A stretch of DNA of 45,876 nucleotides. Origin: a virus. Numbering within the stretch: the stretch's first letter is position 1; each line of letters starts with the position of its first letter. The DNA lies in IMG/VR virus record IMGVR_UViG_3300034198_023093, positions 1 through 45,876 of that record; one strand, 5' to 3'. Positions 1-45,876 of the stretch are shown one piece after another. A program made the translations under genes and the position numbers. The notes beneath the pieces were generated by a model, which worked only from the letters and a program-made list of their open reading frames with translations, had not been told where the DNA came from and ran no database searches.

Positions 1-27
1 AGCACGTAAAGCACGTAAAGCACGTAT
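1..27 (+). repeat. Three tandem copies of a 9-bp unit
   Basis: The unit AGCACGTAA occurs three times in a row, the last copy ending in T. It encodes the Ala-Arg-Lys repeat at the end of the partial upstream gene, so it is most simply a coding microrepeat. Confidence 0.6.
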
Positions 28-82
28 GGCAGGTCAAAACCTTGGAGCACAGCTTGGCGTTGGCATGCCTAATGTTGCCTGA
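2..82 (+). CDS. C-terminal end of an upstream protein (partial)
   Basis: Reading frame 2 is open from the window edge to a TGA at 80-82 and encodes 26 residues. They begin with a repeated Ala-Arg-Lys motif and end in GMPNVA. Its place just upstream of the capsid gene would suit a portal or scaffold protein, but nothing visible identifies it. The 5' part lies outside the window. Confidence 0.55.
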   Translation, partial: ARKARKARMAGQNLGAQLGVGMPNVA

Positions 83-111
83 TAGTAAGCTAGTAATTGC
101 AGGAAAGACCC

Positions 112-414
112 ATGGATTGTTCTAAGGCAAAAAAAGCTAAATCAAAAGCTACTGCTCAACAAGCTGCAAAGAAAAAACGAACGCAGTCGGAGCAGGATGC
201 AAACAGCACGCAGGTCATGGGTAACATGTACGACATGATGGCGTCACAGGGAAAAATTCCTGGAACCGGAATTGTCCCTGAAGTCCAAGCTCAGAATATT
301 GCCATGCAAGATAAAACTCAAACTGTAAGCCCTTACAGGAATCTTGGCCCCAAACCAAACAACTATTACAACCCAGGTAACGTCATCGGGGGCGGATATG
401 TTCCCGGAAGTTAA
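112..414 (+). CDS. Small Lys-rich protein upstream of the capsid gene
   Basis: 100 aa from the ATG at 112, chosen over the TTG at 97 because AGGA at 101-104 sits as a ribosome binding site. The N-terminal third is rich in Lys, Ala and Gln (MDCSKAKKAKSKA). The rest is Gln/Asn/Pro/Gly-rich and ends in GGGYVPGS. No family is recognised. Its place between the preceding gene and the capsid gene suggests a head-assembly or internal protein; that is inference. Confidence 0.6.
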   Translation: MDCSKAKKAKSKATAQQAAKKKRTQSEQDANSTQVMGNMYDMMASQGKIPGTGIVPEVQAQNIAMQDKTQTVSPYRNLGPKPNNYYNPGNVIGGGYVPGS

Positions 415-431
415 TAACGGCTGTAAGTAAG

Positions 432-443
432 TGTTGCTATAAT
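432..443 (+). promoter_or_regulatory. Extended -10 promoter of the capsid gene
   Basis: A perfect TATAAT at 438-443 is preceded by TGC, the extended -10 arrangement. No good -35 is visible. It lies about 85 bases before the major capsid start, in the gap after the preceding gene, and would give a leader of about 78 nt. Confidence 0.5.
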
Positions 444-473
444 TATTACCAGTGGAGCAGTTGTTCCATGCAT

Positions 474-491
474 AGAGGATCTTTTTCCTCT
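474..491 (+). other. Leader hairpin upstream of the capsid gene
   Basis: AGAGGA (474-479) and TCCTCT (486-491) pair perfectly around a six-base T-rich loop. The hairpin lies between the -10 box and the capsid start, so it would form in the capsid mRNA leader and could stabilise the transcript. There is no T-run after it to make it a terminator. Confidence 0.35.
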
Positions 492-527
492 GGTTTCAGC
501 TAACTTCTCTTACGCTGAGTAACCCAC

Positions 528-1670
528 ATGTTCATTGATAATGATTTTCCGAAGCTGCTGGGCGCAGAACTCTATCGGCCCCACCCAGCTTACATCGTGG
601 AGATGGCTGCCGAACCGGTAGTTGTCCACGATTTCACTAAGCAGCCCGGCCAAACCGTGCAGCTGGACCGGTACCGCTTCTGGGGCAACCCCGGAACGAA
701 GACCAGCCGTGAGCGTACCCAGGATCAAACCATTGGTACCGCTAGCAGCCGGGCTATCGTCAAGGACAAGGTGCTGGTTTCTCTGCGTGAGTACACCGGC
801 CCTGCCGACCCGAACAACGTCAATGCTCCGAGCACTTTCAAGATCGCTCGTGAGACTCTGATGACCGCTCAGCGTCTTCTGCTGGACACGGGGAACCTCA
901 ACATGTTCCACCAGTCCATCGGCTCGCTGACCTTGCTCGATGATTATCGCCGTTGGAGGGACCGTGTGTTCCTTGACGAGATGGCGAAATCGGAGACTCG
1001 CGGCGCTTCGGGTGATACTCAAGGTGGTTACTACTACCCCAATGGTAAGACTCGCTCCAGCTCCACTGCTCTGAACTCTTTCACAGCTACCGAGTACGCC
1101 TCGGAGCGTTACAAGTTCAACGTCAAGACCGACCTCCTTGAAGTGGTTCGTCAGCTGCGTAAGCGTAACGTGCCTGTCTTCCAAGACGGCTACTACCGTT
1201 GTATCGCTGATCCCTCATTCATGCGCGATCTTCGCGCTGACCAGGGCTTCCGTGAAGTGGCACGCTATCCAGGCATGGGCCAAGGCAACCCCCTTATGGG
1301 TGCTACCGGACCCAGCCAAGCCATCTACGGCGGCGGTCAGTACGGCCAAGCCATGTTTGTTGCTGGTGAACCAGTGATGCCCACTGGCTTTGTTTTTGAA
1401 GGTGTGCGGTTCTTCGAATCCACCAACTTTGCTAGCAAGTCGATCACCGTGGACATTGGCGATGGTGGCGGTAGCATTTCTCATGTTACTCCTCCTGGCC
1501 TGTTCTTCGGTCCTCAAGCCGTAGGCGTAGGTATTGGTGGTCCGAACGCTCAGGTTCTCATCAACAACAACGACGACTTCAGCCGTTTCATCATTCTGAT
1601 TTGGCAGCTGTACGCCGGTTTTGCTAACCTGAACAAGGACTTCATCACTTCCGCTTTCACCATCATCTGA
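528..1670 (+). CDS. Major capsid protein
   Basis: 380 aa. It is the longest and best conserved protein of the head region, with its own strong -10 box. The N-terminal part has the PGQTVQLDRYRFWG signature followed by a region on activating and handling helices (LREYTGPADP, KIARETLMTAQRLLLDTGN), which I associate with N4 gp56-type HK97-fold capsid proteins. Later parts (DPSFMRDLRADQGFREVARY, then a Gly-rich segment and VRFFESTNFASK) also fit such coats. GC content and codon use are higher than in downstream tail genes, as expected for a highly expressed coat. The opposite-strand open frame across it is a codon-bias shadow. Confidence 0.75.
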   Translation: MFIDNDFPKLLGAELYRPHPAYIVEMAAEPVVVHDFTKQPGQTVQLDRYRFWGNPGTKTSRERTQDQTIGTASSRAIVKDKVLVSLREYTGPADPNNVNAPSTFKIARETLMTAQRLLLDTGNLNMFHQSIGSLTLLDDYRRWRDRVFLDEMAKSETRGASGDTQGGYYYPNGKTRSSSTALNSFTATEYASERYKFNVKTDLLEVVRQLRKRNVPVFQDGYYRCIADPSFMRDLRADQGFREVARYPGMGQGNPLMGATGPSQAIYGGGQYGQAMFVAGEPVMPTGFVFEGVRFFESTNFASKSITVDIGDGGGSISHVTPPGLFFGPQAVGVGIGGPNAQVLINNNDDFSRFIILIWQLYAGFANLNKDFITSAFTII

Positions 1671-1687
1671 TACGGAGGTAACTACAC

Positions 1688-2521
1688 ATGGCTATTTACA
1701 AATCTGGCGCAGCCCAAATCCTGCAACCTGGTGCCCAGGTCAACCGCCTTTCTGCTTACAACGCTGAAGGCGTCTATGGCTGGCCTGGTCTTGCCTGCTA
1801 CGAAGCAATCGCTTACGTGCCGGTTTCCGTGACCAGCGCGACCAATAACCCCGTTGGCCTTGACGTGATTATTCCTTCCCCTGATCGTCGTACTGACGAT
1901 CGTGTGCGGGATAACATCACGACGCTGACTTTGACGGGTAGCTCCACTGCCCCGATCTTTGTGTATGGCGCTTCTATTGCCCTTGCCAAGGATCTTCCTG
2001 CCAACAACGCTGCGGATCCCCTCCCCGGTTTCCCAGCAGACCCTGTAACGGCTGATCTGAAGTTCACCAACGCCACGGAGTACCTGCTGTTTGGTCCTGC
2101 CAACGGCACCGCGCCCCTTGGCATTCCTTCCTCCCAGACCACTGGCCTGGCTGCTGCTACTTCGTATCTGCAGGCCTCCAGTAGCACCATCGCCCAAGGC
2201 GCAGGCGCGACAACTGCTGGAACTGGTGTGGTTCCTTTCCCGTCTTCTGTTACCGGCACCATTGTGAGTAGCGATCTCGCCAACTCCATGCTGTACAAGG
2301 TCACCTCTGCTGTTACTTGGAAGGTGTTCAACACCACCGCCACTACTTCGACTACGAACAACGGCGGCGGTTACTTCATCTCTGCAGCTGACAGCGCCGC
2401 TGGTCGTATGGCTTACATCATTTGCCGTCTTAGCTACGTCCGGGCAGCTGCTGCTGTGTCCTGGAATGACATCCAAGACAAGATCGATTTTGCCTCGCAA
2501 ATCGGTGGAGACGACAGCTGA
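1688..2521 (+). CDS. Second head protein (capsid-associated, unknown role)
   Basis: 277 aa with a strong GGAGG ribosome binding site at 1674-1678, 17 bases after the capsid stop. The protein is Ala/Thr/Ser-rich and beta-prone, with no Cys-based motif beyond isolated residues. It shares the high-GC, highly expressed codon pattern of the capsid gene, and a strong terminator follows it, so the two form one transcription unit. A decoration, minor capsid or head-completion role is likely from position. No domain is recognised by name. Confidence 0.7.
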   Translation: MAIYKSGAAQILQPGAQVNRLSAYNAEGVYGWPGLACYEAIAYVPVSVTSATNNPVGLDVIIPSPDRRTDDRVRDNITTLTLTGSSTAPIFVYGASIALAKDLPANNAADPLPGFPADPVTADLKFTNATEYLLFGPANGTAPLGIPSSQTTGLAAATSYLQASSSTIAQGAGATTAGTGVVPFPSSVTGTIVSSDLANSMLYKVTSAVTWKVFNTTATTSTTNNGGGYFISAADSAAGRMAYIICRLSYVRAAAAVSWNDIQDKIDFASQIGGDDS

Positions 2522-2545
2522 TCCTGAAGGCAGTACTTCAGACAT

Positions 2546-2569
2546 AACGGGCCTAACGGCCCGTTTTTT
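2546..2569 (+). terminator. Rho-independent terminator after the capsid unit
   Basis: ACGGGCC and GGCCCGT pair over a TAAC loop, with an extra A-T pair, and a run of six T follows. It lies 25 bases after the second head gene and should end the capsid transcript. Confidence 0.85.
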
Positions 2570-2633
2570 CTGTCTGTATGGTGTTTTAAGATAAAGGTTG
2601 GTATTGTACTTGTAGTTCTTCTTTCAACTACGT

Positions 2634-3074
2634 ATGCTGTACCAGTACAAACCAACTGGCGCCCTTCTTGAAGTCGTGTCTCAGCACGGCGAAGGGATCT
2701 TAATGTGCGTCGATGCACAGGATGAAGTTTTTTTCGTGGAAGAGTCAGAACTTATTCCTCACCTGGGCGCTACTTCCGAAAAAATTCAAAACGAAGAACG
2801 TTTGACGGAACAGTTGAAGCAAGAGGGCGTTAATCCTGCAAAGCCCACTAACAAAGAAACGTTCCCGCTAGACACCAGAATCAACATCAACACTGCTAGT
2901 GCTCGCCAAATCGCAGACGCACTCCCCGGAGTTGGGCTTAAGACAGCGCGGGATATTAAAGATCTACAAACTTCGATGTCAGGGGAGAAATTTGTTCGAC
3001 TTGAGCAGCTCAAGGCAATCAAACGTGTTGATTGGGATGCAATTGTTGCAGATAATCTCGTTAGAGTCGAATAA
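2634..3074 (+). CDS. Helix-hairpin-helix protein
   Basis: 146 aa. The C-terminal half holds a ComEA-type helix-hairpin-helix, ININTASARQIADALPGVG followed by LKTARDI, where the LPGVG hairpin contacts the DNA or RNA backbone in this family. The N-terminal half (MLYQYKPTGALLEVV, acidic EVFFVEESEL) looks like a separate small beta domain. It sits between the head unit and the tail genes, so a DNA-binding role at the head-tail connector is plausible. The ATG at 2634 starts 65 bases after the terminator. Confidence 0.7.
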   Translation: MLYQYKPTGALLEVVSQHGEGILMCVDAQDEVFFVEESELIPHLGATSEKIQNEERLTEQLKQEGVNPAKPTNKETFPLDTRININTASARQIADALPGVGLKTARDIKDLQTSMSGEKFVRLEQLKAIKRVDWDAIVADNLVRVE

Positions 3075-3103
3075 TAGACAGAATTTCATCCATGTAGAAT
3101 AAG

Positions 3104-3130
3104 GGAAAGACGTGTCATCGCCGTCTTTCC
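3104..3130 (+). other. Leader hairpin, 9-bp perfect stem
   Basis: GGAAAGACG (3104-3112) pairs exactly with CGTCTTTCC (3122-3130) over a nine-base loop. It lies in the 75-base gap before the next gene. Only TTA follows, so it is a weak terminator or a leader structure. Confidence 0.4.
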
Positions 3131-3149
3131 TTAGTTCCGTTGTTAAGTA

Positions 3150-3629
3150 ATGCAACTTGACACCTTCCTCCAGTCGAAAGTTCGCTGGCATTTGGGATAC
3201 AACGTCACATCTATCCCTGCTGGCGACCAAGCCCGACTGGAAGAGGCCGTGAACAACATTCCTGATTCGTTTTGGTATAGCAAGATTTCTGAGCAGGTCA
3301 CTCGGTGCGACTATGCAGAAAAGCAGACCGACATGACCGGTTCAGTTAACAATTTCAACGTTCCTAAAAATCGTCTTGAAAACATCGCGGGAGATGTTTC
3401 ACGTACGATCTCAACTTCAGACTTTAAGGAGACTTTGAAAACTTGGTCACAAATCTATCTATACGAGACGGATCGATTAGCTCTCCATCTCTATGTTCCC
3501 AATTACCGAAACCCAGAACAGGCAAGGTACCGATTTAACCGAGAAGGCGCTGAGTTCATTCAAGCGCTCCCGGGTCCCGCTGACGTTGCTGTTGGCACTC
3601 GCATTCTGTTCGAAACCAGCTTCCGCTGA
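3150..3629 (+). CDS. Tail or connector protein with GTR-LFE C-terminal motif
   Basis: 159 aa, predicted soluble and mixed alpha/beta. No named family is recognised. Its last 13 residues (VGTRILFETSFR after DVA) are almost repeated at the end of the 8463-8930 protein (VGTRLLFEANYR), which suggests a common docking peptide for a virion partner. The stop lies 22 bases before the likely start of the GH104 gene. Confidence 0.6.
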   Translation: MQLDTFLQSKVRWHLGYNVTSIPAGDQARLEEAVNNIPDSFWYSKISEQVTRCDYAEKQTDMTGSVNNFNVPKNRLENIAGDVSRTISTSDFKETLKTWSQIYLYETDRLALHLYVPNYRNPEQARYRFNREGAEFIQALPGPADVAVGTRILFETSFR

Positions 3630-3651
3630 GATTATTGAAGGAATTCCAGTC

Positions 3652-4368
3652 ATGCCTGAAGACTACTCTTTCTATGCACAGCAAGTTCAAAAGCCTTCAG
3701 TACGTAGGCTCCTGAACACAATCCGATACGCAGAAGGTACTGCAGGTCCGGAAGGATACCGAACAAAATATGGTGGCGGTCTGTTTAGCGATTTCAATAG
3801 GCATCCTGACCAAGCTGTTAGCAGTGGCAGACACACCAGCACTGCAGCAGGCGCCTACCAGTTTCTAACTCCTACTTGGCAATCAGTATCTTCTAAGCTC
3901 GGCTTGAAAAAATTCGGTCCTCAAGAACAAGATATCGCTGCTGCTTATCTTGCGGATCAACGTTTAAAATCTTTAGGCGGACTTGCTGCCCTAGATAAAC
4001 AAGGAATGTCTTCACAAGTTGCGTCTGCACTTGCACCTGAATGGGCATCGTTTCCGACTATGAGAGGAGGCAGCTACTACGGTCAACCATCAAAAAATAT
4101 CAAAGAACTGCAAACTCAATATGGAATTACCCCCGGACCTACTACAACAGCGTCTACTAATCAACAGACTCGCACAGGCAATACTTACAATTTTTACGTT
4201 AACGGTGATGCAGACCCAGACACAAAAAACTTTTTGACTCGTTTCTTGTCTGAACACGGATTGCCTGATTTAGCAAATAGTTCTAAATCAGGAATTCCTT
4301 CGTTTGATCCTAATAATATGGTTAAGAATCTACAGAAAGCAATGTACTCTGAAACTGTGTACCAATGA
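3652..4368 (+). CDS. GH104 (lambda R-like) muralytic transglycosylase
   Basis: 238 aa from the ATG at 3652, which has GAAGGA about ten bases upstream. The N-terminal half matches the lambda R / GH104 pattern: IRYAEGTAGPEGY with the catalytic Glu, GGGLFSDFNRHPD, TAAGAYQFLTPTWQ, FGPQEQDIAAAYL. These enzymes cut peptidoglycan glycan strands, leaving anhydro ends. The C-terminal part (from NTYNFYVNGDADPD) is not catalytic and is shared with the next gene. The frame stays open upstream to 3493 and reads there like a signal peptide, but that stretch overlaps the preceding gene. A virion-borne entry enzyme is more likely than a lysis endolysin, given its place among structural genes. Confidence 0.75.
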   Translation: MPEDYSFYAQQVQKPSVRRLLNTIRYAEGTAGPEGYRTKYGGGLFSDFNRHPDQAVSSGRHTSTAAGAYQFLTPTWQSVSSKLGLKKFGPQEQDIAAAYLADQRLKSLGGLAALDKQGMSSQVASALAPEWASFPTMRGGSYYGQPSKNIKELQTQYGITPGPTTTASTNQQTRTGNTYNFYVNGDADPDTKNFLTRFLSEHGLPDLANSSKSGIPSFDPNNMVKNLQKAMYSETVYQ

Positions 4369-5030
4369 GCACAACTTTTGACATAGGAACTATCGCGCCA
4401 CCTGGAGCCGACTTTGCCAGCACAGGGGCACACCTTCACGGTTCTATTGTAAATCCTCAAGGAAAAGCTGTTGATCCTGAACAATTCAGGTCTATCTATT
4501 TATCGAGAATTCTTGTAGGAAAAGATAAACTTCCTCTATATTCCCAGAAAGGGTCTAGCTGGTCGCCAGCATTTCCTGTAACTTCAAAATACGGTCCGCG
4601 TGCGGCCCCCACCCCTGGCGCCTCCTCTTACCACCAGGGTGTTGATTTTGGTGTCCCTCAAGATACGCAACTGTCCTGGCTCGCTAAGCCTGGGGATAAA
4701 TTTACTCCGAAAAACGGTTACGGTGAAGTTGAAACTCCTGAAGGTTATAGAATTAAGTTTCTGCACACAAAACCAGGAGCCGCAGCGCAACTCCCTCTTT
4801 CTCAAACCGGAACCACAGTAACAGCAGGCTCTTCAACAAACCTTCCCGGTAATACATATAATTTCTACCTCGGCAGCAGGTCTAAAAGGTCTTCTTCTCC
4901 TGACGGAGTCTACGATATGTTGGATGCCTTCCTGGATAAAAACGGATTGAACTCACCGTCAACAGAATCTTTTGATCCTCTCAGTGCGCTTTACTCTGCT
5001 TTCAATTCAGCTTCTCAGTTATATTCATGA
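4365..5030 (+). CDS. M23-like peptidase domain protein with rearranged motif order
   Basis: 221 aa, starting in an ATGA overlap with the GH104 gene. The C-terminal part of a LytM/M23 zinc peptidase appears first (TGAHLHGSIVNPQGKAVDP, normally the end of the domain). The usual beginning follows: SKYGPRAAP, YHQGVDFG with the His and Asp ligands, then GYGEVETPEGYRIKFLH. M23 enzymes cut peptide crossbridges. The tail (NTYNFYLGS, then FLDKNGLNSPSTESFDPLSALYSAFNSA split by short gaps) matches the GH104 protein's tail. The order suggests a circularly permuted or reduced M23 domain; activity is uncertain. Confidence 0.6.
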   Translation: MSTTFDIGTIAPPGADFASTGAHLHGSIVNPQGKAVDPEQFRSIYLSRILVGKDKLPLYSQKGSSWSPAFPVTSKYGPRAAPTPGASSYHQGVDFGVPQDTQLSWLAKPGDKFTPKNGYGEVETPEGYRIKFLHTKPGAAAQLPLSQTGTTVTAGSSTNLPGNTYNFYLGSRSKRSSSPDGVYDMLDAFLDKNGLNSPSTESFDPLSALYSAFNSASQLYS

Positions 5031-5350
5031 GAACACTAGGTAGCTTCAACAAACACGTTAATCTTCCAAGTCACCCAGAGGACACGCGCAGGGTGTCTCG
5101 GCCTCAATTGCCTGCACCTAGGTTTAACCAGTTCGCAGAAGATACCAGAAACATGTCAGCTGGCGGTAAATTTGCCAACAGCAGGGGAAGAATGCGCTTT
5201 GCTGGCACTGCCATTGGAGCAGACATTCGCAACGGAGAACCAGTAGATCAAAGCGGTCAAGGTGGCCAACAGTTTGTAGCATCGTCAGGACAACAGTCTC
5301 GACAAGAACCGGCAAGTGGTGTAGGAGCTGCAGAAAGGCGGGTAAGTTAG
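5027..5350 (+). CDS. Small polar protein after the M23 gene
   Basis: 107 aa, starting in an ATGA overlap with the M23-like gene, so translation is probably coupled. Gln/Gly/Arg/Ser-rich and predicted disordered, with no motif. Probably a small virion or assembly protein; function unknown. Confidence 0.6.
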   Translation: MRTLGSFNKHVNLPSHPEDTRRVSRPQLPAPRFNQFAEDTRNMSAGGKFANSRGRMRFAGTAIGADIRNGEPVDQSGQGGQQFVASSGQQSRQEPASGVGAAERRVS

Positions 5351-5394
5351 TTACTTTCGCGCTACAATAAGATTAATTAGCCCAATAGAACTCC

Positions 5395-6165
5395 GTGTCC
5401 AGCTCCTCAACTAACAAGATGCCCGCGATGGTTGACCGTCCGGCAACCACAAGCGCCTTGGTAACTGTTGCGTCTGGTCAGCTTTTTTCCACTAGCCTTA
5501 TCCCCACTGCAGTGGGTAATGCAACTAAAGTTTTTGACGTCGATTCGTCGCTGACCGATACTGCTATCAGCGGTGCGTATGTTGATGAAATCTGGTTTCG
5601 CTACTCCAAGCTCTCTAACTTGTTTTTAGACGCCAAGGCAGCTTCGGCAGGTACTTACGCCCAGACGGGAACTTCTGTTGTTGTAACTCTTTCGGGTCAC
5701 AACCTTCAAGTCGGCCAAGCTGTGTACCTTGCCTACACAAGCGGCACTGGTGTGAGCGAAACTTTGACGGTCACTTCGATCACAGCCACCACTTTCACAG
5801 GAACAAGCGCTTCTACACTTACTACTTCAGGCAACGTTAACGTTTACCCGCCCCTTGATGCCTGCTTTTACCTTGTAAACACAGGTGCAATCACAAACAT
5901 CAACCAGTTCTTCCCGCTGTTTGTGGCCAGCATCCCCGCTACGCCAGCTAATCAAGTTTTCAGTCTTACTGAAAACAACATCCTCCCCCTGATTAACCAC
6001 CCTGTGGTGCAAGCAGGTGCAAACTTTACCTCTACTAATAGCAAGACCTCTCCCAAAACGCGTGGATTGATTCTGCAACGGGGACAGGCTCTTTATGTTG
6101 CTTTTAGTGGAACTACCTCTTTGACTAGTGGATTCTATGTAAACACCCAAGGCGGTTATTACTAA
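5395..6165 (+). CDS. Tail structural protein with one beta repeat domain
   Basis: 256 aa from GTG at 5395, with a possible TACAAT -10 at 5363-5368. Residues about 78-145 form a Thr/Val-rich unit of pattern T-Y-x-Q-x-G-T then HNLQVGQAVYL, ending TTSGNVNVY. Three more copies are in the next gene. This unit is common in cyanophage tail and baseplate proteins. The two genes are separated by only six bases. Confidence 0.65.
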   Translation: MSSSSTNKMPAMVDRPATTSALVTVASGQLFSTSLIPTAVGNATKVFDVDSSLTDTAISGAYVDEIWFRYSKLSNLFLDAKAASAGTYAQTGTSVVVTLSGHNLQVGQAVYLAYTSGTGVSETLTVTSITATTFTGTSASTLTTSGNVNVYPPLDACFYLVNTGAITNINQFFPLFVASIPATPANQVFSLTENNILPLINHPVVQAGANFTSTNSKTSPKTRGLILQRGQALYVAFSGTTSLTSGFYVNTQGGYY

Positions 6166-6171
6166 AAACCT

Positions 6172-8466
6172 GTGGCTTTCGGTAAAAACAGTTTCGCCGG
6201 AAATAATAGCGGTTTTAATGGAAAACTGTCTAAAGGATTTGATAGCCCAATAGACAACACTAAGATCAATTTTGATCAATTAGATACGCCTTTTACATTC
6301 ACGCCTAACGATTCACGTTTTAAGAGCAGGATTAAGTTCTACGACCGCGATTCATTGTGGGCACGGTGGAGACGCGGCTACGAGCTATACACAATTACTC
6401 AAAGTTTGTACGGATCGGGAGCTGCAAAGCGTTCCACAATCGGCGACTACAGGTTTAATTGTGCGTTTCAACACAAAAGCGGAATTTTTACAACAGCAAG
6501 AGTTTTTACTTTTCCCAGCAACACTTCAGAAAATGGAGAACAACTGGTTGCAGTAAGAGATGCGAATGTCTTCAATTTTTACGATTTTGGCTTACCAATA
6601 CTATCTACGGTTTATTTAGGGGCTGCATCAACAGCTGCTTACAGCCAATCCGGCACCGATATTGTAGTTTTATATCCAAACCATAATCTGCAACCCAGCG
6701 AACAAGTCCGGCTTACGTTTTTGAGTGGCTCTGCAGTAACAGCTACCTTACCTATAGTCAGCAGGACAACAGATTCTTTTACATGTACAGCAGCAACACC
6801 ACTGACTACTGTTGGGAATGTCTCTGTAGCTTTGTCAACAAGTTTTGAAGATGTTCGTTGGACAGAAACTAGAGTTAAAATTCGAAAACTTCCTGCGTTT
6901 ATTGATACAGTTGTTGGAGAAAGATTCACAGATCGTATAACTGAAACGGATCCTGGTGTTCTTGTAACTTACGCACAGTCTGGTTATTCAGTGAGTGTCA
7001 CGTGTGCCACAGAGCATGGTCTAGTAACTGGCAAAAAAATAAATTTCAGCACAACTACTGGGGATGCAGTAGCAGGTTTATTTTTAGTGCGCGTAACTTC
7101 TCCGACAACATTTGACATAACATCTTCTATTGAGCTTACAACTACAGGCACAGGGCTTGTTTATAGGTTGATTAAAAAGTATGATTATTCCGACTACGTT
7201 GGTTATACCGTAAAAAGTATTGATAGAGGAACAAACGAGATTGTTTTCCAGAGGCAAGATAGTTATGGGGCAGTAACTGATGATAATCAAAAAGTCAGCA
7301 TCACTGTACCAGCTCAACGAGGGTTTGCTTTAAGTCGATTTTTAACATCTGAGATTCGTTATCAGTGCGCTTGTCAAGACTTCACTAGAAGGCAAACATA
7401 TAACTTGTATGACGAGAAAACGTCGTCTCGTTTTCCTAAGACACCAATCACATCGGTTAAACCTGGATCTATTTTATACAAAGATGATTCAGTAGCAGAC
7501 AGGCGGGACAATGATGGTATTTTCAGCGACTTTGGTTATATTTCTACTAGCAATTTCAACACGCTTTCTACTTACAGAGATCAAAAAGAAACGTGTTACA
7601 CGGAATTAATGTATTACCAGATGCGGTGGTGTAAGCACATTTACGCGGCTCTTTTTTCTTTGGTTCATGATGAAGGGAACCAAAAAATAGATATTTTTGG
7701 AACTTACACACAAACTGGCGATACAACTGTAACCATAACAAGCGTTGACCATGGGTTAAATTCCGGGATTAAAATTGCAGTTGAGTTTGAGGATAATACG
7801 GCATTAAGCGGATACTACACAGTAAACAGTGTCATTGGTAAAGATACGTTTACTATGGTTTATCCTTATGTGCAGACTGTTTCGGGTAGATGTATTGTCA
7901 ACAATATAAAAATTCATGAGTACATTAAAGATTGGTTATTAGAGCCATCTGATCATCCTGTTGGAGATAAGTCAGACGCTTTTTATGATAACTTTGAAAA
8001 ACAAAGTTCCGCATTGAAGCAATCTCTTGAAAAGAGCGTGATGTTAAAAATGGGAAAACCTTGGATAGGTTCTCTTGTCACTTTGAATGATAACAGCCTA
8101 CCCCAACAAACACCAAACTACGATGAATCACTTATTTCTTCCATATTGACTGATCACGTGCTTCGCGACGAAGCAGGTAATTTAAGCCCTACAGGCACAC
8201 AGGTCAATTATACCGAAACCATGATTGCCATTGTAAGTAAAGTATTGAATCTGTCACCTTCTTATATTGAATCTGGAATGTTTGGATATATTAATCAGCC
8301 TGCAATTAATTTTCCTCCTAACTATCAAGCAAAAACTATATCTGCTGGATCTTATAGTGCAACAACTCCCACTGTCTTTTCTGAAATCATCGATTGTTCG
8401 ACGTATAGTCCCTACGTTCTGCAAGATGTTATTATTGATTGCGGGCAGTACACAGTTGCACCATGA
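6172..8466 (+). CDS. Large tail protein with three beta repeats and a SWIM-like Cys/His pattern
   Basis: 764 aa from GTG at 6172. Copies of the Y-x-Q-x-G ... H-G/N-L ... T-T-x-G repeat begin near residues 156, 266 and 510. Between the second and third is CAC at 399-401 and CKH at 487-489, the CxC...CxH ligand set of a SWIM zinc finger, but with an unusually long spacer of 85 residues. I recall annotations of this kind in cyanophage structural proteins. Residues after about 600 are mostly helical. AT content is higher than in the capsid gene. A tail-hub or baseplate role is likely. Confidence 0.65.
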   Translation: MAFGKNSFAGNNSGFNGKLSKGFDSPIDNTKINFDQLDTPFTFTPNDSRFKSRIKFYDRDSLWARWRRGYELYTITQSLYGSGAAKRSTIGDYRFNCAFQHKSGIFTTARVFTFPSNTSENGEQLVAVRDANVFNFYDFGLPILSTVYLGAASTAAYSQSGTDIVVLYPNHNLQPSEQVRLTFLSGSAVTATLPIVSRTTDSFTCTAATPLTTVGNVSVALSTSFEDVRWTETRVKIRKLPAFIDTVVGERFTDRITETDPGVLVTYAQSGYSVSVTCATEHGLVTGKKINFSTTTGDAVAGLFLVRVTSPTTFDITSSIELTTTGTGLVYRLIKKYDYSDYVGYTVKSIDRGTNEIVFQRQDSYGAVTDDNQKVSITVPAQRGFALSRFLTSEIRYQCACQDFTRRQTYNLYDEKTSSRFPKTPITSVKPGSILYKDDSVADRRDNDGIFSDFGYISTSNFNTLSTYRDQKETCYTELMYYQMRWCKHIYAALFSLVHDEGNQKIDIFGTYTQTGDTTVTITSVDHGLNSGIKIAVEFEDNTALSGYYTVNSVIGKDTFTMVYPYVQTVSGRCIVNNIKIHEYIKDWLLEPSDHPVGDKSDAFYDNFEKQSSALKQSLEKSVMLKMGKPWIGSLVTLNDNSLPQQTPNYDESLISSILTDHVLRDEAGNLSPTGTQVNYTETMIAIVSKVLNLSPSYIESGMFGYINQPAINFPPNYQAKTISAGSYSATTPTVFSEIIDCSTYSPYVLQDVIIDCGQYTVAP

Positions 8467-8930
8467 CGACTCAAATCTTAAATAGGCGTTCTGACCTAAT
8501 CTTTGATAGGCCGATCCCTACTCAGTTGGGTGTAGCAGAAATCGCGGTCAATACAAACCCAGCAGAGCCGGGGTTGTTTGTGCCTGATAGTACTCCGTCA
8601 CCCGGGACAGGTCTGATAAAGATCGGCCCTACAGCAATCGGAACCACTGCTCCTAACAGCACGCCGAGCGGGTATGGTTTTCTATCGAAAGGCGAGTCCT
8701 GGTTGGACACCTCAAGTACTCACATCTTGAAACTTTATGATGGAACTTCTTGGCAGAGTGTAAAGGCTGTTGTATCCATCAGCGCAGGTAAGGCTCCAAC
8801 TCCTGCAAACGGGCAAATGCACTACGATAAAACTGACACAAAACTTTACACTTATGAACAATCGACCAGCACCTGGCTCACTGACGTTTCAGTCGGAACT
8901 CGGCTGTTATTTGAAGCTAACTACAGGTAA
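8463..8930 (+). CDS. Tail protein with GTR-LFE C-terminal motif
   Basis: 155 aa from the ATG at 8463, in an ATGA overlap with the large tail gene; the longer frame from 8439 is less likely. The N-terminal part (NRRSDLIFDRPIPTQLGVAEIAVNTNPAEPG, in two pieces) resembles the start domain of phage fibres. The middle has TSWQSVK-type fibre repeats. The end VGTRLLFEANYR repeats the end of the 3150-3629 protein. Confidence 0.65.
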   Translation: MTTQILNRRSDLIFDRPIPTQLGVAEIAVNTNPAEPGLFVPDSTPSPGTGLIKIGPTAIGTTAPNSTPSGYGFLSKGESWLDTSSTHILKLYDGTSWQSVKAVVSISAGKAPTPANGQMHYDKTDTKLYTYEQSTSTWLTDVSVGTRLLFEANYR

Positions 8931-8937
8931 AAAGCCA

Positions 8938-9195
8938 TCACGAACCACCCTTAGTCATGAGGTAGTCCAGGATTCTATCCAATTTATTGTGAACCGCTTG
9001 TACCTCCCTTAAAAAATCTTCCTTGAGCACATAATCATGCAGTACAGTACTTTTTAAAGAGTCAAGCTCAGTTTCAATTTTCTCAAACCGCTTATCAAGT
9101 ACTTCTTTGGCTGATTTGTGCCATTTGATGATTGTTCCCAATGCGCCCACTGCTCCTGAAAATGCGGCGCCAGCAAAAACTTCTAGGGACATCAT
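8938..9195 (-). CDS. Small membrane-anchored coiled-coil protein (holin-like candidate)
   Basis: 85 aa, convergent with the preceding tail gene. Residues about 3-25 (LEVFAGAAFSGAVGALGTII) form one hydrophobic segment. The rest is a charged heptad-like helix (RFEKIETELDSLKSTVLH, EVQAVHNKLDRILDYL). One N-terminal membrane helix plus a coiled coil fits holin-like or spanin-like accessory proteins of phages. It lies alone on the - strand inside the tail module, as such genes often do in cyanophages. The function is inferred. Confidence 0.6.
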   Translation of the reverse strand: MMSLEVFAGAAFSGAVGALGTIIKWHKSAKEVLDKRFEKIETELDSLKSTVLHDYVLKEDFLREVQAVHNKLDRILDYLMTKGGS

Positions 9196-9272
9196 CTACG
9201 TGTTGTATCTCTTCTCTTATTCTAAAAGAGTGAATCAACTAAAATAGACCCTGACAATACCAGTGCTTTTAT

Positions 9273-9929
9273 ATGGCAACGCAGGTTCAGTTTCGCCGAG
9301 GCACCACTGCGCAAATTGCTGCTTTTGCAGGTACTCAGGCAGAAGTGGTGGTCGATACTTCGAAGACAACTTGTGTGGTTTGTGATGGTTCTACTCCTGG
9401 CGGTTTTCCGCTTTTACGTGAAGACGGAACTAACACAGCGCTATCTCCTGGTTCGTTAAACAGCTGCGCACTGAAATTTGCTAGTAACGCAGGCACGGGA
9501 CTCATCAGCCCAAGCACTGGAACCCTGGCATTAGTTGCTAGTGGTATTCAAGGTTTATTGGTCACCTCTTCAGGAGATTTAGCCATCCCTGGTAATGTAA
9601 CGTTAGCCGGAACCTTGAGTCTGGCCGGACCGGTCCTCAGGGCAGCTCCCTCATCTCAAACTACAAGTTTTACTGTAACGCCGTCCGTATCCAGATACGT
9701 GTGTAATGGAACAGGTACAATCACAGTCACACTTCCTAGCGCAGCTACGTATACTGGATTTGAGCTGCTGATCAAAACCGTTGCAGCACAGGCTGTAGTG
9801 TCGGGCTCCAGCGACGTTGTGCCTTTGACAGGGGGTAGTCAAGGCACTGCCATTCTAAGTGCCGCAGCAGGAAAATGGGCTTCTCTTGTAAGCGACGGAA
9901 CCTCTTGGATCATCATGAGTGGTAACTAG
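9273..9929 (+). CDS. Tail-fibre protein with mtd-like N-terminus
   Basis: 218 aa. It begins MATQVQFRRGTTAQ and continues GTQAEVVVDTSKTTCVVCDG, the 'RRGTTAQ ... E...DT' opening of phage fibre domains related to the major tropism determinant N-terminus. The middle is a Gly/Thr/Ser beta repeat (NVTLAGTLSLAG). The C-terminal half ends in a compact beta domain with GKWASLVSDGTSWIIMSGN, a common fibre tip. Probably a receptor-contacting fibre. Confidence 0.7.
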   Translation: MATQVQFRRGTTAQIAAFAGTQAEVVVDTSKTTCVVCDGSTPGGFPLLREDGTNTALSPGSLNSCALKFASNAGTGLISPSTGTLALVASGIQGLLVTSSGDLAIPGNVTLAGTLSLAGPVLRAAPSSQTTSFTVTPSVSRYVCNGTGTITVTLPSAATYTGFELLIKTVAAQAVVSGSSDVVPLTGGSQGTAILSAAAGKWASLVSDGTSWIIMSGN

Positions 9930-9971
9930 ACCCGTTTTACGTTAAACTGAGTGAGACACACAAGGTAAACA

Positions 9972-10754
9972 GTGGCCGATCTCGACATTACCTCTAAGCA
10001 AGTTACCTGGTTCAAGAAGAAACCAGTGGCTGCTGATACTTTGCCAAACGATAAAAAAGCGCGTGTTGTTAAGGGACGCACATATCGAGGATGTACTCCG
10101 GTTGGACATCAAGACGGGCATACTCACCTGGACATGGGAGTCCTGGGTGACTGGTGGGTGTTTGATGAACACTGGCTCGGTCTTGTTCCAGCCAAAAAGC
10201 TGTATGCAGAAGATGGGAATTTAAGGTATCTCAGAAACTTCCCTTACTTCTGGCAACAGGATAATGGAAATGAAGGGTGGAGGCAGTGTCAATCAAGTTC
10301 GATTGCAATGTGTCTGAAATATCTCAATGTCCCAGGTATTAATGACGATATTGATTATTTGCACTATGTAAATAAGTACGGAGATACGACTACTCGAGCC
10401 GCACATTATAGGGCTTTAAGTGAACTCAAGGTCCCCGCCGCTTTCAAAATGAACCTTGATGAGATTGACATCAAAGCTCAAATTGACTCAGGTAAGCCTG
10501 TACCTGTAGGGATTCTCCATCACGGCACAGTAGATTCTCCACGGGGGGGAGGCCATTTCATCGTGATCACCGGTTACTCTGGTGACGATTTTTGGTTGGT
10601 GCAGGATCCGTTTGGAGAACTTGATCTGGTCAACGGTTACTGGCTGGAGCAAACCCCTACGGCAGGTAAGAATCAACACTATTCCTTCCGTAATCTGAAG
10701 TCCAGATTGTTCGTAGGAGGTGGAGCATCTGGTTGGGGATGGATTTTCCAATGA
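9972..10754 (+). CDS. C39-like papain-fold peptidase, probable endolysin
   Basis: 260 aa from GTG at 9972. A small SH3-like part (VVKGRTYRG) is followed by a C39_2-type cysteine peptidase domain. The Cys is C106 in WRQCQSSSIAMCLKYL, the His is H195 in GGGHFIVITGY, and an Asp/Asn-position residue is D212 in VQDPFG. All three catalytic positions are present. In phages such domains can cut peptidoglycan peptides, so an endolysin or virion hydrolase is likely. The short hydrophobic gene that overlaps its stop supports a lysis cassette. Confidence 0.7.
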   Translation: MADLDITSKQVTWFKKKPVAADTLPNDKKARVVKGRTYRGCTPVGHQDGHTHLDMGVLGDWWVFDEHWLGLVPAKKLYAEDGNLRYLRNFPYFWQQDNGNEGWRQCQSSSIAMCLKYLNVPGINDDIDYLHYVNKYGDTTTRAAHYRALSELKVPAAFKMNLDEIDIKAQIDSGKPVPVGILHHGTVDSPRGGGHFIVITGYSGDDFWLVQDPFGELDLVNGYWLEQTPTAGKNQHYSFRNLKSRLFVGGGASGWGWIFQ

Positions 10755-10942
10755 ACGGAACGCAGCTTCACAACCTTGCTTTAGGGTTTCAAGATTTTTC
10801 TACAATCCTGTTTAACCTGCATATTGTTTCGTTGTGTATCATTAACTTGACTAAGAGCCCAGGCACTGAAGGCATCGAGTCCAGGTTATACCGCACTTTG
10901 GAAATGTTGGCAGGATTATTAACACCGTTGGCTAAGCGCTGA
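10751..10942 (+). CDS. Small hydrophobic protein overlapping the peptidase stop
   Basis: 63 aa from the ATG at 10751, in an ATGA overlap with the peptidase gene. One moderately hydrophobic segment (FSTILFNLHIVSLCIINL) and a basic C-terminus (LLTPLAKR). Position and size suit a holin or holin partner, but the hydrophobic stretch is short of a clear membrane helix. Low certainty on function. Confidence 0.55.
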   Translation: MNGTQLHNLALGFQDFSTILFNLHIVSLCIINLTKSPGTEGIESRLYRTLEMLAGLLTPLAKR

Positions 10943-10964
10943 TCTTGCTTATTACTTAAATAAC

Positions 10965-11156
10965 ATGAATACTATTGATGAATTAGAGTCCGATTTGCTT
11001 CAAAAATTAAACACCCTCGAAGTAGAGATTCGCTCTACAGAGAACAAACTTCTCTCATTGAAAGAGGTTTACCTGAAGACTTCGGGGGGTTTGGATGCCA
11101 TTACCTTCGTCAAAAGTCTTCCAGCTTTTAAGGATGAAGCCGCGACTCGGATTTGA
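10965..11156 (+). CDS. Small coiled-coil protein
   Basis: 63 aa, Leu/Glu/Lys-rich heptads (LESDLLQKLNTLEVEIR) predict a coiled coil. The last 19 bases lie antisense to the tRNA-Thr gene. Small coiled-coil proteins often follow lysis genes in phages. No family is recognised. Confidence 0.5.
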   Translation: MNTIDELESDLLQKLNTLEVEIRSTENKLLSLKEVYLKTSGGLDAITFVKSLPAFKDEAATRI

Positions 11157-11212
11157 ACCGAGGATAACCTGATTACAAATCAGGTGCAGTAGGCCAGCTG
11201 TGCTATCGCGGC
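11138..11212 (-). tRNA. tRNA-Thr (anticodon UGU)
   Basis: Reverse complement folds as a normal cloverleaf. The acceptor stem GCCGCGA pairs with TCGCGGC, the anticodon stem CCTGA pairs with TCAGG, and the loop TTTGTAA gives anticodon TGT with T33 in place. The T arm is CTCGG-TTCAAAT-CCGAG. No CCA is encoded. It reads ACA and lies five bases from a second tRNA, forming a pair against the direction of the surrounding genes. Confidence 0.92.
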
Positions 11213-11217
11213 AGTGG

Positions 11218-11300
11218 TAGGAGCGACGGGGGTCGAACCCGTACAATCACAGATTATCGGAGCTTAAATCCGATGCGTCTACCAATTTCGCCACGCTCCT
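11218..11300 (-). tRNA. tRNA-Leu (anticodon UAA)
   Basis: Reverse complement gives acceptor stem AGGAGCG/CGCTCCT, D arm with GGTAGACGC, anticodon stem TCGGA/TCCGA with loop TTTAAGC (anticodon TAA), a long class II variable arm, and T arm ACGGG-TTCGACC-CCCGT. The long variable arm fits leucine. No CCA is encoded. It reads UUA, a codon favoured in the AT-richer tail genes. Confidence 0.92.
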
Positions 11301-11370
11301 AAGCCCTGCAATCATACAGTACAGAACAGGTGTGTGCACCGTAGTTTTAGGTCAGATTCATGATGTGCTC

Positions 11371-11778
11371 ATGTTTCACTGCGAAAACGACCTTCTTGCA
11401 AACCTGATTGTTCTCAGCCCCAAGATCGCACGTAAACGATTTCGAGAGGGCATCTTCAAAGATTGGGAGTGGTGCTGTGCTTATTGTGACAAACAATTAA
11501 GCACGTCTGAAGCAACAATTGACCATGTGATTCCAAAACACAAAGGAGGCCACAGCACAAGGAACAACATGGTCTGCTCCTGTTCTGTTTGCAATAGGAA
11601 CAAAGGATCGCAGAACGTGTTTGAGTACATGAGCCCTGATAACGCTCATTATTCAGAGCAAAGGGTTGGTAAACTTAAAGAATGGATGGATCAGCGACCC
11701 TGTTCCGTAAGACTCTTTACAGAATTACCCGGAACGATTAGGTACTCCGATGAAGCAACAACAGCCTGGGCAACCTGA
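11371..11778 (+). CDS. HNH endonuclease
   Basis: 135 aa from ATG 11371; a GTG at 11332 would add 13 residues, but family members typically begin at the MFHCENDLLANL position. Motifs are CCAYCDKQL (first CxxC), then TIDHVIPKHKGG (the HNH His with zinc-finger support), then CSVCNRNKGS (second CxxC). This is the zinc-stabilised HNH fold, cutting DNA as a homing or packaging-type nickase. It lies next to tRNAs, where homing endonucleases often insert. The final stretch overlaps a 56-aa reading frame. Confidence 0.8.
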   Translation: MFHCENDLLANLIVLSPKIARKRFREGIFKDWEWCCAYCDKQLSTSEATIDHVIPKHKGGHSTRNNMVCSCSVCNRNKGSQNVFEYMSPDNAHYSEQRVGKLKEWMDQRPCSVRLFTELPGTIRYSDEATTAWAT

Positions 11779-11920
11779 TCCGAAAGAGTTTGCTAGTGGG
11801 TACGCTAGTCAAGTGGCCAGAGCCGTCGAAGAACTTCAGAAAGAGCGCAGTGAGGAGTATCCTTTACTGACAGGTCAGGTTGGCAACACGGTTTCAGATC
11901 GAGCTTCGAATTACGCTTAG
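11750..11920 (+). CDS. Small protein, 56 aa
   Basis: ATG 11750 to TAG 11920, overlapping the HNH stop by 29 bases. Begins MKQQQPGQPDPKEFASGY and then has an amphipathic helix (VARAVEELQKERSEEY). It ends two bases before the next gene, so it is translationally linked. No motif. It fills an otherwise unexplained gap. Confidence 0.55.
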   Translation: MKQQQPGQPDPKEFASGYASQVARAVEELQKERSEEYPLLTGQVGNTVSDRASNYA

Positions 11921-11922
11921 TT

Positions 11923-12195
11923 ATGGCAGACAGAGCTAAAGCTAAACACTTGGCCAAGGAGCACATGAAGTGCAACTGCCCGCACAAGGCCCCCCCTGGC
12001 GACACCCATAAATGGGTGGTTAAATCCTGCCATGACGGTGAAGAGAAGATCGTCCGATACGGTCGTCGAGGCTATCAGGACTATACGCAACATCACGATC
12101 CTGAGAGGAGAAAGAACTTCCGAGCTAGGATGAGGTGTGATGAGCCAATGGATAAAAACAGTGCTCGTTACTGGGCCTGCTCAAAACTCTGGTGA
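11923..12195 (+). CDS. Conserved Cys-rich cyanophage-type protein
   Basis: 90 aa with a basic Cys/His-rich pattern: CNCPHK, KSCHDGEEKIVRYGRRGY, RRKNFRARMRCDE and a C-terminal SARYWACSKLW. I recall this RARHKC/ARYWxCK layout from conserved hypothetical proteins of cyanophages. Possibly zinc-binding and virion-associated. Not named. Confidence 0.7.
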   Translation: MADRAKAKHLAKEHMKCNCPHKAPPGDTHKWVVKSCHDGEEKIVRYGRRGYQDYTQHHDPERRKNFRARMRCDEPMDKNSARYWACSKLW

Positions 12196-12200
12196 TCTAG

Positions 12201-12671
12201 ATGGCTAAGACGACAACCGACAAAACAACTCCCTGCTACTGCCACTTGACACAGTGTTTGCGGGATTCTGTTCACGTTTACCACCAGACCCAGCTAGTCC
12301 ACTGGAATTTGATGGGCAGCAAATTTTATGAAATTCACTTGTTGACTGAACGAATTTACCAGGAGATGGAGGAGGGTAACGACACGATTGCCGAGCACAT
12401 CCGATCTCTTGATATCGGTACACCTAAAACGGTCGAAGACTTGGTATATTCAACTATGCCAGAGGTTCCTCTGGAAAACTGTTTTAATCAAGATCCAATT
12501 ATTCTCCAGCTCGCAACCAACCATAATCTACTTGCTCTAAAGTTTGAAGAGCTGATTAAGATGTCGGAACAGCTGGGAGATCAATTAACACTCGATCTTG
12601 GCGTCGAGCGTGGGCGTGTGCACAAGAAAAATCAGTGGCTGCTAAAGTCAAATTTAGATTACAAGAAGTAA
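12201..12671 (+). CDS. Dps-like ferritin
   Basis: 156 aa. The core QLVHWNLMGSKFYEIHLLTE and GNDTIAEHI is the Dps (DNA-binding protein from starved cells) signature. The ferroxidase ligands sit at H34, H46, E50, D61 and E65, exactly the 12-4-11-4 spacing of E. coli Dps (H51, H63, D67, D78, E82), with one conservative D-to-E change. The C-terminal helix VHKKNQWLLKSNL also fits. Dps oligomers oxidise Fe(II) with peroxide and store iron, and many bind DNA. No long Lys-rich DNA-binding tail is present. It lies five bases from the next fibre gene. Confidence 0.75.
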   Translation: MAKTTTDKTTPCYCHLTQCLRDSVHVYHQTQLVHWNLMGSKFYEIHLLTERIYQEMEEGNDTIAEHIRSLDIGTPKTVEDLVYSTMPEVPLENCFNQDPIILQLATNHNLLALKFEELIKMSEQLGDQLTLDLGVERGRVHKKNQWLLKSNLDYKK

Positions 12672-12675
12672 GTAA

Positions 12676-13023
12676 ATGTCTAACGCTCCTATTTTTGTTG
12701 ATACTCTTTTTTGCTACCCTGCGGCACTTACAGCCACGGGTACAACATCTATCTGCGTAATCGCTGACCAAGACAACGCAGGCTCAGTGTCTACGGCATT
12801 CCAGGTTACAGTCGCTTCGATCGGAACTTCTGTTATTGTTCGTTTTGAAGGTAGCTTAGATGGGACAAATTTCTTTGCTTTAGCAGCAACTGATACAACG
12901 ATTAGTAGTAACGGAACCACAGGTTACAATTTTCCTAACTTTCCTCTTAAAGCTGTTCGTGGGAGGTTGGTAACAATTACTACCGGAACACCCACTGTTA
13001 CTTTTGTTATAGCTGCCAAGTAA
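12676..13023 (+). CDS. Small beta-sandwich fibre protein, paralogue of 17005-17349
   Basis: 115 aa. Shares with the 17005 gene the layout F-Y-P near the start, then VIVRFEGSLDGTNFFAL, NFPLKAVRGRL and a final VTFVIAAK. The Thr/Val-rich beta structure is typical of fibre or decoration modules. The five-base gap after the Dps gene implies one transcript. Function inferred from context. Confidence 0.65.
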   Translation: MSNAPIFVDTLFCYPAALTATGTTSICVIADQDNAGSVSTAFQVTVASIGTSVIVRFEGSLDGTNFFALAATDTTISSNGTTGYNFPNFPLKAVRGRLVTITTGTPTVTFVIAAK

Positions 13024-13028
13024 ACCAC

Positions 13029-13370
13029 ATGTCAGTCCATCCTGCTACCTACGACGATACTATCAGGACACAGGCTGTCTATGATATGACGTTGCAATTT
13101 CAGGATAGCAACGGTAGAAATATTGATCTTACCGGTTGGACTGTTTCTGCACAAATCTGGAATATCGGCAAAACCACACAATATGCAACTTTTACTGTTG
13201 ATAATTCTGGTGCGGCATCTGGTGTTGTTGTACTAAGTTTGACTACAACACAGACGACTTCTTTGCCAATAGGAACTGCGTATTACGATGTACTGCTTAC
13301 TAACTTGTCGGGAAGAAAAGAGTATTATTTAAAAGGAACTTTTTATATTCAGCAGGGGTATTCAACATGA
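13029..13370 (+). CDS. Fibre-base protein
   Basis: 113 aa: YDMTLQFQDSNGRNIDLTGW, ALS-type beta strands, QTTSLPIGTAYYDVLLTN and GRKEYYLKGTF. This is an all-beta domain I associate with baseplate upper or fibre-attachment proteins. Overlaps the collagen-like gene by four bases. Confidence 0.65.
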   Translation: MSVHPATYDDTIRTQAVYDMTLQFQDSNGRNIDLTGWTVSAQIWNIGKTTQYATFTVDNSGAASGVVVLSLTTTQTTSLPIGTAYYDVLLTNLSGRKEYYLKGTFYIQQGYST

Positions 13371-13711
13371 CCGCTGTATATCAAATTCTTGTTACGACCA
13401 CTAACAGTTCTGTTCTTGTAACAGTAACTGATACAAGAACTGTCTCAGTAATAACTGCTGGGCCACAAGGACCAAAAGGCCTTACAGGGGACACTGGACC
13501 ACCAGGTCAATCTGGAGCGTCCGCATATGTGTTTCAGCAGGCAGCGCCTGCCACTACCTGGACCATTAACCACAACCTGGGCTATCGGCCCAGTGTTGAG
13601 CTGCTGGATTCTGGCAGCCAGGAGATTGATGGGGATGTATCACACCCGAGCATCAATCAAACCCTTGTAACCCTTACTCCAGCAACAGCGGGTTTGGCCC
13701 GACTGATCTAA
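13367..13711 (+). CDS. Collagen-like tail fibre
   Basis: 114 aa, ATGA overlap with the preceding gene. A Gly-X-Y stretch (GPQGPKGLTGDTGPPGQSG) forms a short collagen-like triple helix. It is followed by a receptor-tip domain (WTINHNLGYRPSVELLDSG, then SINQTLVTLTPATAGLARLI) common at the ends of phage fibres. Probably trimeric. Confidence 0.75.
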   Translation: MTAVYQILVTTTNSSVLVTVTDTRTVSVITAGPQGPKGLTGDTGPPGQSGASAYVFQQAAPATTWTINHNLGYRPSVELLDSGSQEIDGDVSHPSINQTLVTLTPATAGLARLI

Positions 13712-13731
13712 CCACTTATTGAGGTACCATC

Positions 13732-14523
13732 ATGGCCCGCAAATTTTTTACTGACATCGACATGCAGTCGGTGTCAAAAGTTGTCAACCTTCCCAGCCCT
13801 ACAGCCTCCGGTGATGCCGTCCCGAAGTCCTATGTGGATTCTGCGATTGAGGGCCTGGCCTGGAAAGACTCGTGCCGAGTTGCTTCTCAAGCGAACCTAA
13901 GCATCGCCACCCCCGGCGCAACAATTGATGGGGTGACGATGGTCTCACAAGATCGTGTGTTGGTTAGAGCCCAGACAGCAGGTGCTGAGAACGGGATTTA
14001 TGTGTGGAACGGTGCTTCGGTTGCGCTGACGCGCTCACTGGACGCTACTACATTTGACGAGCTGGAACAGGCGGTAGTGTCTATCGAGGAGGGCACTAGC
14101 GCTAGTGCCACGTACCGACAAACGGCGGTAAATGGGACGCTCGGAACAACAACAATCACTTGGACTACGTTTGGAACCGGTGCGCCAGCCGCTAGTGAAA
14201 CCACCTCCGGTATTGCTGAGCTTGCAACTCAGGCTGAAACTGATGCAGGTACTGATGATTTACGAATTGTTACTCCACTAAAGCTGACAAACTGGTCTGG
14301 TCGGATCAAGAAGTTTTCAGCTAACATCGGAGATGGTAGTGCCCTTACCTACACAGTGACGCACAGCCTGAACACCCGCGATGTGATTGTTCGCGTATTC
14401 CCTAACAGTGGGCAGTTTGATGACGTTGAGGTTGATGTGCAGCGTACTTCTGTGAACGCTGTCGCCTTGGTGTTTGCAACCGCACCAGCAACCAACGCCT
14501 ATCGCGTTGTGGTGATTGGCTAA
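13732..14523 (+). CDS. Tail-fibre protein
   Basis: 263 aa, with a GAGGT site before ATG 13732. MARKFFTDIDMQSVSKVVNLPSPTASGDAVPKSYVDSAIEGL contains the fibre spacer P-x-A-x-G-D-A-x-x-K-x-Y-V-D. ENGIYVWNGASVALTRSLDA follows, then ETTSGIAELATQAETDAGTDD and a C-terminal tip ending AYRVVVIG. All are standard long-fibre modules. The stop overlaps the next start by one base. Confidence 0.75.
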   Translation: MARKFFTDIDMQSVSKVVNLPSPTASGDAVPKSYVDSAIEGLAWKDSCRVASQANLSIATPGATIDGVTMVSQDRVLVRAQTAGAENGIYVWNGASVALTRSLDATTFDELEQAVVSIEEGTSASATYRQTAVNGTLGTTTITWTTFGTGAPAASETTSGIAELATQAETDAGTDDLRIVTPLKLTNWSGRIKKFSANIGDGSALTYTVTHSLNTRDVIVRVFPNSGQFDDVEVDVQRTSVNAVALVFATAPATNAYRVVVIG

Positions 14524-15413
14524 TGGCAAGGCGATTTTTAACTAATCTTCAGCTAACCGACCCAGGTACCGCACCTGCGGCAGATGCGTCAGGTTTGGTT
14601 ATTTATCCGACCTCCCTGGCCGAACGCTACATGCTGGCCATGCAAGGCCCGACTGGTTTTGCCACAGTGCTGCAGCCAAACATCTTCTCCAACAGCATCA
14701 TGATGTTTGCGCCACAGAGCGGAACAGTGGGAACGGGCGGCAATGCGTTTCAAACATCATGGACGTCTAATGGAACGGTTACCCATTCGGCGCTTAACCC
14801 CAGCATTTTTGGTGCCTGTGGTAGAAACACAACCTTCGCAAACGTTGCCGCGACAACAAATCAGCAACTTGGTCCGCGCATGAACACTGCCGCCGAGCGG
14901 TGCTTCTTTCGTGGAGCCATTTCCAATACGGGAGGATTTTTTTACTATTCTCGTTTTCGCCCAAACTTGGTTACATCAACCTCAAGGCTCTTTACAGGGT
15001 TACAAGGAAACTCAGCAACAGCGTCTATCTGTATTAGTGACACACCAGCTGGTCCCTACTGCGGTCTTCAGCACAACAGCACTGATCCAGCATCAGGTGC
15101 AGGCTCCCTGAACTTTGTCACACATGACGGTACGACCAGGAACGCATTGCCAATAACACCTTTTAGCAATTTAGTAAATGACGCGCCATTACTTGATTTC
15201 ATGATGTATTGCCCCCCTGCGGGGGATAGAATCTATTTTAGACTCGTTGAGTTGGCATTCAACATTCCCCACACAAATAGCACGACAGCAAACCTTCCAG
15301 CAGCAACGGTATTGATGTCCCCCCAATGTCAAGTGAGTAACGGCACTTTGAACACCACAGTTAACACCGTCAATATTAGCGTGAACAAAATATACGTTGA
15401 GAGTATTATATAA
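14523..15413 (+). CDS. Receptor-binding fibre-tip candidate
   Basis: 296 aa. The opening MARRFLTNLQLTDPGTAP parallels the previous fibre, so both may dock on the same site. The middle and C-terminal parts are unique, Ser/Thr/Asn-rich beta strands, with Cys in RCFFRG and GPYCGLQH. The TAATG overlap with the preceding stop and the ATGG overlap with the next show a tight operon. Likely host-range determinant. Confidence 0.65.
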   Translation: MARRFLTNLQLTDPGTAPAADASGLVIYPTSLAERYMLAMQGPTGFATVLQPNIFSNSIMMFAPQSGTVGTGGNAFQTSWTSNGTVTHSALNPSIFGACGRNTTFANVAATTNQQLGPRMNTAAERCFFRGAISNTGGFFYYSRFRPNLVTSTSRLFTGLQGNSATASICISDTPAGPYCGLQHNSTDPASGAGSLNFVTHDGTTRNALPITPFSNLVNDAPLLDFMMYCPPAGDRIYFRLVELAFNIPHTNSTTANLPAATVLMSPQCQVSNGTLNTTVNTVNISVNKIYVESII

Positions 15414-15718
15414 TGGAACCAAACTACGCTGGGTTTTGGGCAGCATTTAAGTCCACCAACGCTTGGATTGGTCTGATGTCAATGTCCAGATACTCCGAAG
15501 CCGTTGAGTTGCGCACCCTGCGGATGCGAGTGGAGATGTTGGACGCGATCAATGGTAACCCTAATCAGTCTGACATTCAAGAAGCAATCTGGCGACTAGT
15601 GGAACTAACGGGCAGCAGCGCCCAGGAGACGCAGCTACAGGAGCTGGTAGGGCTTCTCGTTCTGTACGGCTTTACCCCGACCTACTCCCTCCTTCCGGCA
15701 GACCCGGCGACCCTTTAG
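15413..15718 (+). CDS. Small helical protein, possible fibre chaperone
   Basis: 101 aa, mostly helical, with LRTLRMRVEMLDAINGNPNQ and EAIWRLVELTGSSAQE. Position between a fibre tip and the protease gene suits a fibre-assembly chaperone. No family is recognised. Confidence 0.55.
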   Translation: MEPNYAGFWAAFKSTNAWIGLMSMSRYSEAVELRTLRMRVEMLDAINGNPNQSDIQEAIWRLVELTGSSAQETQLQELVGLLVLYGFTPTYSLLPADPATL

Positions 15719-15729
15719 CCATCACCACG

Positions 15730-16893
15730 ATGAGCGCAAATACCCCCTCGACCACACTTCTCGCGACCCGCGTCGACCTGGCCGACACGTTTCGTCTCCA
15801 CAGCAGACCCGAGGCCTCCAAGACAATCTACTTAGATTTCAACGGACACACAACTACTGGCACGTCATGGAACGTGCAAGCAAAGCGCGAAGCAATCAAT
15901 ACACCGATATTTAATTCCGATGCCAACACAGCAGCGTTCAGTGATGCCGAACTAGAGCGAATTCAGTTCATTTGGCAGCGAGTTGCTGAGGATTTTTTGC
16001 CGTTCGGCGTCAACGTCACCACCGAAGACCCTGGGGAGGAGGCACTGGTCAATACTGGAGGCGAAGATGATCAATGGGGAGTACGCGCCGCGATTGGGGG
16101 AACCAATAAGGATTGGTTAAACAACGCGGGTAGTGGTGGTATTTCTTATTACAAAGGGTTTGGTAGCGCCCGGTGCGGCCCAGTTTTTGTGTTTACTGGG
16201 AATCTCAGCAAAGGTAACGAGAAGAACACTGCTGAAGCAATCAGCCATGAGGTAGGCCACTCTCTTGGCTTGGTCCACGATCATACTGTTAAATCTGATT
16301 ATTTCAGCGGGCAGGGGACCGGCCCCACAGGTTGGGCACCTATTATGGGCAACGCTTATGGAAAACCTCTCAGTCAGTGGAGTCACGGCGAGTTTAAAGG
16401 TTCCGTCAATCAGGAAGACGATCTAGCAATCATTGCTTCACCCCAGAACGGCTTGGGCTTCCGGTCTGACGATTTCGCTGATTCGATCACCAAGGCCACA
16501 CCGCTTATCGGCCCAAGCCTGAACCAGTTTGGAATTATTTTTACTCGTAATGATACCGATTGGTTTAGCTTTGTTACAGGAACAGGCACCGTAAGTCTGG
16601 TCGTTGAAAACGCCACCCAGGCTTGGATCAGTGACGGGTCTGGGTATTTCACTAGCACCTTGTTAATTGGGCGTGGGCCGAACTTAGACATTGAAGCCAA
16701 AGTCTTTACCACTGACGGCACCCTGGTCGCCGCCAATAATTCCAAAGGCACTGGGGCCAGCTTCGATCTGACCTTGACCGCTGGAACTTACTATCTTCAG
16801 GTCGACGGTGTGGGTTTTGGTGATCCTCTCAAAAATGGATATTCCGATTACGGAAGCCTTGGAGGGTATTTAGTGTCTGGCAGTTTGGCGTAG
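15730..16893 (+). CDS. Metzincin zinc protease with C-terminal PPC domain
   Basis: 387 aa. The catalytic motif HEVGHSLGLVHD (H173, E174, H177, H183) is the full metzincin signature, and M206 in APIMGNAYG fits the Met-turn. The first 170 residues have the matrixin-type beginning (KTIYLDFNGHTTTGTSW, AFSDAELERIQFIWQRVAEDF). Residues about 255-387 fit a bacterial pre-peptidase C-terminal (PPC) domain (DTDWFSFVTG, FDLTLTAGTYYLQVDGVG). This family is usually a secreted bacterial or cyanobacterial protease, not a phage protein. Coding style does not differ clearly from neighbours. It may act on host surface protein during adsorption. Confidence 0.8.
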   Translation: MSANTPSTTLLATRVDLADTFRLHSRPEASKTIYLDFNGHTTTGTSWNVQAKREAINTPIFNSDANTAAFSDAELERIQFIWQRVAEDFLPFGVNVTTEDPGEEALVNTGGEDDQWGVRAAIGGTNKDWLNNAGSGGISYYKGFGSARCGPVFVFTGNLSKGNEKNTAEAISHEVGHSLGLVHDHTVKSDYFSGQGTGPTGWAPIMGNAYGKPLSQWSHGEFKGSVNQEDDLAIIASPQNGLGFRSDDFADSITKATPLIGPSLNQFGIIFTRNDTDWFSFVTGTGTVSLVVENATQAWISDGSGYFTSTLLIGRGPNLDIEAKVFTTDGTLVAANNSKGTGASFDLTLTAGTYYLQVDGVGFGDPLKNGYSDYGSLGGYLVSGSLA

Positions 16894-17004
16894 AATCAAG
16901 CTTTAGTACGCCCGCTTCCGGACAACCATTGCCACCTAGTGGCACCTTCGCCTATTATTCTCATTGAGATCGACATAACAGGCATCTTAACTAAGAGCAA
17001 TTCA

Positions 17005-17349
17005 ATGAGTTTTTTCGAAGGTTATCAGCAAACAGTTTTTTTCTACCCGTCGATTCTCACTTTCCCCGGCGTTACCGAGGAATATGAGGTATACACAACT
17101 AACTATTTATCTACACGTAACTACACTTTAATAGCAATTGTTCAAGACATTGATACAAGTATTGTTGTTCGTCTTGAAGGCACTTTAGATGGTAAGAACT
17201 ACGGTGCACTTATCTCTAATACTATAACCGAGAACGGGGTTCACGCTTATAATGTGATAGGGTTTCCCGTTAAAAAAATTCGAGCAAACCTTTTAAAACG
17301 AACCGGAGGCAACAACGCCAGTGTCACTTTTCAAATGGCGGCCAATTGA
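17005..17349 (+). CDS. Paralogue of the 12676 fibre protein
   Basis: 114 aa from ATG 17005, close to the 115-aa length of its partner. Shared features are F-F/C-Y-P at the N-terminus, SIVVRLEGTLDGKNYGAL, GFPVKKIRANLL and ASVTFQMAAN at the end. The frame is open upstream to a GTG at 16939, which is less likely. Confidence 0.65.
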   Translation: MSFFEGYQQTVFFYPSILTFPGVTEEYEVYTTNYLSTRNYTLIAIVQDIDTSIVVRLEGTLDGKNYGALISNTITENGVHAYNVIGFPVKKIRANLLKRTGGNNASVTFQMAAN

Positions 17350-17397
17350 TCTAGCTGGTGCTAAGACTACGTAAAATATAACAGTGCAGTAAATCCA

Positions 17398-17562
17398 GTG
17401 GAAGATTACGGTTACCCTAAACAGTTTTTATCACAGTACGTAACAGAACGCCCGCCCGTCATGGAGCGCGGAGTGTTTGAATTGCCTTGTGATCCTCCTA
17501 GTTTTGCTGCAGACCTTAGATACCTTCCGCTGAAGGACGTGGCCGTTAAGTCGACTCGTTAA
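17398..17562 (+). CDS. Small protein, 54 aa
   Basis: GTG 17398 to TAA 17562. Begins EDYGYPKQFLSQYVTE after the start residue, ends LKDVAVKSTR. It fills the gap between the fibre paralogue and the NblA-like gene. No motif and no strong ribosome binding site. Confidence 0.45.
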   Translation: MEDYGYPKQFLSQYVTERPPVMERGVFELPCDPPSFAADLRYLPLKDVAVKSTR

Positions 17563-17602
17563 GTTACAGCTGCTAGAATTTATCCATGGATCGGACGATT
17601 TG

Positions 17603-17824
17603 ATGGATGCTACCGCTCCAGGGTTGTCGGTTAATCAGGAGTTCCTAATTCACGCGGCAGCTTTAACAATTAAAGATCTAGACCGCAACGACTTGGAAGA
17701 AGCGTTCCTTAATGCTCTTCATCAAAATATGCAGGATCGTCAGACGTTTCTGAATATTTTGAAACAACACGGCATTGATGCTGAGATCACGTTCACTTAT
17801 TTGACACCTAACCAACTCTCCTAA
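17603..17824 (+). CDS. nblA: NblA-like phycobilisome degradation adaptor
   Basis: 73 aa from ATG 17603 (the frame also has a TTG at 17600). The layout matches NblA: an LSxxQEF opening (PGLSVNQEFLIHAAALTI), then a helical pair, and AFLNALHQNMQDRQTFLNILKQHGID, matching the family's LxxLxrQMxxRexxxxxxLKxxxGI. NblA bridges phycobiliproteins to the Clp protease, and cyanophage versions are known. The conserved R after QEF is H here. Function is likely but not proved by these matches alone. Confidence 0.55.
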   Translation: MDATAPGLSVNQEFLIHAAALTIKDLDRNDLEEAFLNALHQNMQDRQTFLNILKQHGIDAEITFTYLTPNQLS

Positions 17825-17829
17825 GGAAA

Positions 17830-18213
17830 ATGCCTACACGCACTGTTAAAGGAACTCTTGACAATCTGCGAGTCAGCGGTGGCAGTGAAATTACGTACCT
17901 TGGCCCTACAAAATTTAATGATCGTGGGGAACTGTTGCGGGCGTTCAGAGTAACTCCTGCGAGCACTGGCAGCATCATTTTCACCGTGGACAAATCGGAT
18001 TCAGTTAACACTATTCAGATCTTTCAAGAAGATTCTTTTAACGGATCTGCTTCGCCCACTGGGTACGTACCGTTTTTTAACATTGGAAAGGCAGGTAAAG
18101 GCAAGGGCGTGGTAGCAGCAACCGTGACAAACGCAGCAAAAACCTATATTGTCATGATTAGGTTTGACGAATACAGCAATGCCGCCTACAACGGTAGCGT
18201 TCAAATCCCCTGA
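17830..18213 (+). CDS. Small beta protein, PPC-like
   Basis: 127 aa. TYIVMIRFDEYSNAAYNGSVQIP at the end (in two pieces) and IIFTVDKSDSVNTIQIFQED resemble the edge strands of PPC domains, such as those in the protease upstream and in the - strand 448-aa protein. Otherwise unassigned. Six-base gap after the NblA-like gene. Confidence 0.55.
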   Translation: MPTRTVKGTLDNLRVSGGSEITYLGPTKFNDRGELLRAFRVTPASTGSIIFTVDKSDSVNTIQIFQEDSFNGSASPTGYVPFFNIGKAGKGKGVVAATVTNAAKTYIVMIRFDEYSNAAYNGSVQIP

Positions 18214-18910
18214 ACCCTATAAAAGTCCTTTTTTAAGCGACTTAGTAGTTGAGCTGATACAGAAGCACGGGTACCCCCGAACCTATTGTGGGGACGAACG
18301 GTTTGCTTCTTATCGTACGGAGCACGGTGAGTGGCGAATTGGGTATGGTAGCAGCCGCATTGGAAAGACATGGGCAGGTCCATCCACAAAAGCCAGTAGA
18401 GATGAGATAAACCAACAGCTAGTAAAGGACTTAGAGGTACTAGCAGAGAAGATCTCTAGCTACGTCATCATGCCGCTGAGCCCTAAAAAGCGCGGCGCTC
18501 TCCTCAGCTACGCACACAGCGTTGGATTAAGTTACTTTAAAGACAGTCCCCTACTGGAGTTGATAAACTCACGCGCTACGAAACTCGAGATTATCAAGGA
18601 ATGGAGTCCGCTGATCAATCCTTTGTATCGGTTTGCTAACGAACACGTACAGAAAAGAAGACAAGTTGAGCTGAACATGTACCTCTCTACTGATACGGAG
18701 GTACACGGATTTGTCAGACACGTTTGTAAATCTGATCAGTGTTTGCTCACAATCGGTGAGAGTTTCATTGGCACACCTAACCAAGTTAGAGCTTTAGAGT
18801 ATCTTGAAAAGGAACTAAGCACGTTAGATCCGTCCGGAAAAGTACTGAAGCAGTTCTTCCGCCACTGGGGCAAACCGCACAAAGGAGTTGCCTCATTCAG
18901 ACCAGCTTAG
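18179..18910 (+). CDS. GH24-like lysozyme with altered catalytic positions
   Basis: 243 aa from ATG 18179, overlapping the previous stop by 35 bases. The GH24 layout is visible: SYRTEHGEWRIGYGS, DEINQQLVKDL, LSPKKRGALLSYAHSVGLSYF with a following S-x-L-L, EIIKEWSPLINPLYR and QKRRQVELNMY. In T4 lysozyme numbering, D20 becomes T and T26 becomes R, and the Glu is not at position 11 but a D-E pair lies one to two places away. The C-terminal 80 residues are extra. Either an endolysin with a shifted active site or a domain kept for binding. Confidence 0.6.
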   Translation: MPPTTVAFKSPEPYKSPFLSDLVVELIQKHGYPRTYCGDERFASYRTEHGEWRIGYGSSRIGKTWAGPSTKASRDEINQQLVKDLEVLAEKISSYVIMPLSPKKRGALLSYAHSVGLSYFKDSPLLELINSRATKLEIIKEWSPLINPLYRFANEHVQKRRQVELNMYLSTDTEVHGFVRHVCKSDQCLLTIGESFIGTPNQVRALEYLEKELSTLDPSGKVLKQFFRHWGKPHKGVASFRPA

Positions 18911-19459
18911 GACGTACCGAGCAGCGTACTGTAGTTCTGCCACGGTCCCCCTGTTGTGCAAAACGCTGTCGAAAGCGTAATCTTCGCCTAGGCCGCTTTC
19001 ACTCTTATGGCTGAGTACTTGCGCAGAACTGTGTATGTCGCGTTCAATCAACCACATCTGGCCACCACGGGCCTTGATCTCTGCTGCTTCGTTTGGAAAC
19101 CTGACGTCATCAACAACGACTTTCGCTCCGTCGATTGAGCTGCCCCAAAGCTTTAGCCAGATGTTCCCACCCACAAGTTCCCTTCCCCACTCAGTACCTA
19201 ACGTCTGCATCAAGTACCTGGCGGTTGTCGGCCTCTCCCATTCACCGGGAAGGACAGCCTCTTTTCCCTCTGCCATGTAGTAGTGAATTTGCTCTTTATT
19301 TAGCCCAGCATCTTCAAGAAACTGTCTAACCATCCCTTTCAGTGGCCCAGCAAAAGGTTTGATCTGATAATCGAACTGATCACGAAGAAAGGAAGCAACC
19401 GTGCTTTTCCCACTCCTCGGCCTCTTTGAGTGCAGTCCGATCAGAAGAGGTGCAGCCAT
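18893..19459 (-). CDS. Deoxynucleoside monophosphate kinase
   Basis: 188 aa. GLHSKRPRSGKST is a P-loop, followed by a Q/D-rich nucleotide region. TARYLMQTLGTEWGREL and VVVDDVRFPNEA are hallmark dNMP kinase segments of T4 gp1 and T5-type enzymes. These phosphorylate dGMP, dTMP and dCMP-type substrates, feeding phage DNA synthesis. Convergent with the lysozyme-like gene, with an 18-base overlap. Confidence 0.8.
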   Translation of the reverse strand: MAAPLLIGLHSKRPRSGKSTVASFLRDQFDYQIKPFAGPLKGMVRQFLEDAGLNKEQIHYYMAEGKEAVLPGEWERPTTARYLMQTLGTEWGRELVGGNIWLKLWGSSIDGAKVVVDDVRFPNEAAEIKARGGQMWLIERDIHSSAQVLSHKSESGLGEDYAFDSVLHNRGTVAELQYAARYVLSWSE

Positions 19460-19506
19460 GGTTTTGCGCGGGGGTGTAGAAAGTTTGCAGGTGCCAGAAT
19501 GAAACC

Positions 19507-19773
19507 ATGGACACGCAAACCCGCGATGGCTACATGGTAGACAACCGTTACCACGGTGTCAAGAAAGCCATTGATAGCCCTGCACAACGCGACTTCCTGA
19601 GCAGGTTCATCGAAAGGCACAAGCAGGCGCAAGGAACTAATCTTACAGAGGACAGGAAGGAAGATGACAGATTCGTTGTTTCTGGACCCGGAAACAACAT
19701 GTACACATTTAAAAATGCGTATGGTTCAGAACGGAGTCCAGAGCAGCGCCGACTTGGTAGATTAAATCAGTAA
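19507..19773 (+). CDS. Small polar protein
   Basis: 88 aa, basic and polar, with FVVSGPGNNMYTFKNAYGSE near the end. Seven bases of its 3' end overlap the convergent Dam-like gene. No family. Confidence 0.5.
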   Translation: MDTQTRDGYMVDNRYHGVKKAIDSPAQRDFLSRFIERHKQAQGTNLTEDRKEDDRFVVSGPGNNMYTFKNAYGSERSPEQRRLGRLNQ

Positions 19774-20420
19774 ACAACTTTTCCAAGGTGTGAGAAAATA
19801 TCTATAAAGTTGTCTGCTTGATTGAATCCCGAGCTTAGCTTTGGTAAGTACACAAAATAACCCCAAGTAAAAGGCCCTGCGTGCGACTTTATAGTTTTTC
19901 CATGAATCAAATTACAGCGTTTTTCTAATATGCAGACGGGATAGTCCCACATTGTTAGATTGGTTCTCATCATCTCGTGATGCGTAGTAAAGAACAGCGC
20001 TTCAGGTATATTCCTCAGTTTCCACTCTCGTTGTAAACGATCAAACCATACGTGCGAAGGAGATTTACTGTGCGGACTTCCACGCAAAGACCATCTAAAA
20101 GCGCCTCTCTGTTTGTTATAAGAACATCTTCCATAAGTAGGAGGAAACAGGTAAGTTTTTCCAGTCCACGGAATTGTTGTGTTTAATCCGTCTTCTTTGT
20201 ACGTGTAGATTTGTTTTGCACGTAAGAACTGATTATTTGCAAGGTGCGTAGAACACGGATCTAGATCGATGTCACCTAACAAAGCGTCTATATAAGGCAG
20301 GTATTCGACAGGGGTTAGCCAGTCGTCTACTACGTCACTAATTTTGGAGAGGAAGGCGTACTTAGGAATCCACGGCCTACTGCCTCCACTGGTGCTACCA
20401 GTACGTACAAGGCCGCTCAC
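19767..20420 (-). CDS. Dam-like DNA adenine methylase, motif IV altered
   Basis: 217 aa. DWLTPVEYLPYIDALLGDIDLDPCS and YKEDGLNTTIPWTGKTYLFPP match the DNA N-6-adenine-methyltransferase (Dam) family of phages, DLDPC being the SAM-binding region. The catalytic NPPY-type tetrapeptide reads FPPT, so Asn is missing. It may be inactive, or a divergent group keeps this form. Start overlaps the stop of the gene upstream by four bases. Confidence 0.6.
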   Translation of the reverse strand: MSGLVRTGSTSGGSRPWIPKYAFLSKISDVVDDWLTPVEYLPYIDALLGDIDLDPCSTHLANNQFLRAKQIYTYKEDGLNTTIPWTGKTYLFPPTYGRCSYNKQRGAFRWSLRGSPHSKSPSHVWFDRLQREWKLRNIPEALFFTTHHEMMRTNLTMWDYPVCILEKRCNLIHGKTIKSHAGPFTWGYFVYLPKLSSGFNQADNFIDIFSHLGKVVY

Positions 20421-20824
20421 GCGTTAATAGGACCAGCAGTAGCTTTTTCCTTGTTGTAGTGTACTAGCGACATCTTGCTATTATCTTGAATGATAAACAG
20501 CGCCTCTTTGAGAGGGTTCAGGGATTCCCCCCTGGCGATTGCCTGACGCAGAACATCAGCTGGACCTTCTAGCTCTTTACGAATCATGTCTTCCAGGGCG
20601 GAGATCATGTGGGAGACTGTCAAGTAGAACATCGATTCGTCTTTGTTTTCTGCATCAGGTAAGTACACCATTGCACCCGGCCCCTCTTGCGCGTAAAAAC
20701 ACTCGTAAAAGTCGCACATGTCCGCGCAGATCCGCTCAATCGTCAACTGCAGAAGAATCTGACTTTCCTGACTCGGATTCGCTAGGCTCAACTTTGACAT
20801 CATTTCCTTGCGTTGTTTTGTCAT
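20417..20824 (-). CDS. Unknown acidic-helical protein
   Basis: 135 aa; an internal Met at residue 8 could be the start. Helix-rich with ERICADMCDFYECFYAQEG and TVSHMISALEDMIRKELEG. Overlaps the preceding gene by 89 bases if the first Met is used, which argues for a later start. Function unknown. Confidence 0.55.
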   Translation of the reverse strand: MTKQRKEMMSKLSLANPSQESQILLQLTIERICADMCDFYECFYAQEGPGAMVYLPDAENKDESMFYLTVSHMISALEDMIRKELEGPADVLRQAIARGESLNPLKEALFIIQDNSKMSLVHYNKEKATAGPINA

Positions 20825-21359
20825 TTTTTATGAAGTCGGTTAAACCCGAGCGTTGAAGTGTTTGGCGGATCTTGGTTAACGGTTGGTAGATCACAACCGC
20901 TTTTCCCATGTTACCTACCTTCTTAACAAGCTTACCGCTTTCGTCCTTTACTTTGGCAAGTTCGCCTTGCCGTATAAGGTACTCAGCGACGCACCTATAG
21001 CGCCTCTTTGTCATGAGGTCGATGTCAGGGAACTTTTCGCAAATGGTGGCAGGCAGCATGTCACTGAACGTAATCCTGATTTGATCGGCCAGGGAAAAAC
21101 CTAAAATTAGGTCATTTGTACTAGTTTCATATGTTCTTAGGAGTTCTAGGTAACGCTGTAGATCCGGAGTCTTAAAGCTGCCCGACGGAGCAATGAACAT
21201 ACTAATTTGATCAGCTAGTGATTCTGTTAACATTTCTTCATAATTCTCTACTATGACCTTTGAGATATCTAGGTTGTTAAAACGGTGGCTGAGATACTGG
21301 AACGAATGGGTTTTTTCAGGTTCTTCTAGGACTTCGTCAATCCAGTCAGCAACTTCCAT
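20736..21359 (-). CDS. Unknown protein, possible DNA-binding
   Basis: 207 aa. The middle contains RRYRCVAEYLIRQGELAKVKD and GNMGKAVVIYQPLTKIRQ, which look like a winged-helix or similar fold. The C-terminus is Ser/Glu/Asp-rich. Its end overlaps the next gene. No family is named. Confidence 0.55.
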   Translation of the reverse strand: MEVADWIDEVLEEPEKTHSFQYLSHRFNNLDISKVIVENYEEMLTESLADQISMFIAPSGSFKTPDLQRYLELLRTYETSTNDLILGFSLADQIRITFSDMLPATICEKFPDIDLMTKRRYRCVAEYLIRQGELAKVKDESGKLVKKVGNMGKAVVIYQPLTKIRQTLQRSGLTDFIKNDKTTQGNDVKVEPSESESGKSDSSAVDD

Positions 21360-21714
21360 GTTCAGTACTTTGAGGTTCGACCACTTTACCCTGCTTTTTG
21401 GCTTTTTTCCACTGCTCTTGATGGTTAATCCTTAAAACCCATTCAGCATACACACGCTTCTTCTCCATGTGTTTCAAGTCTTGCGGTTTTGGTCTTCCAC
21501 CGTAATTAGCAGCTTGCCACAGAGCCGTGGCAAATATTCGTTGTTGCTGTGTCATCAGAACATTCCATAGAACATCAGTAGACACTTTTGCTAAAAGGCG
21601 GCTAAACTCTTCCATATCAGCGCTTTCCATCTCATGCTCAAGCGTCCCATCACCGTTGCCGAGCTTCTTTTGCTCTTGATCCTGGTGCCCGCCAGCGTCA
21701 GTGGTATCAGCCAT
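21346..21714 (-). CDS. Unknown small protein
   Basis: 122 aa, acidic N-terminus, then a basic amphipathic middle (MEKKRVYAEWVLRINHQEQW). First gene of this - strand operon, overlapping the next by 14 bases. No motif. Confidence 0.5.
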   Translation of the reverse strand: MADTTDAGGHQDQEQKKLGNGDGTLEHEMESADMEEFSRLLAKVSTDVLWNVLMTQQQRIFATALWQAANYGGRPKPQDLKHMEKKRVYAEWVLRINHQEQWKKAKKQGKVVEPQSTEHGSC

Positions 21715-21772
21715 TTGTACGGGTTTGTCTCAAGTAAAATCAGTGTAACAGTCCGAGTCAAGTAAGAACAAG

Positions 21773-22171
21773 ATGGGAAGCAGCCCTAGCCCCAGGACCA
21801 CTTTTATCCCTACGCCTTCTCAAGGTGTGGCATACCGATCGATAACTCCGGAATCTGATCTTCGTGCCACTGCGGACCTATTGAATCGTAAAAAAGAAGA
21901 GACTAACGTTGCGCTGAACAATCTCTATGCGCAGGGAGGAACACCTGCAGAACTTGGTGCTCAGCAAGCGCAGACCAAGTTTCAAGCGGCTTCAACGTAC
22001 CTTGCCAGTCTCCCTAAGGCAAACACTTTCGATAAAGTCAGAGATACTTCAGAGCAGCTCATGACAGAGGAGCAGAAGAAGTACTTGGGAGCGCTTGCAG
22101 CGAAAAATACTCCTGCTCCTCCTGCTTATTCAGACACCACTTCCATGCCCTCTTGGACAAGGAACGCCTGA
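21773..22171 (+). CDS. Unknown Ala/Gln/Thr-rich protein
   Basis: 132 aa, opposite to the flanking genes and overlapping the antitoxin 3' end by 46 bases. Low-complexity, helix-forming (DLRATADLLNRKKEETNVAL, LGAQQAQTKFQAA). May be an internal virion protein; not assigned. Confidence 0.5.
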   Translation: MGSSPSPRTTFIPTPSQGVAYRSITPESDLRATADLLNRKKEETNVALNNLYAQGGTPAELGAQQAQTKFQAASTYLASLPKANTFDKVRDTSEQLMTEEQKKYLGALAAKNTPAPPAYSDTTSMPSWTRNA

Positions 22172-22413
22172 TCACTGGCGGCGAACTGCTCTACAGGAAG
22201 TTTTTCTGGGTCAAAACCATCAACAGGTGGATCATTGTTGGGCTCTTCAACCCAATCAATATAAACTTCCTTTAAGACCTCATAGCTTTCAACAGGGATC
22301 AGCATCACATCGCCAGTTTCATTCAAGATCCTGTAATGCTCTTTGTTGACGCTAACGTCTTCTAGCACTGCGTCAAAGTTCGTTTCAAGCTCCTTGAGTG
22401 TGATGACTTTCAT
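22126..22413 (-). CDS. Phd/YefM-type antitoxin, orphan
   Basis: 95 aa. The N-terminal MKVITLKELETNFDAVLEDV and YRILNETGDVMLIPVESYEVL match the Phd/YefM antitoxin fold, which binds its own promoter and neutralises RNase toxins. The acidic C-terminal region would be the toxin-binding arm. No toxin (Doc, YoeB or RelE-like) is beside it. In phages orphan antitoxins can block host toxin-antitoxin defence, which is a plausible role here. Confidence 0.7.
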   Translation of the reverse strand: MKVITLKELETNFDAVLEDVSVNKEHYRILNETGDVMLIPVESYEVLKEVYIDWVEEPNNDPPVDGFDPEKLPVEQFAASDQAFLVQEGMEVVSE

Positions 22414-22503
22414 GCTGATGGCGCGTTTGTGCCAGATTAACAGAAGAACGTGCGTAAGTCACGCAGAACAACAAAAGCGTGTGGTTTCGGTTGGCAAAGG
22501 TAC

Positions 22504-23850
22504 TCAAGAACAGTAAGGTAGTGACTCTGGGGTTGTAAGAACTTTTACCGTGTCAGTGATTACATCAATACGGCCACCTGTTGCTATGCGCGTTATTGTG
22601 TTTTTAAACACAATGGGCCCGGTTTCTCCAGGAGCAAAAGCATAAGGACCATCGGTAACGATGGCGTTAACGAGGCCAACGGGGGGAGGAAACACTGCAA
22701 CCACGTTTTCTGCGGTTACGGTCCCGATCAGCACTTCACCAATGGTGTAAGCCCTGAGAATTTTTTTGAATTTATAGGAAGGGTTGCTGACAGGGGAGGC
22801 TGAGTAACCAGTGTTGTAAGCCTTGAATGTTATACCACTATTAAGAGAATCAGGTAACAACGTAACTGTGTATTGATAAGTAAGACTTGTGCCGGTAAAA
22901 TTAACACCTGACCACTCAAATATGTGATCATAGGTAGATGGATCAATAACAGCAGTGACAGCACCTGCGGTTGCTCCGGTAACTACAAAGTTTGAATAAG
23001 CCAGAGAGCCGATTGTAAACCCGAACCCACTGGCTGTCAGAGCAGCAATAGTAGTTGGAGGTAAAGGGTCGATAGGGATACATTCCGGCACAGGTTCAGG
23101 TGTTATAGGAGCAAGATCGCAAGCACATGAGCACATGTAGAATTTAATTTTTGAAATGTCTGTTGAACCTGTTCTTATGCTTCCAAGATCAATTTCACCA
23201 TCATAATCTTCGTTTACTGCTCCAAAGTTTAAGCCTACATCGATTCCTTTTGACACATAAGACCAATCATTAAGAAAGAAACAAATAGAGAAAGAGTACG
23301 TAGTCTCAAGAAATCTAAAATCGTTAGTAATCAGAAGAACGTAAGACCCCGGACGCAATACACTGTCTGAATAATCTTCTAATGTGTTTTGTGACCAATA
23401 ATCAGAGTCACTTTCAGTAGTACTAAACTGATCATGAACTAACCCATCAGGATCGATGTAGAGTTCTCTCTTGTGCGTGCCGTCATGTACTTTGTAAAGA
23501 GACAATATTGTGTTTTTATTTGTAGCTGTTTGATAAGAAAATGGATTATTATTTTGTATAATTTGAATTGAAGTATTTCTTGTTAAATTAAAAGTGTAAA
23601 AAAGAGATTGTTGTCTTGTTTTGCCGCCGTGTGTATTACTTATGTCAACTGTGTAGAGTAATGCGCAGATGTCACCAAGATCAATAGGATCGGCAATCGA
23701 AGATCCTGGCTGCGGAGGTAGGGGATCACTTCCAAAATAACTTGTAGGACCGTAAGCCGTGGGTCCTGAACCACCTGTAGGGTAAGCCTCTACTGTTCCC
23801 AGGTTGGTGTACCCTAAGTTAACAGGAAGAGTTGATAGAGATGTTCCCAA
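22504..23850 (-). CDS. PPC-domain virion-type protein
   Basis: 448 aa. Residues about 60-200 have the PPC layout: an N-terminal beta part, QQSLFYTFNLTRNTSIQIIQ, then D/N-rich turns, and SVLRPGSYVLLITNDFRFLE. A short Cys cluster CSCACD follows. The C-terminal half is Thr/Gly/Pro beta repeats (FVVTGATAGAVTAVIDPSTY). The AT-rich 5' half (23.2-23.8 kb) differs from the GC-richer 3' half, hinting at a fused origin. It is opposite to the other structural genes. Possible surface or fibre protein. Confidence 0.55.
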   Translation of the reverse strand: MGTSLSTLPVNLGYTNLGTVEAYPTGGSGPTAYGPTSYFGSDPLPPQPGSSIADPIDLGDICALLYTVDISNTHGGKTRQQSLFYTFNLTRNTSIQIIQNNNPFSYQTATNKNTILSLYKVHDGTHKRELYIDPDGLVHDQFSTTESDSDYWSQNTLEDYSDSVLRPGSYVLLITNDFRFLETTYSFSICFFLNDWSYVSKGIDVGLNFGAVNEDYDGEIDLGSIRTGSTDISKIKFYMCSCACDLAPITPEPVPECIPIDPLPPTTIAALTASGFGFTIGSLAYSNFVVTGATAGAVTAVIDPSTYDHIFEWSGVNFTGTSLTYQYTVTLLPDSLNSGITFKAYNTGYSASPVSNPSYKFKKILRAYTIGEVLIGTVTAENVVAVFPPPVGLVNAIVTDGPYAFAPGETGPIVFKNTITRIATGGRIDVITDTVKVLTTPESLPYCS

Positions 23851-23885
23851 CTTCTTGTGTCACCAATAAAAACACTCTAGCAAAA

Positions 23886-24050
23886 CTATTTCAGCTCACT
23901 GTCAACGTAAGTCAGGGGATTACATTGACAGTACTGTCGAAACATTTCTTTACATTCTGTATTTGTGATTGAACAGTACTTGGCTGCTTTTGGTATGTTC
24001 CACTTGGCGGAAAAAAGCTGACGCATTGCTTCCGCACAGTTATCGTCCAT
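23886..24050 (-). CDS. Small HTH-like protein
   Basis: 54 aa, ATG at 24050 to TAG. AMRQLFSAKWNIPKAAKYCS followed by ITNTECKEMFRQYCQCNP reads as a helix-turn-helix with conserved Cys, a form seen in cyanophage small proteins that may pair with host factors. Sits between the PPC-domain protein and a 115-aa gene. Confidence 0.6.
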   Translation of the reverse strand: MDDNCAEAMRQLFSAKWNIPKAAKYCSITNTECKEMFRQYCQCNPLTYVDSELK

Positions 24051-24068
24051 TTCAGATCCCGTGTCCGT

Positions 24069-24416
24069 CTAACATGGTTTCAGTTGAAGCTGTTCTGTGA
24101 TTAAGCCGGTGTAAAGACCGTTCGTGCGTCCGCTTTCTTGATACAGCTTTTCGAGCGTATCTTGCCTTTCCGGATAGTAGCCCTCTCCTTCAACAGTATC
24201 AATCACCTCAAAGCTGAGTCGCTTTTCAAGGCACCTAAGCTCTAACTGTGCTTCTTCCTTTGAAGCAAACCAACCCGTCCAGTGGTGCTCGTGTCCGATA
24301 ACAACGTGACCTGCAAACAGTTTGGTGTCTTCGTTCCAACAGCTGGGCAAGATTTCACTACGTTTGTACGAAGCTTTTTTCGGCGTCTGTTCTTGCTTGG
24401 TCAAAGATGTTTCCAT
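24069..24416 (-). CDS. Unknown small protein
   Basis: 115 aa, with FAGHVVIGHEHHWTGWFASKEEAQLELR. The His/Trp-rich strand is striking, but no family is recognised. It overlaps the upstream HNH-like gene by 59 bases. Confidence 0.55.
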   Translation of the reverse strand: METSLTKQEQTPKKASYKRSEILPSCWNEDTKLFAGHVVIGHEHHWTGWFASKEEAQLELRCLEKRLSFEVIDTVEGEGYYPERQDTLEKLYQESGRTNGLYTGLITEQLQLKPC

Positions 24417-24969
24417 AGCTGAGGTTTACGGTAACAAGTTTTTTCGGAGTAGGAAGCGCTTCCATTTCTCTAAGTCGGAGATGAAGAGGATTGCAACACA
24501 AAGAGTCGCAACCATTCCTGTGGAACACCCGCATCTTCCCGGAGTATCCCCGAGAAGTCCAGAACGCTACCCTGGCCGCCGATTGAATTTTACCACTGTG
24601 AAACGGGCTGGGCATGTACGCCGCCGTTTCTGCTCCGTTCTTTCTTGTGGCGCCAACCCAAGGCCAACAGTCATCTGGATCTCCAATAATCACCTTATCC
24701 CAAAAGCTCTTAATCGGCCAGTGTTCGCTGAACTCAAAATTACGAACATCGACTGAACAGTAACCAGACTCCACCTGCTTCATGCAATCAAGGCACTCGC
24801 CCATCAGACCAAACCTACCTACATGTCCGACACCGTTTCGTTTGTGCCACAAGCATCGGACTTTACTTTTGCTGCTAGATAAAACAGTCGTCTTTTCAGG
24901 CGAATTTTTTACGTCATTACGTAGTAATTCGGCATTTCTGACGAGGGTCTGAGAAAAATCTTCAGTCAT
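24358..24969 (-). CDS. HNH-like endonuclease
   Basis: 203 aa from ATG 24969, overlapping the previous gene's stop by eight bases. DDCWPWVGATRKNGAE begins a CWPW-type HNH, then ARVAFWTSRGYSGKMRVFHRN and CDSLCCNPLHLRLRE complete it (H and NP-x-H positions). Usual role is homing or defence-type DNA cleavage. A Cys motif CLDC appears earlier. Confidence 0.7.
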   Translation of the reverse strand: MTEDFSQTLVRNAELLRNDVKNSPEKTTVLSSSKSKVRCLWHKRNGVGHVGRFGLMGECLDCMKQVESGYCSVDVRNFEFSEHWPIKSFWDKVIIGDPDDCWPWVGATRKNGAETAAYMPSPFHSGKIQSAARVAFWTSRGYSGKMRVFHRNGCDSLCCNPLHLRLREMEALPTPKKLVTVNLSYGNIFDQARTDAEKSFVQT

Positions 24970-25453
24970 AGACCTCGTGGATACAGATGCGCCGTACCAC
25001 ATGGTAGGGGAGTCCGTTCTGTTTGGCAAGGTGAGCAAACGTCCTACCCTCCTTGTGGCAGCCCCGCAATTTCGTGATCAACTCCTCCGTCACTGCACTG
25101 CCCCGCCGCTTCCCTCTCTCAAGGCACACGTCTTTTTTCGTACCAAAAAAGTAGTGGCCAGGGTTTAGGCAGTATACGGAGTTGCAACAATGTTTCCGCA
25201 CCACCAACGCGTCAGGATTCTCCTGGTACATATCTACTAGTGCCAGTAGTAGAAGCCTGGCGTCTTTACCTTTGTACAAAGGCTTGCCTCCATGGCTGGT
25301 TGTAAAGCCCTTCAACCTTCTGGTGTTGTTCGTTTTCAGGCACCAGCATTGGGTTTTTCCGAGTTCCTGGTGAAATACCGTCAGAGTCTCTACAAAAAAT
25401 AAAGCGTCCTTGCGTGTCAACCCATAAGTCTTGAAAAATTCAAGAAACTTCAT
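24962..25453 (-). CDS. HNH-like zinc/HTH protein
   Basis: 163 aa from ATG 25453; the longer frame to 25531 runs into the palindrome and is less likely. RKHCCNSVYCLNPGHYFFGTK is an HNH-related zinc site (CC, C-x-NP-x-H). AKQNGLPYHVVRRICIHEVYD near the end is helix-turn-helix-like. Could be a homing endonuclease or regulator. It is the first gene of a leftward operon whose leader contains the palindrome. Confidence 0.65.
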   Translation of the reverse strand: MKFLEFFKTYGLTRKDALFFVETLTVFHQELGKTQCWCLKTNNTRRLKGFTTSHGGKPLYKGKDARLLLLALVDMYQENPDALVVRKHCCNSVYCLNPGHYFFGTKKDVCLERGKRRGSAVTEELITKLRGCHKEGRTFAHLAKQNGLPYHVVRRICIHEVYD

Positions 25454-25530
25454 AGTAGGGGGAAGTTGCGTACTCTTGAAAGAGTACAGCAGAGCCCTTC
25501 CTGTGTCAAGGGTTTGCAGGCAGGGGACCA

Positions 25531-25741
25531 TAACGTGTTAGGAACTCCGCTTTTTAAGGGTATTTCACTTGGTATAGAAGCAATTTGTGGTTATCAACTG
25601 TATGTAACATTCATACGTAACATCAGTATGCAACTTTTGTTACGTACAGGTGTTACGTACCGTTGTTGCGTACACTTGAGAACCACAAACTACTTCCATG
25701 TGAGTGAGATTCCACTAAAAACCGGAGTTCCTCGTACGTTA
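25531..25741. repeat. Long imperfect palindrome with six TACGTAAC-type repeats
   Basis: Arms of about 104 bases (25531-25634 and 25639-25741) are inverted copies, about 72% identical by hand count over a TTTT loop at 25635-25638. Each arm holds three 8-mers of TAYGYAAC type, in opposite orientation in the other arm. Direct copies of AAGGGTTTGC flank it at 25508-25517 and 25763-25772. It lies between leftward genes, so it is in the leader of one and after the other. It could be a replication origin, a regulator binding array, or a foldback mobile element. Confidence 0.75.
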
Positions 25742-25807
25742 AGCGAAACTCCTGTCGTACCAAAGGGTTTGCTGTAGTACAGATCTACCCCCTACCTGCT
25801 TTTATAC

Positions 25808-25993
25808 CTAATTTTTAAAATCTTTTACTGAACATGCCTCATATTGTTTCGCATAGGTTAGTGCGCAGTGGTAAGGTTCCACGTACTTACACATTAAACC
25901 TAAGGAATTACAAACCCTGTGTACCTGGTTACCATGCAAGTCCTCTCCGAACTCAATTGTTGCTCCGTTGGAAAGCATCTCAAGTAATCTCAT
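25808..25993 (-). CDS. Small unknown protein
   Basis: 61 aa, starting MRLLEMLSNGATIEFGED and ending CSVKDFKN. Reads as a compact coding frame and fills the space beside the palindrome. Ends 66 bases from the palindrome. No domain. Confidence 0.5.
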   Translation of the reverse strand: MRLLEMLSNGATIEFGEDLHGNQVHRVCNSLGLMCKYVEPYHCALTYAKQYEACSVKDFKN

Positions 25994-26053
25994 GTCGCTG
26001 TTTGAAGACCTGTACTATCATTGTAGTAGTGAGTTTTACAGACGAGGATTGTT

Positions 26054-27181
26054 GTGCCTTTTCCAGGAATGTCAACTGCTTTGGGTAACGCTGCTGTTGC
26101 TCGACGTGCTGCAGAACAAAGAAGGCAAAGTACTATTCCCGTTCTAAATCTTCCACGTCAAGTTGGCAACTTTTTACGCGACCTCGGCGGACAAACTACT
26201 ACTCGCGGTGTTTCCAATATCCCACCTGACGTAAACAACCCTCGATGGCTTGGCACAGGCGGAGGAAATGCTGGCGCAAGTTGGACAGCAGGTCCCAGTA
26301 ACCGAGCTTCAGCGCAGACTGAAGCAAGAACCCACTCACAAACCGAGGCAAGAATCCCTGCGCACGTCGGAGGTGCCCCCACTCCAATCGTAACTGGCCA
26401 ACGCGGCGGACTTACTGATCTGCGTCAGGGCGACATGTACAAACAGTACGCTCAAAATCCTCAAGGCCAGTACGACCGCTACTTCCACTCACCTGAGATG
26501 GATCAGTACTTTGGATCCGCTTCCCGTGGAGCAGGAGCACCCTCCAGCGCAGCCGAAATGGTGCAGATGGCTGGCCAACCCTCGCCTCCTCCTGGAACTG
26601 CTGCCTCGACCTTCTACCGCTCAGAAAGCGCCATGGGTCGCGGTAACATGGACAACATCGTTGCGTCTATGGGCTACGAAGGGACTCCCATGGAAGCTTG
26701 GGCCAACGCTAACCCGATGCTTGCCCAGCGTGAGTTCGCTAAGCGTTTTGGCGGCTCCCAGATCACTCCTGCAGGCCTGCCCCAAGGGATCCCTGGCATC
26801 GACACCAACAAGATGATGCCGACCCCTGACATGCGTCATTCGCAGTTTCCGGATAGCGAATGGCACGGTCCTGCTTTTGGCACTGAATCCGGAGCTGACA
26901 TCAGCAAGATGATGCCAACTCCGGCGATGGGCCAGAACAGTTTCGGTACTCCAGCAAACAGCGTTCCCGCTCCTCCGCAGATCCAAGGTGCTGCTGTAAG
27001 TGCTCCTTATGCTGCTGCTGCACAACAAGCAAGCCAAAAGACAACCGGTGAGGGTATGCCAGCTTTCAGGACAACCAATCCCGGCGACCTGTTTCTTCAA
27101 AGCTATGGAAAGAAATACCCGAACCTATTTAACACGCCACAACAAGGCGGAATGATTCCGGTTGCAGGAACAGCAGAATGA
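26054..27181 (+). CDS. Low-complexity virion-type protein
   Basis: 375 aa from GTG 26054. Gln/Ala/Pro/Gly-rich with a MMPTP unit in two copies (NKMMPTPDM, SKMMPTPAM). Contains EMDQYFGSASRG and a C-terminal FRTTNPGDLFLQSYGKKYP. High GC like the capsid gene. Likely an internal or scaffold-like structural protein. The stop overlaps the next start (ATGA). Confidence 0.6.
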   Translation: MPFPGMSTALGNAAVARRAAEQRRQSTIPVLNLPRQVGNFLRDLGGQTTTRGVSNIPPDVNNPRWLGTGGGNAGASWTAGPSNRASAQTEARTHSQTEARIPAHVGGAPTPIVTGQRGGLTDLRQGDMYKQYAQNPQGQYDRYFHSPEMDQYFGSASRGAGAPSSAAEMVQMAGQPSPPPGTAASTFYRSESAMGRGNMDNIVASMGYEGTPMEAWANANPMLAQREFAKRFGGSQITPAGLPQGIPGIDTNKMMPTPDMRHSQFPDSEWHGPAFGTESGADISKMMPTPAMGQNSFGTPANSVPAPPQIQGAAVSAPYAAAAQQASQKTTGEGMPAFRTTNPGDLFLQSYGKKYPNLFNTPQQGGMIPVAGTAE

Positions 27182-27552
27182 TGAACTCTCCATCTGATGC
27201 ACTAGGCAGAGCTTCCAAGTGGAAAGAAATTTCTTCTTCAAGTCAGGACTACTCACAAGGAAGCACTGATCCAACCATCCCTACTTTCAGCACAGGAGGG
27301 GCAAGAACATTTATGGCTGGATCAGATGTTAAGCCTGAAGGCTATGGCTACAGTTACGCCTCTCCGGAATATTTAGCAGCTGATCCAAGCTTCAGCGTTT
27401 ATCCAGACATTGATAGTCCAGAAGTTGATCGTTGGATGGAAGGACTCAGGGGCCAACCAGGCTATCAACCAGCAAAGCTTGATATGAACAAGTTCAACCA
27501 ACGTCTTATTGATCTTAGAAACGAAGTTCACAGAACCTTGAAAGGAGCCTGA
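27178..27552 (+). CDS. Unknown small virion-type protein
   Basis: 124 aa, coupled by ATGA overlap to the 375-aa protein. Acidic-polar and Ser/Tyr-rich, ending in a helix (KFNQRLIDLRNEVHRTLKG). Function not recognised. Confidence 0.55.
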   Translation: MMNSPSDALGRASKWKEISSSSQDYSQGSTDPTIPTFSTGGARTFMAGSDVKPEGYGYSYASPEYLAADPSFSVYPDIDSPEVDRWMEGLRGQPGYQPAKLDMNKFNQRLIDLRNEVHRTLKGA

Positions 27553-27553
27553 A

Positions 27554-27724
27554 ATGCCGAGCCCAACAACCGTCGACCGTATTCGTAAGCTTGCTACAAA
27601 CCTCCGAAATTCAGAAGATTACGATGACTTCGATTACGGAACAGAACCAATCCCTGGCGACAAAACCTGGTGCGGAAAATGCACCACTTGTGTGTGCGTT
27701 GACGTAAAAGCGTCGGCTCAGTAG
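27554..27724 (+). CDS. Small Cys-cluster protein
   Basis: 56 aa from ATG 27554, one base after the preceding stop. CGKCTTCVCVD has four Cys in C-x2-C-x2-C-x-C spacing near the C-terminus, suggesting a zinc or iron site. Convergent with the next gene (seven-base overlap). Third gene of this + unit. Confidence 0.6.
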   Translation: MPSPTTVDRIRKLATNLRNSEDYDDFDYGTEPIPGDKTWCGKCTTCVCVDVKASAQ

Positions 27725-28008
27725 GACCCAGCCTTTTCAGAGATCACCACATCAAAATCAGGAGCAGCTGAGCACACAAAGACGAACGCTTTTGCAACAA
27801 ACATGTCGTTGACGGTCCTAATCACAAACGTCAGCGGCCAAGCCTCTTCCCATCCAGCACGACCATAGTAATAAAGCTTTGCAGCTTCTTCTGCAATGTC
27901 GTAGATATCTTTTCTTTTCGGATAGAGTACAGTAAAAACCTCCCAATCAGAGCCTGTTTCTTCAACTTTGTACTTGTACTGCACGGCATCCTTTATGTCC
28001 ATAGTCAT
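27718..28008 (-). CDS. Unknown protein downstream of the primase
   Basis: 96 aa, four-base overlap with the primase-helicase stop, so probably made from the same message. Mixed alpha/beta with YYYGRAGWEEAWPLTFVIRT. No motif recognised. Confidence 0.55.
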   Translation of the reverse strand: MTMDIKDAVQYKYKVEETGSDWEVFTVLYPKRKDIYDIAEEAAKLYYYGRAGWEEAWPLTFVIRTVNDMFVAKAFVFVCSAAPDFDVVISEKAGSY

Positions 28009-30638
28009 GATTCTGAACTCACTCCTTCAGCCAGAATCGTCGGATGACCTTTGAACTTACTGTCAGAAACTCGCACAGCAATTCCCTTGAAAAAAGGCTT
28101 CCCGTACTTACTAAAAGTAGATACACCAGACAAGCCCAGCTGATTCCGGCAGCAGTCCAATAGCAAGTTCACAAATCGCTTCTGTCCAACAGGCTTGGAC
28201 CCTGTATCTTCAGCGAACGCACAGTAACTCGGGTAAAGGTGCGAGCTGCTGTTGCAATATCTCTCAGACGGACCGCTCTGATCCCGTGGGGCTGGGATCT
28301 TCTTGCCAACCGCCGAAACGTGCTTCTCCTCATAAACGCACTCAGATTGAAGCCACTCAATCAGGTTATTGCTGTTAATCAGGATGCTGTTCCTGACTTT
28401 TTGCAAAGAAGGAACCAACTCCTGTGTGTCAAGCAAGTAACAGCGCATCTGCTCATCCGTCATTTGCAATACCCAGTTAACTAAGCCAGGTAAATAGTTC
28501 TTCCAGAATCCACTAACCCGTCCGCCTTCGATCTTAATCATGTCTTTTGCTTCACTACTCTTGTTATATAAGGGCCTATTGAACTCAATTGTTAATCGTC
28601 TACGGCTGAGTCCAGAGGTGTTATCAGTGGTCTGAATCGGTTCATTAGCCACAACAATAATCATTCCGGTATATACGAACGGCTCCCCGACACTTTTCTG
28701 CTTCTCTTCATAGCGAAGAGAATCACCCCCTGTCAACGCTTTGAAGGTTTGAACAGATCCTCCATACCTCTCGGAATCGTTGATCAAGGTCAGCCGTTTT
28801 CCCTTGACAGACGACAACTCAAACCGACTTTGCTCCAGCTGATTCAGTGTCGTGCTGGCAAAATTCCCGTTGCCGACGAGAGCACAGCAAAGATTGGCAA
28901 AAGTGGACTTACCTCGGCCACCTGGACCAATAATCTCCAGGAATCGTTGAATCTCGTTCCCCCTACCAACCAGACAAGCCCTCAACCAAGCTCTCAATAC
29001 CTGAACACGTGCGTCATCGTTGTACTGTGTCCTATACAACCACTCAGCAATAGGACCCGGTTCTAGAGTGGGATCATACTTAAAATCAAGCCCCCAAGTA
29101 ATGTAGTTGTCGGGACAATGCTCAACAAATTCACCTGTATCAAGCTCCAAAACACCATTCAAAAATGCCAAGCGCGTCGTATCGTGCGTCCAGTCATCTT
29201 GCTGGAGATTACCCTCTAGCAGGCTGCAGACGTCATCTACAAGGTTGGCAGTGTAGCCATTAGGAAGGTCAATCTTCTCAAGATAAAACTGAACGTTGTG
29301 CTTAAAGTCTTTGGCGTGCGCCTGCCTGCTCCACACACCACGCTCGCCGTCGTAGTGCATGAAGACATCAAACTTCGCGTCATACCGCCAACCATGAGAC
29401 AACAGCTTCGGAACCAACCCATTTGCAATAACTGAAGCGGGTGGGTTCCTTGGCCTGCCTTTCTTATCCGACACTTTTGACGCAGGGTTGTCGCCATCAT
29501 CGTCATCATCATCTCCTGAAACAAAACCAAAGAAATCAGGCGGAACAACACCTTGTTGAATCAGGTCTTCAAGCAAAAACACTTGATTGTCGCCGTCTCC
29601 TCCCCGCTCCATCTCAAACGCCATCTGGCGATTGATCGTCTCAATAGTTGGAACCTCAAATCCAGCGATCGAAACATAACCGTCTTCCTTAGCTTTAGCC
29701 CTGAGTGTTTTCAGCCCACGGGCACCTTCCGGTGAGTGACCACCTGGCAAACGCTCGAAACTAGACCACTTCTCTTCGCAACAACCATCCTCAAAAGAGT
29801 CAGAAATAGAAGACCAGCTGATCCAATCTGCGAGCAAATCTTCATCGATTTGATGGAGGGCCATGCCTACAGCAATCCATTCCTCGTAATCGTCAGCCCT
29901 GGAAGGACTTAGAGCTGACAAATACTCTTGAGCTTCCTCAATGATCTGCTGTTTTTGATGCTCACTACCTTCTTCATATTCGAGGTTGATAGTCTGCATC
30001 AGCGCAGCACCATTCTCAAAACTGGAATGTTTTTTGTACCGACTTGAAGGGTACTTTTCTACGATCAGCTTGTAAAGCCATTCTGGCATTTCAGGCAGTT
30101 TCTTGCACCACTCAAATCCACCATGAGCCGTGGTCCTATATCCGTCAGTTTCAGGGTGTGCGCCCATGATTGCGCCCTGACGACTGCGCCACAGGATTTC
30201 CCAAGGATTATCATCTAACTTCAGGGTTGCTTTGTCCGGAAGTGAATGAACTTTGTGAGGAGGAACCCTGAACACCATCCGGAACCTTCCCGGTTTCCCG
30301 CTGCTGATGGTCAGTGTCGGGGGGAAGATCGCGTCAATGGGACCACCGCCAGCAGCTTCAATAGCTGGGATGGCTGCCTCCCCATCAATATCTACCATTA
30401 TGAGAGCAAGCTCATTGCTCCACTGGCCGCACAACAGGCCTACACCAGTCGCTCTGCCTTCTTCCAACTCCTTCTTAATCTCTGCCACCGTTTTTGGGTC
30501 AGACGTCCACCCTGGCAGATAGGCACGCTTGCCGCGTAAGGGGGTTAGGGGAAAGTCAACGGGCACATAGTCCAGGTTGATCTGCCCTGGAGCTGTATGC
30601 TTGTTAGGAGGGGTCGGTTCGGAGGCGGCTGTTGTCAC
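28005..30638 (-). CDS. PrimPol/SF3 primase-helicase
   Basis: 877 aa, D5-like architecture. An N-terminal primase-polymerase domain has ALIMVDIDGE (D83, D85), a SSGKPGRFRM segment and a WRSRQGAIMGAHPETDGY end. A PriCT-like region occupies about 245-295. A disordered acidic stretch with six Asp lies near 376-381. The SF3 helicase follows: Walker A GPGGRGKST (571-579), then an Asp-containing LTLINDSER segment and MIIVVANEPIQTTDNTSG with SRRRLTIEFNR (arginine finger region). It makes primers and unwinds DNA at the fork. This type is common in large phages and plasmids. It pairs here with a T7-like polymerase rather than a T7-like gp4. Confidence 0.85.
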   Translation of the reverse strand: MTTAASEPTPPNKHTAPGQINLDYVPVDFPLTPLRGKRAYLPGWTSDPKTVAEIKKELEEGRATGVGLLCGQWSNELALIMVDIDGEAAIPAIEAAGGGPIDAIFPPTLTISSGKPGRFRMVFRVPPHKVHSLPDKATLKLDDNPWEILWRSRQGAIMGAHPETDGYRTTAHGGFEWCKKLPEMPEWLYKLIVEKYPSSRYKKHSSFENGAALMQTINLEYEEGSEHQKQQIIEEAQEYLSALSPSRADDYEEWIAVGMALHQIDEDLLADWISWSSISDSFEDGCCEEKWSSFERLPGGHSPEGARGLKTLRAKAKEDGYVSIAGFEVPTIETINRQMAFEMERGGDGDNQVFLLEDLIQQGVVPPDFFGFVSGDDDDDDGDNPASKVSDKKGRPRNPPASVIANGLVPKLLSHGWRYDAKFDVFMHYDGERGVWSRQAHAKDFKHNVQFYLEKIDLPNGYTANLVDDVCSLLEGNLQQDDWTHDTTRLAFLNGVLELDTGEFVEHCPDNYITWGLDFKYDPTLEPGPIAEWLYRTQYNDDARVQVLRAWLRACLVGRGNEIQRFLEIIGPGGRGKSTFANLCCALVGNGNFASTTLNQLEQSRFELSSVKGKRLTLINDSERYGGSVQTFKALTGGDSLRYEEKQKSVGEPFVYTGMIIVVANEPIQTTDNTSGLSRRRLTIEFNRPLYNKSSEAKDMIKIEGGRVSGFWKNYLPGLVNWVLQMTDEQMRCYLLDTQELVPSLQKVRNSILINSNNLIEWLQSECVYEEKHVSAVGKKIPAPRDQSGPSERYCNSSSHLYPSYCAFAEDTGSKPVGQKRFVNLLLDCCRNQLGLSGVSTFSKYGKPFFKGIAVRVSDSKFKGHPTILAEGVSSES

Positions 30639-30754
30639 GTTTTCTTCTGGATCTGTAACGAGACGCCAGGACCACCCTAACCCCGATCTGCGCTGGTGGG
30701 AAGGGGTGGAACCTGGAGACTTTGTTTCTTAAATGTAGGGCGCAGAACTTTGCA

Positions 30755-31687
30755 TCAGTTGGATCCTTCGTCCCCGTCAACCACCTCTAAGTCGATCTTG
30801 TTCTGAGCTGGCAGAATCTCAGAGTAATACTTGTTTACAGCGTCAAGCCATTTTTCTTTGTACTTTTTTAATGTTGATCCTTGGATTGCAAAGACCTGAG
30901 CCCGCTCCTTGGTAGCAACAAACGTCATATAGATCTCAGGAACAATACCCATCGTGTGCTCCAGACCCATGGCATAAGCCGCCATCTGCATCTGACACTT
31001 GCTGTACTTTACAAAACCAGACCGCTTCATTCCGTATTCCGATCTTGGAGTCTCAGGACCAGGCCATTTGCTGTAGTACAGCCCATTACTGGTTTTAAGG
31101 TCGCCCAGCACCACCTTTCCTTTATACTCCGCAACAATATCCGGCGCTCCGGCCCATCCCCACGTTTCTGTTTCATGGATTCCTGGATGCCAAACGCGGC
31201 TGATTCCGTCTCCCCCGATAGTCCAAGCAAAATCAGCAGGGTTTACAGGATTCTCAGCCCACACCACCCGATCCAGTTTGCTCAGTTGTTCAGGAAGACC
31301 GTCCCAAAAGGCCGCAATCTCTTCATCATCGATGACTGGATCCTTCTCAACACCAAGAAGGTAGTCCTCCATTAGCTTGTGAACCCTGGTTCCGCGTGCA
31401 GCAGCAGCTTCTCTACCACCAGGATTTTTAGCTGCCCACTTCTCCAGAGCTGCTTTGTTCCCCTGCGTTGCTGACAGGATCGTAGTTACAGAAGGAAGAG
31501 CACCATAAGGAGTCTTGTAATGTCGGTTCCCCTGGATTGTTAGTCGCGTATCTCCTTCCGACTGGTAATCCAAGAACTGCAAGTACGATGCAGACTTAGA
31601 GTACGTGGGGTAAATCTTGGTATCTGCTCTAGCTGAAGCCCCTGAATGGAAAATCTCCAGAGAGATCGGCAAGAGCGTTGCAACCAC
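30755..31687 (-). CDS. PD-(D/E)XK exonuclease
   Basis: 310 aa. AAARGTRVHKLMEDYL, WGWAGAPDIVAEYKGKVVLGDLKT (D...DLKT catalytic pattern) and YSKCQMQMAAYAMGLE are Cas4/RecB-family nuclease signs, used for recombination or DNA end processing. It precedes the primase in the same direction, with a 116-base gap that shows no clear promoter. Usual partners are single-strand annealing or SSB proteins. Confidence 0.8.
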   Translation of the reverse strand: MVATLLPISLEIFHSGASARADTKIYPTYSKSASYLQFLDYQSEGDTRLTIQGNRHYKTPYGALPSVTTILSATQGNKAALEKWAAKNPGGREAAAARGTRVHKLMEDYLLGVEKDPVIDDEEIAAFWDGLPEQLSKLDRVVWAENPVNPADFAWTIGGDGISRVWHPGIHETETWGWAGAPDIVAEYKGKVVLGDLKTSNGLYYSKWPGPETPRSEYGMKRSGFVKYSKCQMQMAAYAMGLEHTMGIVPEIYMTFVATKERAQVFAIQGSTLKKYKEKWLDAVNKYYSEILPAQNKIDLEVVDGDEGSN

Positions 31688-31792
31688 GTGCGTCTAACAG
31701 TTCTTCGCACCTTACCAACATTTCTTGCCGATGACCAGAAATCGGTCCAGATGTGGGATCTTAAGATAAGTTAACTCGTTTGCTCACGAAAA

Positions 31793-32239
31793 TTGAATGA
31801 GGTAGCTGAAGGCATCGGACGCCACTGCATCAGTGATCTGTACGGCTGCAGCCATAAGAAGCTCGACGATGAATCTTTCATCCGAGAAGCTTTGGTTCAA
31901 GCCGCTGAACGATCTGGAGCGACCCTACTCAGCCTCACCTCACACAAGTTTCAACCACAAGGCGTGACAGCTTTAGCCCTTTTGTCAGAGAGTCACATCT
32001 CCATTCACACCTGGCCAGAACTAGGTTATGCCGCAGTAGACGCGTTCACGTGTGGAACTCACACCGACCCAAAAAAGGCTTGCGAGCACCTGGAGACCAC
32101 CCTCGAAGCAAAAACTGGAACTGAGACCTTACTCGAAAGAGTTCTACCTACACCTTCAATGCTATATTTAGGCGTAGGTCAAATGAAGGGTTTGACCGAT
32201 CTCCCGGTGACGACCGGTGCCAGCAGCTCTACCGATTAA
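31793..32239 (+). CDS. speD: S-adenosylmethionine decarboxylase
   Basis: 148 aa from TTG 31793, the only start in frame after an upstream stop. HCISDLYGC, SHKFQPQGVTALALLSESHISIHTWPE (split here by function) and GYAAVDAFTCG are class 1B SpeD motifs. The self-cleavage site is E66-S67. S67, H72 and C87 keep the spacing of the bacterial enzyme (S63, H68, C83 in Thermotoga), so the pyruvoyl group should form. It makes decarboxylated SAM for spermidine synthesis. Known as a cyanophage auxiliary gene; polyamines help DNA packing and translation. Confidence 0.9.
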   Translation: MNEVAEGIGRHCISDLYGCSHKKLDDESFIREALVQAAERSGATLLSLTSHKFQPQGVTALALLSESHISIHTWPELGYAAVDAFTCGTHTDPKKACEHLETTLEAKTGTETLLERVLPTPSMLYLGVGQMKGLTDLPVTTGASSSTD

Positions 32240-32299
32240 GCAACTTGTAGGATTGGCCACCTGTAAGAATCGTCTGATATCGGAAACTGCTCTACAAGT

Positions 32300-32320
32300 C
32301 CTCCCCTTCAGCAAGGGAGG
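32300..32320 (+). other. Hairpin downstream of speD
   Basis: CCTCCC (32300-32305) and GGGAGG (32315-32320) pair over a nine-base loop. No T run follows, so it is a weak stop or a transcript stabiliser between speD and the next promoter. Confidence 0.35.
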
Positions 32321-32333
32321 CAACCTTTGATCG

Positions 32334-32362
32334 TTGACAGCACAGTGAGCGGTATGTACAGT
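32334..32362 (+). promoter_or_regulatory. Promoter for the small membrane protein
   Basis: TTGACA (32334-32339), a 17-base spacer and TACAGT (32357-32362) form a good sigma-70-type promoter, about 25 bases before a GTG and 46 before the likely ATG of the next gene. Confidence 0.6.
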
Positions 32363-32407
32363 GCGTAAGTCCGATAGACTACAACCGTGCCGTACCGACG
32401 TAACCGC

Positions 32408-32608
32408 ATGGACCGCGTTTCAATCAGTACAGGATCCGTTTTTCCCTCTTTACTGGCGGTTCTGTTCATCGGCCTGAAGTTGACAGGCTCCATCAACTGG
32501 CCATGGATCTGGGTGCTTGGCCCCCTGTGGATCCCGCTCGCTCTGATTCTCAGCTTGCTAGCTGCTGGTGGACTTATTTGGTTGATCCTTAAAGCGGTTG
32601 GTCGCTAA
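32408..32608 (+). CDS. Small two-helix membrane protein
   Basis: 66 aa from ATG 32408 (GTG 32387 adds seven residues). Two membrane helices: FPSLLAVLFIGLKLTGSI and WIWVLGPLWIPLALILSLLA, then GLIWLILKAVGR. The W-I-W-V-L-x-P-L-W signature resembles transmembrane Fragile-X-F-like proteins found in phages. Could be a holin. No lysis enzyme lies beside it. Confidence 0.6.
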   Translation: MDRVSISTGSVFPSLLAVLFIGLKLTGSINWPWIWVLGPLWIPLALILSLLAAGGLIWLILKAVGR

Positions 32609-32648
32609 ATCTGTGCTACCTTAGGGCTGGGTTTCTCCTGGCTTTCCC

Positions 32649-32828
32649 ATGACTAAAAAAGCATTAGGGGTCGTGTGTGACCGTCCCAATGTCACACCCC
32701 AGCAGCCACTGGGTACAGAGGCCGTGCGTTCGGCTACGTCAATGCCGAGCCCAGTAGGGGACGGGACCTACAGCTTCAGTCCTCGTTTGCAAGCGAGAGT
32801 TGCGCTGAAGCATCAAGTCCTGGGCTAG
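32649..32828 (+). CDS. Small unknown protein
   Basis: 59 aa, ATG 32649 to TAG 32828, begins MTKKALGVVCDRPNV and ends VALKHQVLG. Coding-like, Pro/Ser-rich. In line with the neighbours on the + strand. No function known. Confidence 0.5.
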   Translation: MTKKALGVVCDRPNVTPQQPLGTEAVRSATSMPSPVGDGTYSFSPRLQARVALKHQVLG

Positions 32829-32864
32829 TCACTCAGGCACCTATTGAACCTTGTTCACCCAAAA

Positions 32865-33059
32865 ATGAAACCTGAGTTTACTTTTCGGATGAACAAAGTT
32901 ACGTCAATGGAGTGGACTCTTACAATGCGTGCAGAGTCAGCCGAAGAAGCACAGGAAAAAGCTGAAGTGTATTTGCGTTATGGAGATCACCCAAGAGGAG
33001 GAGAGATAAAAATTATCAATCAGTCTGCCGCTCTGATTTGTAGCACCATTAACAACTAA
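32865..33059 (+). CDS. Small unknown protein
   Basis: 64 aa from ATG 32865 (a TTG at 32844 is less likely). FRMNKVTSMEWTLTMRAES, then a helix (AEEAQEKAEVYLR) and a beta end. Resembles compact phage small folds, unassigned. Confidence 0.5.
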   Translation: MKPEFTFRMNKVTSMEWTLTMRAESAEEAQEKAEVYLRYGDHPRGGEIKIINQSAALICSTINN

Positions 33060-33125
33060 GCATGGTTGCAAGGGCGTCAGTTCAAATGACACCCTCATTT
33101 CAAATGAGGGTAGTAGCACGTCGAA

Positions 33126-33197
33126 TAGGTCGAGGGGGACTTGAACCACCCACTGAGTTCCGATTGTCTCGGCTGCCTCTGCTTGGGCTATCGACCT
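33126..33197 (-). tRNA. tRNA-like sequence, identity undetermined
   Basis: Acceptor stems AGGTCGA/TCGACCT pair perfectly, a D arm GCC...GGC follows, and the T arm is GGTGG-TTCAAGT-CCCCC with one U-C mismatch. The anticodon arm pairs only CCGA/TCGG with a five-base loop (GACAA) instead of seven. Either a degenerate tRNA or an unusual tRNA-like RNA. It sits in a gap with no protein gene. Confidence 0.5.
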
Positions 33198-33203
33198 TGT
33201 AAA

Positions 33204-33362
33204 CTATTTCTTCTTAGCAGTCTTGGCTGAGTCTCGAAAATCTTTGTTGGTAGGCGCTTTAGGATCTCCAGGCTTTCGCATCTGTTCGCCACTACCGTTC
33301 TTGATCCGCGCTTGCTTGGCGTGAATGTTAGCGTAAAGTCCAGCAGGTTTCTTTTCAGCCAT
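33204..33362 (-). CDS. Conserved small basic cyanophage-type protein
   Basis: 52 aa from ATG 33362. MAEKKPAGLYANIHAKQARI and then NGSGEQMRKPGDPKAPTNKD with a C-terminal SAKTAKKK is a Lys-rich layout I recall from many cyanophage genomes. Longer upstream frames lack such conservation. Possibly binds nucleic acid. Function unknown. Confidence 0.75.
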   Translation of the reverse strand: MAEKKPAGLYANIHAKQARIKNGSGEQMRKPGDPKAPTNKDFRDSAKTAKKK

Positions 33363-33537
33363 GATCAGATTGCAGGAGTAGTGTGAATAGTGACCCCTTT
33401 GTTTGAGCGTCATCCTCAGAACCATTTTACTGACGTCAGCAGAATGGTCTGCGTGTGGGAGATAGGCTTGAGGGGTGTTGTTGATGGACCAACCGTGCAA
33501 ACAGCGGGCTGGCCTCTATCAAATATAATGTAACAGG

Positions 33538-33852
33538 TCAATCACCATCTGTTTCAGGAGGTCGCTCTCGCATCTCAGGGTGCGGTTTAAATGCCTCGTC
33601 CACCGTGGCAGCAAACTGCATGTTCTGATAAGCAGCAACGTGCCTCTGAATTCTGGAGTGAATGTCGAATGAAGCCTTAATGGCGTCCTCTGGAGTCATT
33701 GACAGTTTGGTATTTGCCATCAGACCAGCAGTAAGAACACAGATAGCTAGTTCTTGCGGATGGTTGATAAATGATCGAAGGGATCTACCATTATCGGTAA
33801 ACGATCCCAGCAGATCTACCAGGTCAATAGCGGGGTTATGTGCTTCAGCCAT
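33538..33852 (-). CDS. Unknown small protein
   Basis: 104 aa from the Met at 33852 (ATG 33864 possible), eight-base overlap with the winged-helix gene. Helical (ELAICVLTAGLMANTKLSMT). Acidic-polar end. Function unknown. Confidence 0.5.
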   Translation of the reverse strand: MAEAHNPAIDLVDLLGSFTDNGRSLRSFINHPQELAICVLTAGLMANTKLSMTPEDAIKASFDIHSRIQRHVAAYQNMQFAATVDEAFKPHPEMRERPPETDGD

Positions 33853-34111
33853 CTGTTTCATCATCCGGATCTTTGATGTTGTACAAAGTTCCGTAAGTCT
33901 TTTTGATAAGGGGAACTAGAAGTCCTTCATCTTTCAACGCTGACAAACGACGGTTGATGGTTCTGTGGTTCTTTTGAAACTTTTTGACCAGATCAGTGAT
34001 TGGAATAAGGACCAAGTGACTGTTTTCAAATGACACTGATTCTTCAAGCAGGTGCTCATGGATCTGGTAGGCCAGATCGTCCATCAGGTCAGTCGCAACA
34101 GGCCGCACCAC
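33845..34111 (-). CDS. Winged-helix DNA-binding protein
   Basis: 88 aa. ITDLVKKFQKNHRTINRRLS with ALKDEGLLVPLIKKTYGT fits a winged-helix fold: recognition helix at HRTINRRLSALKDEG and a beta wing. Likely a small transcription regulator for nearby - strand genes. Coupled to the next gene. Confidence 0.6.
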   Translation of the reverse strand: MVRPVATDLMDDLAYQIHEHLLEESVSFENSHLVLIPITDLVKKFQKNHRTINRRLSALKDEGLLVPLIKKTYGTLYNIKDPDDETDG

Positions 34112-34130
34112 TTGATCCTATCCTTAGAAA

Positions 34131-34394
34131 TTAAGCTGTAACTGATTCTACGCCGCTCAACTTACCTGCGCCGACCATTGGGCAGCCTGCAGCTTTCCAC
34201 TTCAAAACGCCTTTTTTTGCCGTTTCCAGATCCATTGTCCACTGCGGCTCAAAATCTTCCACTCGTGGTGCGTAGTACAAAGTGTGTCCCGTGTTCCCAT
34301 GCTTAAGAGACTTGATTTCATAGCCCTCAAAAACAAAAGGATCAAGCATTTCAGAAGGTACTCCTTTGTACTTGAGGGTTTTATTGCGTGTTTT
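34131..34394 (-). CDS. Unknown protein, start uncertain
   Basis: 87 aa from GTG 34394; a frame to 34484 would cross into the next gene's leader, and ATG 34349 is another option. EMLDPFVFEGYEIKSLKHG and PQWTMDLETAKKGVLKWKAAG look like a small alpha/beta fold. Not assigned. Confidence 0.5.
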   Translation of the reverse strand, partial: KTRNKTLKYKGVPSEMLDPFVFEGYEIKSLKHGNTGHTLYYAPRVEDFEPQWTMDLETAKKGVLKWKAAGCPMVGAGKLSGVESVTA

Positions 34395-34477
34395 CACAAA
34401 AAGGGTCTGCTGAAGACACCTAATCTTACACCTAAACCTGTTAGGAGGTAAACTGAGTACAAAAGACAGACGCAGTA

Positions 34478-35818
34478 ATGGCAACGGTCATCGATTCGGT
34501 TGATTTAAACAGGTACGAGGTCATTAAGACCCGGCCCATGAATACAGAAGCAACAAACGTTGCTATCACTGGACAACCGATTCAGGTGACCACTGACCCT
34601 GGCATTAGCAACAAATCAACTGCAGTCGATGCTTTTGGTAGAGCCCGGGTTTCCAACCCTTTGACTCTTTTTGATTCTAGTCACAGGTATCGAGACAACA
34701 ACCTGTGGAGCAGCCTTACAGCCTCAGGAGGGACTGCAACGTTTAACGCAAACCAAGGATTAATTGATTTGGCTGTAACTACTACATCAGGATCCAAAGT
34801 CTATAGAGAAACTACAAAAGTGTTTTCATATCAGCCAGGCAAAAGTTTGTTAATTATGACAACTTTTGTCCTAAATGCAGCAAAAACAAATCTCAGACAA
34901 AGAGTAGGTTACTACGGAGCAGCAAATGGTTACTTCCTGGAGCTAGATGGAACAAGTGGCAACACGCTTGCATTGGTAGAAAGAAGTAGTGTAAGTGGAT
35001 CGCTAGTTGAAACAAAAGTTTCATCTGCTAACTGGAACGTCGATACGATGGATGGAACTGGGCCATCAAAAATTACTCTAGGTATTACTAAAGCTCAGAT
35101 TTTATGGATGGATGTTGAGTGGTTGGGATTAGGTACTGTTCGCCTTGGTTTTGTTATTGACGGTAAGTTTATTCTCTGCCACCAGTTTCATCACGCAAAC
35201 TTGGTTAGTTCTACTTACATCACTACAGCTTCTCTTCCTATTCGTTACGAGGTTGAGAATACAGGAACAACTTCAGGTAGCAGCACTCTGAAACAAATCT
35301 GTTCTACCGTAATCTCAGAAGGTGGTTACGAGCTTCGCGGACTTCAGCAAAGCATTGGAACTTCGATTACTGCTCCAGCCACTTTGTCTACTGCCGGAAC
35401 AAAATATCCTGTTATTTCAATTCGATTAAAAAGTTCTCCAAATCGTTTAGATGCGATTGTTATTTTGACTGCTTTGTCTTTCCTTGGACTCTCGAATAAC
35501 GCTCACTACAACTGGTCAGTTGTTGCAACAGGAACAACCACCGGAGGAACCTGGGTTAGTGCAGGAACAGATTCAGCTGTAGAATACAATTTAACTGGAA
35601 CTAGTTTTTCAGGAGGACGTATTCTTGCACAGGGTTATTCCAGTGCTTCAAACCAGTCTTCAAATCCGGTTGACATCCTAAAAGAAGCTCTTTTTAAATT
35701 TCAATTAGAAAGAGACGGTTTTGCTAACACTGCATATGAGCTTACGTTAGTTGCGGCTGGAAGCACAACTAACGCAAGTCTCCATGCATCCGTAGACTGG
35801 GAAGAAATTAGCCGTTAA
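34478..35818 (+). CDS. Cyanophage-type virion protein
   Basis: 446 aa. DAFGRARVSNPLTLFDSSHRY, LRQRVGYYGAANGYFLELDG, KAQILWMDVEWLGLGTVRLG and STLKQICSTVISEGGYELRG form a beta-rich structural protein that I recall from many cyanophage genomes, where it is a virion component of unknown role. It is alone on the + strand, far from the tail module, and AT-richer than the capsid gene. May be a separate fibre or decoration. Confidence 0.7.
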   Translation: MATVIDSVDLNRYEVIKTRPMNTEATNVAITGQPIQVTTDPGISNKSTAVDAFGRARVSNPLTLFDSSHRYRDNNLWSSLTASGGTATFNANQGLIDLAVTTTSGSKVYRETTKVFSYQPGKSLLIMTTFVLNAAKTNLRQRVGYYGAANGYFLELDGTSGNTLALVERSSVSGSLVETKVSSANWNVDTMDGTGPSKITLGITKAQILWMDVEWLGLGTVRLGFVIDGKFILCHQFHHANLVSSTYITTASLPIRYEVENTGTTSGSSTLKQICSTVISEGGYELRGLQQSIGTSITAPATLSTAGTKYPVISIRLKSSPNRLDAIVILTALSFLGLSNNAHYNWSVVATGTTTGGTWVSAGTDSAVEYNLTGTSFSGGRILAQGYSSASNQSSNPVDILKEALFKFQLERDGFANTAYELTLVAAGSTTNASLHASVDWEEISR

Positions 35819-36025
35819 TTACTCGCCACTGGTGCGGCGGTTTTCTTCATTCTCCTCTTTGTTGGGTTCAAAGATCTTGTGCTGCTCTAGAAAATTGTTG
35901 CAGTCTTTTTTGGCTTGAAAATAACCTTCAAGCCACTCTTTTGTAACACTTTTTTGCCCCATGTAAGCCAAGTAATTGACTGTCATACGGCGGATAAGGT
36001 GTTCTTGTACCTTAGTTAGTTTCAT
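35819..36025 (-). CDS. Small unknown protein
   Basis: 68 aa from ATG 36025, 14-base overlap with the AbrB-like gene. KVQEHLIRRMTVNYLAYMG is helical; the end is Glu/Asn/Arg-rich. Convergent with the 446-aa gene, directly abutting it. Unassigned. Confidence 0.5.
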   Translation of the reverse strand: MKLTKVQEHLIRRMTVNYLAYMGQKSVTKEWLEGYFQAKKDCNNFLEQHKIFEPNKEENEENRRTSGE

Positions 36026-36542
36026 TTTCTTCCTCAATTTCTTCCTTAATTTCTTCCTTAGCTTCTTCCACAATTTTTTCTAGTTTGGTGATTGACACAG
36101 TATTGTCGCTTTTAATCTCCCAGACAAGTTCGTCACCTTCTTCCCACCCAAGAGACTCGATAAGTTCGTCAGGAAGGATAACGATGCCGTCTTCATCAAC
36201 ATTCGCCGTGTAGTAAAAGAAGTCGCGTAATTCAGGAGCATTTGACTCTTCGAGGGCAGTGTCAACAGTTTCTTTCACAAGCTTTGCCAAATCATTAATA
36301 CTAAGGTGTGTAGTAATCGAATCGAATCCTGCGATTTGTGGCACTTCACCTCTGTACCGCTTGTCTACCATGTACTTGATATTGTCATAGATGTTGAGAA
36401 GTTTTTCGGCATGATTTAAGTCACTCCACGGAAGCATGGTGTCAAGAAGGGCAAGCTTCTTAATGATTGCGTGCGCCTCTCTTTTGAAAAATTCTTCGTA
36501 GTCCATTTGAGTGTTATTGGAATCAGGGGAAGTCATGGTCAA
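36012..36542 (-). CDS. AbrB/MazE-like domain protein
   Basis: 176 aa. A helical N-terminal part (about 1-110) precedes an AbrB/SpoVT-like swapped-hairpin domain: TANVDEDGIVILPDELIESL followed by GWEEGDELVWEIKSDNTVSI. The C-terminus is a Glu/Lys repeat (EEAKEEIKEEIEEEN) encoded by a CTTCCT-type tandem repeat at about 36028-36070. Such domains bind DNA in regulators and antitoxins; a MazF toxin is not seen. Likely transcription regulator. Confidence 0.65.
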   Translation of the reverse strand: MTMTSPDSNNTQMDYEEFFKREAHAIIKKLALLDTMLPWSDLNHAEKLLNIYDNIKYMVDKRYRGEVPQIAGFDSITTHLSINDLAKLVKETVDTALEESNAPELRDFFYYTANVDEDGIVILPDELIESLGWEEGDELVWEIKSDNTVSITKLEKIVEEAKEEIKEEIEEENETN

Positions 36543-36569
36543 TTACAAGTGGTAAGGGTTTACTAAGAA

Positions 36570-37166
36570 TCACTTGTTAGAGATTCTCTTCCTTCTTTCG
36601 TAGATGAAACTGAAACTTGGAACAAGCTCTGCTGTTGCTGGAGCTGTGCCGTCGTTTGCTAAAGCATGCCTGACCCGATCTCTGTCAGGAATGTTTTCCT
36701 GTTTCACTTCAACGACAGCACTATCCAGAATCCTGGTAATTGTCGTAGTCTTGCGAAGACCAAATTCGACACGTTCTTTTTCAGACCATTGACTAAAATT
36801 GTCGATGAGTCGCGGCTTAACTCTCTTGAACATTCCCTGATATTTGATACCAGTTGGTTTGTTACCTATTAGTTCCTGTTGATAAGCAAACTTAATAATG
36901 TCAACGATCATGCTTTTATTCTTTTTCCAAGCTTCCAGGTTTTCAGTAATTTCTTGAAGCTCAGTTTCAAGAGCATTGATGTAACTATCACACTTTTTTA
37001 ACATCAAAATGATGTTATCAAACTTTCGTTCCTGGCGTGATGCAAGCTCTTTTAAGTGATCATGTACTTTGGTCTTATCATCCTCTGAAAGCTCTGGCAT
37101 GTCTTTCAAAAGATTCATGTGTTGGATTTGCTCCGAGATCTGGGAGTAAGTAAGTTTGTCCGCCAT
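36570..37166 (-). CDS. Gp157-like coiled-coil protein
   Basis: 198 aa. Helices about 45-110 (IILMLKKCDSYINALETELQ) carry the regulatory coiled coil, and KPTGIKYQGMFKRVKPRL fits the core of phage Gp157 family proteins. Gp157 was linked to phage resistance in streptococci. It lies at the start of the - strand cluster, before the AbrB-like gene. Confidence 0.55.
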   Translation of the reverse strand: MADKLTYSQISEQIQHMNLLKDMPELSEDDKTKVHDHLKELASRQERKFDNIILMLKKCDSYINALETELQEITENLEAWKKNKSMIVDIIKFAYQQELIGNKPTGIKYQGMFKRVKPRLIDNFSQWSEKERVEFGLRKTTTITRILDSAVVEVKQENIPDRDRVRHALANDGTAPATAELVPSFSFIYERRKRISNK

Positions 37167-37192
37167 GGTTGGTTTGTGTGTGCGTTTAGGTG

Positions 37193-37333
37193 TTAGCTTT
37201 TGCCTTGGCCGCGAAGGGGCTTTTTACGCTGCTGGTTCCAGGAGCCACGCTTTCTGCGACCTTGGCCAATGGAAGTCCGCTTGGGAAGGGACTCCTTGTG
37301 GTTGGTGGTAACCGTTGGAGATTTTTTGGCCAC
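37193..37333 (-). CDS. Small basic cyanophage-type protein
   Basis: 46 aa from GTG 37333. AKKSPTVTTNHKESLPKRTS then IGQGRRKRGS and ending LRGQGKS, highly basic and Gln/Gly-rich. I recall this layout from short conserved proteins of cyanophages. The larger frames on both strands here lack conserved features, so the true gene is this short one. Possibly binds RNA or DNA. Confidence 0.7.
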   Translation of the reverse strand: MAKKSPTVTTNHKESLPKRTSIGQGRRKRGSWNQQRKKPLRGQGKS

Positions 37334-37434
37334 TGGAGGTGGGCTGTGTGCGGTGGCAGCTTAGCTGCAGAGAGGTCAGCAAAGCAAGAGATTTTCAGGA
37401 TTGTCACACAAGTTTATCAAGTAACGATTGCTAC

Positions 37435-37462
37435 TTGACATCAAGTGCTTTTGTACTAAACT
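37435..37462 (+). promoter_or_regulatory. Promoter for the 37484 gene
   Basis: TTGACA at 37435-37440, a 16-base spacer and TAAACT at 37457-37462 (four of six consensus bases). It lies 21 bases before the ATG, on an intergenic stretch. Confidence 0.5.
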
Positions 37463-37483
37463 TGATCAGCACGCGTTTTAGTG

Positions 37484-37744
37484 ATGCCAGATTCTGAACT
37501 GACTCCTCTTCTTATTACAGAGGAAGATTTGAAGGGAACGTTTGAGGAGCAGTTTCGAATGACTGCATTACGTAGAGAAATTGAAGCCGAGAAAGACATT
37601 GAACAGTTAAGAGAAGTTGCACTTCTTTTAGCGACTTTGGCTACCAGCCGACAAGGAGTAATTCGTAGCTTGATCAGGAAAAGCCTTGAACAAGACAAAA
37701 AGGAATTTTTTGCGGCGCATGAAGTTGCGCTGAAAGAAACCTAA
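37484..37744 (+). CDS. Small helical protein
   Basis: 86 aa. LLITEEDLKGTFEEQFRMTA and QGVIRSLIRKSLEQDKKEFF are charged helices, of the kind conserved among cyanophages. Function unknown. The next gene follows 27 bases later. Confidence 0.65.
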   Translation: MPDSELTPLLITEEDLKGTFEEQFRMTALRREIEAEKDIEQLREVALLLATLATSRQGVIRSLIRKSLEQDKKEFFAAHEVALKET

Positions 37745-37771
37745 AACACATTAGTTGCTTGCTATTGACCA

Positions 37772-37936
37772 ATGAAAACTGCAAAACTGGTTAAACACGC
37801 TCTGGCAAACCCAGAAAAATACAGTGAAGGTGATCTGGCTTACTTTGCATTGTGGCTCAAAGAACATGAATTGCGAAAGGAACGTAAAAAACAGTTGAAA
37901 CGGCTGTTACTAGAGAAACAATTTTTTTGCTCGTAA
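37772..37936 (+). CDS. Small Lys-rich protein
   Basis: 54 aa, ATG 37772 to TAA 37936. VKHALANPEKYSEGDLAYFA, then WLKEHELRKERKKQLKRLLL. Repeated in my memory as a conserved short phage protein, but no function is known. Confidence 0.65.
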   Translation: MKTAKLVKHALANPEKYSEGDLAYFALWLKEHELRKERKKQLKRLLLEKQFFCS

Positions 37937-37944
37937 CAAGCACT

Positions 37945-37972
37945 AAAAAAGGGCCAGTCTTTCGACCAGCCC
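37945..37972 (-). terminator. Strong rho-independent terminator
   Basis: On the - strand GGGCTGGTC pairs with GACTGGCCC (seven Watson-Crick, two G-U pairs) over a GAAA tetraloop, then six T. It ends the 306-aa gene's transcript. Poly-A on the other side is on the wrong side for the + strand genes. Confidence 0.85.
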
Positions 37973-37990
37973 CTCAACACTCAAATCAGA

Positions 37991-38911
37991 TCAGAGTGTG
38001 ATCTCCCCAGTTTCCGCATCCCTGGCACCGAGCAGCACACGACTGCTGTTACCAGACTCTACTGGAGGCAGGGTAAAATCAAGGCCTTCCTTGATTGCGT
38101 GGTAACCAATCTCCTTTTCGCATTGCTTGAAGAAAGCTTCAGCGTAAACTTCAGGCTTGCAGGTCGTCCACACTTCCTCAATAAAATCGATTGTGTCGTC
38201 TGCTTTCGGAAAGAAATCACCAAGGGTTTTGGCAGTAGGAACAGTCCAAGATTTAGGGTAAGCAATCCAGCTGGTCTTTTTCTCCCCGTACTGCTTAGAG
38301 CCGAACGTAGGACTAAAGATTGCGGCAGCTGACTGCTTAGGGTCAAAGCCCGCAGCACCTTTCATACCCATGGCTTCAGCAAACACCGCTTCCAGCTGCT
38401 CAATGAAAGTACCATAAGCATCAGTAAACAGGTTAGAAGCACCCCCGTGAATCGACAGGATTAGGGGTTTTTTGTGAGTAGGTACGCCGTCTTTGTCAAC
38501 CAAGAAAACAAGAACCACGCGACGACGCTTGTAAGGAGAGGGTTTGTCAGGATTCTCTTCATTCCACTCGTCATACATTTTAGAATCACGAGGATAAAGA
38601 CCCACAATTTGACTCTTCTCAGAGTTCTCGATGAAAGTTACATCTTTTCGAAATCCGCAATGAAGAACAAGCATGCGTGGAGTTTTGAAAAAGATCCCTT
38701 TGTTGCTGTCACCGTTGTTGTAGGTGTGCTCATACTCTTCAGCATCGACAAACTGATCAACAGTTCCGGTCCAGCCAATACGCTGAAGAACAGTATCCTT
38801 CAGGAAAAGACCAGGCTTGCTTTTGTCATTTAGCACTTGACAGTTGCAGAAATCACGCATGATTCCTTGATACTTCTCAGCGTTCAAATAACGATCAAGA
38901 ACGTTAGCCAT
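37991..38911 (-). CDS. Replication-cluster protein of unknown role
   Basis: 306 aa from ATG 38911; the longer frame to 39001 crosses the tRNA-like sequence and is rejected. LNAEKYQGIMRDFCNCQVLN, RRRVVLVFLVDKDGV and KPLILSIHGGASNLFTDAYG suggest a mixed alpha/beta protein. It lies next to SSB, dCTP deaminase and polymerase genes. A DUF5895-like or DNA-annealing role is possible, but I cannot support it. Confidence 0.65.
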   Translation of the reverse strand: MANVLDRYLNAEKYQGIMRDFCNCQVLNDKSKPGLFLKDTVLQRIGWTGTVDQFVDAEEYEHTYNNGDSNKGIFFKTPRMLVLHCGFRKDVTFIENSEKSQIVGLYPRDSKMYDEWNEENPDKPSPYKRRRVVLVFLVDKDGVPTHKKPLILSIHGGASNLFTDAYGTFIEQLEAVFAEAMGMKGAAGFDPKQSAAAIFSPTFGSKQYGEKKTSWIAYPKSWTVPTAKTLGDFFPKADDTIDFIEEVWTTCKPEVYAEAFFKQCEKEIGYHAIKEGLDFTLPPVESGNSSRVLLGARDAETGEITL

Positions 38912-38940
38912 GTTCAATACAGTCGAAACGGTTTGTGTTG

Positions 38941-39008
38941 TCTCCAGAGAAGGATTTGAACCTTCACAAACACGGCTTTGAACACCGCGCCCGGCAACCA
39001 ACCTGGAG
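38941..39008 (-). tRNA. tRNA-like sequence, possible anticodon UCA
   Basis: Acceptor CTCCAGG pairs with TCTGGAG (last pair G-U), the T arm GAAGG-TTCAAAT-CCTTC is perfect, and the anticodon arm GCGGT-GTTCAAA-GCCGT has three Watson-Crick and two G-U pairs. The loop gives TCA with T33. The D arm is only ten bases (GGTTGCCGGG). UCA would read UGA. Most genes here end in UGA or UAA, so true suppression is uncertain. It may be degenerate. Confidence 0.5.
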
Positions 39009-39010
39009 AT

Positions 39011-39028
39011 GAAAGCCGCTTGCGCGGC
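39011..39028 (-). terminator. Weak terminator after SSB
   Basis: GCCGC-GCAA-GCGGC followed by TTTC on the - strand. A five-base stem with a stable tetraloop but a short T run. It lies between the SSB stop and the tRNA-like sequence. Confidence 0.35.
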
Positions 39029-39082
39029 AGTTTCGAGGGTATTTTACAGCCAAGCAGGTCAAAACCCGTAGGCGTCAGCAGA

Positions 39083-39802
39083 TCAGAACGGAACCTCTTC
39101 TTCGACCGCTTGGGGAGCAGGGGAAACAGCTTGTATGTAGTTTGATGAAGTTGATTGAGGGTATCCAGTGATTGGACCCTCTTGTTTGGGAGCTACTTCT
39201 ACTTGCTTTTTGTTTTTACCAAAAGCCGCATACAGGCCAGACCTGACACGCACCTGGTAGATACCACGCTGTCCACCGTCCTGTGCCGTCCAGGTGTTGT
39301 AACGAAGCACACCCTCAACACTGACCTGCCTACCAACGTGCAGCATCTTCTCCAGCCTGCGAGCATCGTCACCCCAGCTCTCCATACGGAAACTGAGGCT
39401 GTCTTCCCAGCTGTGTCCCAGAACGGATTGCGCTGGAGCCGAACACATAATTGTAAAGGTGAACAGGTCTTCCTTCTGTTGATCAGGAATGTAGCCAACA
39501 CCTCCAGAAATGTTTACTCTATTGAGCTGAAGGTTCTTGTCAGTTACAAGAGCAAGTTGCTGATTAGGCACTACATACATTTTGTAGTCCTGACGGTTTG
39601 GATATAACCGACCACTCACAAGAAGATGAGCACCTGGTTGAAACACATCAAAGTTTTCACCTGCAGCCTTGTTAGGCACAACAAGAACAGGTACATCACT
39701 TCCAGATTTCCCTACCTTGGGGATTGACATTTCGATGAACCGAAGTCCGCTATCTGTAAACTTTTCGCCAGTGTAGGTGGCAATTCCAACGAAAGTGTTC
39801 AT
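39083..39802 (-). CDS. Single-stranded DNA-binding protein, two OB folds
   Basis: 239 aa from ATG 39802. The first OB fold (about 1-110) has FVGIATYTGEKFTDSGLRFI and HLLVSGRLYPNRQDYKMYVV. A second (about 120-205) repeats the layout: LFTFTIMCSAP, QVSVEGVLRYNTWTAQDGG, YQVRVRSG. A Pro/Gln linker leads to the acidic tip EEEVPF, like the DDDIPF tail that recruits partners. Coats single strands at the replication fork. Confidence 0.8.
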   Translation of the reverse strand: MNTFVGIATYTGEKFTDSGLRFIEMSIPKVGKSGSDVPVLVVPNKAAGENFDVFQPGAHLLVSGRLYPNRQDYKMYVVPNQQLALVTDKNLQLNRVNISGGVGYIPDQQKEDLFTFTIMCSAPAQSVLGHSWEDSLSFRMESWGDDARRLEKMLHVGRQVSVEGVLRYNTWTAQDGGQRGIYQVRVRSGLYAAFGKNKKQVEVAPKQEGPITGYPQSTSSNYIQAVSPAPQAVEEEVPF

Positions 39803-39913
39803 GGTTGTTTTTGAGGTTTGCCTCCCCGGTAGGGAGCCGGACAAGGATAGCAAGGGCCAAGAGGATGGCCCCAAAATATTTGATTTTCTTTACAAAGCCA
39901 ATAATCAATTCAA

Positions 39914-40432
39914 CTATCCCTTAGACGCTGTTACCTCTTGATCCTGATTATACCTACCTGTAACAGCGTAGGAAGAAAAAGGAGCACACTCCATCCTTTG
40001 AAAAACCATTTGACCAATCTTCATACCCGGCCAAATAGCTACCTCGTGAAGCTCCCTTATATTCTTAAGTTCCATTGTTAGCTTAGAACCGAACCATCCT
40101 GGGTCGCAATATCCGGCCAGAAGGTGTTGGATTCCTTCGCGAGCACGACTAGATTTTAATACAAATTGTGCTGCAATTGTGTCGGGAAGATTAAAAGTTT
40201 CAATCGTCTCAGCCAGTATAAATTGACCCGGAGACAACATGAAAGGGGTGTCCTCATCAACTTCAAACTCATTCAAATTGATCGGAACCATTTCTGGCTT
40301 CCACTCGTCTTCTACCATGATCTTGTTTCCAAGACGCACGTCAATGCTGGCTGGGTTGACAAGAGACTTATCAAAAGGCTCGACCATACCTTCTAGGCAC
40401 AGCTTGGTGATCGCAAAGTCGGGCAGAATCAT
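39914..40432 (-). CDS. dcd: dCTP deaminase
   Basis: 172 aa from ATG 40432; the longer frame is a shadow of the opposite gene. Dcd/dUTPase fold with LVNPASIDVRLGNKI, FVLKSSRAREG and AGYCDPGWFGSKLTMELKN. E121 in MELKN is the catalytic Glu and S94-S95-R96 contacts phosphates. It makes dUTP from dCTP, later used for dTTP. Part of the nucleotide-supply set with the dNMP kinase. Bifunctional deaminase/dUTPase is possible. Confidence 0.8.
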   Translation of the reverse strand: MILPDFAITKLCLEGMVEPFDKSLVNPASIDVRLGNKIMVEDEWKPEMVPINLNEFEVDEDTPFMLSPGQFILAETIETFNLPDTIAAQFVLKSSRAREGIQHLLAGYCDPGWFGSKLTMELKNIRELHEVAIWPGMKIGQMVFQRMECAPFSSYAVTGRYNQDQEVTASKG

Positions 40433-40859
40433 TTCAAAATGGCAACTGAGACAGTGTAGCAGAGTACTTGCAGATTCTGTTGTTGCAGACTTGGAAAGAG
40501 GAAAATACAAAAACGCAGCAGGAAAAGTTGCAGGCAACACAGCAACTGGTACCCTTCTTGATGCGGGACTCAGTGCTTTAGTTCCAGCTGCCGCACCAGT
40601 TCTGCGATTTGCAGGTCCAGTTGCTACAGGAGCAGCCTTATTTGGACAAGGATCTAGTGGATCTTTGACTAATTTTGCCGCAAGAAAAGCAGCACAGCAT
40701 CCCATTTCTTGGCTTCCATCAGTACAAGCTAACCCAAAAACCGACATCGGAGCCAGATCAAGCAGAGCAGTAGGAAACGAATTTCGTTATGCATCACAAG
40801 CTATTAAACAAGGATTAGTTCCTTACCTCAACTTACCAGCCCCTTGGGCACGACGTTAG
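40407..40859 (+). CDS. Unknown Ala-rich protein
   Basis: 150 aa; the start is uncertain (GTG 40407 or TTG 40404), and 26 bases overlap the deaminase gene. VLADSVVADLERGKYKNAAG then hydrophobic Gly/Ala segments (TGTLLDAGLSALVPAAAPVL, GPVATGAALFG) could form membrane or amphipathic helices. Ends convergently in the polymerase stop. A pore-forming or internal virion protein is possible. Confidence 0.5.
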   Translation: MIAKSGRIISKWQLRQCSRVLADSVVADLERGKYKNAAGKVAGNTATGTLLDAGLSALVPAAAPVLRFAGPVATGAALFGQGSSGSLTNFAARKAAQHPISWLPSVQANPKTDIGARSSRAVGNEFRYASQAIKQGLVPYLNLPAPWARR

Positions 40860-42703
40860 TGGGTTTCCTGCCAATTTTGTCCTACTCGATACTCACCAGT
40901 AAACTCACATTTCAAATTAAAATACTTTCCGGCTTTTTCAATAGCTTTTACTGATGTATTCGCTACAGAATCAACGTGTTCTGGTCTAGTTAAAATTTGC
41001 CACTCATCGTGACAAAACACACAAAAACCCCAATCTTTGCTGTGTGTTAATCCAGAGCTTTCAAGATCGTCATACAAAATACACGTTGCCTTTTTCATTA
41101 ACACTGCGCCAGTCGATTGCAACAATTGATTTAACGCCGAATGCCTGGAGCGGATCTGTAGGCGCCTCCCATCAATACCAATCAGGTAACCACGATCTGT
41201 AATCTTCTTGTCAATAGCGTCCTTAAGCTGCTTAATTGCAGGGAGATTAGAATAAAAAGTATCGATAGTTCTCTTACCTTCTCTATACTGTTTATCTTCA
41301 TTTCCTTCAGGACATATAATTGAACCTGTCTTTTTAGCACCACCTCCATATAGTATACAATAAATTAAACGTTTACTAAGATCTCTTGTGACTTTATCTA
41401 TAACTTTATCACTACTATGAATACCAAACAAACAAGCGTTATGGAAATGGACGTCCCGATCAGGGTTGCTAACAAGTCGTGCATACTCTCCTCCATCGTA
41501 GTAGGCGAGCATCGCTCCGAGCGCACGGAGTTCAAGTCCTGACGCGTCCGCACCTACGAGCCGCCAACCTTCTGGAGCGTAAAAAAGAGCACGGCATTCA
41601 GCGCCGTAAGCATGGCCAACGCTAGGAACCTGTGCCATGTTCGGTCGCTTGTGAGCGCAGCGCCCAGACACGCAAGCGTTAGTAACAATTTCTCCGTGAA
41701 TACGCCCATCTTTGTAGGTCGTACAGTGCCTAAGCCACGCCTCCTTGCCCTCAGCGATCTGTCCAAGACGTTTGTTCAACAGTTGGTACCTGGCCAACAG
41801 TTTAGCTTCAGGATATCTAACCCCCAAAGCCTCAAGAACGTCGTCATCGACTTGGGGATTACCTTTCTCAGTAGAAGCAAACGTGATCTCTGGATACAAC
41901 GCTCGCAGTCTTTCCGCTGTCTGCTGCCTGGATCCAGGATTGAAGACAGTAACTTTGTCTTTCAGCTGCCTCCCAGTCTTAGCAGAGATCCTTTTCTCCA
42001 CCACGGGAGGAAACACTTCTTGCAACTGAGAATCAATCTCTGAACGCTCAACCTTGAGTGTGTTGACCAAAGCAAAAGCAGCCCTCTCGTTAAAAGGGAA
42101 TCCAAACATCTCTTGCTTGGACATTACTACCGCAAACTCATGCTCAAGTTCTAAGGACCGGGGGTCAGCCTCTTGAGAGATCATGTAGCGATACACTGCA
42201 TCAGTGACATCAACATCACCTTCGCAGTAAACCTGCATCTCCTCCGACCACTGCGCCCAGACGTCTTTTACGTCAGTGTCTTTCTTTGTGTTTTCAACGA
42301 ACTTGATTTTTGCAACACCAAGACGCTCTCCCCATGCAGCAAGGGAGTGTCTACCCACGTATTTGGGTGCGATGTGACTCCACTTGGCGTGATCAACGCC
42401 GTCAAGCTCAGGCCAAAACAAACGACTGGCGATAAGAGTGTCATAGAACGCACACGAATTTTTTAGTTTAAGGGAGGGATAAATCTTTTTTAGCGCCGGA
42501 ATATCAAACTTTATACCATTATGGAAGACTAATAGATCAGCATTGCTTATGATCTCGAGTGCTTTTTGTATAGAAGGATACCCTGGCTGGTCTGCGCAGC
42601 TGTGAACCAATCCGGTGTCAATATCCTTTAGGACAATGGAATGGACTTTTGTCATCTGAGGGATTAACCCATCAGATTCAATGTCAAGAATGTATCCAGT
42701 CAT
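40856..42703 (-). CDS. Family A DNA polymerase (T7-like)
   Basis: 615 aa. A 3'-5' exonuclease domain has DIE at D7/E9, FHNGIKFD (N62, D67) and YCEGD (Y159, D163). The palm has motif A GADASGLELRALG (D386), motif B RDLSKRLIYCILYGG (R440, K444, Y448, Y452) and motif C CHDEWQI (H565, D566, E567). Y448 aligns with E. coli F762, the residue linked to fidelity and phage lifestyle; Tyr occurs in T7. Shorter than the 704-aa T7 enzyme, so the thioredoxin-binding loop is probably absent. Main replicase. Confidence 0.92.
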   Translation of the reverse strand: MTGYILDIESDGLIPQMTKVHSIVLKDIDTGLVHSCADQPGYPSIQKALEIISNADLLVFHNGIKFDIPALKKIYPSLKLKNSCAFYDTLIASRLFWPELDGVDHAKWSHIAPKYVGRHSLAAWGERLGVAKIKFVENTKKDTDVKDVWAQWSEEMQVYCEGDVDVTDAVYRYMISQEADPRSLELEHEFAVVMSKQEMFGFPFNERAAFALVNTLKVERSEIDSQLQEVFPPVVEKRISAKTGRQLKDKVTVFNPGSRQQTAERLRALYPEITFASTEKGNPQVDDDVLEALGVRYPEAKLLARYQLLNKRLGQIAEGKEAWLRHCTTYKDGRIHGEIVTNACVSGRCAHKRPNMAQVPSVGHAYGAECRALFYAPEGWRLVGADASGLELRALGAMLAYYDGGEYARLVSNPDRDVHFHNACLFGIHSSDKVIDKVTRDLSKRLIYCILYGGGAKKTGSIICPEGNEDKQYREGKRTIDTFYSNLPAIKQLKDAIDKKITDRGYLIGIDGRRLQIRSRHSALNQLLQSTGAVLMKKATCILYDDLESSGLTHSKDWGFCVFCHDEWQILTRPEHVDSVANTSVKAIEKAGKYFNLKCEFTGEYRVGQNWQETH

Positions 42704-42948
42704 TAGAAAAATTTGTTATACAACCGGGCAACATTGTGCACTTCCAGTTCAGTGCAATCCTCTTCACAACAGCCTGAAACAATTAGGCGCCTCAATATAT
42801 TCTTACCTTCTGTGATGTCAGACAAACACAAAGCATGATTCAAAATCCTGGTATTATTCACCGGAGAAAGGTAAAAACCTTCCTGTTCTGTGTCCAAGCA
42901 CAGAACGTTTTTTAGATCACTGGAGCACAGACAATATCCACTTTGCAT
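42703..42948 (-). CDS. Small Cys-rich protein
   Basis: 81 aa, one-base overlap with the polymerase. Seven Cys (CLCSSDLKNVLCLD, then CLSDITEG and VSGCCEEDC). May bind zinc. Position before the polymerase suggests coupled expression. Unknown function. Confidence 0.6.
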   Translation of the reverse strand: MQSGYCLCSSDLKNVLCLDTEQEGFYLSPVNNTRILNHALCLSDITEGKNILRRLIVSGCCEEDCTELEVHNVARLYNKFF

Positions 42949-42951
42949 GGT

Positions 42952-43236
42952 TCAATTCTCCAGTGCTTCCTTGTTAGGGATTGCGCGAAGCAAAAACAGA
43001 TCCAAGGCAATGTGAAGCATAATGGGCGCCATTTTAAATGCAGTAGCAGGCAGCCCACCAAACAACGCAGACAGTTTTTCGCTTAGATCGCCCCTGTGCA
43101 GAATCTCAAACTCTACGCTCAGCATCTGCGCTACGCTTAAGATGAAATCACTGAGATCCTCGTCAGGGTGCTTCAGTTGTTCAACAATCTCCCACAAATC
43201 AGGGTCTTGTTGAATAAGCAAAATAAGGTCTTCCAT
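42952..43236 (-). CDS. Unknown small protein
   Basis: 94 aa, begins MEDLILLIQQDPDLWEIVEQ. Three-base gap before the next gene. Amphipathic with a hydrophobic stretch (MAPIMLHIALDLFLL). Starts back-to-back with the 43239 gene. Unknown. Confidence 0.55.
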   Translation of the reverse strand: MEDLILLIQQDPDLWEIVEQLKHPDEDLSDFILSVAQMLSVEFEILHRGDLSEKLSALFGGLPATAFKMAPIMLHIALDLFLLRAIPNKEALEN

Positions 43237-43238
43237 CC

Positions 43239-43835
43239 ATGAGCCGTCGAACGTGCCGCCACACTACATCAACTACATTCAAAGTCAACGGCCAGGTCTG
43301 TAAAGTTTTTCTTGAGCCCTGGTATGAACACACCCCAGGCTACTGGCTCTGGAACGTCGGCTTTGCGGTGGGCAGGTCGAGGCGGCAGTTGAATGACTGG
43401 TACAACAACCGCCTGAACAAGCGTAGGCGATCCATGGCCAACCAAATGATGGGAACCTCCGGCATGAAGACGATTGTAAGAGGATTTAAGGAAGTCTTAA
43501 GGATTCGTTGGAATATTGAGCCGGGTGACGGAATTGTGCTTGATTGCACTTCAGGTAACCCCGAGCAACAATTTCGCGCTTGGTCACGTTGGCACAAATA
43601 CCACCCAGAGTGGGCGGTTGACGCAGAAAAAAAGATGTTCTATTGGTATCGTCCTCCCTACCATAACGACCCGATCAGAGAGGACTTTGACATTATTCCT
43701 CAACGTCCTCTAGACCTAGAGGCAAACACCCTTGGTCAGAACTATTTTGATTGTTTTCTTGTTCACCCAAAAGATCTTCGTAATCAAATATCAGATCTCC
43801 AAACGCTTGTTCAATCAATCCTGGATCTACATTAG
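43239..43835 (+). CDS. Conserved unknown protein
   Basis: 198 aa. CRHTTSTTFKVNGQVCKVFL, EPWYEHTPGYWLWNVGFAVG, SRRQLNDWYNNRLNKRRRSM, then WSRWHKYHPEW and WYRPPYHNDPIRE. Trp/Tyr/Arg-rich, unlike its neighbours. I recall similar proteins from cyanophages and cyanobacterial mobile elements. Function unknown. Its 3' part is antisense to the next gene. Confidence 0.65.
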   Translation: MSRRTCRHTTSTTFKVNGQVCKVFLEPWYEHTPGYWLWNVGFAVGRSRRQLNDWYNNRLNKRRRSMANQMMGTSGMKTIVRGFKEVLRIRWNIEPGDGIVLDCTSGNPEQQFRAWSRWHKYHPEWAVDAEKKMFYWYRPPYHNDPIREDFDIIPQRPLDLEANTLGQNYFDCFLVHPKDLRNQISDLQTLVQSILDLH

Positions 43836-43959
43836 TAACAAGGGTTCTAATGCAGTACTCCAAGGCTTCTTTGGAAGATTTTGTATCTTGTTCAAGAAGA
43901 TCGAGCATGACAGCAACTAGCCATTTGTTAGGGTTTTCCAGCGGAGTTAAGTAGCTCAT
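43693..43959 (-). CDS. Unknown acidic protein, antisense overlap
   Basis: 88 aa from ATG 43959 (ATG 43986 also possible). SYLTPLENPNKWLVAVMLDL and EQAFGDLIFDYEDLLG are acidic helical. It overlaps the opposite gene by 143 bases. Either the tail of the + gene or this gene may be shorter than read. Unassigned. Confidence 0.45.
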   Translation of the reverse strand: MSYLTPLENPNKWLVAVMLDLLEQDTKSSKEALEYCIRTLVTNVDPGLIEQAFGDLIFDYEDLLGEQENNQNSSDQGCLPLGLEDVEE

Positions 43960-43972
43960 CGCAGATCCACGC

Positions 43973-43999
43973 CTGACACTAGTCAAATTGTACTATAAT
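43973..43999 (+). promoter_or_regulatory. Promoter-like CTGACA / TATAAT
   Basis: CTGACA (43973-43978), a 15-base spacer and a perfect TATAAT (43994-43999). The spacer is short, but the -10 is ideal and lies between oppositely directed genes, so it should drive + transcription. Confidence 0.5.
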
Positions 44000-44002
44000 C
44001 AA

Positions 44003-44203
44003 GTGGGCCGAAGAAGAACAGCGGCAGGCCCAAATCGGGGCGCTCCAATTTTTGCTGTTTCCTGGAGCGACATTGTTGAGGGCTGCGAGTTGGTTTGCAG
44101 CCCTTCCCCACACCTTTGCTACCAATCTCCTTGCTGCACGCACCGTAACACTTTTGACCCCGGACCTGTAAGCTCTAGAGCAGAGATGACAGCAGCAGTT
44201 TGA
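44003..44203 (+). CDS. Doubtful small Cys-rich frame
   Basis: 66 aa from GTG 44003. CELVCSPSPHLCYQSPCCTH has five Cys. The start is only three bases after the -10, too near for a transcript to cover it, so either a later start is used or the frame is spurious. It is the only open frame in this gap. Confidence 0.3.
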   Translation: MGRRRTAAGPNRGAPIFAVSWSDIVEGCELVCSPSPHLCYQSPCCTHRNTFDPGPVSSRAEMTAAV

Positions 44204-44258
44204 TTGAAAGCTATTATGTTGATGCTGCCCTTCGAAGTAAATACAATGTAATTACGGA

Positions 44259-44278
44259 GCGTATTTGCTACCATACGC
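44259..44278. other. Small hairpin
   Basis: GCGTAT (44259-44264) and ATACGC (44273-44278) pair perfectly over eight bases, covering the stop of the 44268 gene. No T run follows on either strand. Perhaps transcript stability. Confidence 0.3.
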
Positions 44279-44447
44279 AGTGAATGTAATAGGTACATTG
44301 ATCGTCTTTTTTGTTCATGAGCACAGCAACTCTTGAACAGTCGTGTCGTATGTCGAGATAGCGAGCACAGCTTACACTGAACTTACAAACCTCTGCGTCA
44401 TCAAAAGTTCCGTTACATCTTGTGTAATCGTTAGGAAGTAGTTTCAT
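44268..44447 (-). CDS. Small Cys-rich protein
   Basis: 59 aa from ATG 44447, in an ATGA overlap with the preceding gene. Cys pattern RCNGT, EVCKF, SCARY, HDCSR, DQCTY, HCVW suggests zinc binding. Similar compact CRC-type proteins occur in phages. Last gene of the leftward small-gene operon. Confidence 0.6.
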   Translation of the reverse strand: MKLLPNDYTRCNGTFDDAEVCKFSVSCARYLDIRHDCSRVAVLMNKKDDQCTYYIHCVW

Positions 44448-44698
44448 TGTGTTTTGCAATCAAGATCAAAAACCACAGCTGATTCAGTCTCAACCCAGAG
44501 CCTAGCACCACAAGAAAGAGGGTTGTCGACACGTTCTACCAACCTGGAGGGACCCTCAATCAATACTTCGTTTGCCCAGTAAGTTTTATTTTTGTGTTTA
44601 ATTGTGTAACAAGGTGAGTCTCCTGTTTTTGCAACACGTTGCCTCAAGTTGTGCTGGTTAACGTGAATTCGTTTTGTCGTTCCTTCAGAAAGTCTCAT
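44444..44698 (-). CDS. Small unknown protein
   Basis: 84 aa. HNLRQRVAKTGDSPCYTIKH and KTYWANEVLIEGPSRLVERV suggest a small beta fold. Its ATG overlaps the previous stop by four bases. Unknown. Confidence 0.6.
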   Translation of the reverse strand: MRLSEGTTKRIHVNQHNLRQRVAKTGDSPCYTIKHKNKTYWANEVLIEGPSRLVERVDNPLSCGARLWVETESAVVFDLDCKTQ

Positions 44699-44838
44699 TG
44701 TTTTACTTTTCTGGTTTTTTTAACAGTAACTTGTGTAAGTAAACACATATTATTTGACAACCAAGCGTGATCTTTGTTGGCGTCAAATACAAACACATCT
44801 CCTTCACGAATCTCTAGACATTTCCATTGCTTGGTCAA
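44695..44838 (-). CDS. Short linked gene, 47 aa
   Basis: From TTG 44838 to a TGA that overlaps the next ATG (ATGA). Reads KCLEIREGDVFVFDANKDHA, WLSNNMCLLTQVTVKKTRKV, a cupin-like or beta strand pattern. Start uncertain; GTG further in is possible. It overlaps the previous gene by 35 bases. It fills what would be a 105-base gap. Confidence 0.5.
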   Translation of the reverse strand: MTKQWKCLEIREGDVFVFDANKDHAWLSNNMCLLTQVTVKKTRKVKQ

Positions 44839-45028
44839 TCAGATCATCCAAGTGCTCTACTCCATGGAACCCCGTACCGCGTACAGAAAGTCTGTGCGAC
44901 GGATAGTACTTTTCTTGATTTTCTCTAAACCATAAAAGTCCATCTGTTTCCAAACGCAAAGACTTTTGAGCTTTGATCCACAGATAGCGGGCTGCGTTTA
45001 ATTCGGTTTGTTTTGTGTTGTCAATCAT
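44804..45028 (-). CDS. Small unknown protein
   Basis: 74 aa. NAARYLWIKAQKSLRLETDG is helical, GFHGVEHLDDLIDQAMEMS at the end. Eight-base overlap with the preceding stop. No motif. Confidence 0.55.
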   Translation of the reverse strand: MIDNTKQTELNAARYLWIKAQKSLRLETDGLLWFRENQEKYYPSHRLSVRGTGFHGVEHLDDLIDQAMEMSRDS

Positions 45029-45323
45029 CAGTCAACTCCATTGATTCTGTAAACTGTTCACGGCTTAATCTTGCAAGAATTGCACTGCCTGTGGCAGGCA
45101 CCTCCGTAGGTCCGTCGTGAATCAAAATTTCCCAAACCGAATCAACTGAATCCATCCATTTTTTGGCAGCTTTTACTGCAAGTTTAAGCGCTGACTCAGT
45201 TGATTTTCTTGGGAGTTCAACGCGAACAATTGAACACGGCTCGTCTTCGTTGTCTTGGGTAAATGCAGCTAACCAAAACTTTTTAGTCTTGGTTGCCACT
45301 GGAGCTAAAAACCCCCTAGTCAT
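45021..45323 (-). CDS. Small unknown protein
   Basis: 100 aa from ATG 45323, in an ATGA overlap with the HTH gene. FLAPVATKTKKFWLAAFTQD and SALKLAVKAAKKWMDSVDSV. Mixed beta/helix. Unknown. Confidence 0.55.
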   Translation of the reverse strand: MTRGFLAPVATKTKKFWLAAFTQDNEDEPCSIVRVELPRKSTESALKLAVKAAKKWMDSVDSVWEILIHDGPTEVPATGSAILARLSREQFTESMELTDD

Positions 45324-45640
45324 TTTTTCTTTGCAAAAGAAGCGGTGATTTTGGCTTTTAGTTCGTAAAAATCGCAATCAGATGCGAAGCTAGGACCCTC
45401 ATCAATTGGGTCAGGTAAGCCTTGTGAACAAGGATCCAGTCCTCCGCGCCAATACTTGCAGCAAAGACAAGATTTCGATGCTGCACGACGAGGTAAATCA
45501 GGTGCTAATGACTTGTGGGTCAACCCTAAACGAACCTGAGAGATGGTTTGCTTTGACTTTCCTAACTGTCGAGAAAGAACGCGAAGAGATTTGTCTGTCG
45601 TAAGAATAAGTCGAACGTCAGCTTCTGTTAGTTTTTTCAT
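45320..45640 (-). CDS. HTH regulator with Cys cluster
   Basis: 106 aa. LTEADVRLILTTDKSLRVLS followed by RQLGKSKQTISQVRLGLTHK is a helix-turn-helix; CLCCKYW with later Cys (DPCSQG, SDCDFYE) makes a zinc-binding tail. A regulator type I recall as common in cyanophages. First gene of the leftward operon, so it may control it. Confidence 0.7.
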   Translation of the reverse strand: MKKLTEADVRLILTTDKSLRVLSRQLGKSKQTISQVRLGLTHKSLAPDLPRRAASKSCLCCKYWRGGLDPCSQGLPDPIDEGPSFASDCDFYELKAKITASFAKKK

Positions 45641-45677
45641 TTAACCGCTGTTGATTTGTTGTCTATTAGTCTTCAAG

Positions 45678-45782
45678 TTGGTCGCCCAACTGGGAAAGCA
45701 GCCTTTGCTCCTGCGGGAAGACGACCAGGGGTTTGCTTGGCATTTCGCCATTATGGACATTCTTCAGAGCGAATGTCCATAA
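45678..45782 (+). CDS. Short open frame, possible gene remnant
   Basis: 34 aa from TTG 45678 (TTG 45651 also in frame). VAQLGKQPLLLREDDQGFAW, then HFAIMDILQSECP. It ends TAATG-coupled to the next frame. More GC-rich and unlike phage genes nearby. Doubtful alone, stronger as a pair. Confidence 0.35.
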   Translation: MVAQLGKQPLLLREDDQGFAWHFAIMDILQSECP

Positions 45783-45787
45783 TGGCG
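45746..45787. repeat. Perfect 17-bp inverted repeat
   Basis: CGCCATTATGGACATTC (45746-45762) and its exact reverse complement (45771-45787), separated by eight bases. The second arm contains the TAATG of the two short + frames. Could be an operator, terminator-like hairpin, or recombination site. No T run follows. Confidence 0.8.
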
Positions 45788-45876
45788 GACTTCTTGCATG
45801 GAAGAGGCTGCGCGCAGGCAAATTTCTCGCAGTTCCTGCGCCGCGAGAACGCGGAGATGGCCGCCTTTCTGCGGCG
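45782..45876 (+). CDS. Start of a GC-rich gene (partial)
   Basis: 31 codons from ATG 45782, open to the window end. MADFLHGRGCAQANFSQFLR and then RENAEMAAFLR. About 63% GC, well above the window's usual mid-40s. Could be a transferred gene or a different sequence joined here. Confidence 0.45.
   Translation, partial: MADFLHGRGCAQANFSQFLRRENAEMAAFLR

Follow-up and report, generated by a model that had tools for sequence, protein, structure and literature searches.

A probable circularly permuted M23-like peptidase domain in a cyanophage and its relatives, paired with a lysozyme-type hydrolase that shares its C-terminal tail

We analysed a 45,876-nucleotide stretch of viral DNA (positions 1 to 45,876 of IMG/VR record IMGVR_UViG_3300034198_023093), hereafter called the window, and focused on the gene located at positions 4365-5030 (+ strand). 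The encoded protein probably has two parts, an M23 (LytM-like) zinc peptidase domain that is circularly permuted (about 145 residues) and, after it, a C-terminal tail; metal binding and peptidase activity are inferred. Few wall hydrolases have been studied as thoroughly as the M23 enzymes. Automatic annotation expects their motifs in one order, and the permuted branch is missed or labelled ‘tail protein’. No report of a permuted M23 was found in the literature searched, and ‘permut’ does not occur in the available part of an M23 review (PMC9662197).

The gene encodes 221 amino acids and its start codon lies on the stop codon of the upstream gene (ATGA overlap). From the N- to the C-terminus, the protein carries the motifs TGAHLHG (residues 20-26; 4422-4442), VDP (36-38), SKYGPR (74-79), HQGVD (90-94; 4632-4646) and FLH (132-134). 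In ordinary M23, HxxxD comes first and HxH last, as described in the accessible portion of the review (PMC9662197). Both zinc motifs are present in the window protein (HxxxD as HQGVD and HxH as HLH, residues 23-25), and the usual succession HxxxD, catalytic His, HxH is not respected because HxH leads. Residues 1-41 (4365-4487) correspond to the former C-terminal part of the domain, residues 42-70 (4488-4574) to a linker that connects the original termini, and residues 71-137 (4575-4775) to the former N-terminal part, while the C-terminal tail starts at residue 162 (4848-5027; GNTYNFYL...FDPLSALYSAF).

Sequence searches with the window protein gave little. No Pfam family was retrieved at E ≤ 1 and the curated cut-off of PF01551 was not reached; PHROGs returned endolysin and metallo-endopeptidase matches confined to residues 68-105; and the PDB sequence search returned only an irrelevant antibody chain (E 0.33).

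A canonical M23 HMM (121 positions) was built from the 57 bacterial domains of ordinary order found in a genome scan. It aligned to the window protein in two stretches, i.e. residues 9-41 with model positions 88-119 (12.5 bits) and residues 71-162 with model positions 4-93 (49.4 bits), which jointly span positions 4-119 about once with the halves swapped. The total of 64.0 bits compares with 6.4 bits for the best of 1025 shuffles (25 for each of 41 permuted proteins), and confirms the reversed motif order noticed in the initial annotation. Swapped halves were recovered in 38 of the 41 permuted proteins, the N-terminal half alone scoring 5.0-16.7 bits where found; in the other three (S-EIVl, L044 and L069), no N-terminal match exceeded 3 bits and the larger half only was aligned. 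When the canonical model was doubled, one continuous match ran over the old C-to-N junction in all six tape-measure copies described below. No such junction-spanning match was obtained with the doubled model for the cyanophage copies, probably because of their longer linker (the linker of the tape-measure copies is shorter than that of the window protein). The single coverage of the model in swapped order, its recurrence and the six junction-spanning matches support circular permutation, which was one of the two origins first suggested for this gene. Profile alignment places the cut site in the loop between the strand of the catalytic ‘YxHL’ His (here FLH) and the ‘IGxxG’ strand leading to HxH, and permuted M23 proteins are a natural experiment on where, among its loops, the M23 fold can be opened.

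The textbook route to a permuted protein is tandem duplication followed by loss of the ends. A tandem intermediate was found neither among 80 genome loci nor among 79 ORFs. The second origin suggested at the outset, the loss of half of a second domain, is not needed to explain what is present. In one protein (L093), model positions 84-92 were weakly matched at both ends, possibly a faint trace of tandem duplication.

The initial annotation had also proposed a search for other proteins of this order, and these were found in large numbers. A scan of viral contigs gave 226 relatives, 80 of which were kept; together with L002 and the window protein, they form a set of 82 proteins, of which 81 have the reversed order and one (L046) is cut by the contig end. 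A second viral scan, keyed on GAS[TS]xHxGxD, gave 80 reversed loci out of 80, the rows kept being those nearest the query. When TG[AP]HLD[IV]R only was used, at least 79 ORFs were retrieved, in which HxGxD came after this motif in 67, before it in none and was not found in 12. Of 11 distinct ORFs among these 12, five stop before the motif, five are permuted with the His of HxxxD altered and one is unrelated. The five altered ones (L257, L282, L286, L290 and L295) are long ORFs (807-1610 aa) with a TGPHLDIR-type permuted domain and replacements such as SGGGAID; these domains may possibly be inactive.

The permuted domain also occurs in tape-measure proteins of Moraxella phages Mcat18-23 and of Acinetobacter phages such as YMC11/11/R3177. 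With the Mcat20 domain as query, tblastn retrieved 32 records, including 6 Moraxella and 24 Acinetobacter phages; the permuted order and the HLDxR motif were checked by reading in Mcat20 and YMC11/11/R3177, the other tape-measure phages being identified by tblastn. These copies differ from the window protein in being embedded in a long tail protein, in their shorter linker and in being annotated only as tail or tape-measure proteins. In the genome scan (80 loci), 57 loci had the ordinary order, four were permuted (all Acinetobacter long ORFs) and 19 were neither according to regular expressions, many of these being truncated. Of 292 genomes from the phylum of Scytonema, 18 gave a match, one of which is permuted (a 218-aa ORF, L378); among 274 genomes of the class of Acinetobacter, there was no match at 1e-10 except in the query genome. 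Phage M23s of S-PM2, S-RIM44, ACG-2014f, PaV-LD, Floof and two faecal contigs are of canonical order and were set aside as not permuted.

That the reversed order recurs in S-EIVl, in phages of Moraxella and Acinetobacter and in numerous contigs rules out misassembly. Membership of M23 in its plain form was ruled out by the motif order, and the protein was filed as a permuted variant. It shares with M23 (PF01551; LytM, lysostaphin, MepM, phi29 gp13) the HxxxD and HxH motifs, the further catalytic His, GxR and the GASxxH context, but the halves are unswapped in M23. On sequence evidence, the permuted arrangement is a large, overlooked phage family, some members of which come within reach of existing profiles: against a PF01551 cut-off of 28.7 bits, L002 scores 39.1 bits and the Mcat20 domain 28.7 bits.

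Structure was predicted with AF2. The full-length model (34 sequences) had a mean pLDDT of 81.9 and a pTM of 0.65, with low confidence at residues 154-177, and residues 1-146 (46 sequences) were predicted as one compact beta domain (pLDDT 94.1, pTM 0.87). With either model, no M23 was present among the best 50 rows of a Foldseek search against PDB. None was present among the matches listed by Foldseek against BFVD (best, the 1191-residue piece A0A510E7V3_3, E 1.3e-8) or by VIA-align (best, thrombocorticin, Z 4.3-4.4). Foldseek and VIA-align are sequential aligners and are weak on permutations, so that the missing M23 match neither supports nor refutes an M23 fold. The predicted beta domain is confident, and a match to a LytM-type fold remains unshown as no M23 chain appeared in the structure listings.

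This absence from the best 50 rows, together with the mere 12.5 bits of the N-terminal half of the window protein taken alone, could be held to indicate two unrelated fragments, i.e. the HxxxD part of an M23 domain preceded by an HLH-like stretch that arose by chance, the two not forming one domain. We regard this as very improbable. A chance stretch would not be expected to be kept, in the same order, over cyanobacterial, Acinetobacter and Moraxella phages, nor to be followed by HxGxD in 67 ORFs and preceded by it in none when at least 79 ORFs were collected through the N-terminal motif alone. Moreover, L002 starts with a textbook IGxxGSTGxxTGPHIH and is matched by PF01551 in two stretches.

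We further compared the active-site positions within the permuted family. The four catalytic or ligand positions compared, H23, H90, D94 and H134, show no variation across 46 aligned sequences, and a single joint active site is therefore likely to be kept in the permuted proteins, for which there are no metal-binding or activity data. Position 25, by contrast with these four, is Asp in 43 of the 46 sequences and His in three. Across the 82-protein set, Asp replaces the second His of HxH in 79 proteins, always with an Arg two residues on (HxDxR), whereas His without this Arg is found in three, namely the window protein (HLH), L013 and L002. In the canonical domains, this position is His in 57 out of 57 and Arg never occurs two residues on. 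In M23, according to the part of the review available (PMC9662197), the second His of HxH binds zinc; the Asp would thus belong to a coupled double change and may, by inference, be an alternative metal ligand. HxDxR can be seen as a natural exchange of a zinc ligand, in which Asp takes the place of His and is coupled to an Arg. In the phylogenetic tree, the window protein pairs with L013 (support 100/98) and L002 sits on a long branch, which does not settle which of HLH and HLD came first among the permuted proteins.

With the second His of HxH missing from 79 of the 82 proteins, it cannot be taken for granted that the family is active. The permuted domain could have lost peptidase activity and act in the virion as a LytM-like factor, either structural or amidase-activating, a reading that we find unlikely. 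It is encouraged by the systematic HxDxR replacement of a zinc-ligand His, by the loss of the HxxxD histidine in five permuted ORFs and by the existence of degenerate M23 folds with other functions, mentioned in the M23 review (PMC9662197). It has to be reconciled with the invariance of H23, H90, D94 and H134 in 46 sequences and with the HLH retained in the window protein. Furthermore, Asp is also able to bind zinc.

The phage itself could be placed through its major capsid protein (528-1670, +; phrog_1357), which is 69.4 % identical to that of S-EIVl over its full length, S-EIVl being the only match among 50,697 phage records. On this basis, the window phage is assigned to the S-EIV1 lineage, a widespread cyanophage lineage as worded in a title cited in PMC6157547 and PMC5332604. 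Megablast of window positions 1-20000 against phages gave no match. The window, S-EIVl and L002 share the gene order capsid, second structural gene, HHH protein. The annotation of the S-EIVl capsid gene (L001 3406-4632) looks wrong, as it shows two hypothetical proteins, one on each strand.

S-EIVl also encodes a protein recorded as ‘peptidase M23 family’ (AHV82231), which is homologous to the window protein over residues 1-190, has the reversed order and lies in a similar genome neighbourhood. It differs in having HLD instead of HLH, and permutation is not mentioned in its record. The tail partner in S-EIVl (AHV82234, Phage_lysozyme2) is encoded some 1.6 kb downstream, whereas the partner in the window is directly upstream.

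This upstream partner (3652-4368, +) is a lysozyme-type hydrolase of 238 aa from the ATG at 3652, matching phrog_90 ‘endolysin’ (E 1.6e-29) and no wall-hydrolase Pfam family. Its C-terminal tail (4177-4365, +; GNTYNFYVNG...FDPNNMVKNLQKAMYS) resembles that of the M23-like protein: the alignment of GNTYNFYLGSRS...SFDPLSALYSAF with GNTYNFYVNG...SFDPNNMVKNLQKAM reached a local score of 69, compared with 49 for the best of 1000 shuffles. The pairing is not limited to the window. For 35 loci, we compared the M23 tail with the remaining ORFs of its own locus, and in 33 the best match was equalled by none of 200 shuffles; the two exceptions were L002 (1/200 as good) and L044 (4/200), in which the best match was an antisense frame and which was consequently left out of the tail matrix. 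Without it, the mean score was 91.8 with the own-genome partner versus 50.3 with those of other genomes, and none of 10,000 permutations reached the observed sum. Since related genomes are not independent, this count should not be read as a probability. In only 9 of 34 genomes does the own partner come first, because the tails of near relatives are near-identical.

An HMM of 31 M23 tails (L001, L002 and L069 excluded from the training set) was then run on 1730 ORFs. It found the partner in 26 of 31 cases at E ≤ 0.001 and in 28 at E ≤ 0.01, the best other ORF being at 0.061; the partners of L001, L002 and L069 were not found at E ≤ 1. The partner is directly upstream of the M23 gene in 31 of 34 loci. 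Among ten partners scanned, five matched SLT or SLT_3, one Phage_lysozyme2 and three the phrog_90 endolysin (window, L048 and L069); the remaining one (L002) matched none, and a SleB-like identity considered for it was dropped, as family scans gave no support. The glycan-cutting head thus varies, whereas the tail remains matched to the M23 encoded in its own genome. Most simply, we infer that the shared tail reflects common docking to a lineage-variable part of the virion; alternatively, a wall-binding module may have undergone repeated gene conversion.

On the basis of sequence conservation and of what is known of the M23 site, we infer that the permuted chain would still adopt the usual barrel, in which zinc would be bound by H90, D94 and H25 and catalysis would involve H23 and H134. 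The permuted M23 would probably cut the peptide cross-links of cyanobacterial peptidoglycan and the lysozyme encoded upstream, paired with it, would cut the glycan. The same tail on both enzymes would probably be a virion docking tag, and the two would be delivered together, opening the cyanobacterial wall for DNA entry. We infer that such a virion-borne wall-opening pair acting at entry is the most likely role, because the genes lie among capsid genes, because the window has other endolysin candidates and because the homologous domain is found in tape-measure proteins; virion location, zinc binding and activity have not been shown.

A lysis-stage pair of endolysins, with the shared tail as a wall- or membrane-binding module, has also to be weighed: PHROGs labels the partner family ‘lysis/endolysin’, and a C-terminal module common to two hydrolases could well be a binding domain. 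Nevertheless, the genes lie amid capsid and structural genes in S-EIVl and L002 as in the window, the Phage_lysozyme and C39-like ‘endolysin’ encoded elsewhere in the window mean that the pair need not be the lysis enzyme, and the domain within tape-measure proteins of other phages points the same way, so that we consider a lysis role doubtful. Returning to the virion-borne pair, we remain evenly divided on its fuller form, i.e. that S-EIV1-like phages load a glycan hydrolase and a permuted M23 into the virion through a shared lineage-specific C-terminal tag, the head being exchanged (SLT, SLT_3, Phage_lysozyme2, phrog_90) and the tag M23-matched, with a metal site shifting from H/D/H to H/D/D (HxH to HxDxR). 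Such a candidate tag could explain how tailed phages load and swap their wall-piercing enzymes. Encapsulin cargo-loading (targeting) peptides, short tags that load enzymes into a protein shell according to the available part of PMC10960027, are comparable by analogy only: the phage tails are longer and genome-specific, have two carriers per locus and no known docking partner.

Several other genes of the window deserve mention. A zinc metalloprotease (15730-16893, +) with HEVGHSLGLVH and Pfam matches to Reprolysin_5 and Reprolysin_3 looks unusual in a phage. An S-adenosylmethionine decarboxylase (31793-32239, +) and a ferritin-like protein (12201-12671, +) are candidate auxiliary metabolic genes. 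Finally, the C39-like ‘endolysin’ (9972-10754, +) and the Phage_lysozyme protein (18164-18910, +) are wall-hydrolase candidates, of which the window genome has four altogether.

Follow-up and report, generated by a model that had tools for sequence, protein, structure and literature searches.

Dps proteins are described both in cells and in phages. According to extracts of PMC7762939 and PMC6675082, canonical Dps uses H2O2 and cyanobacterial Dps protects against light and peroxide, and an extract of PMC7354516 places host dps among the strongly induced genes during infection by another phage. In the excerpted text of PMC6675082, site B of the ferroxidase centre is coordinated by position 67 via a water molecule; in Nostoc Dps4 the Asn67-Asp68 pair takes no part, and the protein uses O2 to oxidise iron, with no indication that H2O2 is used when O2 is present. 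Phage-encoded DPS is reported in the 'Gratiaviridae' and in 36 other gut phage genomes, with an antioxidant proposal identical to the one considered below (PMC8008677, partial text), and in Lactobacillus phages (PMC6669764, partial text). Further phage proteins with a Dps fold are found in BFVD. Among them, A0A6J7XDU5, A0A6J7WPK9 and A0A6J7WIS1 are long proteins named 'prohead protease' that contain a Dps-fold region, so that Dps and capsid assembly may be connected in other phages.

The Dps gene analysed here is contained in a viral stretch of 45,876 nucleotides (positions 1 to 45,876 of IMG/VR record IMGVR_UViG_3300034198_023093), hereafter the window. The major capsid protein, encoded at 528-1670 on the plus strand, has a single match among 50,697 phage records, Synechococcus phage S-EIV1 (69.4%), and S-EIV1 counterparts exist for the capsid, primase, exonuclease, polymerase and other genes of the window. 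By these matches, the window virus is S-EIV1-like. A gene above the psbA family cut-off is present in four of 26 related records. Since the capsid matches S-EIV1, whose host is Synechococcus, and related records carry psbA, a cyanobacterial host is likely; the virus probably infects freshwater cyanobacteria, in line with the cyanophage setting of an earlier note on this DNA. The window also contains a gene encoding an S-adenosylmethionine decarboxylase (phrog_3125; 31793-32239, plus strand), which S-EIV1 has too, and, within its replication-gene half, a plus-strand gene (34478-35818) for a virion structural protein that shares 65-68% identity with proteins of Puniceispirillum phage HMO-2011 and of cyanomyoviruses.

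The gene at 12201-12671 (plus strand, ATG to TAA) encodes a protein of 156 aa, which matches Pfam Ferritin PF00210 (E 2.4e-9, 37.7 bits, cut-off 24.5) and phrog_3636 'DNA binding protein' (7e-17). Against solved chains, phmmer at E<=0.01 finds 49 distinct sequences, almost all of which are named Dps or Dps-like; the best solved Dps scores 3e-14 and E. coli Dps (1f30) 0.0055. The protein falls under the curated cut-offs of the NCBIfam Dps equivalogs NF006975 (51 of 114 bits), NF041388 (37.2 of 170) and NF052461 (18.4 of 300). The AlphaFold2 monomer model, built with 45 sequences (pLDDT 87.5, pTM 0.83), shows four long helices, the second and third of which are separated by an additional short helix. 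The top-ranked structure is P. aeruginosa PA0962 Dps (8ff9) in Foldseek and T. elongatus Dps 2c41 in VIA-align (Z 19.7, rmsd 2.0, 150 of 156 residues aligned), and the Dps four-helix fold can be assigned to the predicted monomer with confidence. Because the Pfam, phrog_3636 and phmmer matches agree with the predicted fold, the resemblance to Dps goes far beyond chance and, on profile and model, the product is a Dps-family mini-ferritin. Both the identification made in the earlier note and, for the monomer, the structure prediction that it proposed for a dodecamer thus come out in favour of Dps. The gene is under purifying selection, with a median omega of 0.066 across 361 close, non-independent pairs, similar to the 0.070-0.091 of the neighbouring genes in close pairs; close pairs were taken since dN/dS against the window was saturated (five of 103 comparisons computable).

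The window protein shows all five canonical ferroxidase ligands, two histidines and three acids: H34, H46, E50, D61 and E65. This 12-4-11-4 arrangement, that of E. coli Dps, was correctly placed in the earlier note. It agrees with the centres numbered 51-63-67-78-82 in the excerpted text of PMC6675082. The full set is not general, and one of the five, E50 (hereafter the fifth ligand), is gone in about half of the relatives. In a set of 94 distinct open frames from viruses, H34 is conserved in 91 of 91 readable rows, and H46, D61 and E65 in 92 of 92 each. Aspartate at position 61, which corresponds to 78, means that a His-type centre was not found in any of the 92 readable rows; in Nostoc Dps4 and TeDpsA, as given in part of the literature, that type of centre has His78, whereas the phage relatives keep D61. 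Position 50 contains E in 40 rows, Q and G in 24 each, N in two, and K and D in one each, a distribution that leans to E, G and Q because one of the two search peptide patterns demanded one of these residues. An acidic residue is thus found in 41 of 92 viral rows vs 36 of 38 cellular relatives (Q in the other two); the viral rows are related, some may be near copies or partial, and among them are the sequences of the window, S-SRM01 and Gilson as well as one of the S-EIV1 type. A D or E occupies position 51 in all 27 viral rows with G, N or K at position 50, in 16 of the 24 with Q50 and in one of the 40 with E50, so that 84 of 92 rows have a carboxylate at position 50 or 51. In the alignment, D/E51 in place of E50 looks like a shifted carboxylate.

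Since position 50 is non-acidic in 51 of 92 rows, the function under constraint across the family may be something other than ferroxidase chemistry. The cage might have been kept as a metal-binding or scaffold structure with relaxed catalysis, the complete site of the window being an ancestral remnant, and the spread of residues at position 50, set against the nearly uniform acid of cellular Dps, is what such relaxation could produce. We consider this improbable: the other four ligands never vary, most rows keep a carboxylate at one of the two adjacent positions, and Nostoc Dps4, in the portion of PMC6675082 cited above, still oxidises iron with Asn67-Asp68, so loss of E50 in the relatives need not mean loss of activity. 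A more specific suggestion, which we advance only tentatively and judge unlikely as it stands, is that S-EIV1-like cyanophages carry a virus-specific Dps whose second iron site is being retuned, with the site-B carboxylate at E50, lost, or at D/E51, in the manner of the O2-using Nostoc Dps4, and that these natural variants would differ in oxidant preference, possibly suited to the oxygen made by the infected cell. Of the features described here, the drift at this fifth ligand most deserves further attention.

The Dps gene is contained in a run of genes on the same strand from capsid to lysozyme. Upstream are a gene encoding an HNH endonuclease (11332-11778, plus strand), a conserved neighbour, and a gene encoding a small DUF5754 protein (PF19058, phrog_7595; 11923-12195, plus strand), which adjoins Dps and whose stop lies 5 nt before the Dps start. 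Directly downstream, a plus-strand gene for a small protein without family match (12676-13023), whose ATG lies 4 nt beyond the end of the Dps ORF, opens a variable fibre-like stretch. This stretch contains a virion-protein-like gene (13732-14523, plus strand; phrog_2647 'head decoration') and, at 15730-16893 on the plus strand, a gene encoding a protein with a Reprolysin-like metallopeptidase domain (PF13688). The gene encoding a phage lysozyme (PF00959) is at 18164-18910 on the plus strand. Two tRNA genes on the minus strand, tRNA-Thr (TGT) and tRNA-Leu (TAA), occupy 11138-11300 within the plus-strand run, between a C39-peptidase-like gene and the HNH gene. Because the run has structural and lysis genes, its expression is probably late.

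A DUF5754 homologue accompanies Dps in 66 of 77 loci; of the remaining 11, several start within Dps or next to it. The marine group usually shows the order HNH, Dps, DUF5754 and then lysozyme, and no homologues of the downstream fibre genes were detected at the marine Dps loci. The genes that constantly accompany Dps are therefore those for DUF5754, HNH and lysozyme, and its association is with this segment and not with the fibres. In one marine locus read (L053), a gene encoding a 2OG-Fe(II) oxygenase (8734-9528 of that locus) is on the opposite strand and adjoins the DUF5754 gene that comes after Dps.

These neighbours bear on whether the protein is part of the particle. A virion location had been suggested from the position of the gene in a fibre module; Dps does lie within a structural, probably late run, but the fibre part of that argument is weak. 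As a virion component, the Dps cage would sit on or in the particle and carry iron or protect the tail or fibre region, in the manner of the Ferrojan horse. The location among structural genes is consistent with this, the idea of phage-borne iron is already in print, and three of 14 BFVD matches at E<=0.001 are labelled 'prohead protease'. We nevertheless regard it as unlikely, because the Dps of marine relatives remains with HNH, DUF5754 and lysozyme where fibre-gene homologues were undetected, the ferritin-like gene of S-EIV1 lies away from virion genes, beside ATP sulfurylase, and the Pfam profile search detected nothing beyond the Ferritin domain in the 156 aa.

The N-terminus of the protein was inspected for a Lys/Arg-rich tail, to which PMC7762939, in its excerpted text, links DNA affinity. 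Residues 1-11, the short tail before helix 1, contain two Lys (K3 and K8) and one Asp, and the C-terminus ends in K155-K156. Compaction or protection of host or phage DNA, by binding as in E. coli, has family precedent (PMC7762939, partial text), and these four lysines could contribute to it. With so little positive charge in the tail, and with the C-terminal KK replaced in the marine group, this role appears improbable, and little in the sequence speaks for the DNA condensation raised previously. The window protein also shows a C12-x-C14 motif and C19 (residues 12, 14 and 19, encoded within 12234-12257). Among 91 readable rows, C12 is present in 63, C14 in 51 and C19 in 68; the marine group lacks both C12 and C14, and most of it keeps C19.

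A first scan of IMG/VR gave 77 Dps loci, most of them with 53-91% identity and some partial; in a profile-derived scan, 151 matching stretches encode Dps relatives, of which 80 were kept. Together with the S-EIV1 ferritin-like gene and the Dps of other phages, these 151 stretches show that the description of Dps as rare in phages was overstated. As to a search of cyanophages for Dps at the same place, the IMG/VR relatives share the segment, but the S-EIV1 copy is elsewhere. Records selected by capsid show Dps in eight of 22 long ones; of at least 591 capsid matches, 80 loci were retained, and the 22 are the longest contigs in that set. Fourteen of the 22 have about 20 kb or more past the capsid and were checked for lysozyme, the downstream boundary of the count; one with Dps (G054) has no lysozyme and was dropped, and Dps is present in six of the 13 records with both capsid and lysozyme. 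The three window-like records among these 13 (capsid 94-96%) all have Dps, and no other ferritin was detected by PF00210 in the seven Dps-less records. Dps is therefore an accessory, dispensable gene in the S-EIV1-like lineage. A universal core gene, as could be suggested by an initial count that had Dps in 25 of 26 records, was rejected, because that count was biased by records mostly chosen for having Dps. Another 23 records were reached via DUF5754 and show no Dps nearby: four have an S-EIV1-type Dps elsewhere and many others are short fragments.

Concerning the origin of the gene, a first peptide-pattern scan of cellular contigs gave no close cellular donor. A second scan found 38 cellular Dps, the best of which share 29-31% identity along most of the query; by record title none of the 38 is cyanobacterial, which, with short peptide patterns, is compatible with a distant cyanobacterial donor. 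In the tree, a branch separates the late-run Dps from the S-EIV1 type. The S-EIV1 type is nested within the late-run sequences, weakly supported and on a branch of length 4.84, and long branches are flagged as meeting. As this placement of the S-EIV1 type is unreliable, a common origin of both types is no more than possible.

The reading we favour, and hold to be rather probable, is that of a Dps-type ferroxidase cage that would remove Fe(II) and peroxide late in infection of a cyanobacterium. Dps would be expressed late, together with the structural and lysis genes of its strand, and its subunits would assemble into a 12-subunit cage with Fe(II) bound at the dimer interfaces. The cage would oxidise Fe(II), for which canonical Dps usually takes H2O2, and store Fe(III) inside, which may reduce the damage that hydroxyl radicals do to phage DNA and proteins as an iron-rich, photosynthetic host is taken apart in the light. 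This detoxification is suggested because of the fold, the five ligands, the invariance of four of them, the purifying selection, the cyanobacterial setting and the spacing of 4-5 nt within the run, together with the published H2O2 use of canonical Dps, the light and peroxide protection by cyanobacterial Dps and the induction of host dps in another phage infection. Against it are the seven of 13 whole-interval records in which Dps is not found, the 51 of 92 rows with a non-acidic position 50 and the missed NCBIfam equivalogs. Phage Dps genes are usually treated as oddities; here Dps is traceable across a large lineage of aquatic viruses, with gains or losses, a fixed place in a structural and lysis run and natural changes at one catalytic position. 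This fixed place, the natural variants and a cultured phage, S-EIV1, with its own ferritin-like gene make the benefit of iron and peroxide handling to a phage testable.

The literature searched, including the excerpted text of PMC9611531, gave no paper on the Dps of S-EIV1-like phages; the S-EIV1 genome paper may treat its ferritin gene. The window Dps is like the cellular Dps 2c41 and 8ff9 in four-helix fold, five ligand positions and length; it differs in being virus-encoded, in an identity of 24-29%, in the N-terminal CxC and C19, and in H66, a position at which R is found in 36 of 38 cellular rows. The 'DNA-binding ferritin-like protein' of S-EIV1 (AHV82153.1) belongs to the same virus lineage and is of Dps type with the H, H, D and E ligands, but it is only 23% identical, has 184 aa with a long proline-rich N-terminus and G at position 50, and its gene adjoins ATP sulfurylase, whereas the window gene sits in the structural run. 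Synechococcus phage S-SRM01 and Streptomyces phages such as Gilson also encode Dps with the H, H, D and E ligands conserved, at 27-28% identity, in unrelated phages and other neighbourhoods. The N50-D51 of some viral relatives is similar to the Asn67-Asp68 of Nostoc Dps4 (NpDps4) as given in the partial source. Virus-borne Dps is thus already known, and the window Dps adds to it a conserved, sometimes absent and probably late gene with a varying iron site.

Follow-up and report, generated by a model that had tools for sequence, protein, structure and literature searches.

We identified, in a virus record of 45,876 bases (hereafter, the window, that is, the whole stretch of DNA analyzed), an intact gene for a metzincin protease with a PPC domain that has neither a signal peptide nor a pro-region (15730-16893, plus strand; 387 aa) and is the last gene of a tail fiber cluster. 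The explanation we favor, to which we would give slightly less than an even chance, is that a captured cyanobacterial exoprotease is reused as a late host-surface protease, borne by the virion along with the fibers; for the step that places the protease on the virion, we consider the case about evenly balanced.

Domain architecture and predicted fold

The open reading frame starts with ATG and contains 0 internal stops, and its position and strand are exactly those given in the first-pass annotation of this DNA. That annotation also described a complete HExxHxxGxxHD motif and a Met-turn; the zinc motif, HEVGHSLGLVHD, occupies residues 173-184 (16246-16281, plus strand), and the Met-turn, APIMG, includes Met206 (16345-16347, plus strand). 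Alignment of 37 homologues showed that H173, E174, H177, H183 and M206 are invariant, which excludes a chance motif. In Pfam searches, Reprolysin_5 (E = 1.6e-6, 28.9 bits against a cutoff of 27) and Reprolysin_3 (E = 7.4e-5, 23.7 bits against 22.4) passed narrowly in the window protein, and several phage homologues fell just under the cutoff. The PPC family (PF04151) scored below its cutoff in the window protein (E = 5.9e-3, 17.9 bits against 25.9) and was narrowly passed by the homologue L007 (26.2 bits against 25.9). There was no match over the cutoff in an NCBIfam search, and a PDB sequence search with the protease yielded weak matches, the best with E = 0.015.

The AlphaFold2 model, for which the 37 homologues served as input, reached a pLDDT of 90.8 and a pTM of 0.92. 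Compared with PDB structures, residues 28-242 of the model (15811-16455, plus strand) match snake-venom metalloproteinases with Z scores of 10-11.6 (6x5x, Z 11.6, 156 aligned residues, 3.4 A; 2aig, Z 11.4), corresponding to a reprolysin/adamalysin-like catalytic domain, and residues 247-386 (16468-16887, plus strand) match the collagen-binding domain of ColG (5iku, Z 15.3, 2.0 A) and the PPC domain of the Bacillus anthracis collagenase (5sv5, Z 12.7). By its zinc motif, Met-turn residue and modeled fold, the window protein belongs to the metzincin superfamily, with zinc-dependent proteolysis as the predicted activity, and the C-terminal domain has, in the model, the PPC/collagen-binding fold although the PF04151 score is sub-threshold. 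The structural comparison that had been suggested for this product thus confirmed both of the domains originally proposed. The similarity to the collagen-binding domains of the clostridial collagenases ColG and ColH (Z 14-15) is one of fold: sequence identity is only ~20%, and the catalytic domain of these enzymes comes from a different family.

The carrier phage and its variable fiber locus

The major capsid protein encoded in the window (528-1670, plus strand; phrog_1357, major head protein), which we used as the lineage marker, is 69% identical to that of Synechococcus phage S-EIV1, 67% identical to that of the genome G002 discussed below and, among the matches listed (at least 80), 87-96% identical to those of IMG/VR loci. 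By this capsid protein identity with S-EIV1 and the ordered homologues of the head genes, the window is assigned to a fragment of an S-EIV1-lineage phage. Sequence searches detected no counterpart of the protease in S-EIV1 itself, and it was also absent from ~38 searched records of the lineage, a count that is a lower bound and includes several fragments; G002, the record of L003, was part of the same search and is not counted among them.

Upstream of the protease, all on the plus strand, are the genes for a virion/fiber-like structural protein (13732-14523; phrog_2647, E = 7e-57, and several tail fiber PHROGs), a fiber protein whose homologue in G001 is the C-terminal part of an Mtd_N-type tail fiber (14523-15413; 63% identity to G001 and 64% to G003) and a 101-aa partner that travels with the fiber tip (15413-15718; 81% identity in G001 and 78% in G003, beside the fiber in each). 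The structure model of the fiber protein (14523-15413) was unusable (pLDDT 31). The genes directly downstream (starting at 16939 and 17830) are uncharacterized and carry no fiber assignment, and are followed by a phage lysozyme, the first recognizable lysis gene (18164-18910, plus strand; PF00959, E = 1.7e-10). The earlier placement of the protease between fiber genes therefore holds on the upstream side only.

The segment from 13367 to 16893 (plus strand) forms a cassette with a G+C content of 0.50-0.52, compared to 0.45-0.46 on either side. The content of the cassette is absent or replaced in L203, L212, L115, L204, L209, L101 and L104, and the flanks are conserved: the left one (13029-13370, plus strand) has homologues with 59-63% identity in L204 and L209, and the right one (16939-17349, plus strand) has homologues with 62-74% identity in L101, L203, L204, L209, L212 and others. 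Thus, close relatives keep the genes at 12676 or 13029 on the left and at 16939 on the right and vary in between. The locus is empty in L203, L212 and L115, where the flanking genes are a few to ~27 bases apart, is filled with other fiber-like genes in L204, L209 and L104, and in L101 holds a collagen-repeat fiber and a glycosyltransferase/methyltransferase. Such variable content between retained flanks indicates that the protease occupies an exchangeable fiber locus. In L101, the glycosyltransferase/methyltransferase gene (16163-17776, plus strand) takes the place that the metzincin occupies in the window; the locus therefore seems to accept various enzymes as cargo.

Scans for promoters and terminators in the window gave results near chance (10 against 6.3 expected and 8 against 6.3 expected, respectively), and the T4-type late promoter motif [CA]TAAATA occurs 0 times on its plus strand and is uninformative for this phage.

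Homologous proteases in unrelated phages

No common phage use had been known to the first-pass annotation for metzincins of this layout; we found, however, that the gene is carried by the T4-like isolate Synechococcus phage S-CRM01, by G002, a closed genome of the S-EIV1 lineage, and by lambda-like siphophage contigs, a T4-like contig and one further siphophage-like contig. The database counts come from scans with degenerate patterns and include fragments, so the frequencies are lower bounds. Clearly cyanophages among the carriers are only S-CRM01 and the T4-like contig L216, which encodes psbA.

G002 (83,980 bases) has an exact end overlap of 123 bases, which indicates a closed genome, and encodes an S-EIV1-type major capsid protein (66-67% identity) followed by head genes whose order agrees with that of the window. 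Its metzincin, 59% identical to that of the window, comes after a tail fiber gene and the gene for an 814-aa tail protein and before an SLT-like enzyme, ~15.7 kb downstream of the capsid gene, compared to 14 kb in the window. The closed genome and the phage gene setting exclude host contamination for this copy and show that the position is repeated. The concern that the window gene might be contaminating host DNA, which had been raised as a possible refutation, was accordingly rejected: G002 is closed, and phage genes flank the window copy on both sides.

In the lambda-like L007 (a label that relies on a few PHROG matches), tail protein J and two fiber-like genes precede the metzincin, which, as in the window and G002, is the last gene of the fiber cluster. 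In L001, a YkuD L,D-transpeptidase follows the metzincin. Two records with the protease, G001 (that of L001) and G003 (that of L007), also contain the fiber (63-64% identity) and 101-aa (78-81%) module that immediately precedes the protease in the window, although at a place apart from the protease; the module is absent from G002 and L216. In L216, which also carries psbA (read from translation) and transaldolase genes, the metzincin begins 31 bases after a CTAAATA late promoter match. The psbA gene of this contig (3394-5329, plus strand) appears to be split into pieces by HNH endonuclease-like genes, as if bearing introns; Rfam detected a PhotoRC-II element just upstream and no intron family. 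In the siphophage-like contig L219, the metzincin is located beyond an amidase/glucosaminidase endolysin.

The S-CRM01 homologue, g42 (AEC52989, ‘pre-peptidase C-terminal domain-containing protein’), has the same metzincin core and PPC domain, is 43% identical to the window protein across 90% of the latter, is the only viral protein whose structure matched over the full length (F5B3R2, TM 0.86) and likewise contains no signal peptide. It differs in being longer (636 aa), in retaining the CxCxxC N-terminus, in a C-terminal region resembling F5/8 type C (sub-threshold), in apparently stemming from a separate capture, from Cyanobium-type hosts, and in its location between gp21 and gp22 in the prohead gene cluster. 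The CTAAATA motif is found 24-34 bases ahead of several late structural genes of S-CRM01 and not directly ahead of g42. According to PMC10665884, the proteins of purified S-CRM01 virions were identified earlier. Among the papers searched, none dealt with the metzincin-PPC family in cyanophages.

Capture and trimming of the protease

A tree of 56 proteins, the phylogeny against cyanobacterial metzincins that had been proposed, groups the window protein with L001, L002, L003 (G002), L007 and L216 (99/93), and this clade is sister to two proteins (L011 and L012) from the cyanobacterial MAG UBA5018 (100/98), whereas S-CRM01 and L219 group with proteins of Cyanobium, Synechococcus and Aphanothece (100/100). 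A single phage clade was rejected (p-AU = 4e-35). Judged from this tree, the metzincin-PPC gene has entered phages at least twice and is shared by unrelated backbones, rather than representing a routine cyanophage family. Within the window clade, the closest relative of the window protein, which comes from the S-EIV1 lineage, is that of the lambda-like G001 (100/95), and G002, also of the S-EIV1 lineage, pairs with L002, which has phage tail genes upstream; these pairings across lineages suggest exchange between backbones. We assume that capture proceeded from cyanobacteria to phages, a direction supported by the greater length of the cellular proteins and their wide distribution in cellular genomes. 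The genes on either side of L012, the UBA5018 copy, appear from their translations to be carotenoid and tRNA-processing genes, so this copy looks cellular.

The cyanobacterial proteins (L011/L012 of UBA5018 and L045-L060 of Cyanobium/Synechococcus) have a homologous two-domain core, with 43-58% identity over it, but are longer. In these proteins, CxCxxC occurs in an N-terminal region, 186-194 residues ahead of the zinc motif, and the C-terminal parts consist of RTX repeats (L012) or W_rich_C domains (L047), in agreement with the previous remark that metzincins of this layout are secreted cellular enzymes. By contrast, the window protein, L001, L002, L003 and L007 begin with the catalytic core (the start of L007 was taken at the conserved SMTLPT position, and the open frame extends further upstream) and end after the PPC domain, and L216 is extended by a short N-terminal stretch that lacks CxCxxC; in particular, the window protein has no N-terminal signal peptide and no C-terminal type I/RTX part. 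Among the other phage copies, S-CRM01 retains CxCxxC, and L219 retains one W_rich_C domain. As the alignment indicates, the window clade has lost the CxCxxC pro-region and the C-terminal extensions and kept the core. Hydropathy analysis detected a strongly hydrophobic N-terminus or signal peptide in 0 of the eight phage copies, that is, the six of the window clade, S-CRM01 and L219. Among unsaturated phage pairs, pairwise dN/dS is 0.19-0.31, indicative of purifying selection.

Every cyanobacterial sequence in the alignment contains the CxCxxC motif, as does S-CRM01 (L008); the strict conservation of the motif in L045-L060 and L008, 185-194 residues ahead of the zinc site, suggests that it could be a cysteine-switch-like latency element. 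More distant phage hits (L009, L010 and L223-L228; 26-38% identity) were considered for pooling with the cyanophage group and rejected, given that the five checked (L009, L010, L223, L225 and L228) have a hydrophobic N-terminus, with a signal peptide or lipobox of their own. In L010, a subtilase-like protease is encoded beside the distant metzincin.

Possible roles of the protease in phage reproduction

With no signal peptide in the eight phage copies, the protease could reach the cell surface only via virions or lysis, and the virion route is favored because of the association with fibers. In the scenario we favor, a cyanobacterium-type secreted metzincin-PPC gene would have been captured and cut to the catalytic core and the PPC domain; the product would be made late, without an export signal (late timing being presumed for the window phage), and would ride on the virion with the fiber apparatus, possibly held at the tip by the PPC domain or a fiber partner, where it might trim a layer of protein, be it an S-layer, a giant surface protein or a matrix protein, such that the receptor becomes reachable. 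The two-domain fold with its intact active site, the location in an exchangeable fiber site, the fiber tip and 101-aa module shared with G001 and G003, the terminal position in the fiber clusters of the window, G002 and L007, the late promoter match in L216, the dN/dS values and the secretion of the cellular relatives, with their RTX or W_rich_C tails, are all consistent with a virion-borne protease. Counting against it, the S-CRM01 gene lies with prohead genes, not fibers, the module and the protease are apart in G001, the module is missing in G002 and L216, and lysis-type enzymes are also found nearby in several phages.

This last observation bears on a close rival, which we regard as a distinct possibility, namely, that the protease is synthesized late and remains in the cytoplasm until the endolysin opens the cell, and then degrades surface proteins, debris or matrix, thereby aiding virion escape and diffusion without being part of the virion. 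The lack of an export signal and the lysozyme, SLT-like, YkuD or amidase genes near the protease in the window, G002, L001 and L219 would fit such a role, and in Listeria, a metzincin derived from a phage increases both lysis and virion release (PMC8235301). However, there is little matrix to clear around a single-celled planktonic host, the S-CRM01 copy is distant from lysis genes, and release by lysis leaves the repeated position right after the fibers unexplained.

Two further alternatives appear unlikely. In one, the metzincin would be an exchangeable part of the host-recognition tip itself, a proteolytic analogue of tailspike depolymerases, swapped along with receptor-binding fiber modules between unrelated phages, the collagenase-type PPC domain docking on the fiber while the catalytic domain cuts a protein surface layer; several fibers of the locus contain collagen-like repeats. 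In the other, just as improbable, the protease would act inside the cell, cleaving either a structural protein of the assembling phage (fiber, prohead or scaffold) or a host protein at a late stage of infection. The location of g42 between the prohead protease gp21 and the scaffold gp22 in S-CRM01 and the zincin-like peptidases proposed to function in virion maturation of jumbo phages (PMC7824862) are compatible with processing, but the ~38 relatives of the S-EIV1 lineage without the gene still assemble, the carriers have unrelated structural proteins and so no common substrate, and PPC domains typically occur in secreted enzymes. The notion of passenger DNA, either a functionless recent host gene or an assembly chimera, is very improbable: the patchy occurrence of the gene and the elevated G+C of the cassette would agree with it, but the closed genome and purifying selection already disfavor it, as do the phage genes flanking the window copy, the copy in the isolate S-CRM01, the eight intact frames with an invariant active site, and the loss of export and pro-regions with retention of the core.

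Phage-captured exoproteases are already known as a kind, the nearest precedents being Mtz/Tim, Molly and the jumbo phage zincins. Mtz of Listeria, encoded with the TIMP-like Tim (PMC8235301), is a metzincin of phage origin that operates at the cell envelope and favors phage lysis, but it is secreted and paired with an inhibitor-like lipoprotein; the metallopeptidase of the flavobacterial phage Molly (PMC8776804) is a phage-encoded zinc peptidase with the extracellular matrix as the proposed target, but it is a 199-aa lipoprotein with its own export signal. Both are likened to the window protein by description, not by sequence. That phages with unrelated capsids have repeatedly captured one kind of host exoprotease, discarding its export parts and keeping the core under selection, indicates a real advantage. 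Polysaccharide depolymerases on phage fibers are known. If our favored reading is correct, a virion-borne metzincin directed against a protein coat would be a proteolytic equivalent of these fiber depolymerases. Since S-CRM01 is cultivated, the location of the protease in virions, lysate or cytoplasm can be tested there directly.

Other genes of the window and its relatives

Beside the fiber locus of L203, there is a gene (8378-9223, minus strand) for a prolyl-hydroxylase-like 2OG-Fe(II) oxygenase (PF13640, E = 2e-17); similar open reading frames are present in L212, L115, L209 and L101, and none at that site in the window. Some of the oxygenase-bearing relatives have collagen-repeat fibers (L101), which the oxygenase might hydroxylate. 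In the window, a C39-like peptidase (9972-10754, plus strand; endolysin phrog_10051, E = 3e-46) is encoded in the structural region well upstream of the lysozyme, two tRNA genes (Thr-TGT and Leu-TAA; 11138-11300, minus strand) are located on the opposite strand within the late gene region, and a Dps/ferritin-like gene (12201-12671, plus strand), with 60-91% identity in relatives, lies among the late structural genes.

Follow-up and report, generated by a model that had tools for sequence, protein, structure and literature searches.

Homing endonuclease genes of phage T4 are controlled by hairpins in their transcripts: RNA begun at an upstream promoter folds over the ribosome site, whereas RNA begun at a promoter within the hairpin leaves that site uncovered (PMC2988022). 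Translational-control hairpins of this type are found at I-TevI, I-TevII, I-TevIII, and segB, and at mobE of phage Aeh1, and I-TevI also represses its own promoter (PMC2988022). At seg43(25) of Aeromonas phage 25, an isolated case, a very stable hairpin lies just upstream of the endonuclease gene and leaves the ribosome site uncovered (PMC2988022).

The window examined here is the entire 45,876-nucleotide stretch of IMG/VR virus record IMGVR_UViG_3300034198_023093. It contains a far longer palindrome in front of a pair of HNH genes, and a hairpin is held at this one gene position across approximately 60 related cyanophages in spite of sequence change. We propose, tentatively, that the hairpin acts in cis as a structured element of the operon formed by HNH1 and HNH2, a reading favored because the arrangement matches that of the T4 endonuclease genes; its role is most likely to control when the HNH genes switch on.

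The hairpin and its neighboring genes

In the HNH direction, which is the minus strand of the window, the typical order is a gene of about 60 amino acids, the hairpin, a TTGACA-17-TAnnnT promoter, HNH1, and HNH2 (Table 1). The preliminary description had recognized a giant imperfect palindrome around a TTTT loop, and this is real: with the arms (window 25531-25741, about 200 bases) aligned using a symmetric Watson-Crick score, 79 of 101 aligned pairs (78%) are Watson-Crick, and complementarity within the arms is 75% in a 61 nt segment and 79% in a 39 nt segment. No other inverted repeat of the whole window comes close to it: it scores 115 versus 51 for the runner-up, a 42 nt repeat at 45746-45787 that is perhaps a terminator. 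Folded as RNA, the hairpin has a minimum free energy of −116 kcal/mol on the plus strand and −111 kcal/mol on the minus strand (z of −8.9 and −9.6, respectively), and none of 200 shuffles is as stable, shuffle numbers being small throughout this work (20-500). That the palindrome is an assembly join of two loci is very unlikely, as the same structure is present in dozens of independent contigs.

The six TAYGYAAC octamers described earlier are also present, three per arm, at positions 25601, 25614, 25627, 25639, 25652, and 25665; a seventh lies outside the hairpin at 25465, where transcripts of the adjacent promoter would start. The flanking direct repeats, AAGGGTTTGC at 25508-25517 and 25763-25772 and TCCTGT at 25499 and 25750, are likewise there, and the left copy of AAGGGTTTGC is the −35 region of the HNH promoter (CAAACCCTTGACA, minus strand).

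Table 1. Positions of the hairpin and associated features in the window.
Feature	Position	Strand	Basis
P1 5' strand, GTAGGGGG, the complement of CCCCCTAC, which lies at the HNH1 start	25788..25795	-	pairing test
P1 3' strand, CCCCCTAC, adjoining the HNH1 start codon	25455..25462	-	pairing test
Extra copy of the hairpin's TCAAGnGTACGCAAC segment, transcript start region	25465..25479	-	p 0.003 in the window
Hairpin 5' arm (HNH-sense direction)	25639..25741	-	inverted-repeat search, folding, arm alignment
Terminal loop TTTT (AAAA on minus strand)	25635..25638		sequence, arm alignment
Hairpin 3' arm	25531..25634	-	inverted-repeat search, folding, arm alignment
Apex, each arm contributing three of the six TAYGYAAC octamers	25601..25672		sequence; only in the window's part of the family
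3'-arm-only motif, consensus ACCCC-N7-TTCTATAAGAATTAATAGGGG	25558..25592	-	family motif scan; window copy weak, 5.3 bits
Conserved small ORF of 61 aa, immediately before the hairpin in the HNH-sense direction	25808..25993	-	62 IMG/VR loci; 14-row alignment
Promoter-like element upstream of the small ORF, consensus TCCTTTCTTACAATAGTAACACyG	26010..26033	-	conserved in family
HNH promoter −35 box TTGACA, ~20 nt beyond the 3' arm	25504..25509	-	family consensus
HNH promoter −10 box TACTCT, 17-nt spacer	25481..25486	-	family consensus
HNH1: HNH fold and C-terminal HTH	24962..25453	-	profile, alignment, model, tblastn
HNH2: HNH endonuclease family protein	24358..24969	-	phrog_1872, 3e-10; tblastn

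The genes beside the palindrome, previously called HNH-like, match profile phrog_1872 (HNH1 at 2e-4) and are about 29-43% identical to annotated phage HNH proteins by tblastn; the HNH1 start was set at the ATG at 25451-25453 and not in the longer open reading frame from 25531. The HNH1 model (pLDDT 89.5) has a C-terminal helix-turn-helix, and a fold search gives weak resemblances to HTH proteins (KorA/ArdK) and to I-PpoI/I-HmuI, with E about 1-4. The histidine that we take from motif knowledge to be catalytic is replaced in HNH1 of L038, L064-L066, L068, and L069, whereas the HTH, the Cys, and the NPxH residues are kept; this replacement hints that nuclease activity has been lost in some lineages, and because of it a role in DNA binding would be likelier than cutting there.

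The small protein, with the consensus MxVIQTFPNGTTIEFGEDxHGNQVHRVCxPxGSMCRYVEPYHCALTYAEQYE, was met solely in these cyanophage contigs. It has no match among Pfam and PDB sequences, and bacterial genome contigs searched with it or with the primase yielded no copies; its AF2 model (pLDDT 86) has a bbbb-alpha fold with no significant match in a structural search (best Pur-alpha, E 0.86). The primase-helicase itself, of PrimPol/D5 type, is encoded at 28005-30638 (minus) and is 36% identical to that of cyanophage S-EIVl over 98% of its length.

The promoter-like element upstream of the small ORF is the single outstanding match in most scanned genomes that have this ORF (in L040, 35 versus at most 12 bits); the exceptions are the window, where an intragenic site scores slightly higher, and L016, where another site equals it. 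The HNH promoter is sigma70-like and is no known late promoter. Consensus matches to TTGAC-17..19-TA, from which starts are predicted, are present in 53 of the 60 regions compared, behind or within the 3' arm—often about 20 nt beyond it, and inside a longer arm in some clades (L016 type).

Conservation of position and pairing among relatives

A search of cultured-phage DNA gave no match, and relatives were gathered instead by protein, using scans with the primase (49 contigs), the small protein (62), and HNH1 (18); removal of duplicates left 60 distinct regions, mostly from metagenome contigs. The first relative found, L002, whose HNH1 is 62% identical, has a 185-nt hairpin in the same place. 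In 57 of the 60 regions, each of 20 dinucleotide shuffles scores lower than the top inverted repeat found downstream of the small gene, counts that are not independent since the loci share ancestry; of the three remaining, L124 and L071 tie with their shuffles, and the hairpin of L100 (166 nt, score 42) has been pushed outside the scanned stretch by an inserted gene. In L100 a minus-strand ORF resembling AP2-type mobile endonucleases lies at the end of the small gene (about 3183-3830), with the hairpin kept beyond it. Hairpin size varies from about 50 to 290 nt, and HNH1 comes next in every region with sufficient sequence. The cultured cyanophage S-EIVl (KJ410740) has a 113-nt hairpin at 7843-7955; it lacks both the small gene and HNH1 but keeps the promoter and a gene resembling HNH2, and the hairpin therefore goes with the HNH operon.

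A scan of the window against Rfam 15 gave nothing above the gathering cut-off at the hairpin, where there are weak microRNA-precursor matches far under it, and found just two tRNAs; tRNA genes for Thr(TGT) and Leu(TAA) lie side by side at 11138-11300 (minus). Seven relatives were scanned similarly with no hairpin match and a single RNA, abiF, elsewhere (RF03085, 54.4 bits, at 2484-2520 of the related phage contig L006).

Side-by-side drawings of the hairpins reveal a shared plan: the outer stem leads through an imperfectly paired middle to an inner stem that pairs better, topped by an apex that varies. Clades do not share the sequence of this apex, and the TAYGYAAC octamers are confined to the window's part of the family. 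In A5, a 14-row alignment of the window's subfamily, 88% of cells pair as compared with 44-51% after sliding the partners, a measure on which the structure is favored by having been derived from A5 itself. Two-sided compensatory changes are seen in 21 of 44 pairs, there are 75 two-sided changed cells versus 29 in shuffles, and none of 500 shuffles reaches any of the five measures. The view that so long a structure must be functional is well supported by this strong covariation and by lineage-wide syntenic conservation.

The two arms are not equivalent. A motif with the consensus ACCCC-N7-TTCTATAAGAATTAATAGGGG sits at the inner-stem boundary, and all 45 scored matches in the 60 regions are in or just past the 3' arm with none in the 5' arm, using a model seeded with 3'-arm copies and a scan covering whole regions on one strand. 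This motif was considered as a late promoter and rejected; a similar element upstream of the small gene is without a second clear copy in most genomes scanned.

Mismatches and half-changes were compared between the strands. Over the whole hairpin, isolated G-T mismatches are about as frequent as isolated A-C ones (56:45 in 29 clusters below 80% identity), and the same holds for G-U and A-C half-changes between relatives (47:53); two-sided Watson-Crick changes (30 of 224) are well above the independent expectation of 2-4, which was estimated by hand. The pooled pattern is not what strong selection at the RNA level, acting on each pair, would leave. G-U exceeds A-C on the HNH-sense strand of the inner stem in 11 of 13 informative clusters (Wilcoxon p 0.012), and the outer stem has no bias (4 versus 6 clusters), using one value per 70% cluster and a split at the motif that was devised after the pooled counts and after A5, making this a lead and not a pre-planned test. 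The window copy itself has 5 G-T versus 4 A-C in the inner stem and 0 versus 5 in the outer stem, and the strand evidence thus comes from the relatives; a tRNA control included four tRNAs, too few to calibrate the comparison. RNA-level selection is weakly apparent, and for the inner stem only, because G-U and A-C are about equal over the whole hairpin and the outer stem is unbiased.

A further helix, P1, joins the sequence upstream of the hairpin to the HNH1 start, which it would cover in the window (p<0.005). A P1-type helix between these regions is significant in 19 of 52 relatives (including the window) and not in the other 33; the pairs are clade-specific, for example TGATAGGGG/CCCCTATCA in the L016 type and GATAGGGTTC/GAACCCTATC in the L017 type, and P1 is invariant in A5, without covariation. 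Universal start-codon masking by P1 was rejected, since it holds in part of the family only.

Explanations for the hairpin

Among the four possibilities raised in the preliminary description—an origin with iterons, an operator array, a structured leader RNA, and a foldback element—the best fit is an operator region or a structured RNA with a regulatory role, placed in front of the HNH operon. For the cis-element reading we infer that the hairpin is transcribed, that translation is controlled, and which strand acts. RNA started at the promoter of the small gene would cross the hairpin and fold, whereas the promoter just behind the 3' arm would give short transcripts that lack the fold and are open to translation. 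Read-through RNA of the window, and of part of the family, would in addition have its HNH1 start codon masked by the outermost helix, GTAGGGGG/CCCCCTAC. The outcome would be HNH expression uncoupled from upstream transcription, as in the T4 homing endonuclease genes. We count in its favor the same order in nearly all 60 regions, the S-EIVl locus, the covariation, the inner-stem G-U excess, the asymmetric motif, P1, and the T4 precedent; against it are the lack of a whole-hairpin G-U excess, the unbiased outer stem, the 33 of 52 relatives without a significant P1, the invariance of P1 in A5, and the sigma70-like promoter. A T4-style switch would not require a hairpin this large. It is conceivable, if doubtful, that the S-EIVl-like cyanophages possess a new lineage-wide class of giant structured RNA acting beyond start-codon masking, for example by binding the HNH-HTH proteins or the small protein through the asymmetric 3'-arm motif, as an RNA regulator and DNA operator with co-evolving sites.

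The main rival, which we judge somewhat unlikely, is a DNA-level element: the HNH-HTH proteins would bind the dyad as an operator with several sites or as an extruding cruciform (in autoregulation, possibly with nicking), and the RNA fold would be incidental. In its favor, the strand comparison shows no bias overall or in the outer stem. In 7 of 25 groups, segments of the hairpin reappear where the transcript starts (combined Fisher p 9e-6), the sequence differing by group—TCAAGnGTACGCAAC in the window, AATCTTACATATCCACTT in S-EIVl—and in two of the seven (L016 and L017) being the arms themselves. The C-terminal HTH in the HNH1 model, with its weak KorA/ArdK resemblance, also counts for this reading, the lineages lacking the catalytic histidine suit a DNA-binding role, and I-TevI provides the example of an autorepressor (PMC2988022). 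Against it are the inner-stem G-U excess, a motif in one arm only, and an apex whose sequence differs among clades.

We regard it as unlikely that the hairpin instead belongs to the 3' portion of the transcript of the small gene, or is an independent RNA that acts in trans or stabilizes that mRNA. It lies on the same strand and about 30-250 nt after the small gene in most relatives, and the stable fold and inner-stem bias are in keeping with such an RNA, but S-EIVl has the hairpin without the small gene, and no T-run that could act as a terminator follows the stem in the window sequence.

A replication origin, in which the nearby primase-helicase of PrimPol/SF3 type would initiate at the structured hairpin region, is quite improbable. 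In those relatives that were compared the hairpin lies downstream of the gene for the primase, its 3' arm has an AT-rich motif, and the octamers resemble iterons; these octamers are, however, clade-specific, the fixed neighbor is the HNH operon, and the GC-skew extrema are elsewhere in five long genomes (S-EIVl and four contigs of 78-83 kb), so that the earlier suggestion of an iteron origin is unsupported.

Still less probable is pairing without a selected function, in which replication template switching keeps the arms alike. Template switching is able to create and maintain hairpins (PMC8794818), and the two-sided Watson-Crick changes far above independent expectation, alongside equal A-C and G-U half-changes, speak for it. 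A neutral palindrome would be expected to decay or vanish somewhere, but the hairpin stays at one position in diverged lineages, with an asymmetric motif and an inner-stem G-U bias.

A foldback or MITE-like insertion with a target-site duplication, suggested by the terminal direct repeats in the window, is contradicted and has almost no probability, as the hairpin has the same place throughout the lineage with no empty site found among relatives, and the supposed duplication is the −35 region, is not generally kept, and is not of target-site origin because a promoter copy at the left flank exceeds chance in so few regions (13 of 53 direct and 13 of 53 inverted).

Comparison with known systems

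If the hairpin is indeed a cis-acting element of the HNH operon, then a widespread cyanophage lineage governs an HNH gene pair, some of whose members lack the catalytic histidine, by an unusually large conserved element. In this family one could test in nature whether selection or template switching preserves imperfect hairpins of such great length, and the family is a candidate new Rfam family; S-EIVl and its host Synechococcus sp. PCCC-A2c are a cultured pair suited to testing.

F plasmid Frpo and single-strand origins have a long imperfect hairpin with promoter sequences, a likeness limited to the clades in which the promoter falls inside the arms (L016 type); unlike Frpo, the hairpin has no company of conjugative or rolling-circle genes, to judge from the window proteins that were searched. 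It is a long imperfect hairpin of similar size to 6S RNA (RF00013), but the RF00013 covariance model does not match it, and it adjoins a protein operon with a promoter behind.

Closer likenesses are found among endonuclease genes. The hairpin shares with that of seg43(25) great stability, a position upstream of an endonuclease gene, and an uncovered ribosome site, and differs in being a lineage-wide family with covariation and in having a promoter in between. With the T4-type systems it shares a position upstream of endonuclease genes, a downstream gene of the HNH/GIY homing endonuclease type (phrog_1872), and a promoter whose transcript, from the predicted start, would be free of the inhibitory fold; operator copies are proposed at the promoter in T4-type systems, and candidates are likewise present here. 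T4-type endonuclease hairpins are much shorter, whereas the cyanophage hairpin is about 200 nt, about 80% paired, and has a core without the ribosome site; start-codon pairing is predicted in part of the family only, the promoter is sigma70-like, and the cyanophage HNH genes, unlike the mobile T4-type genes, look domesticated and syntenic.
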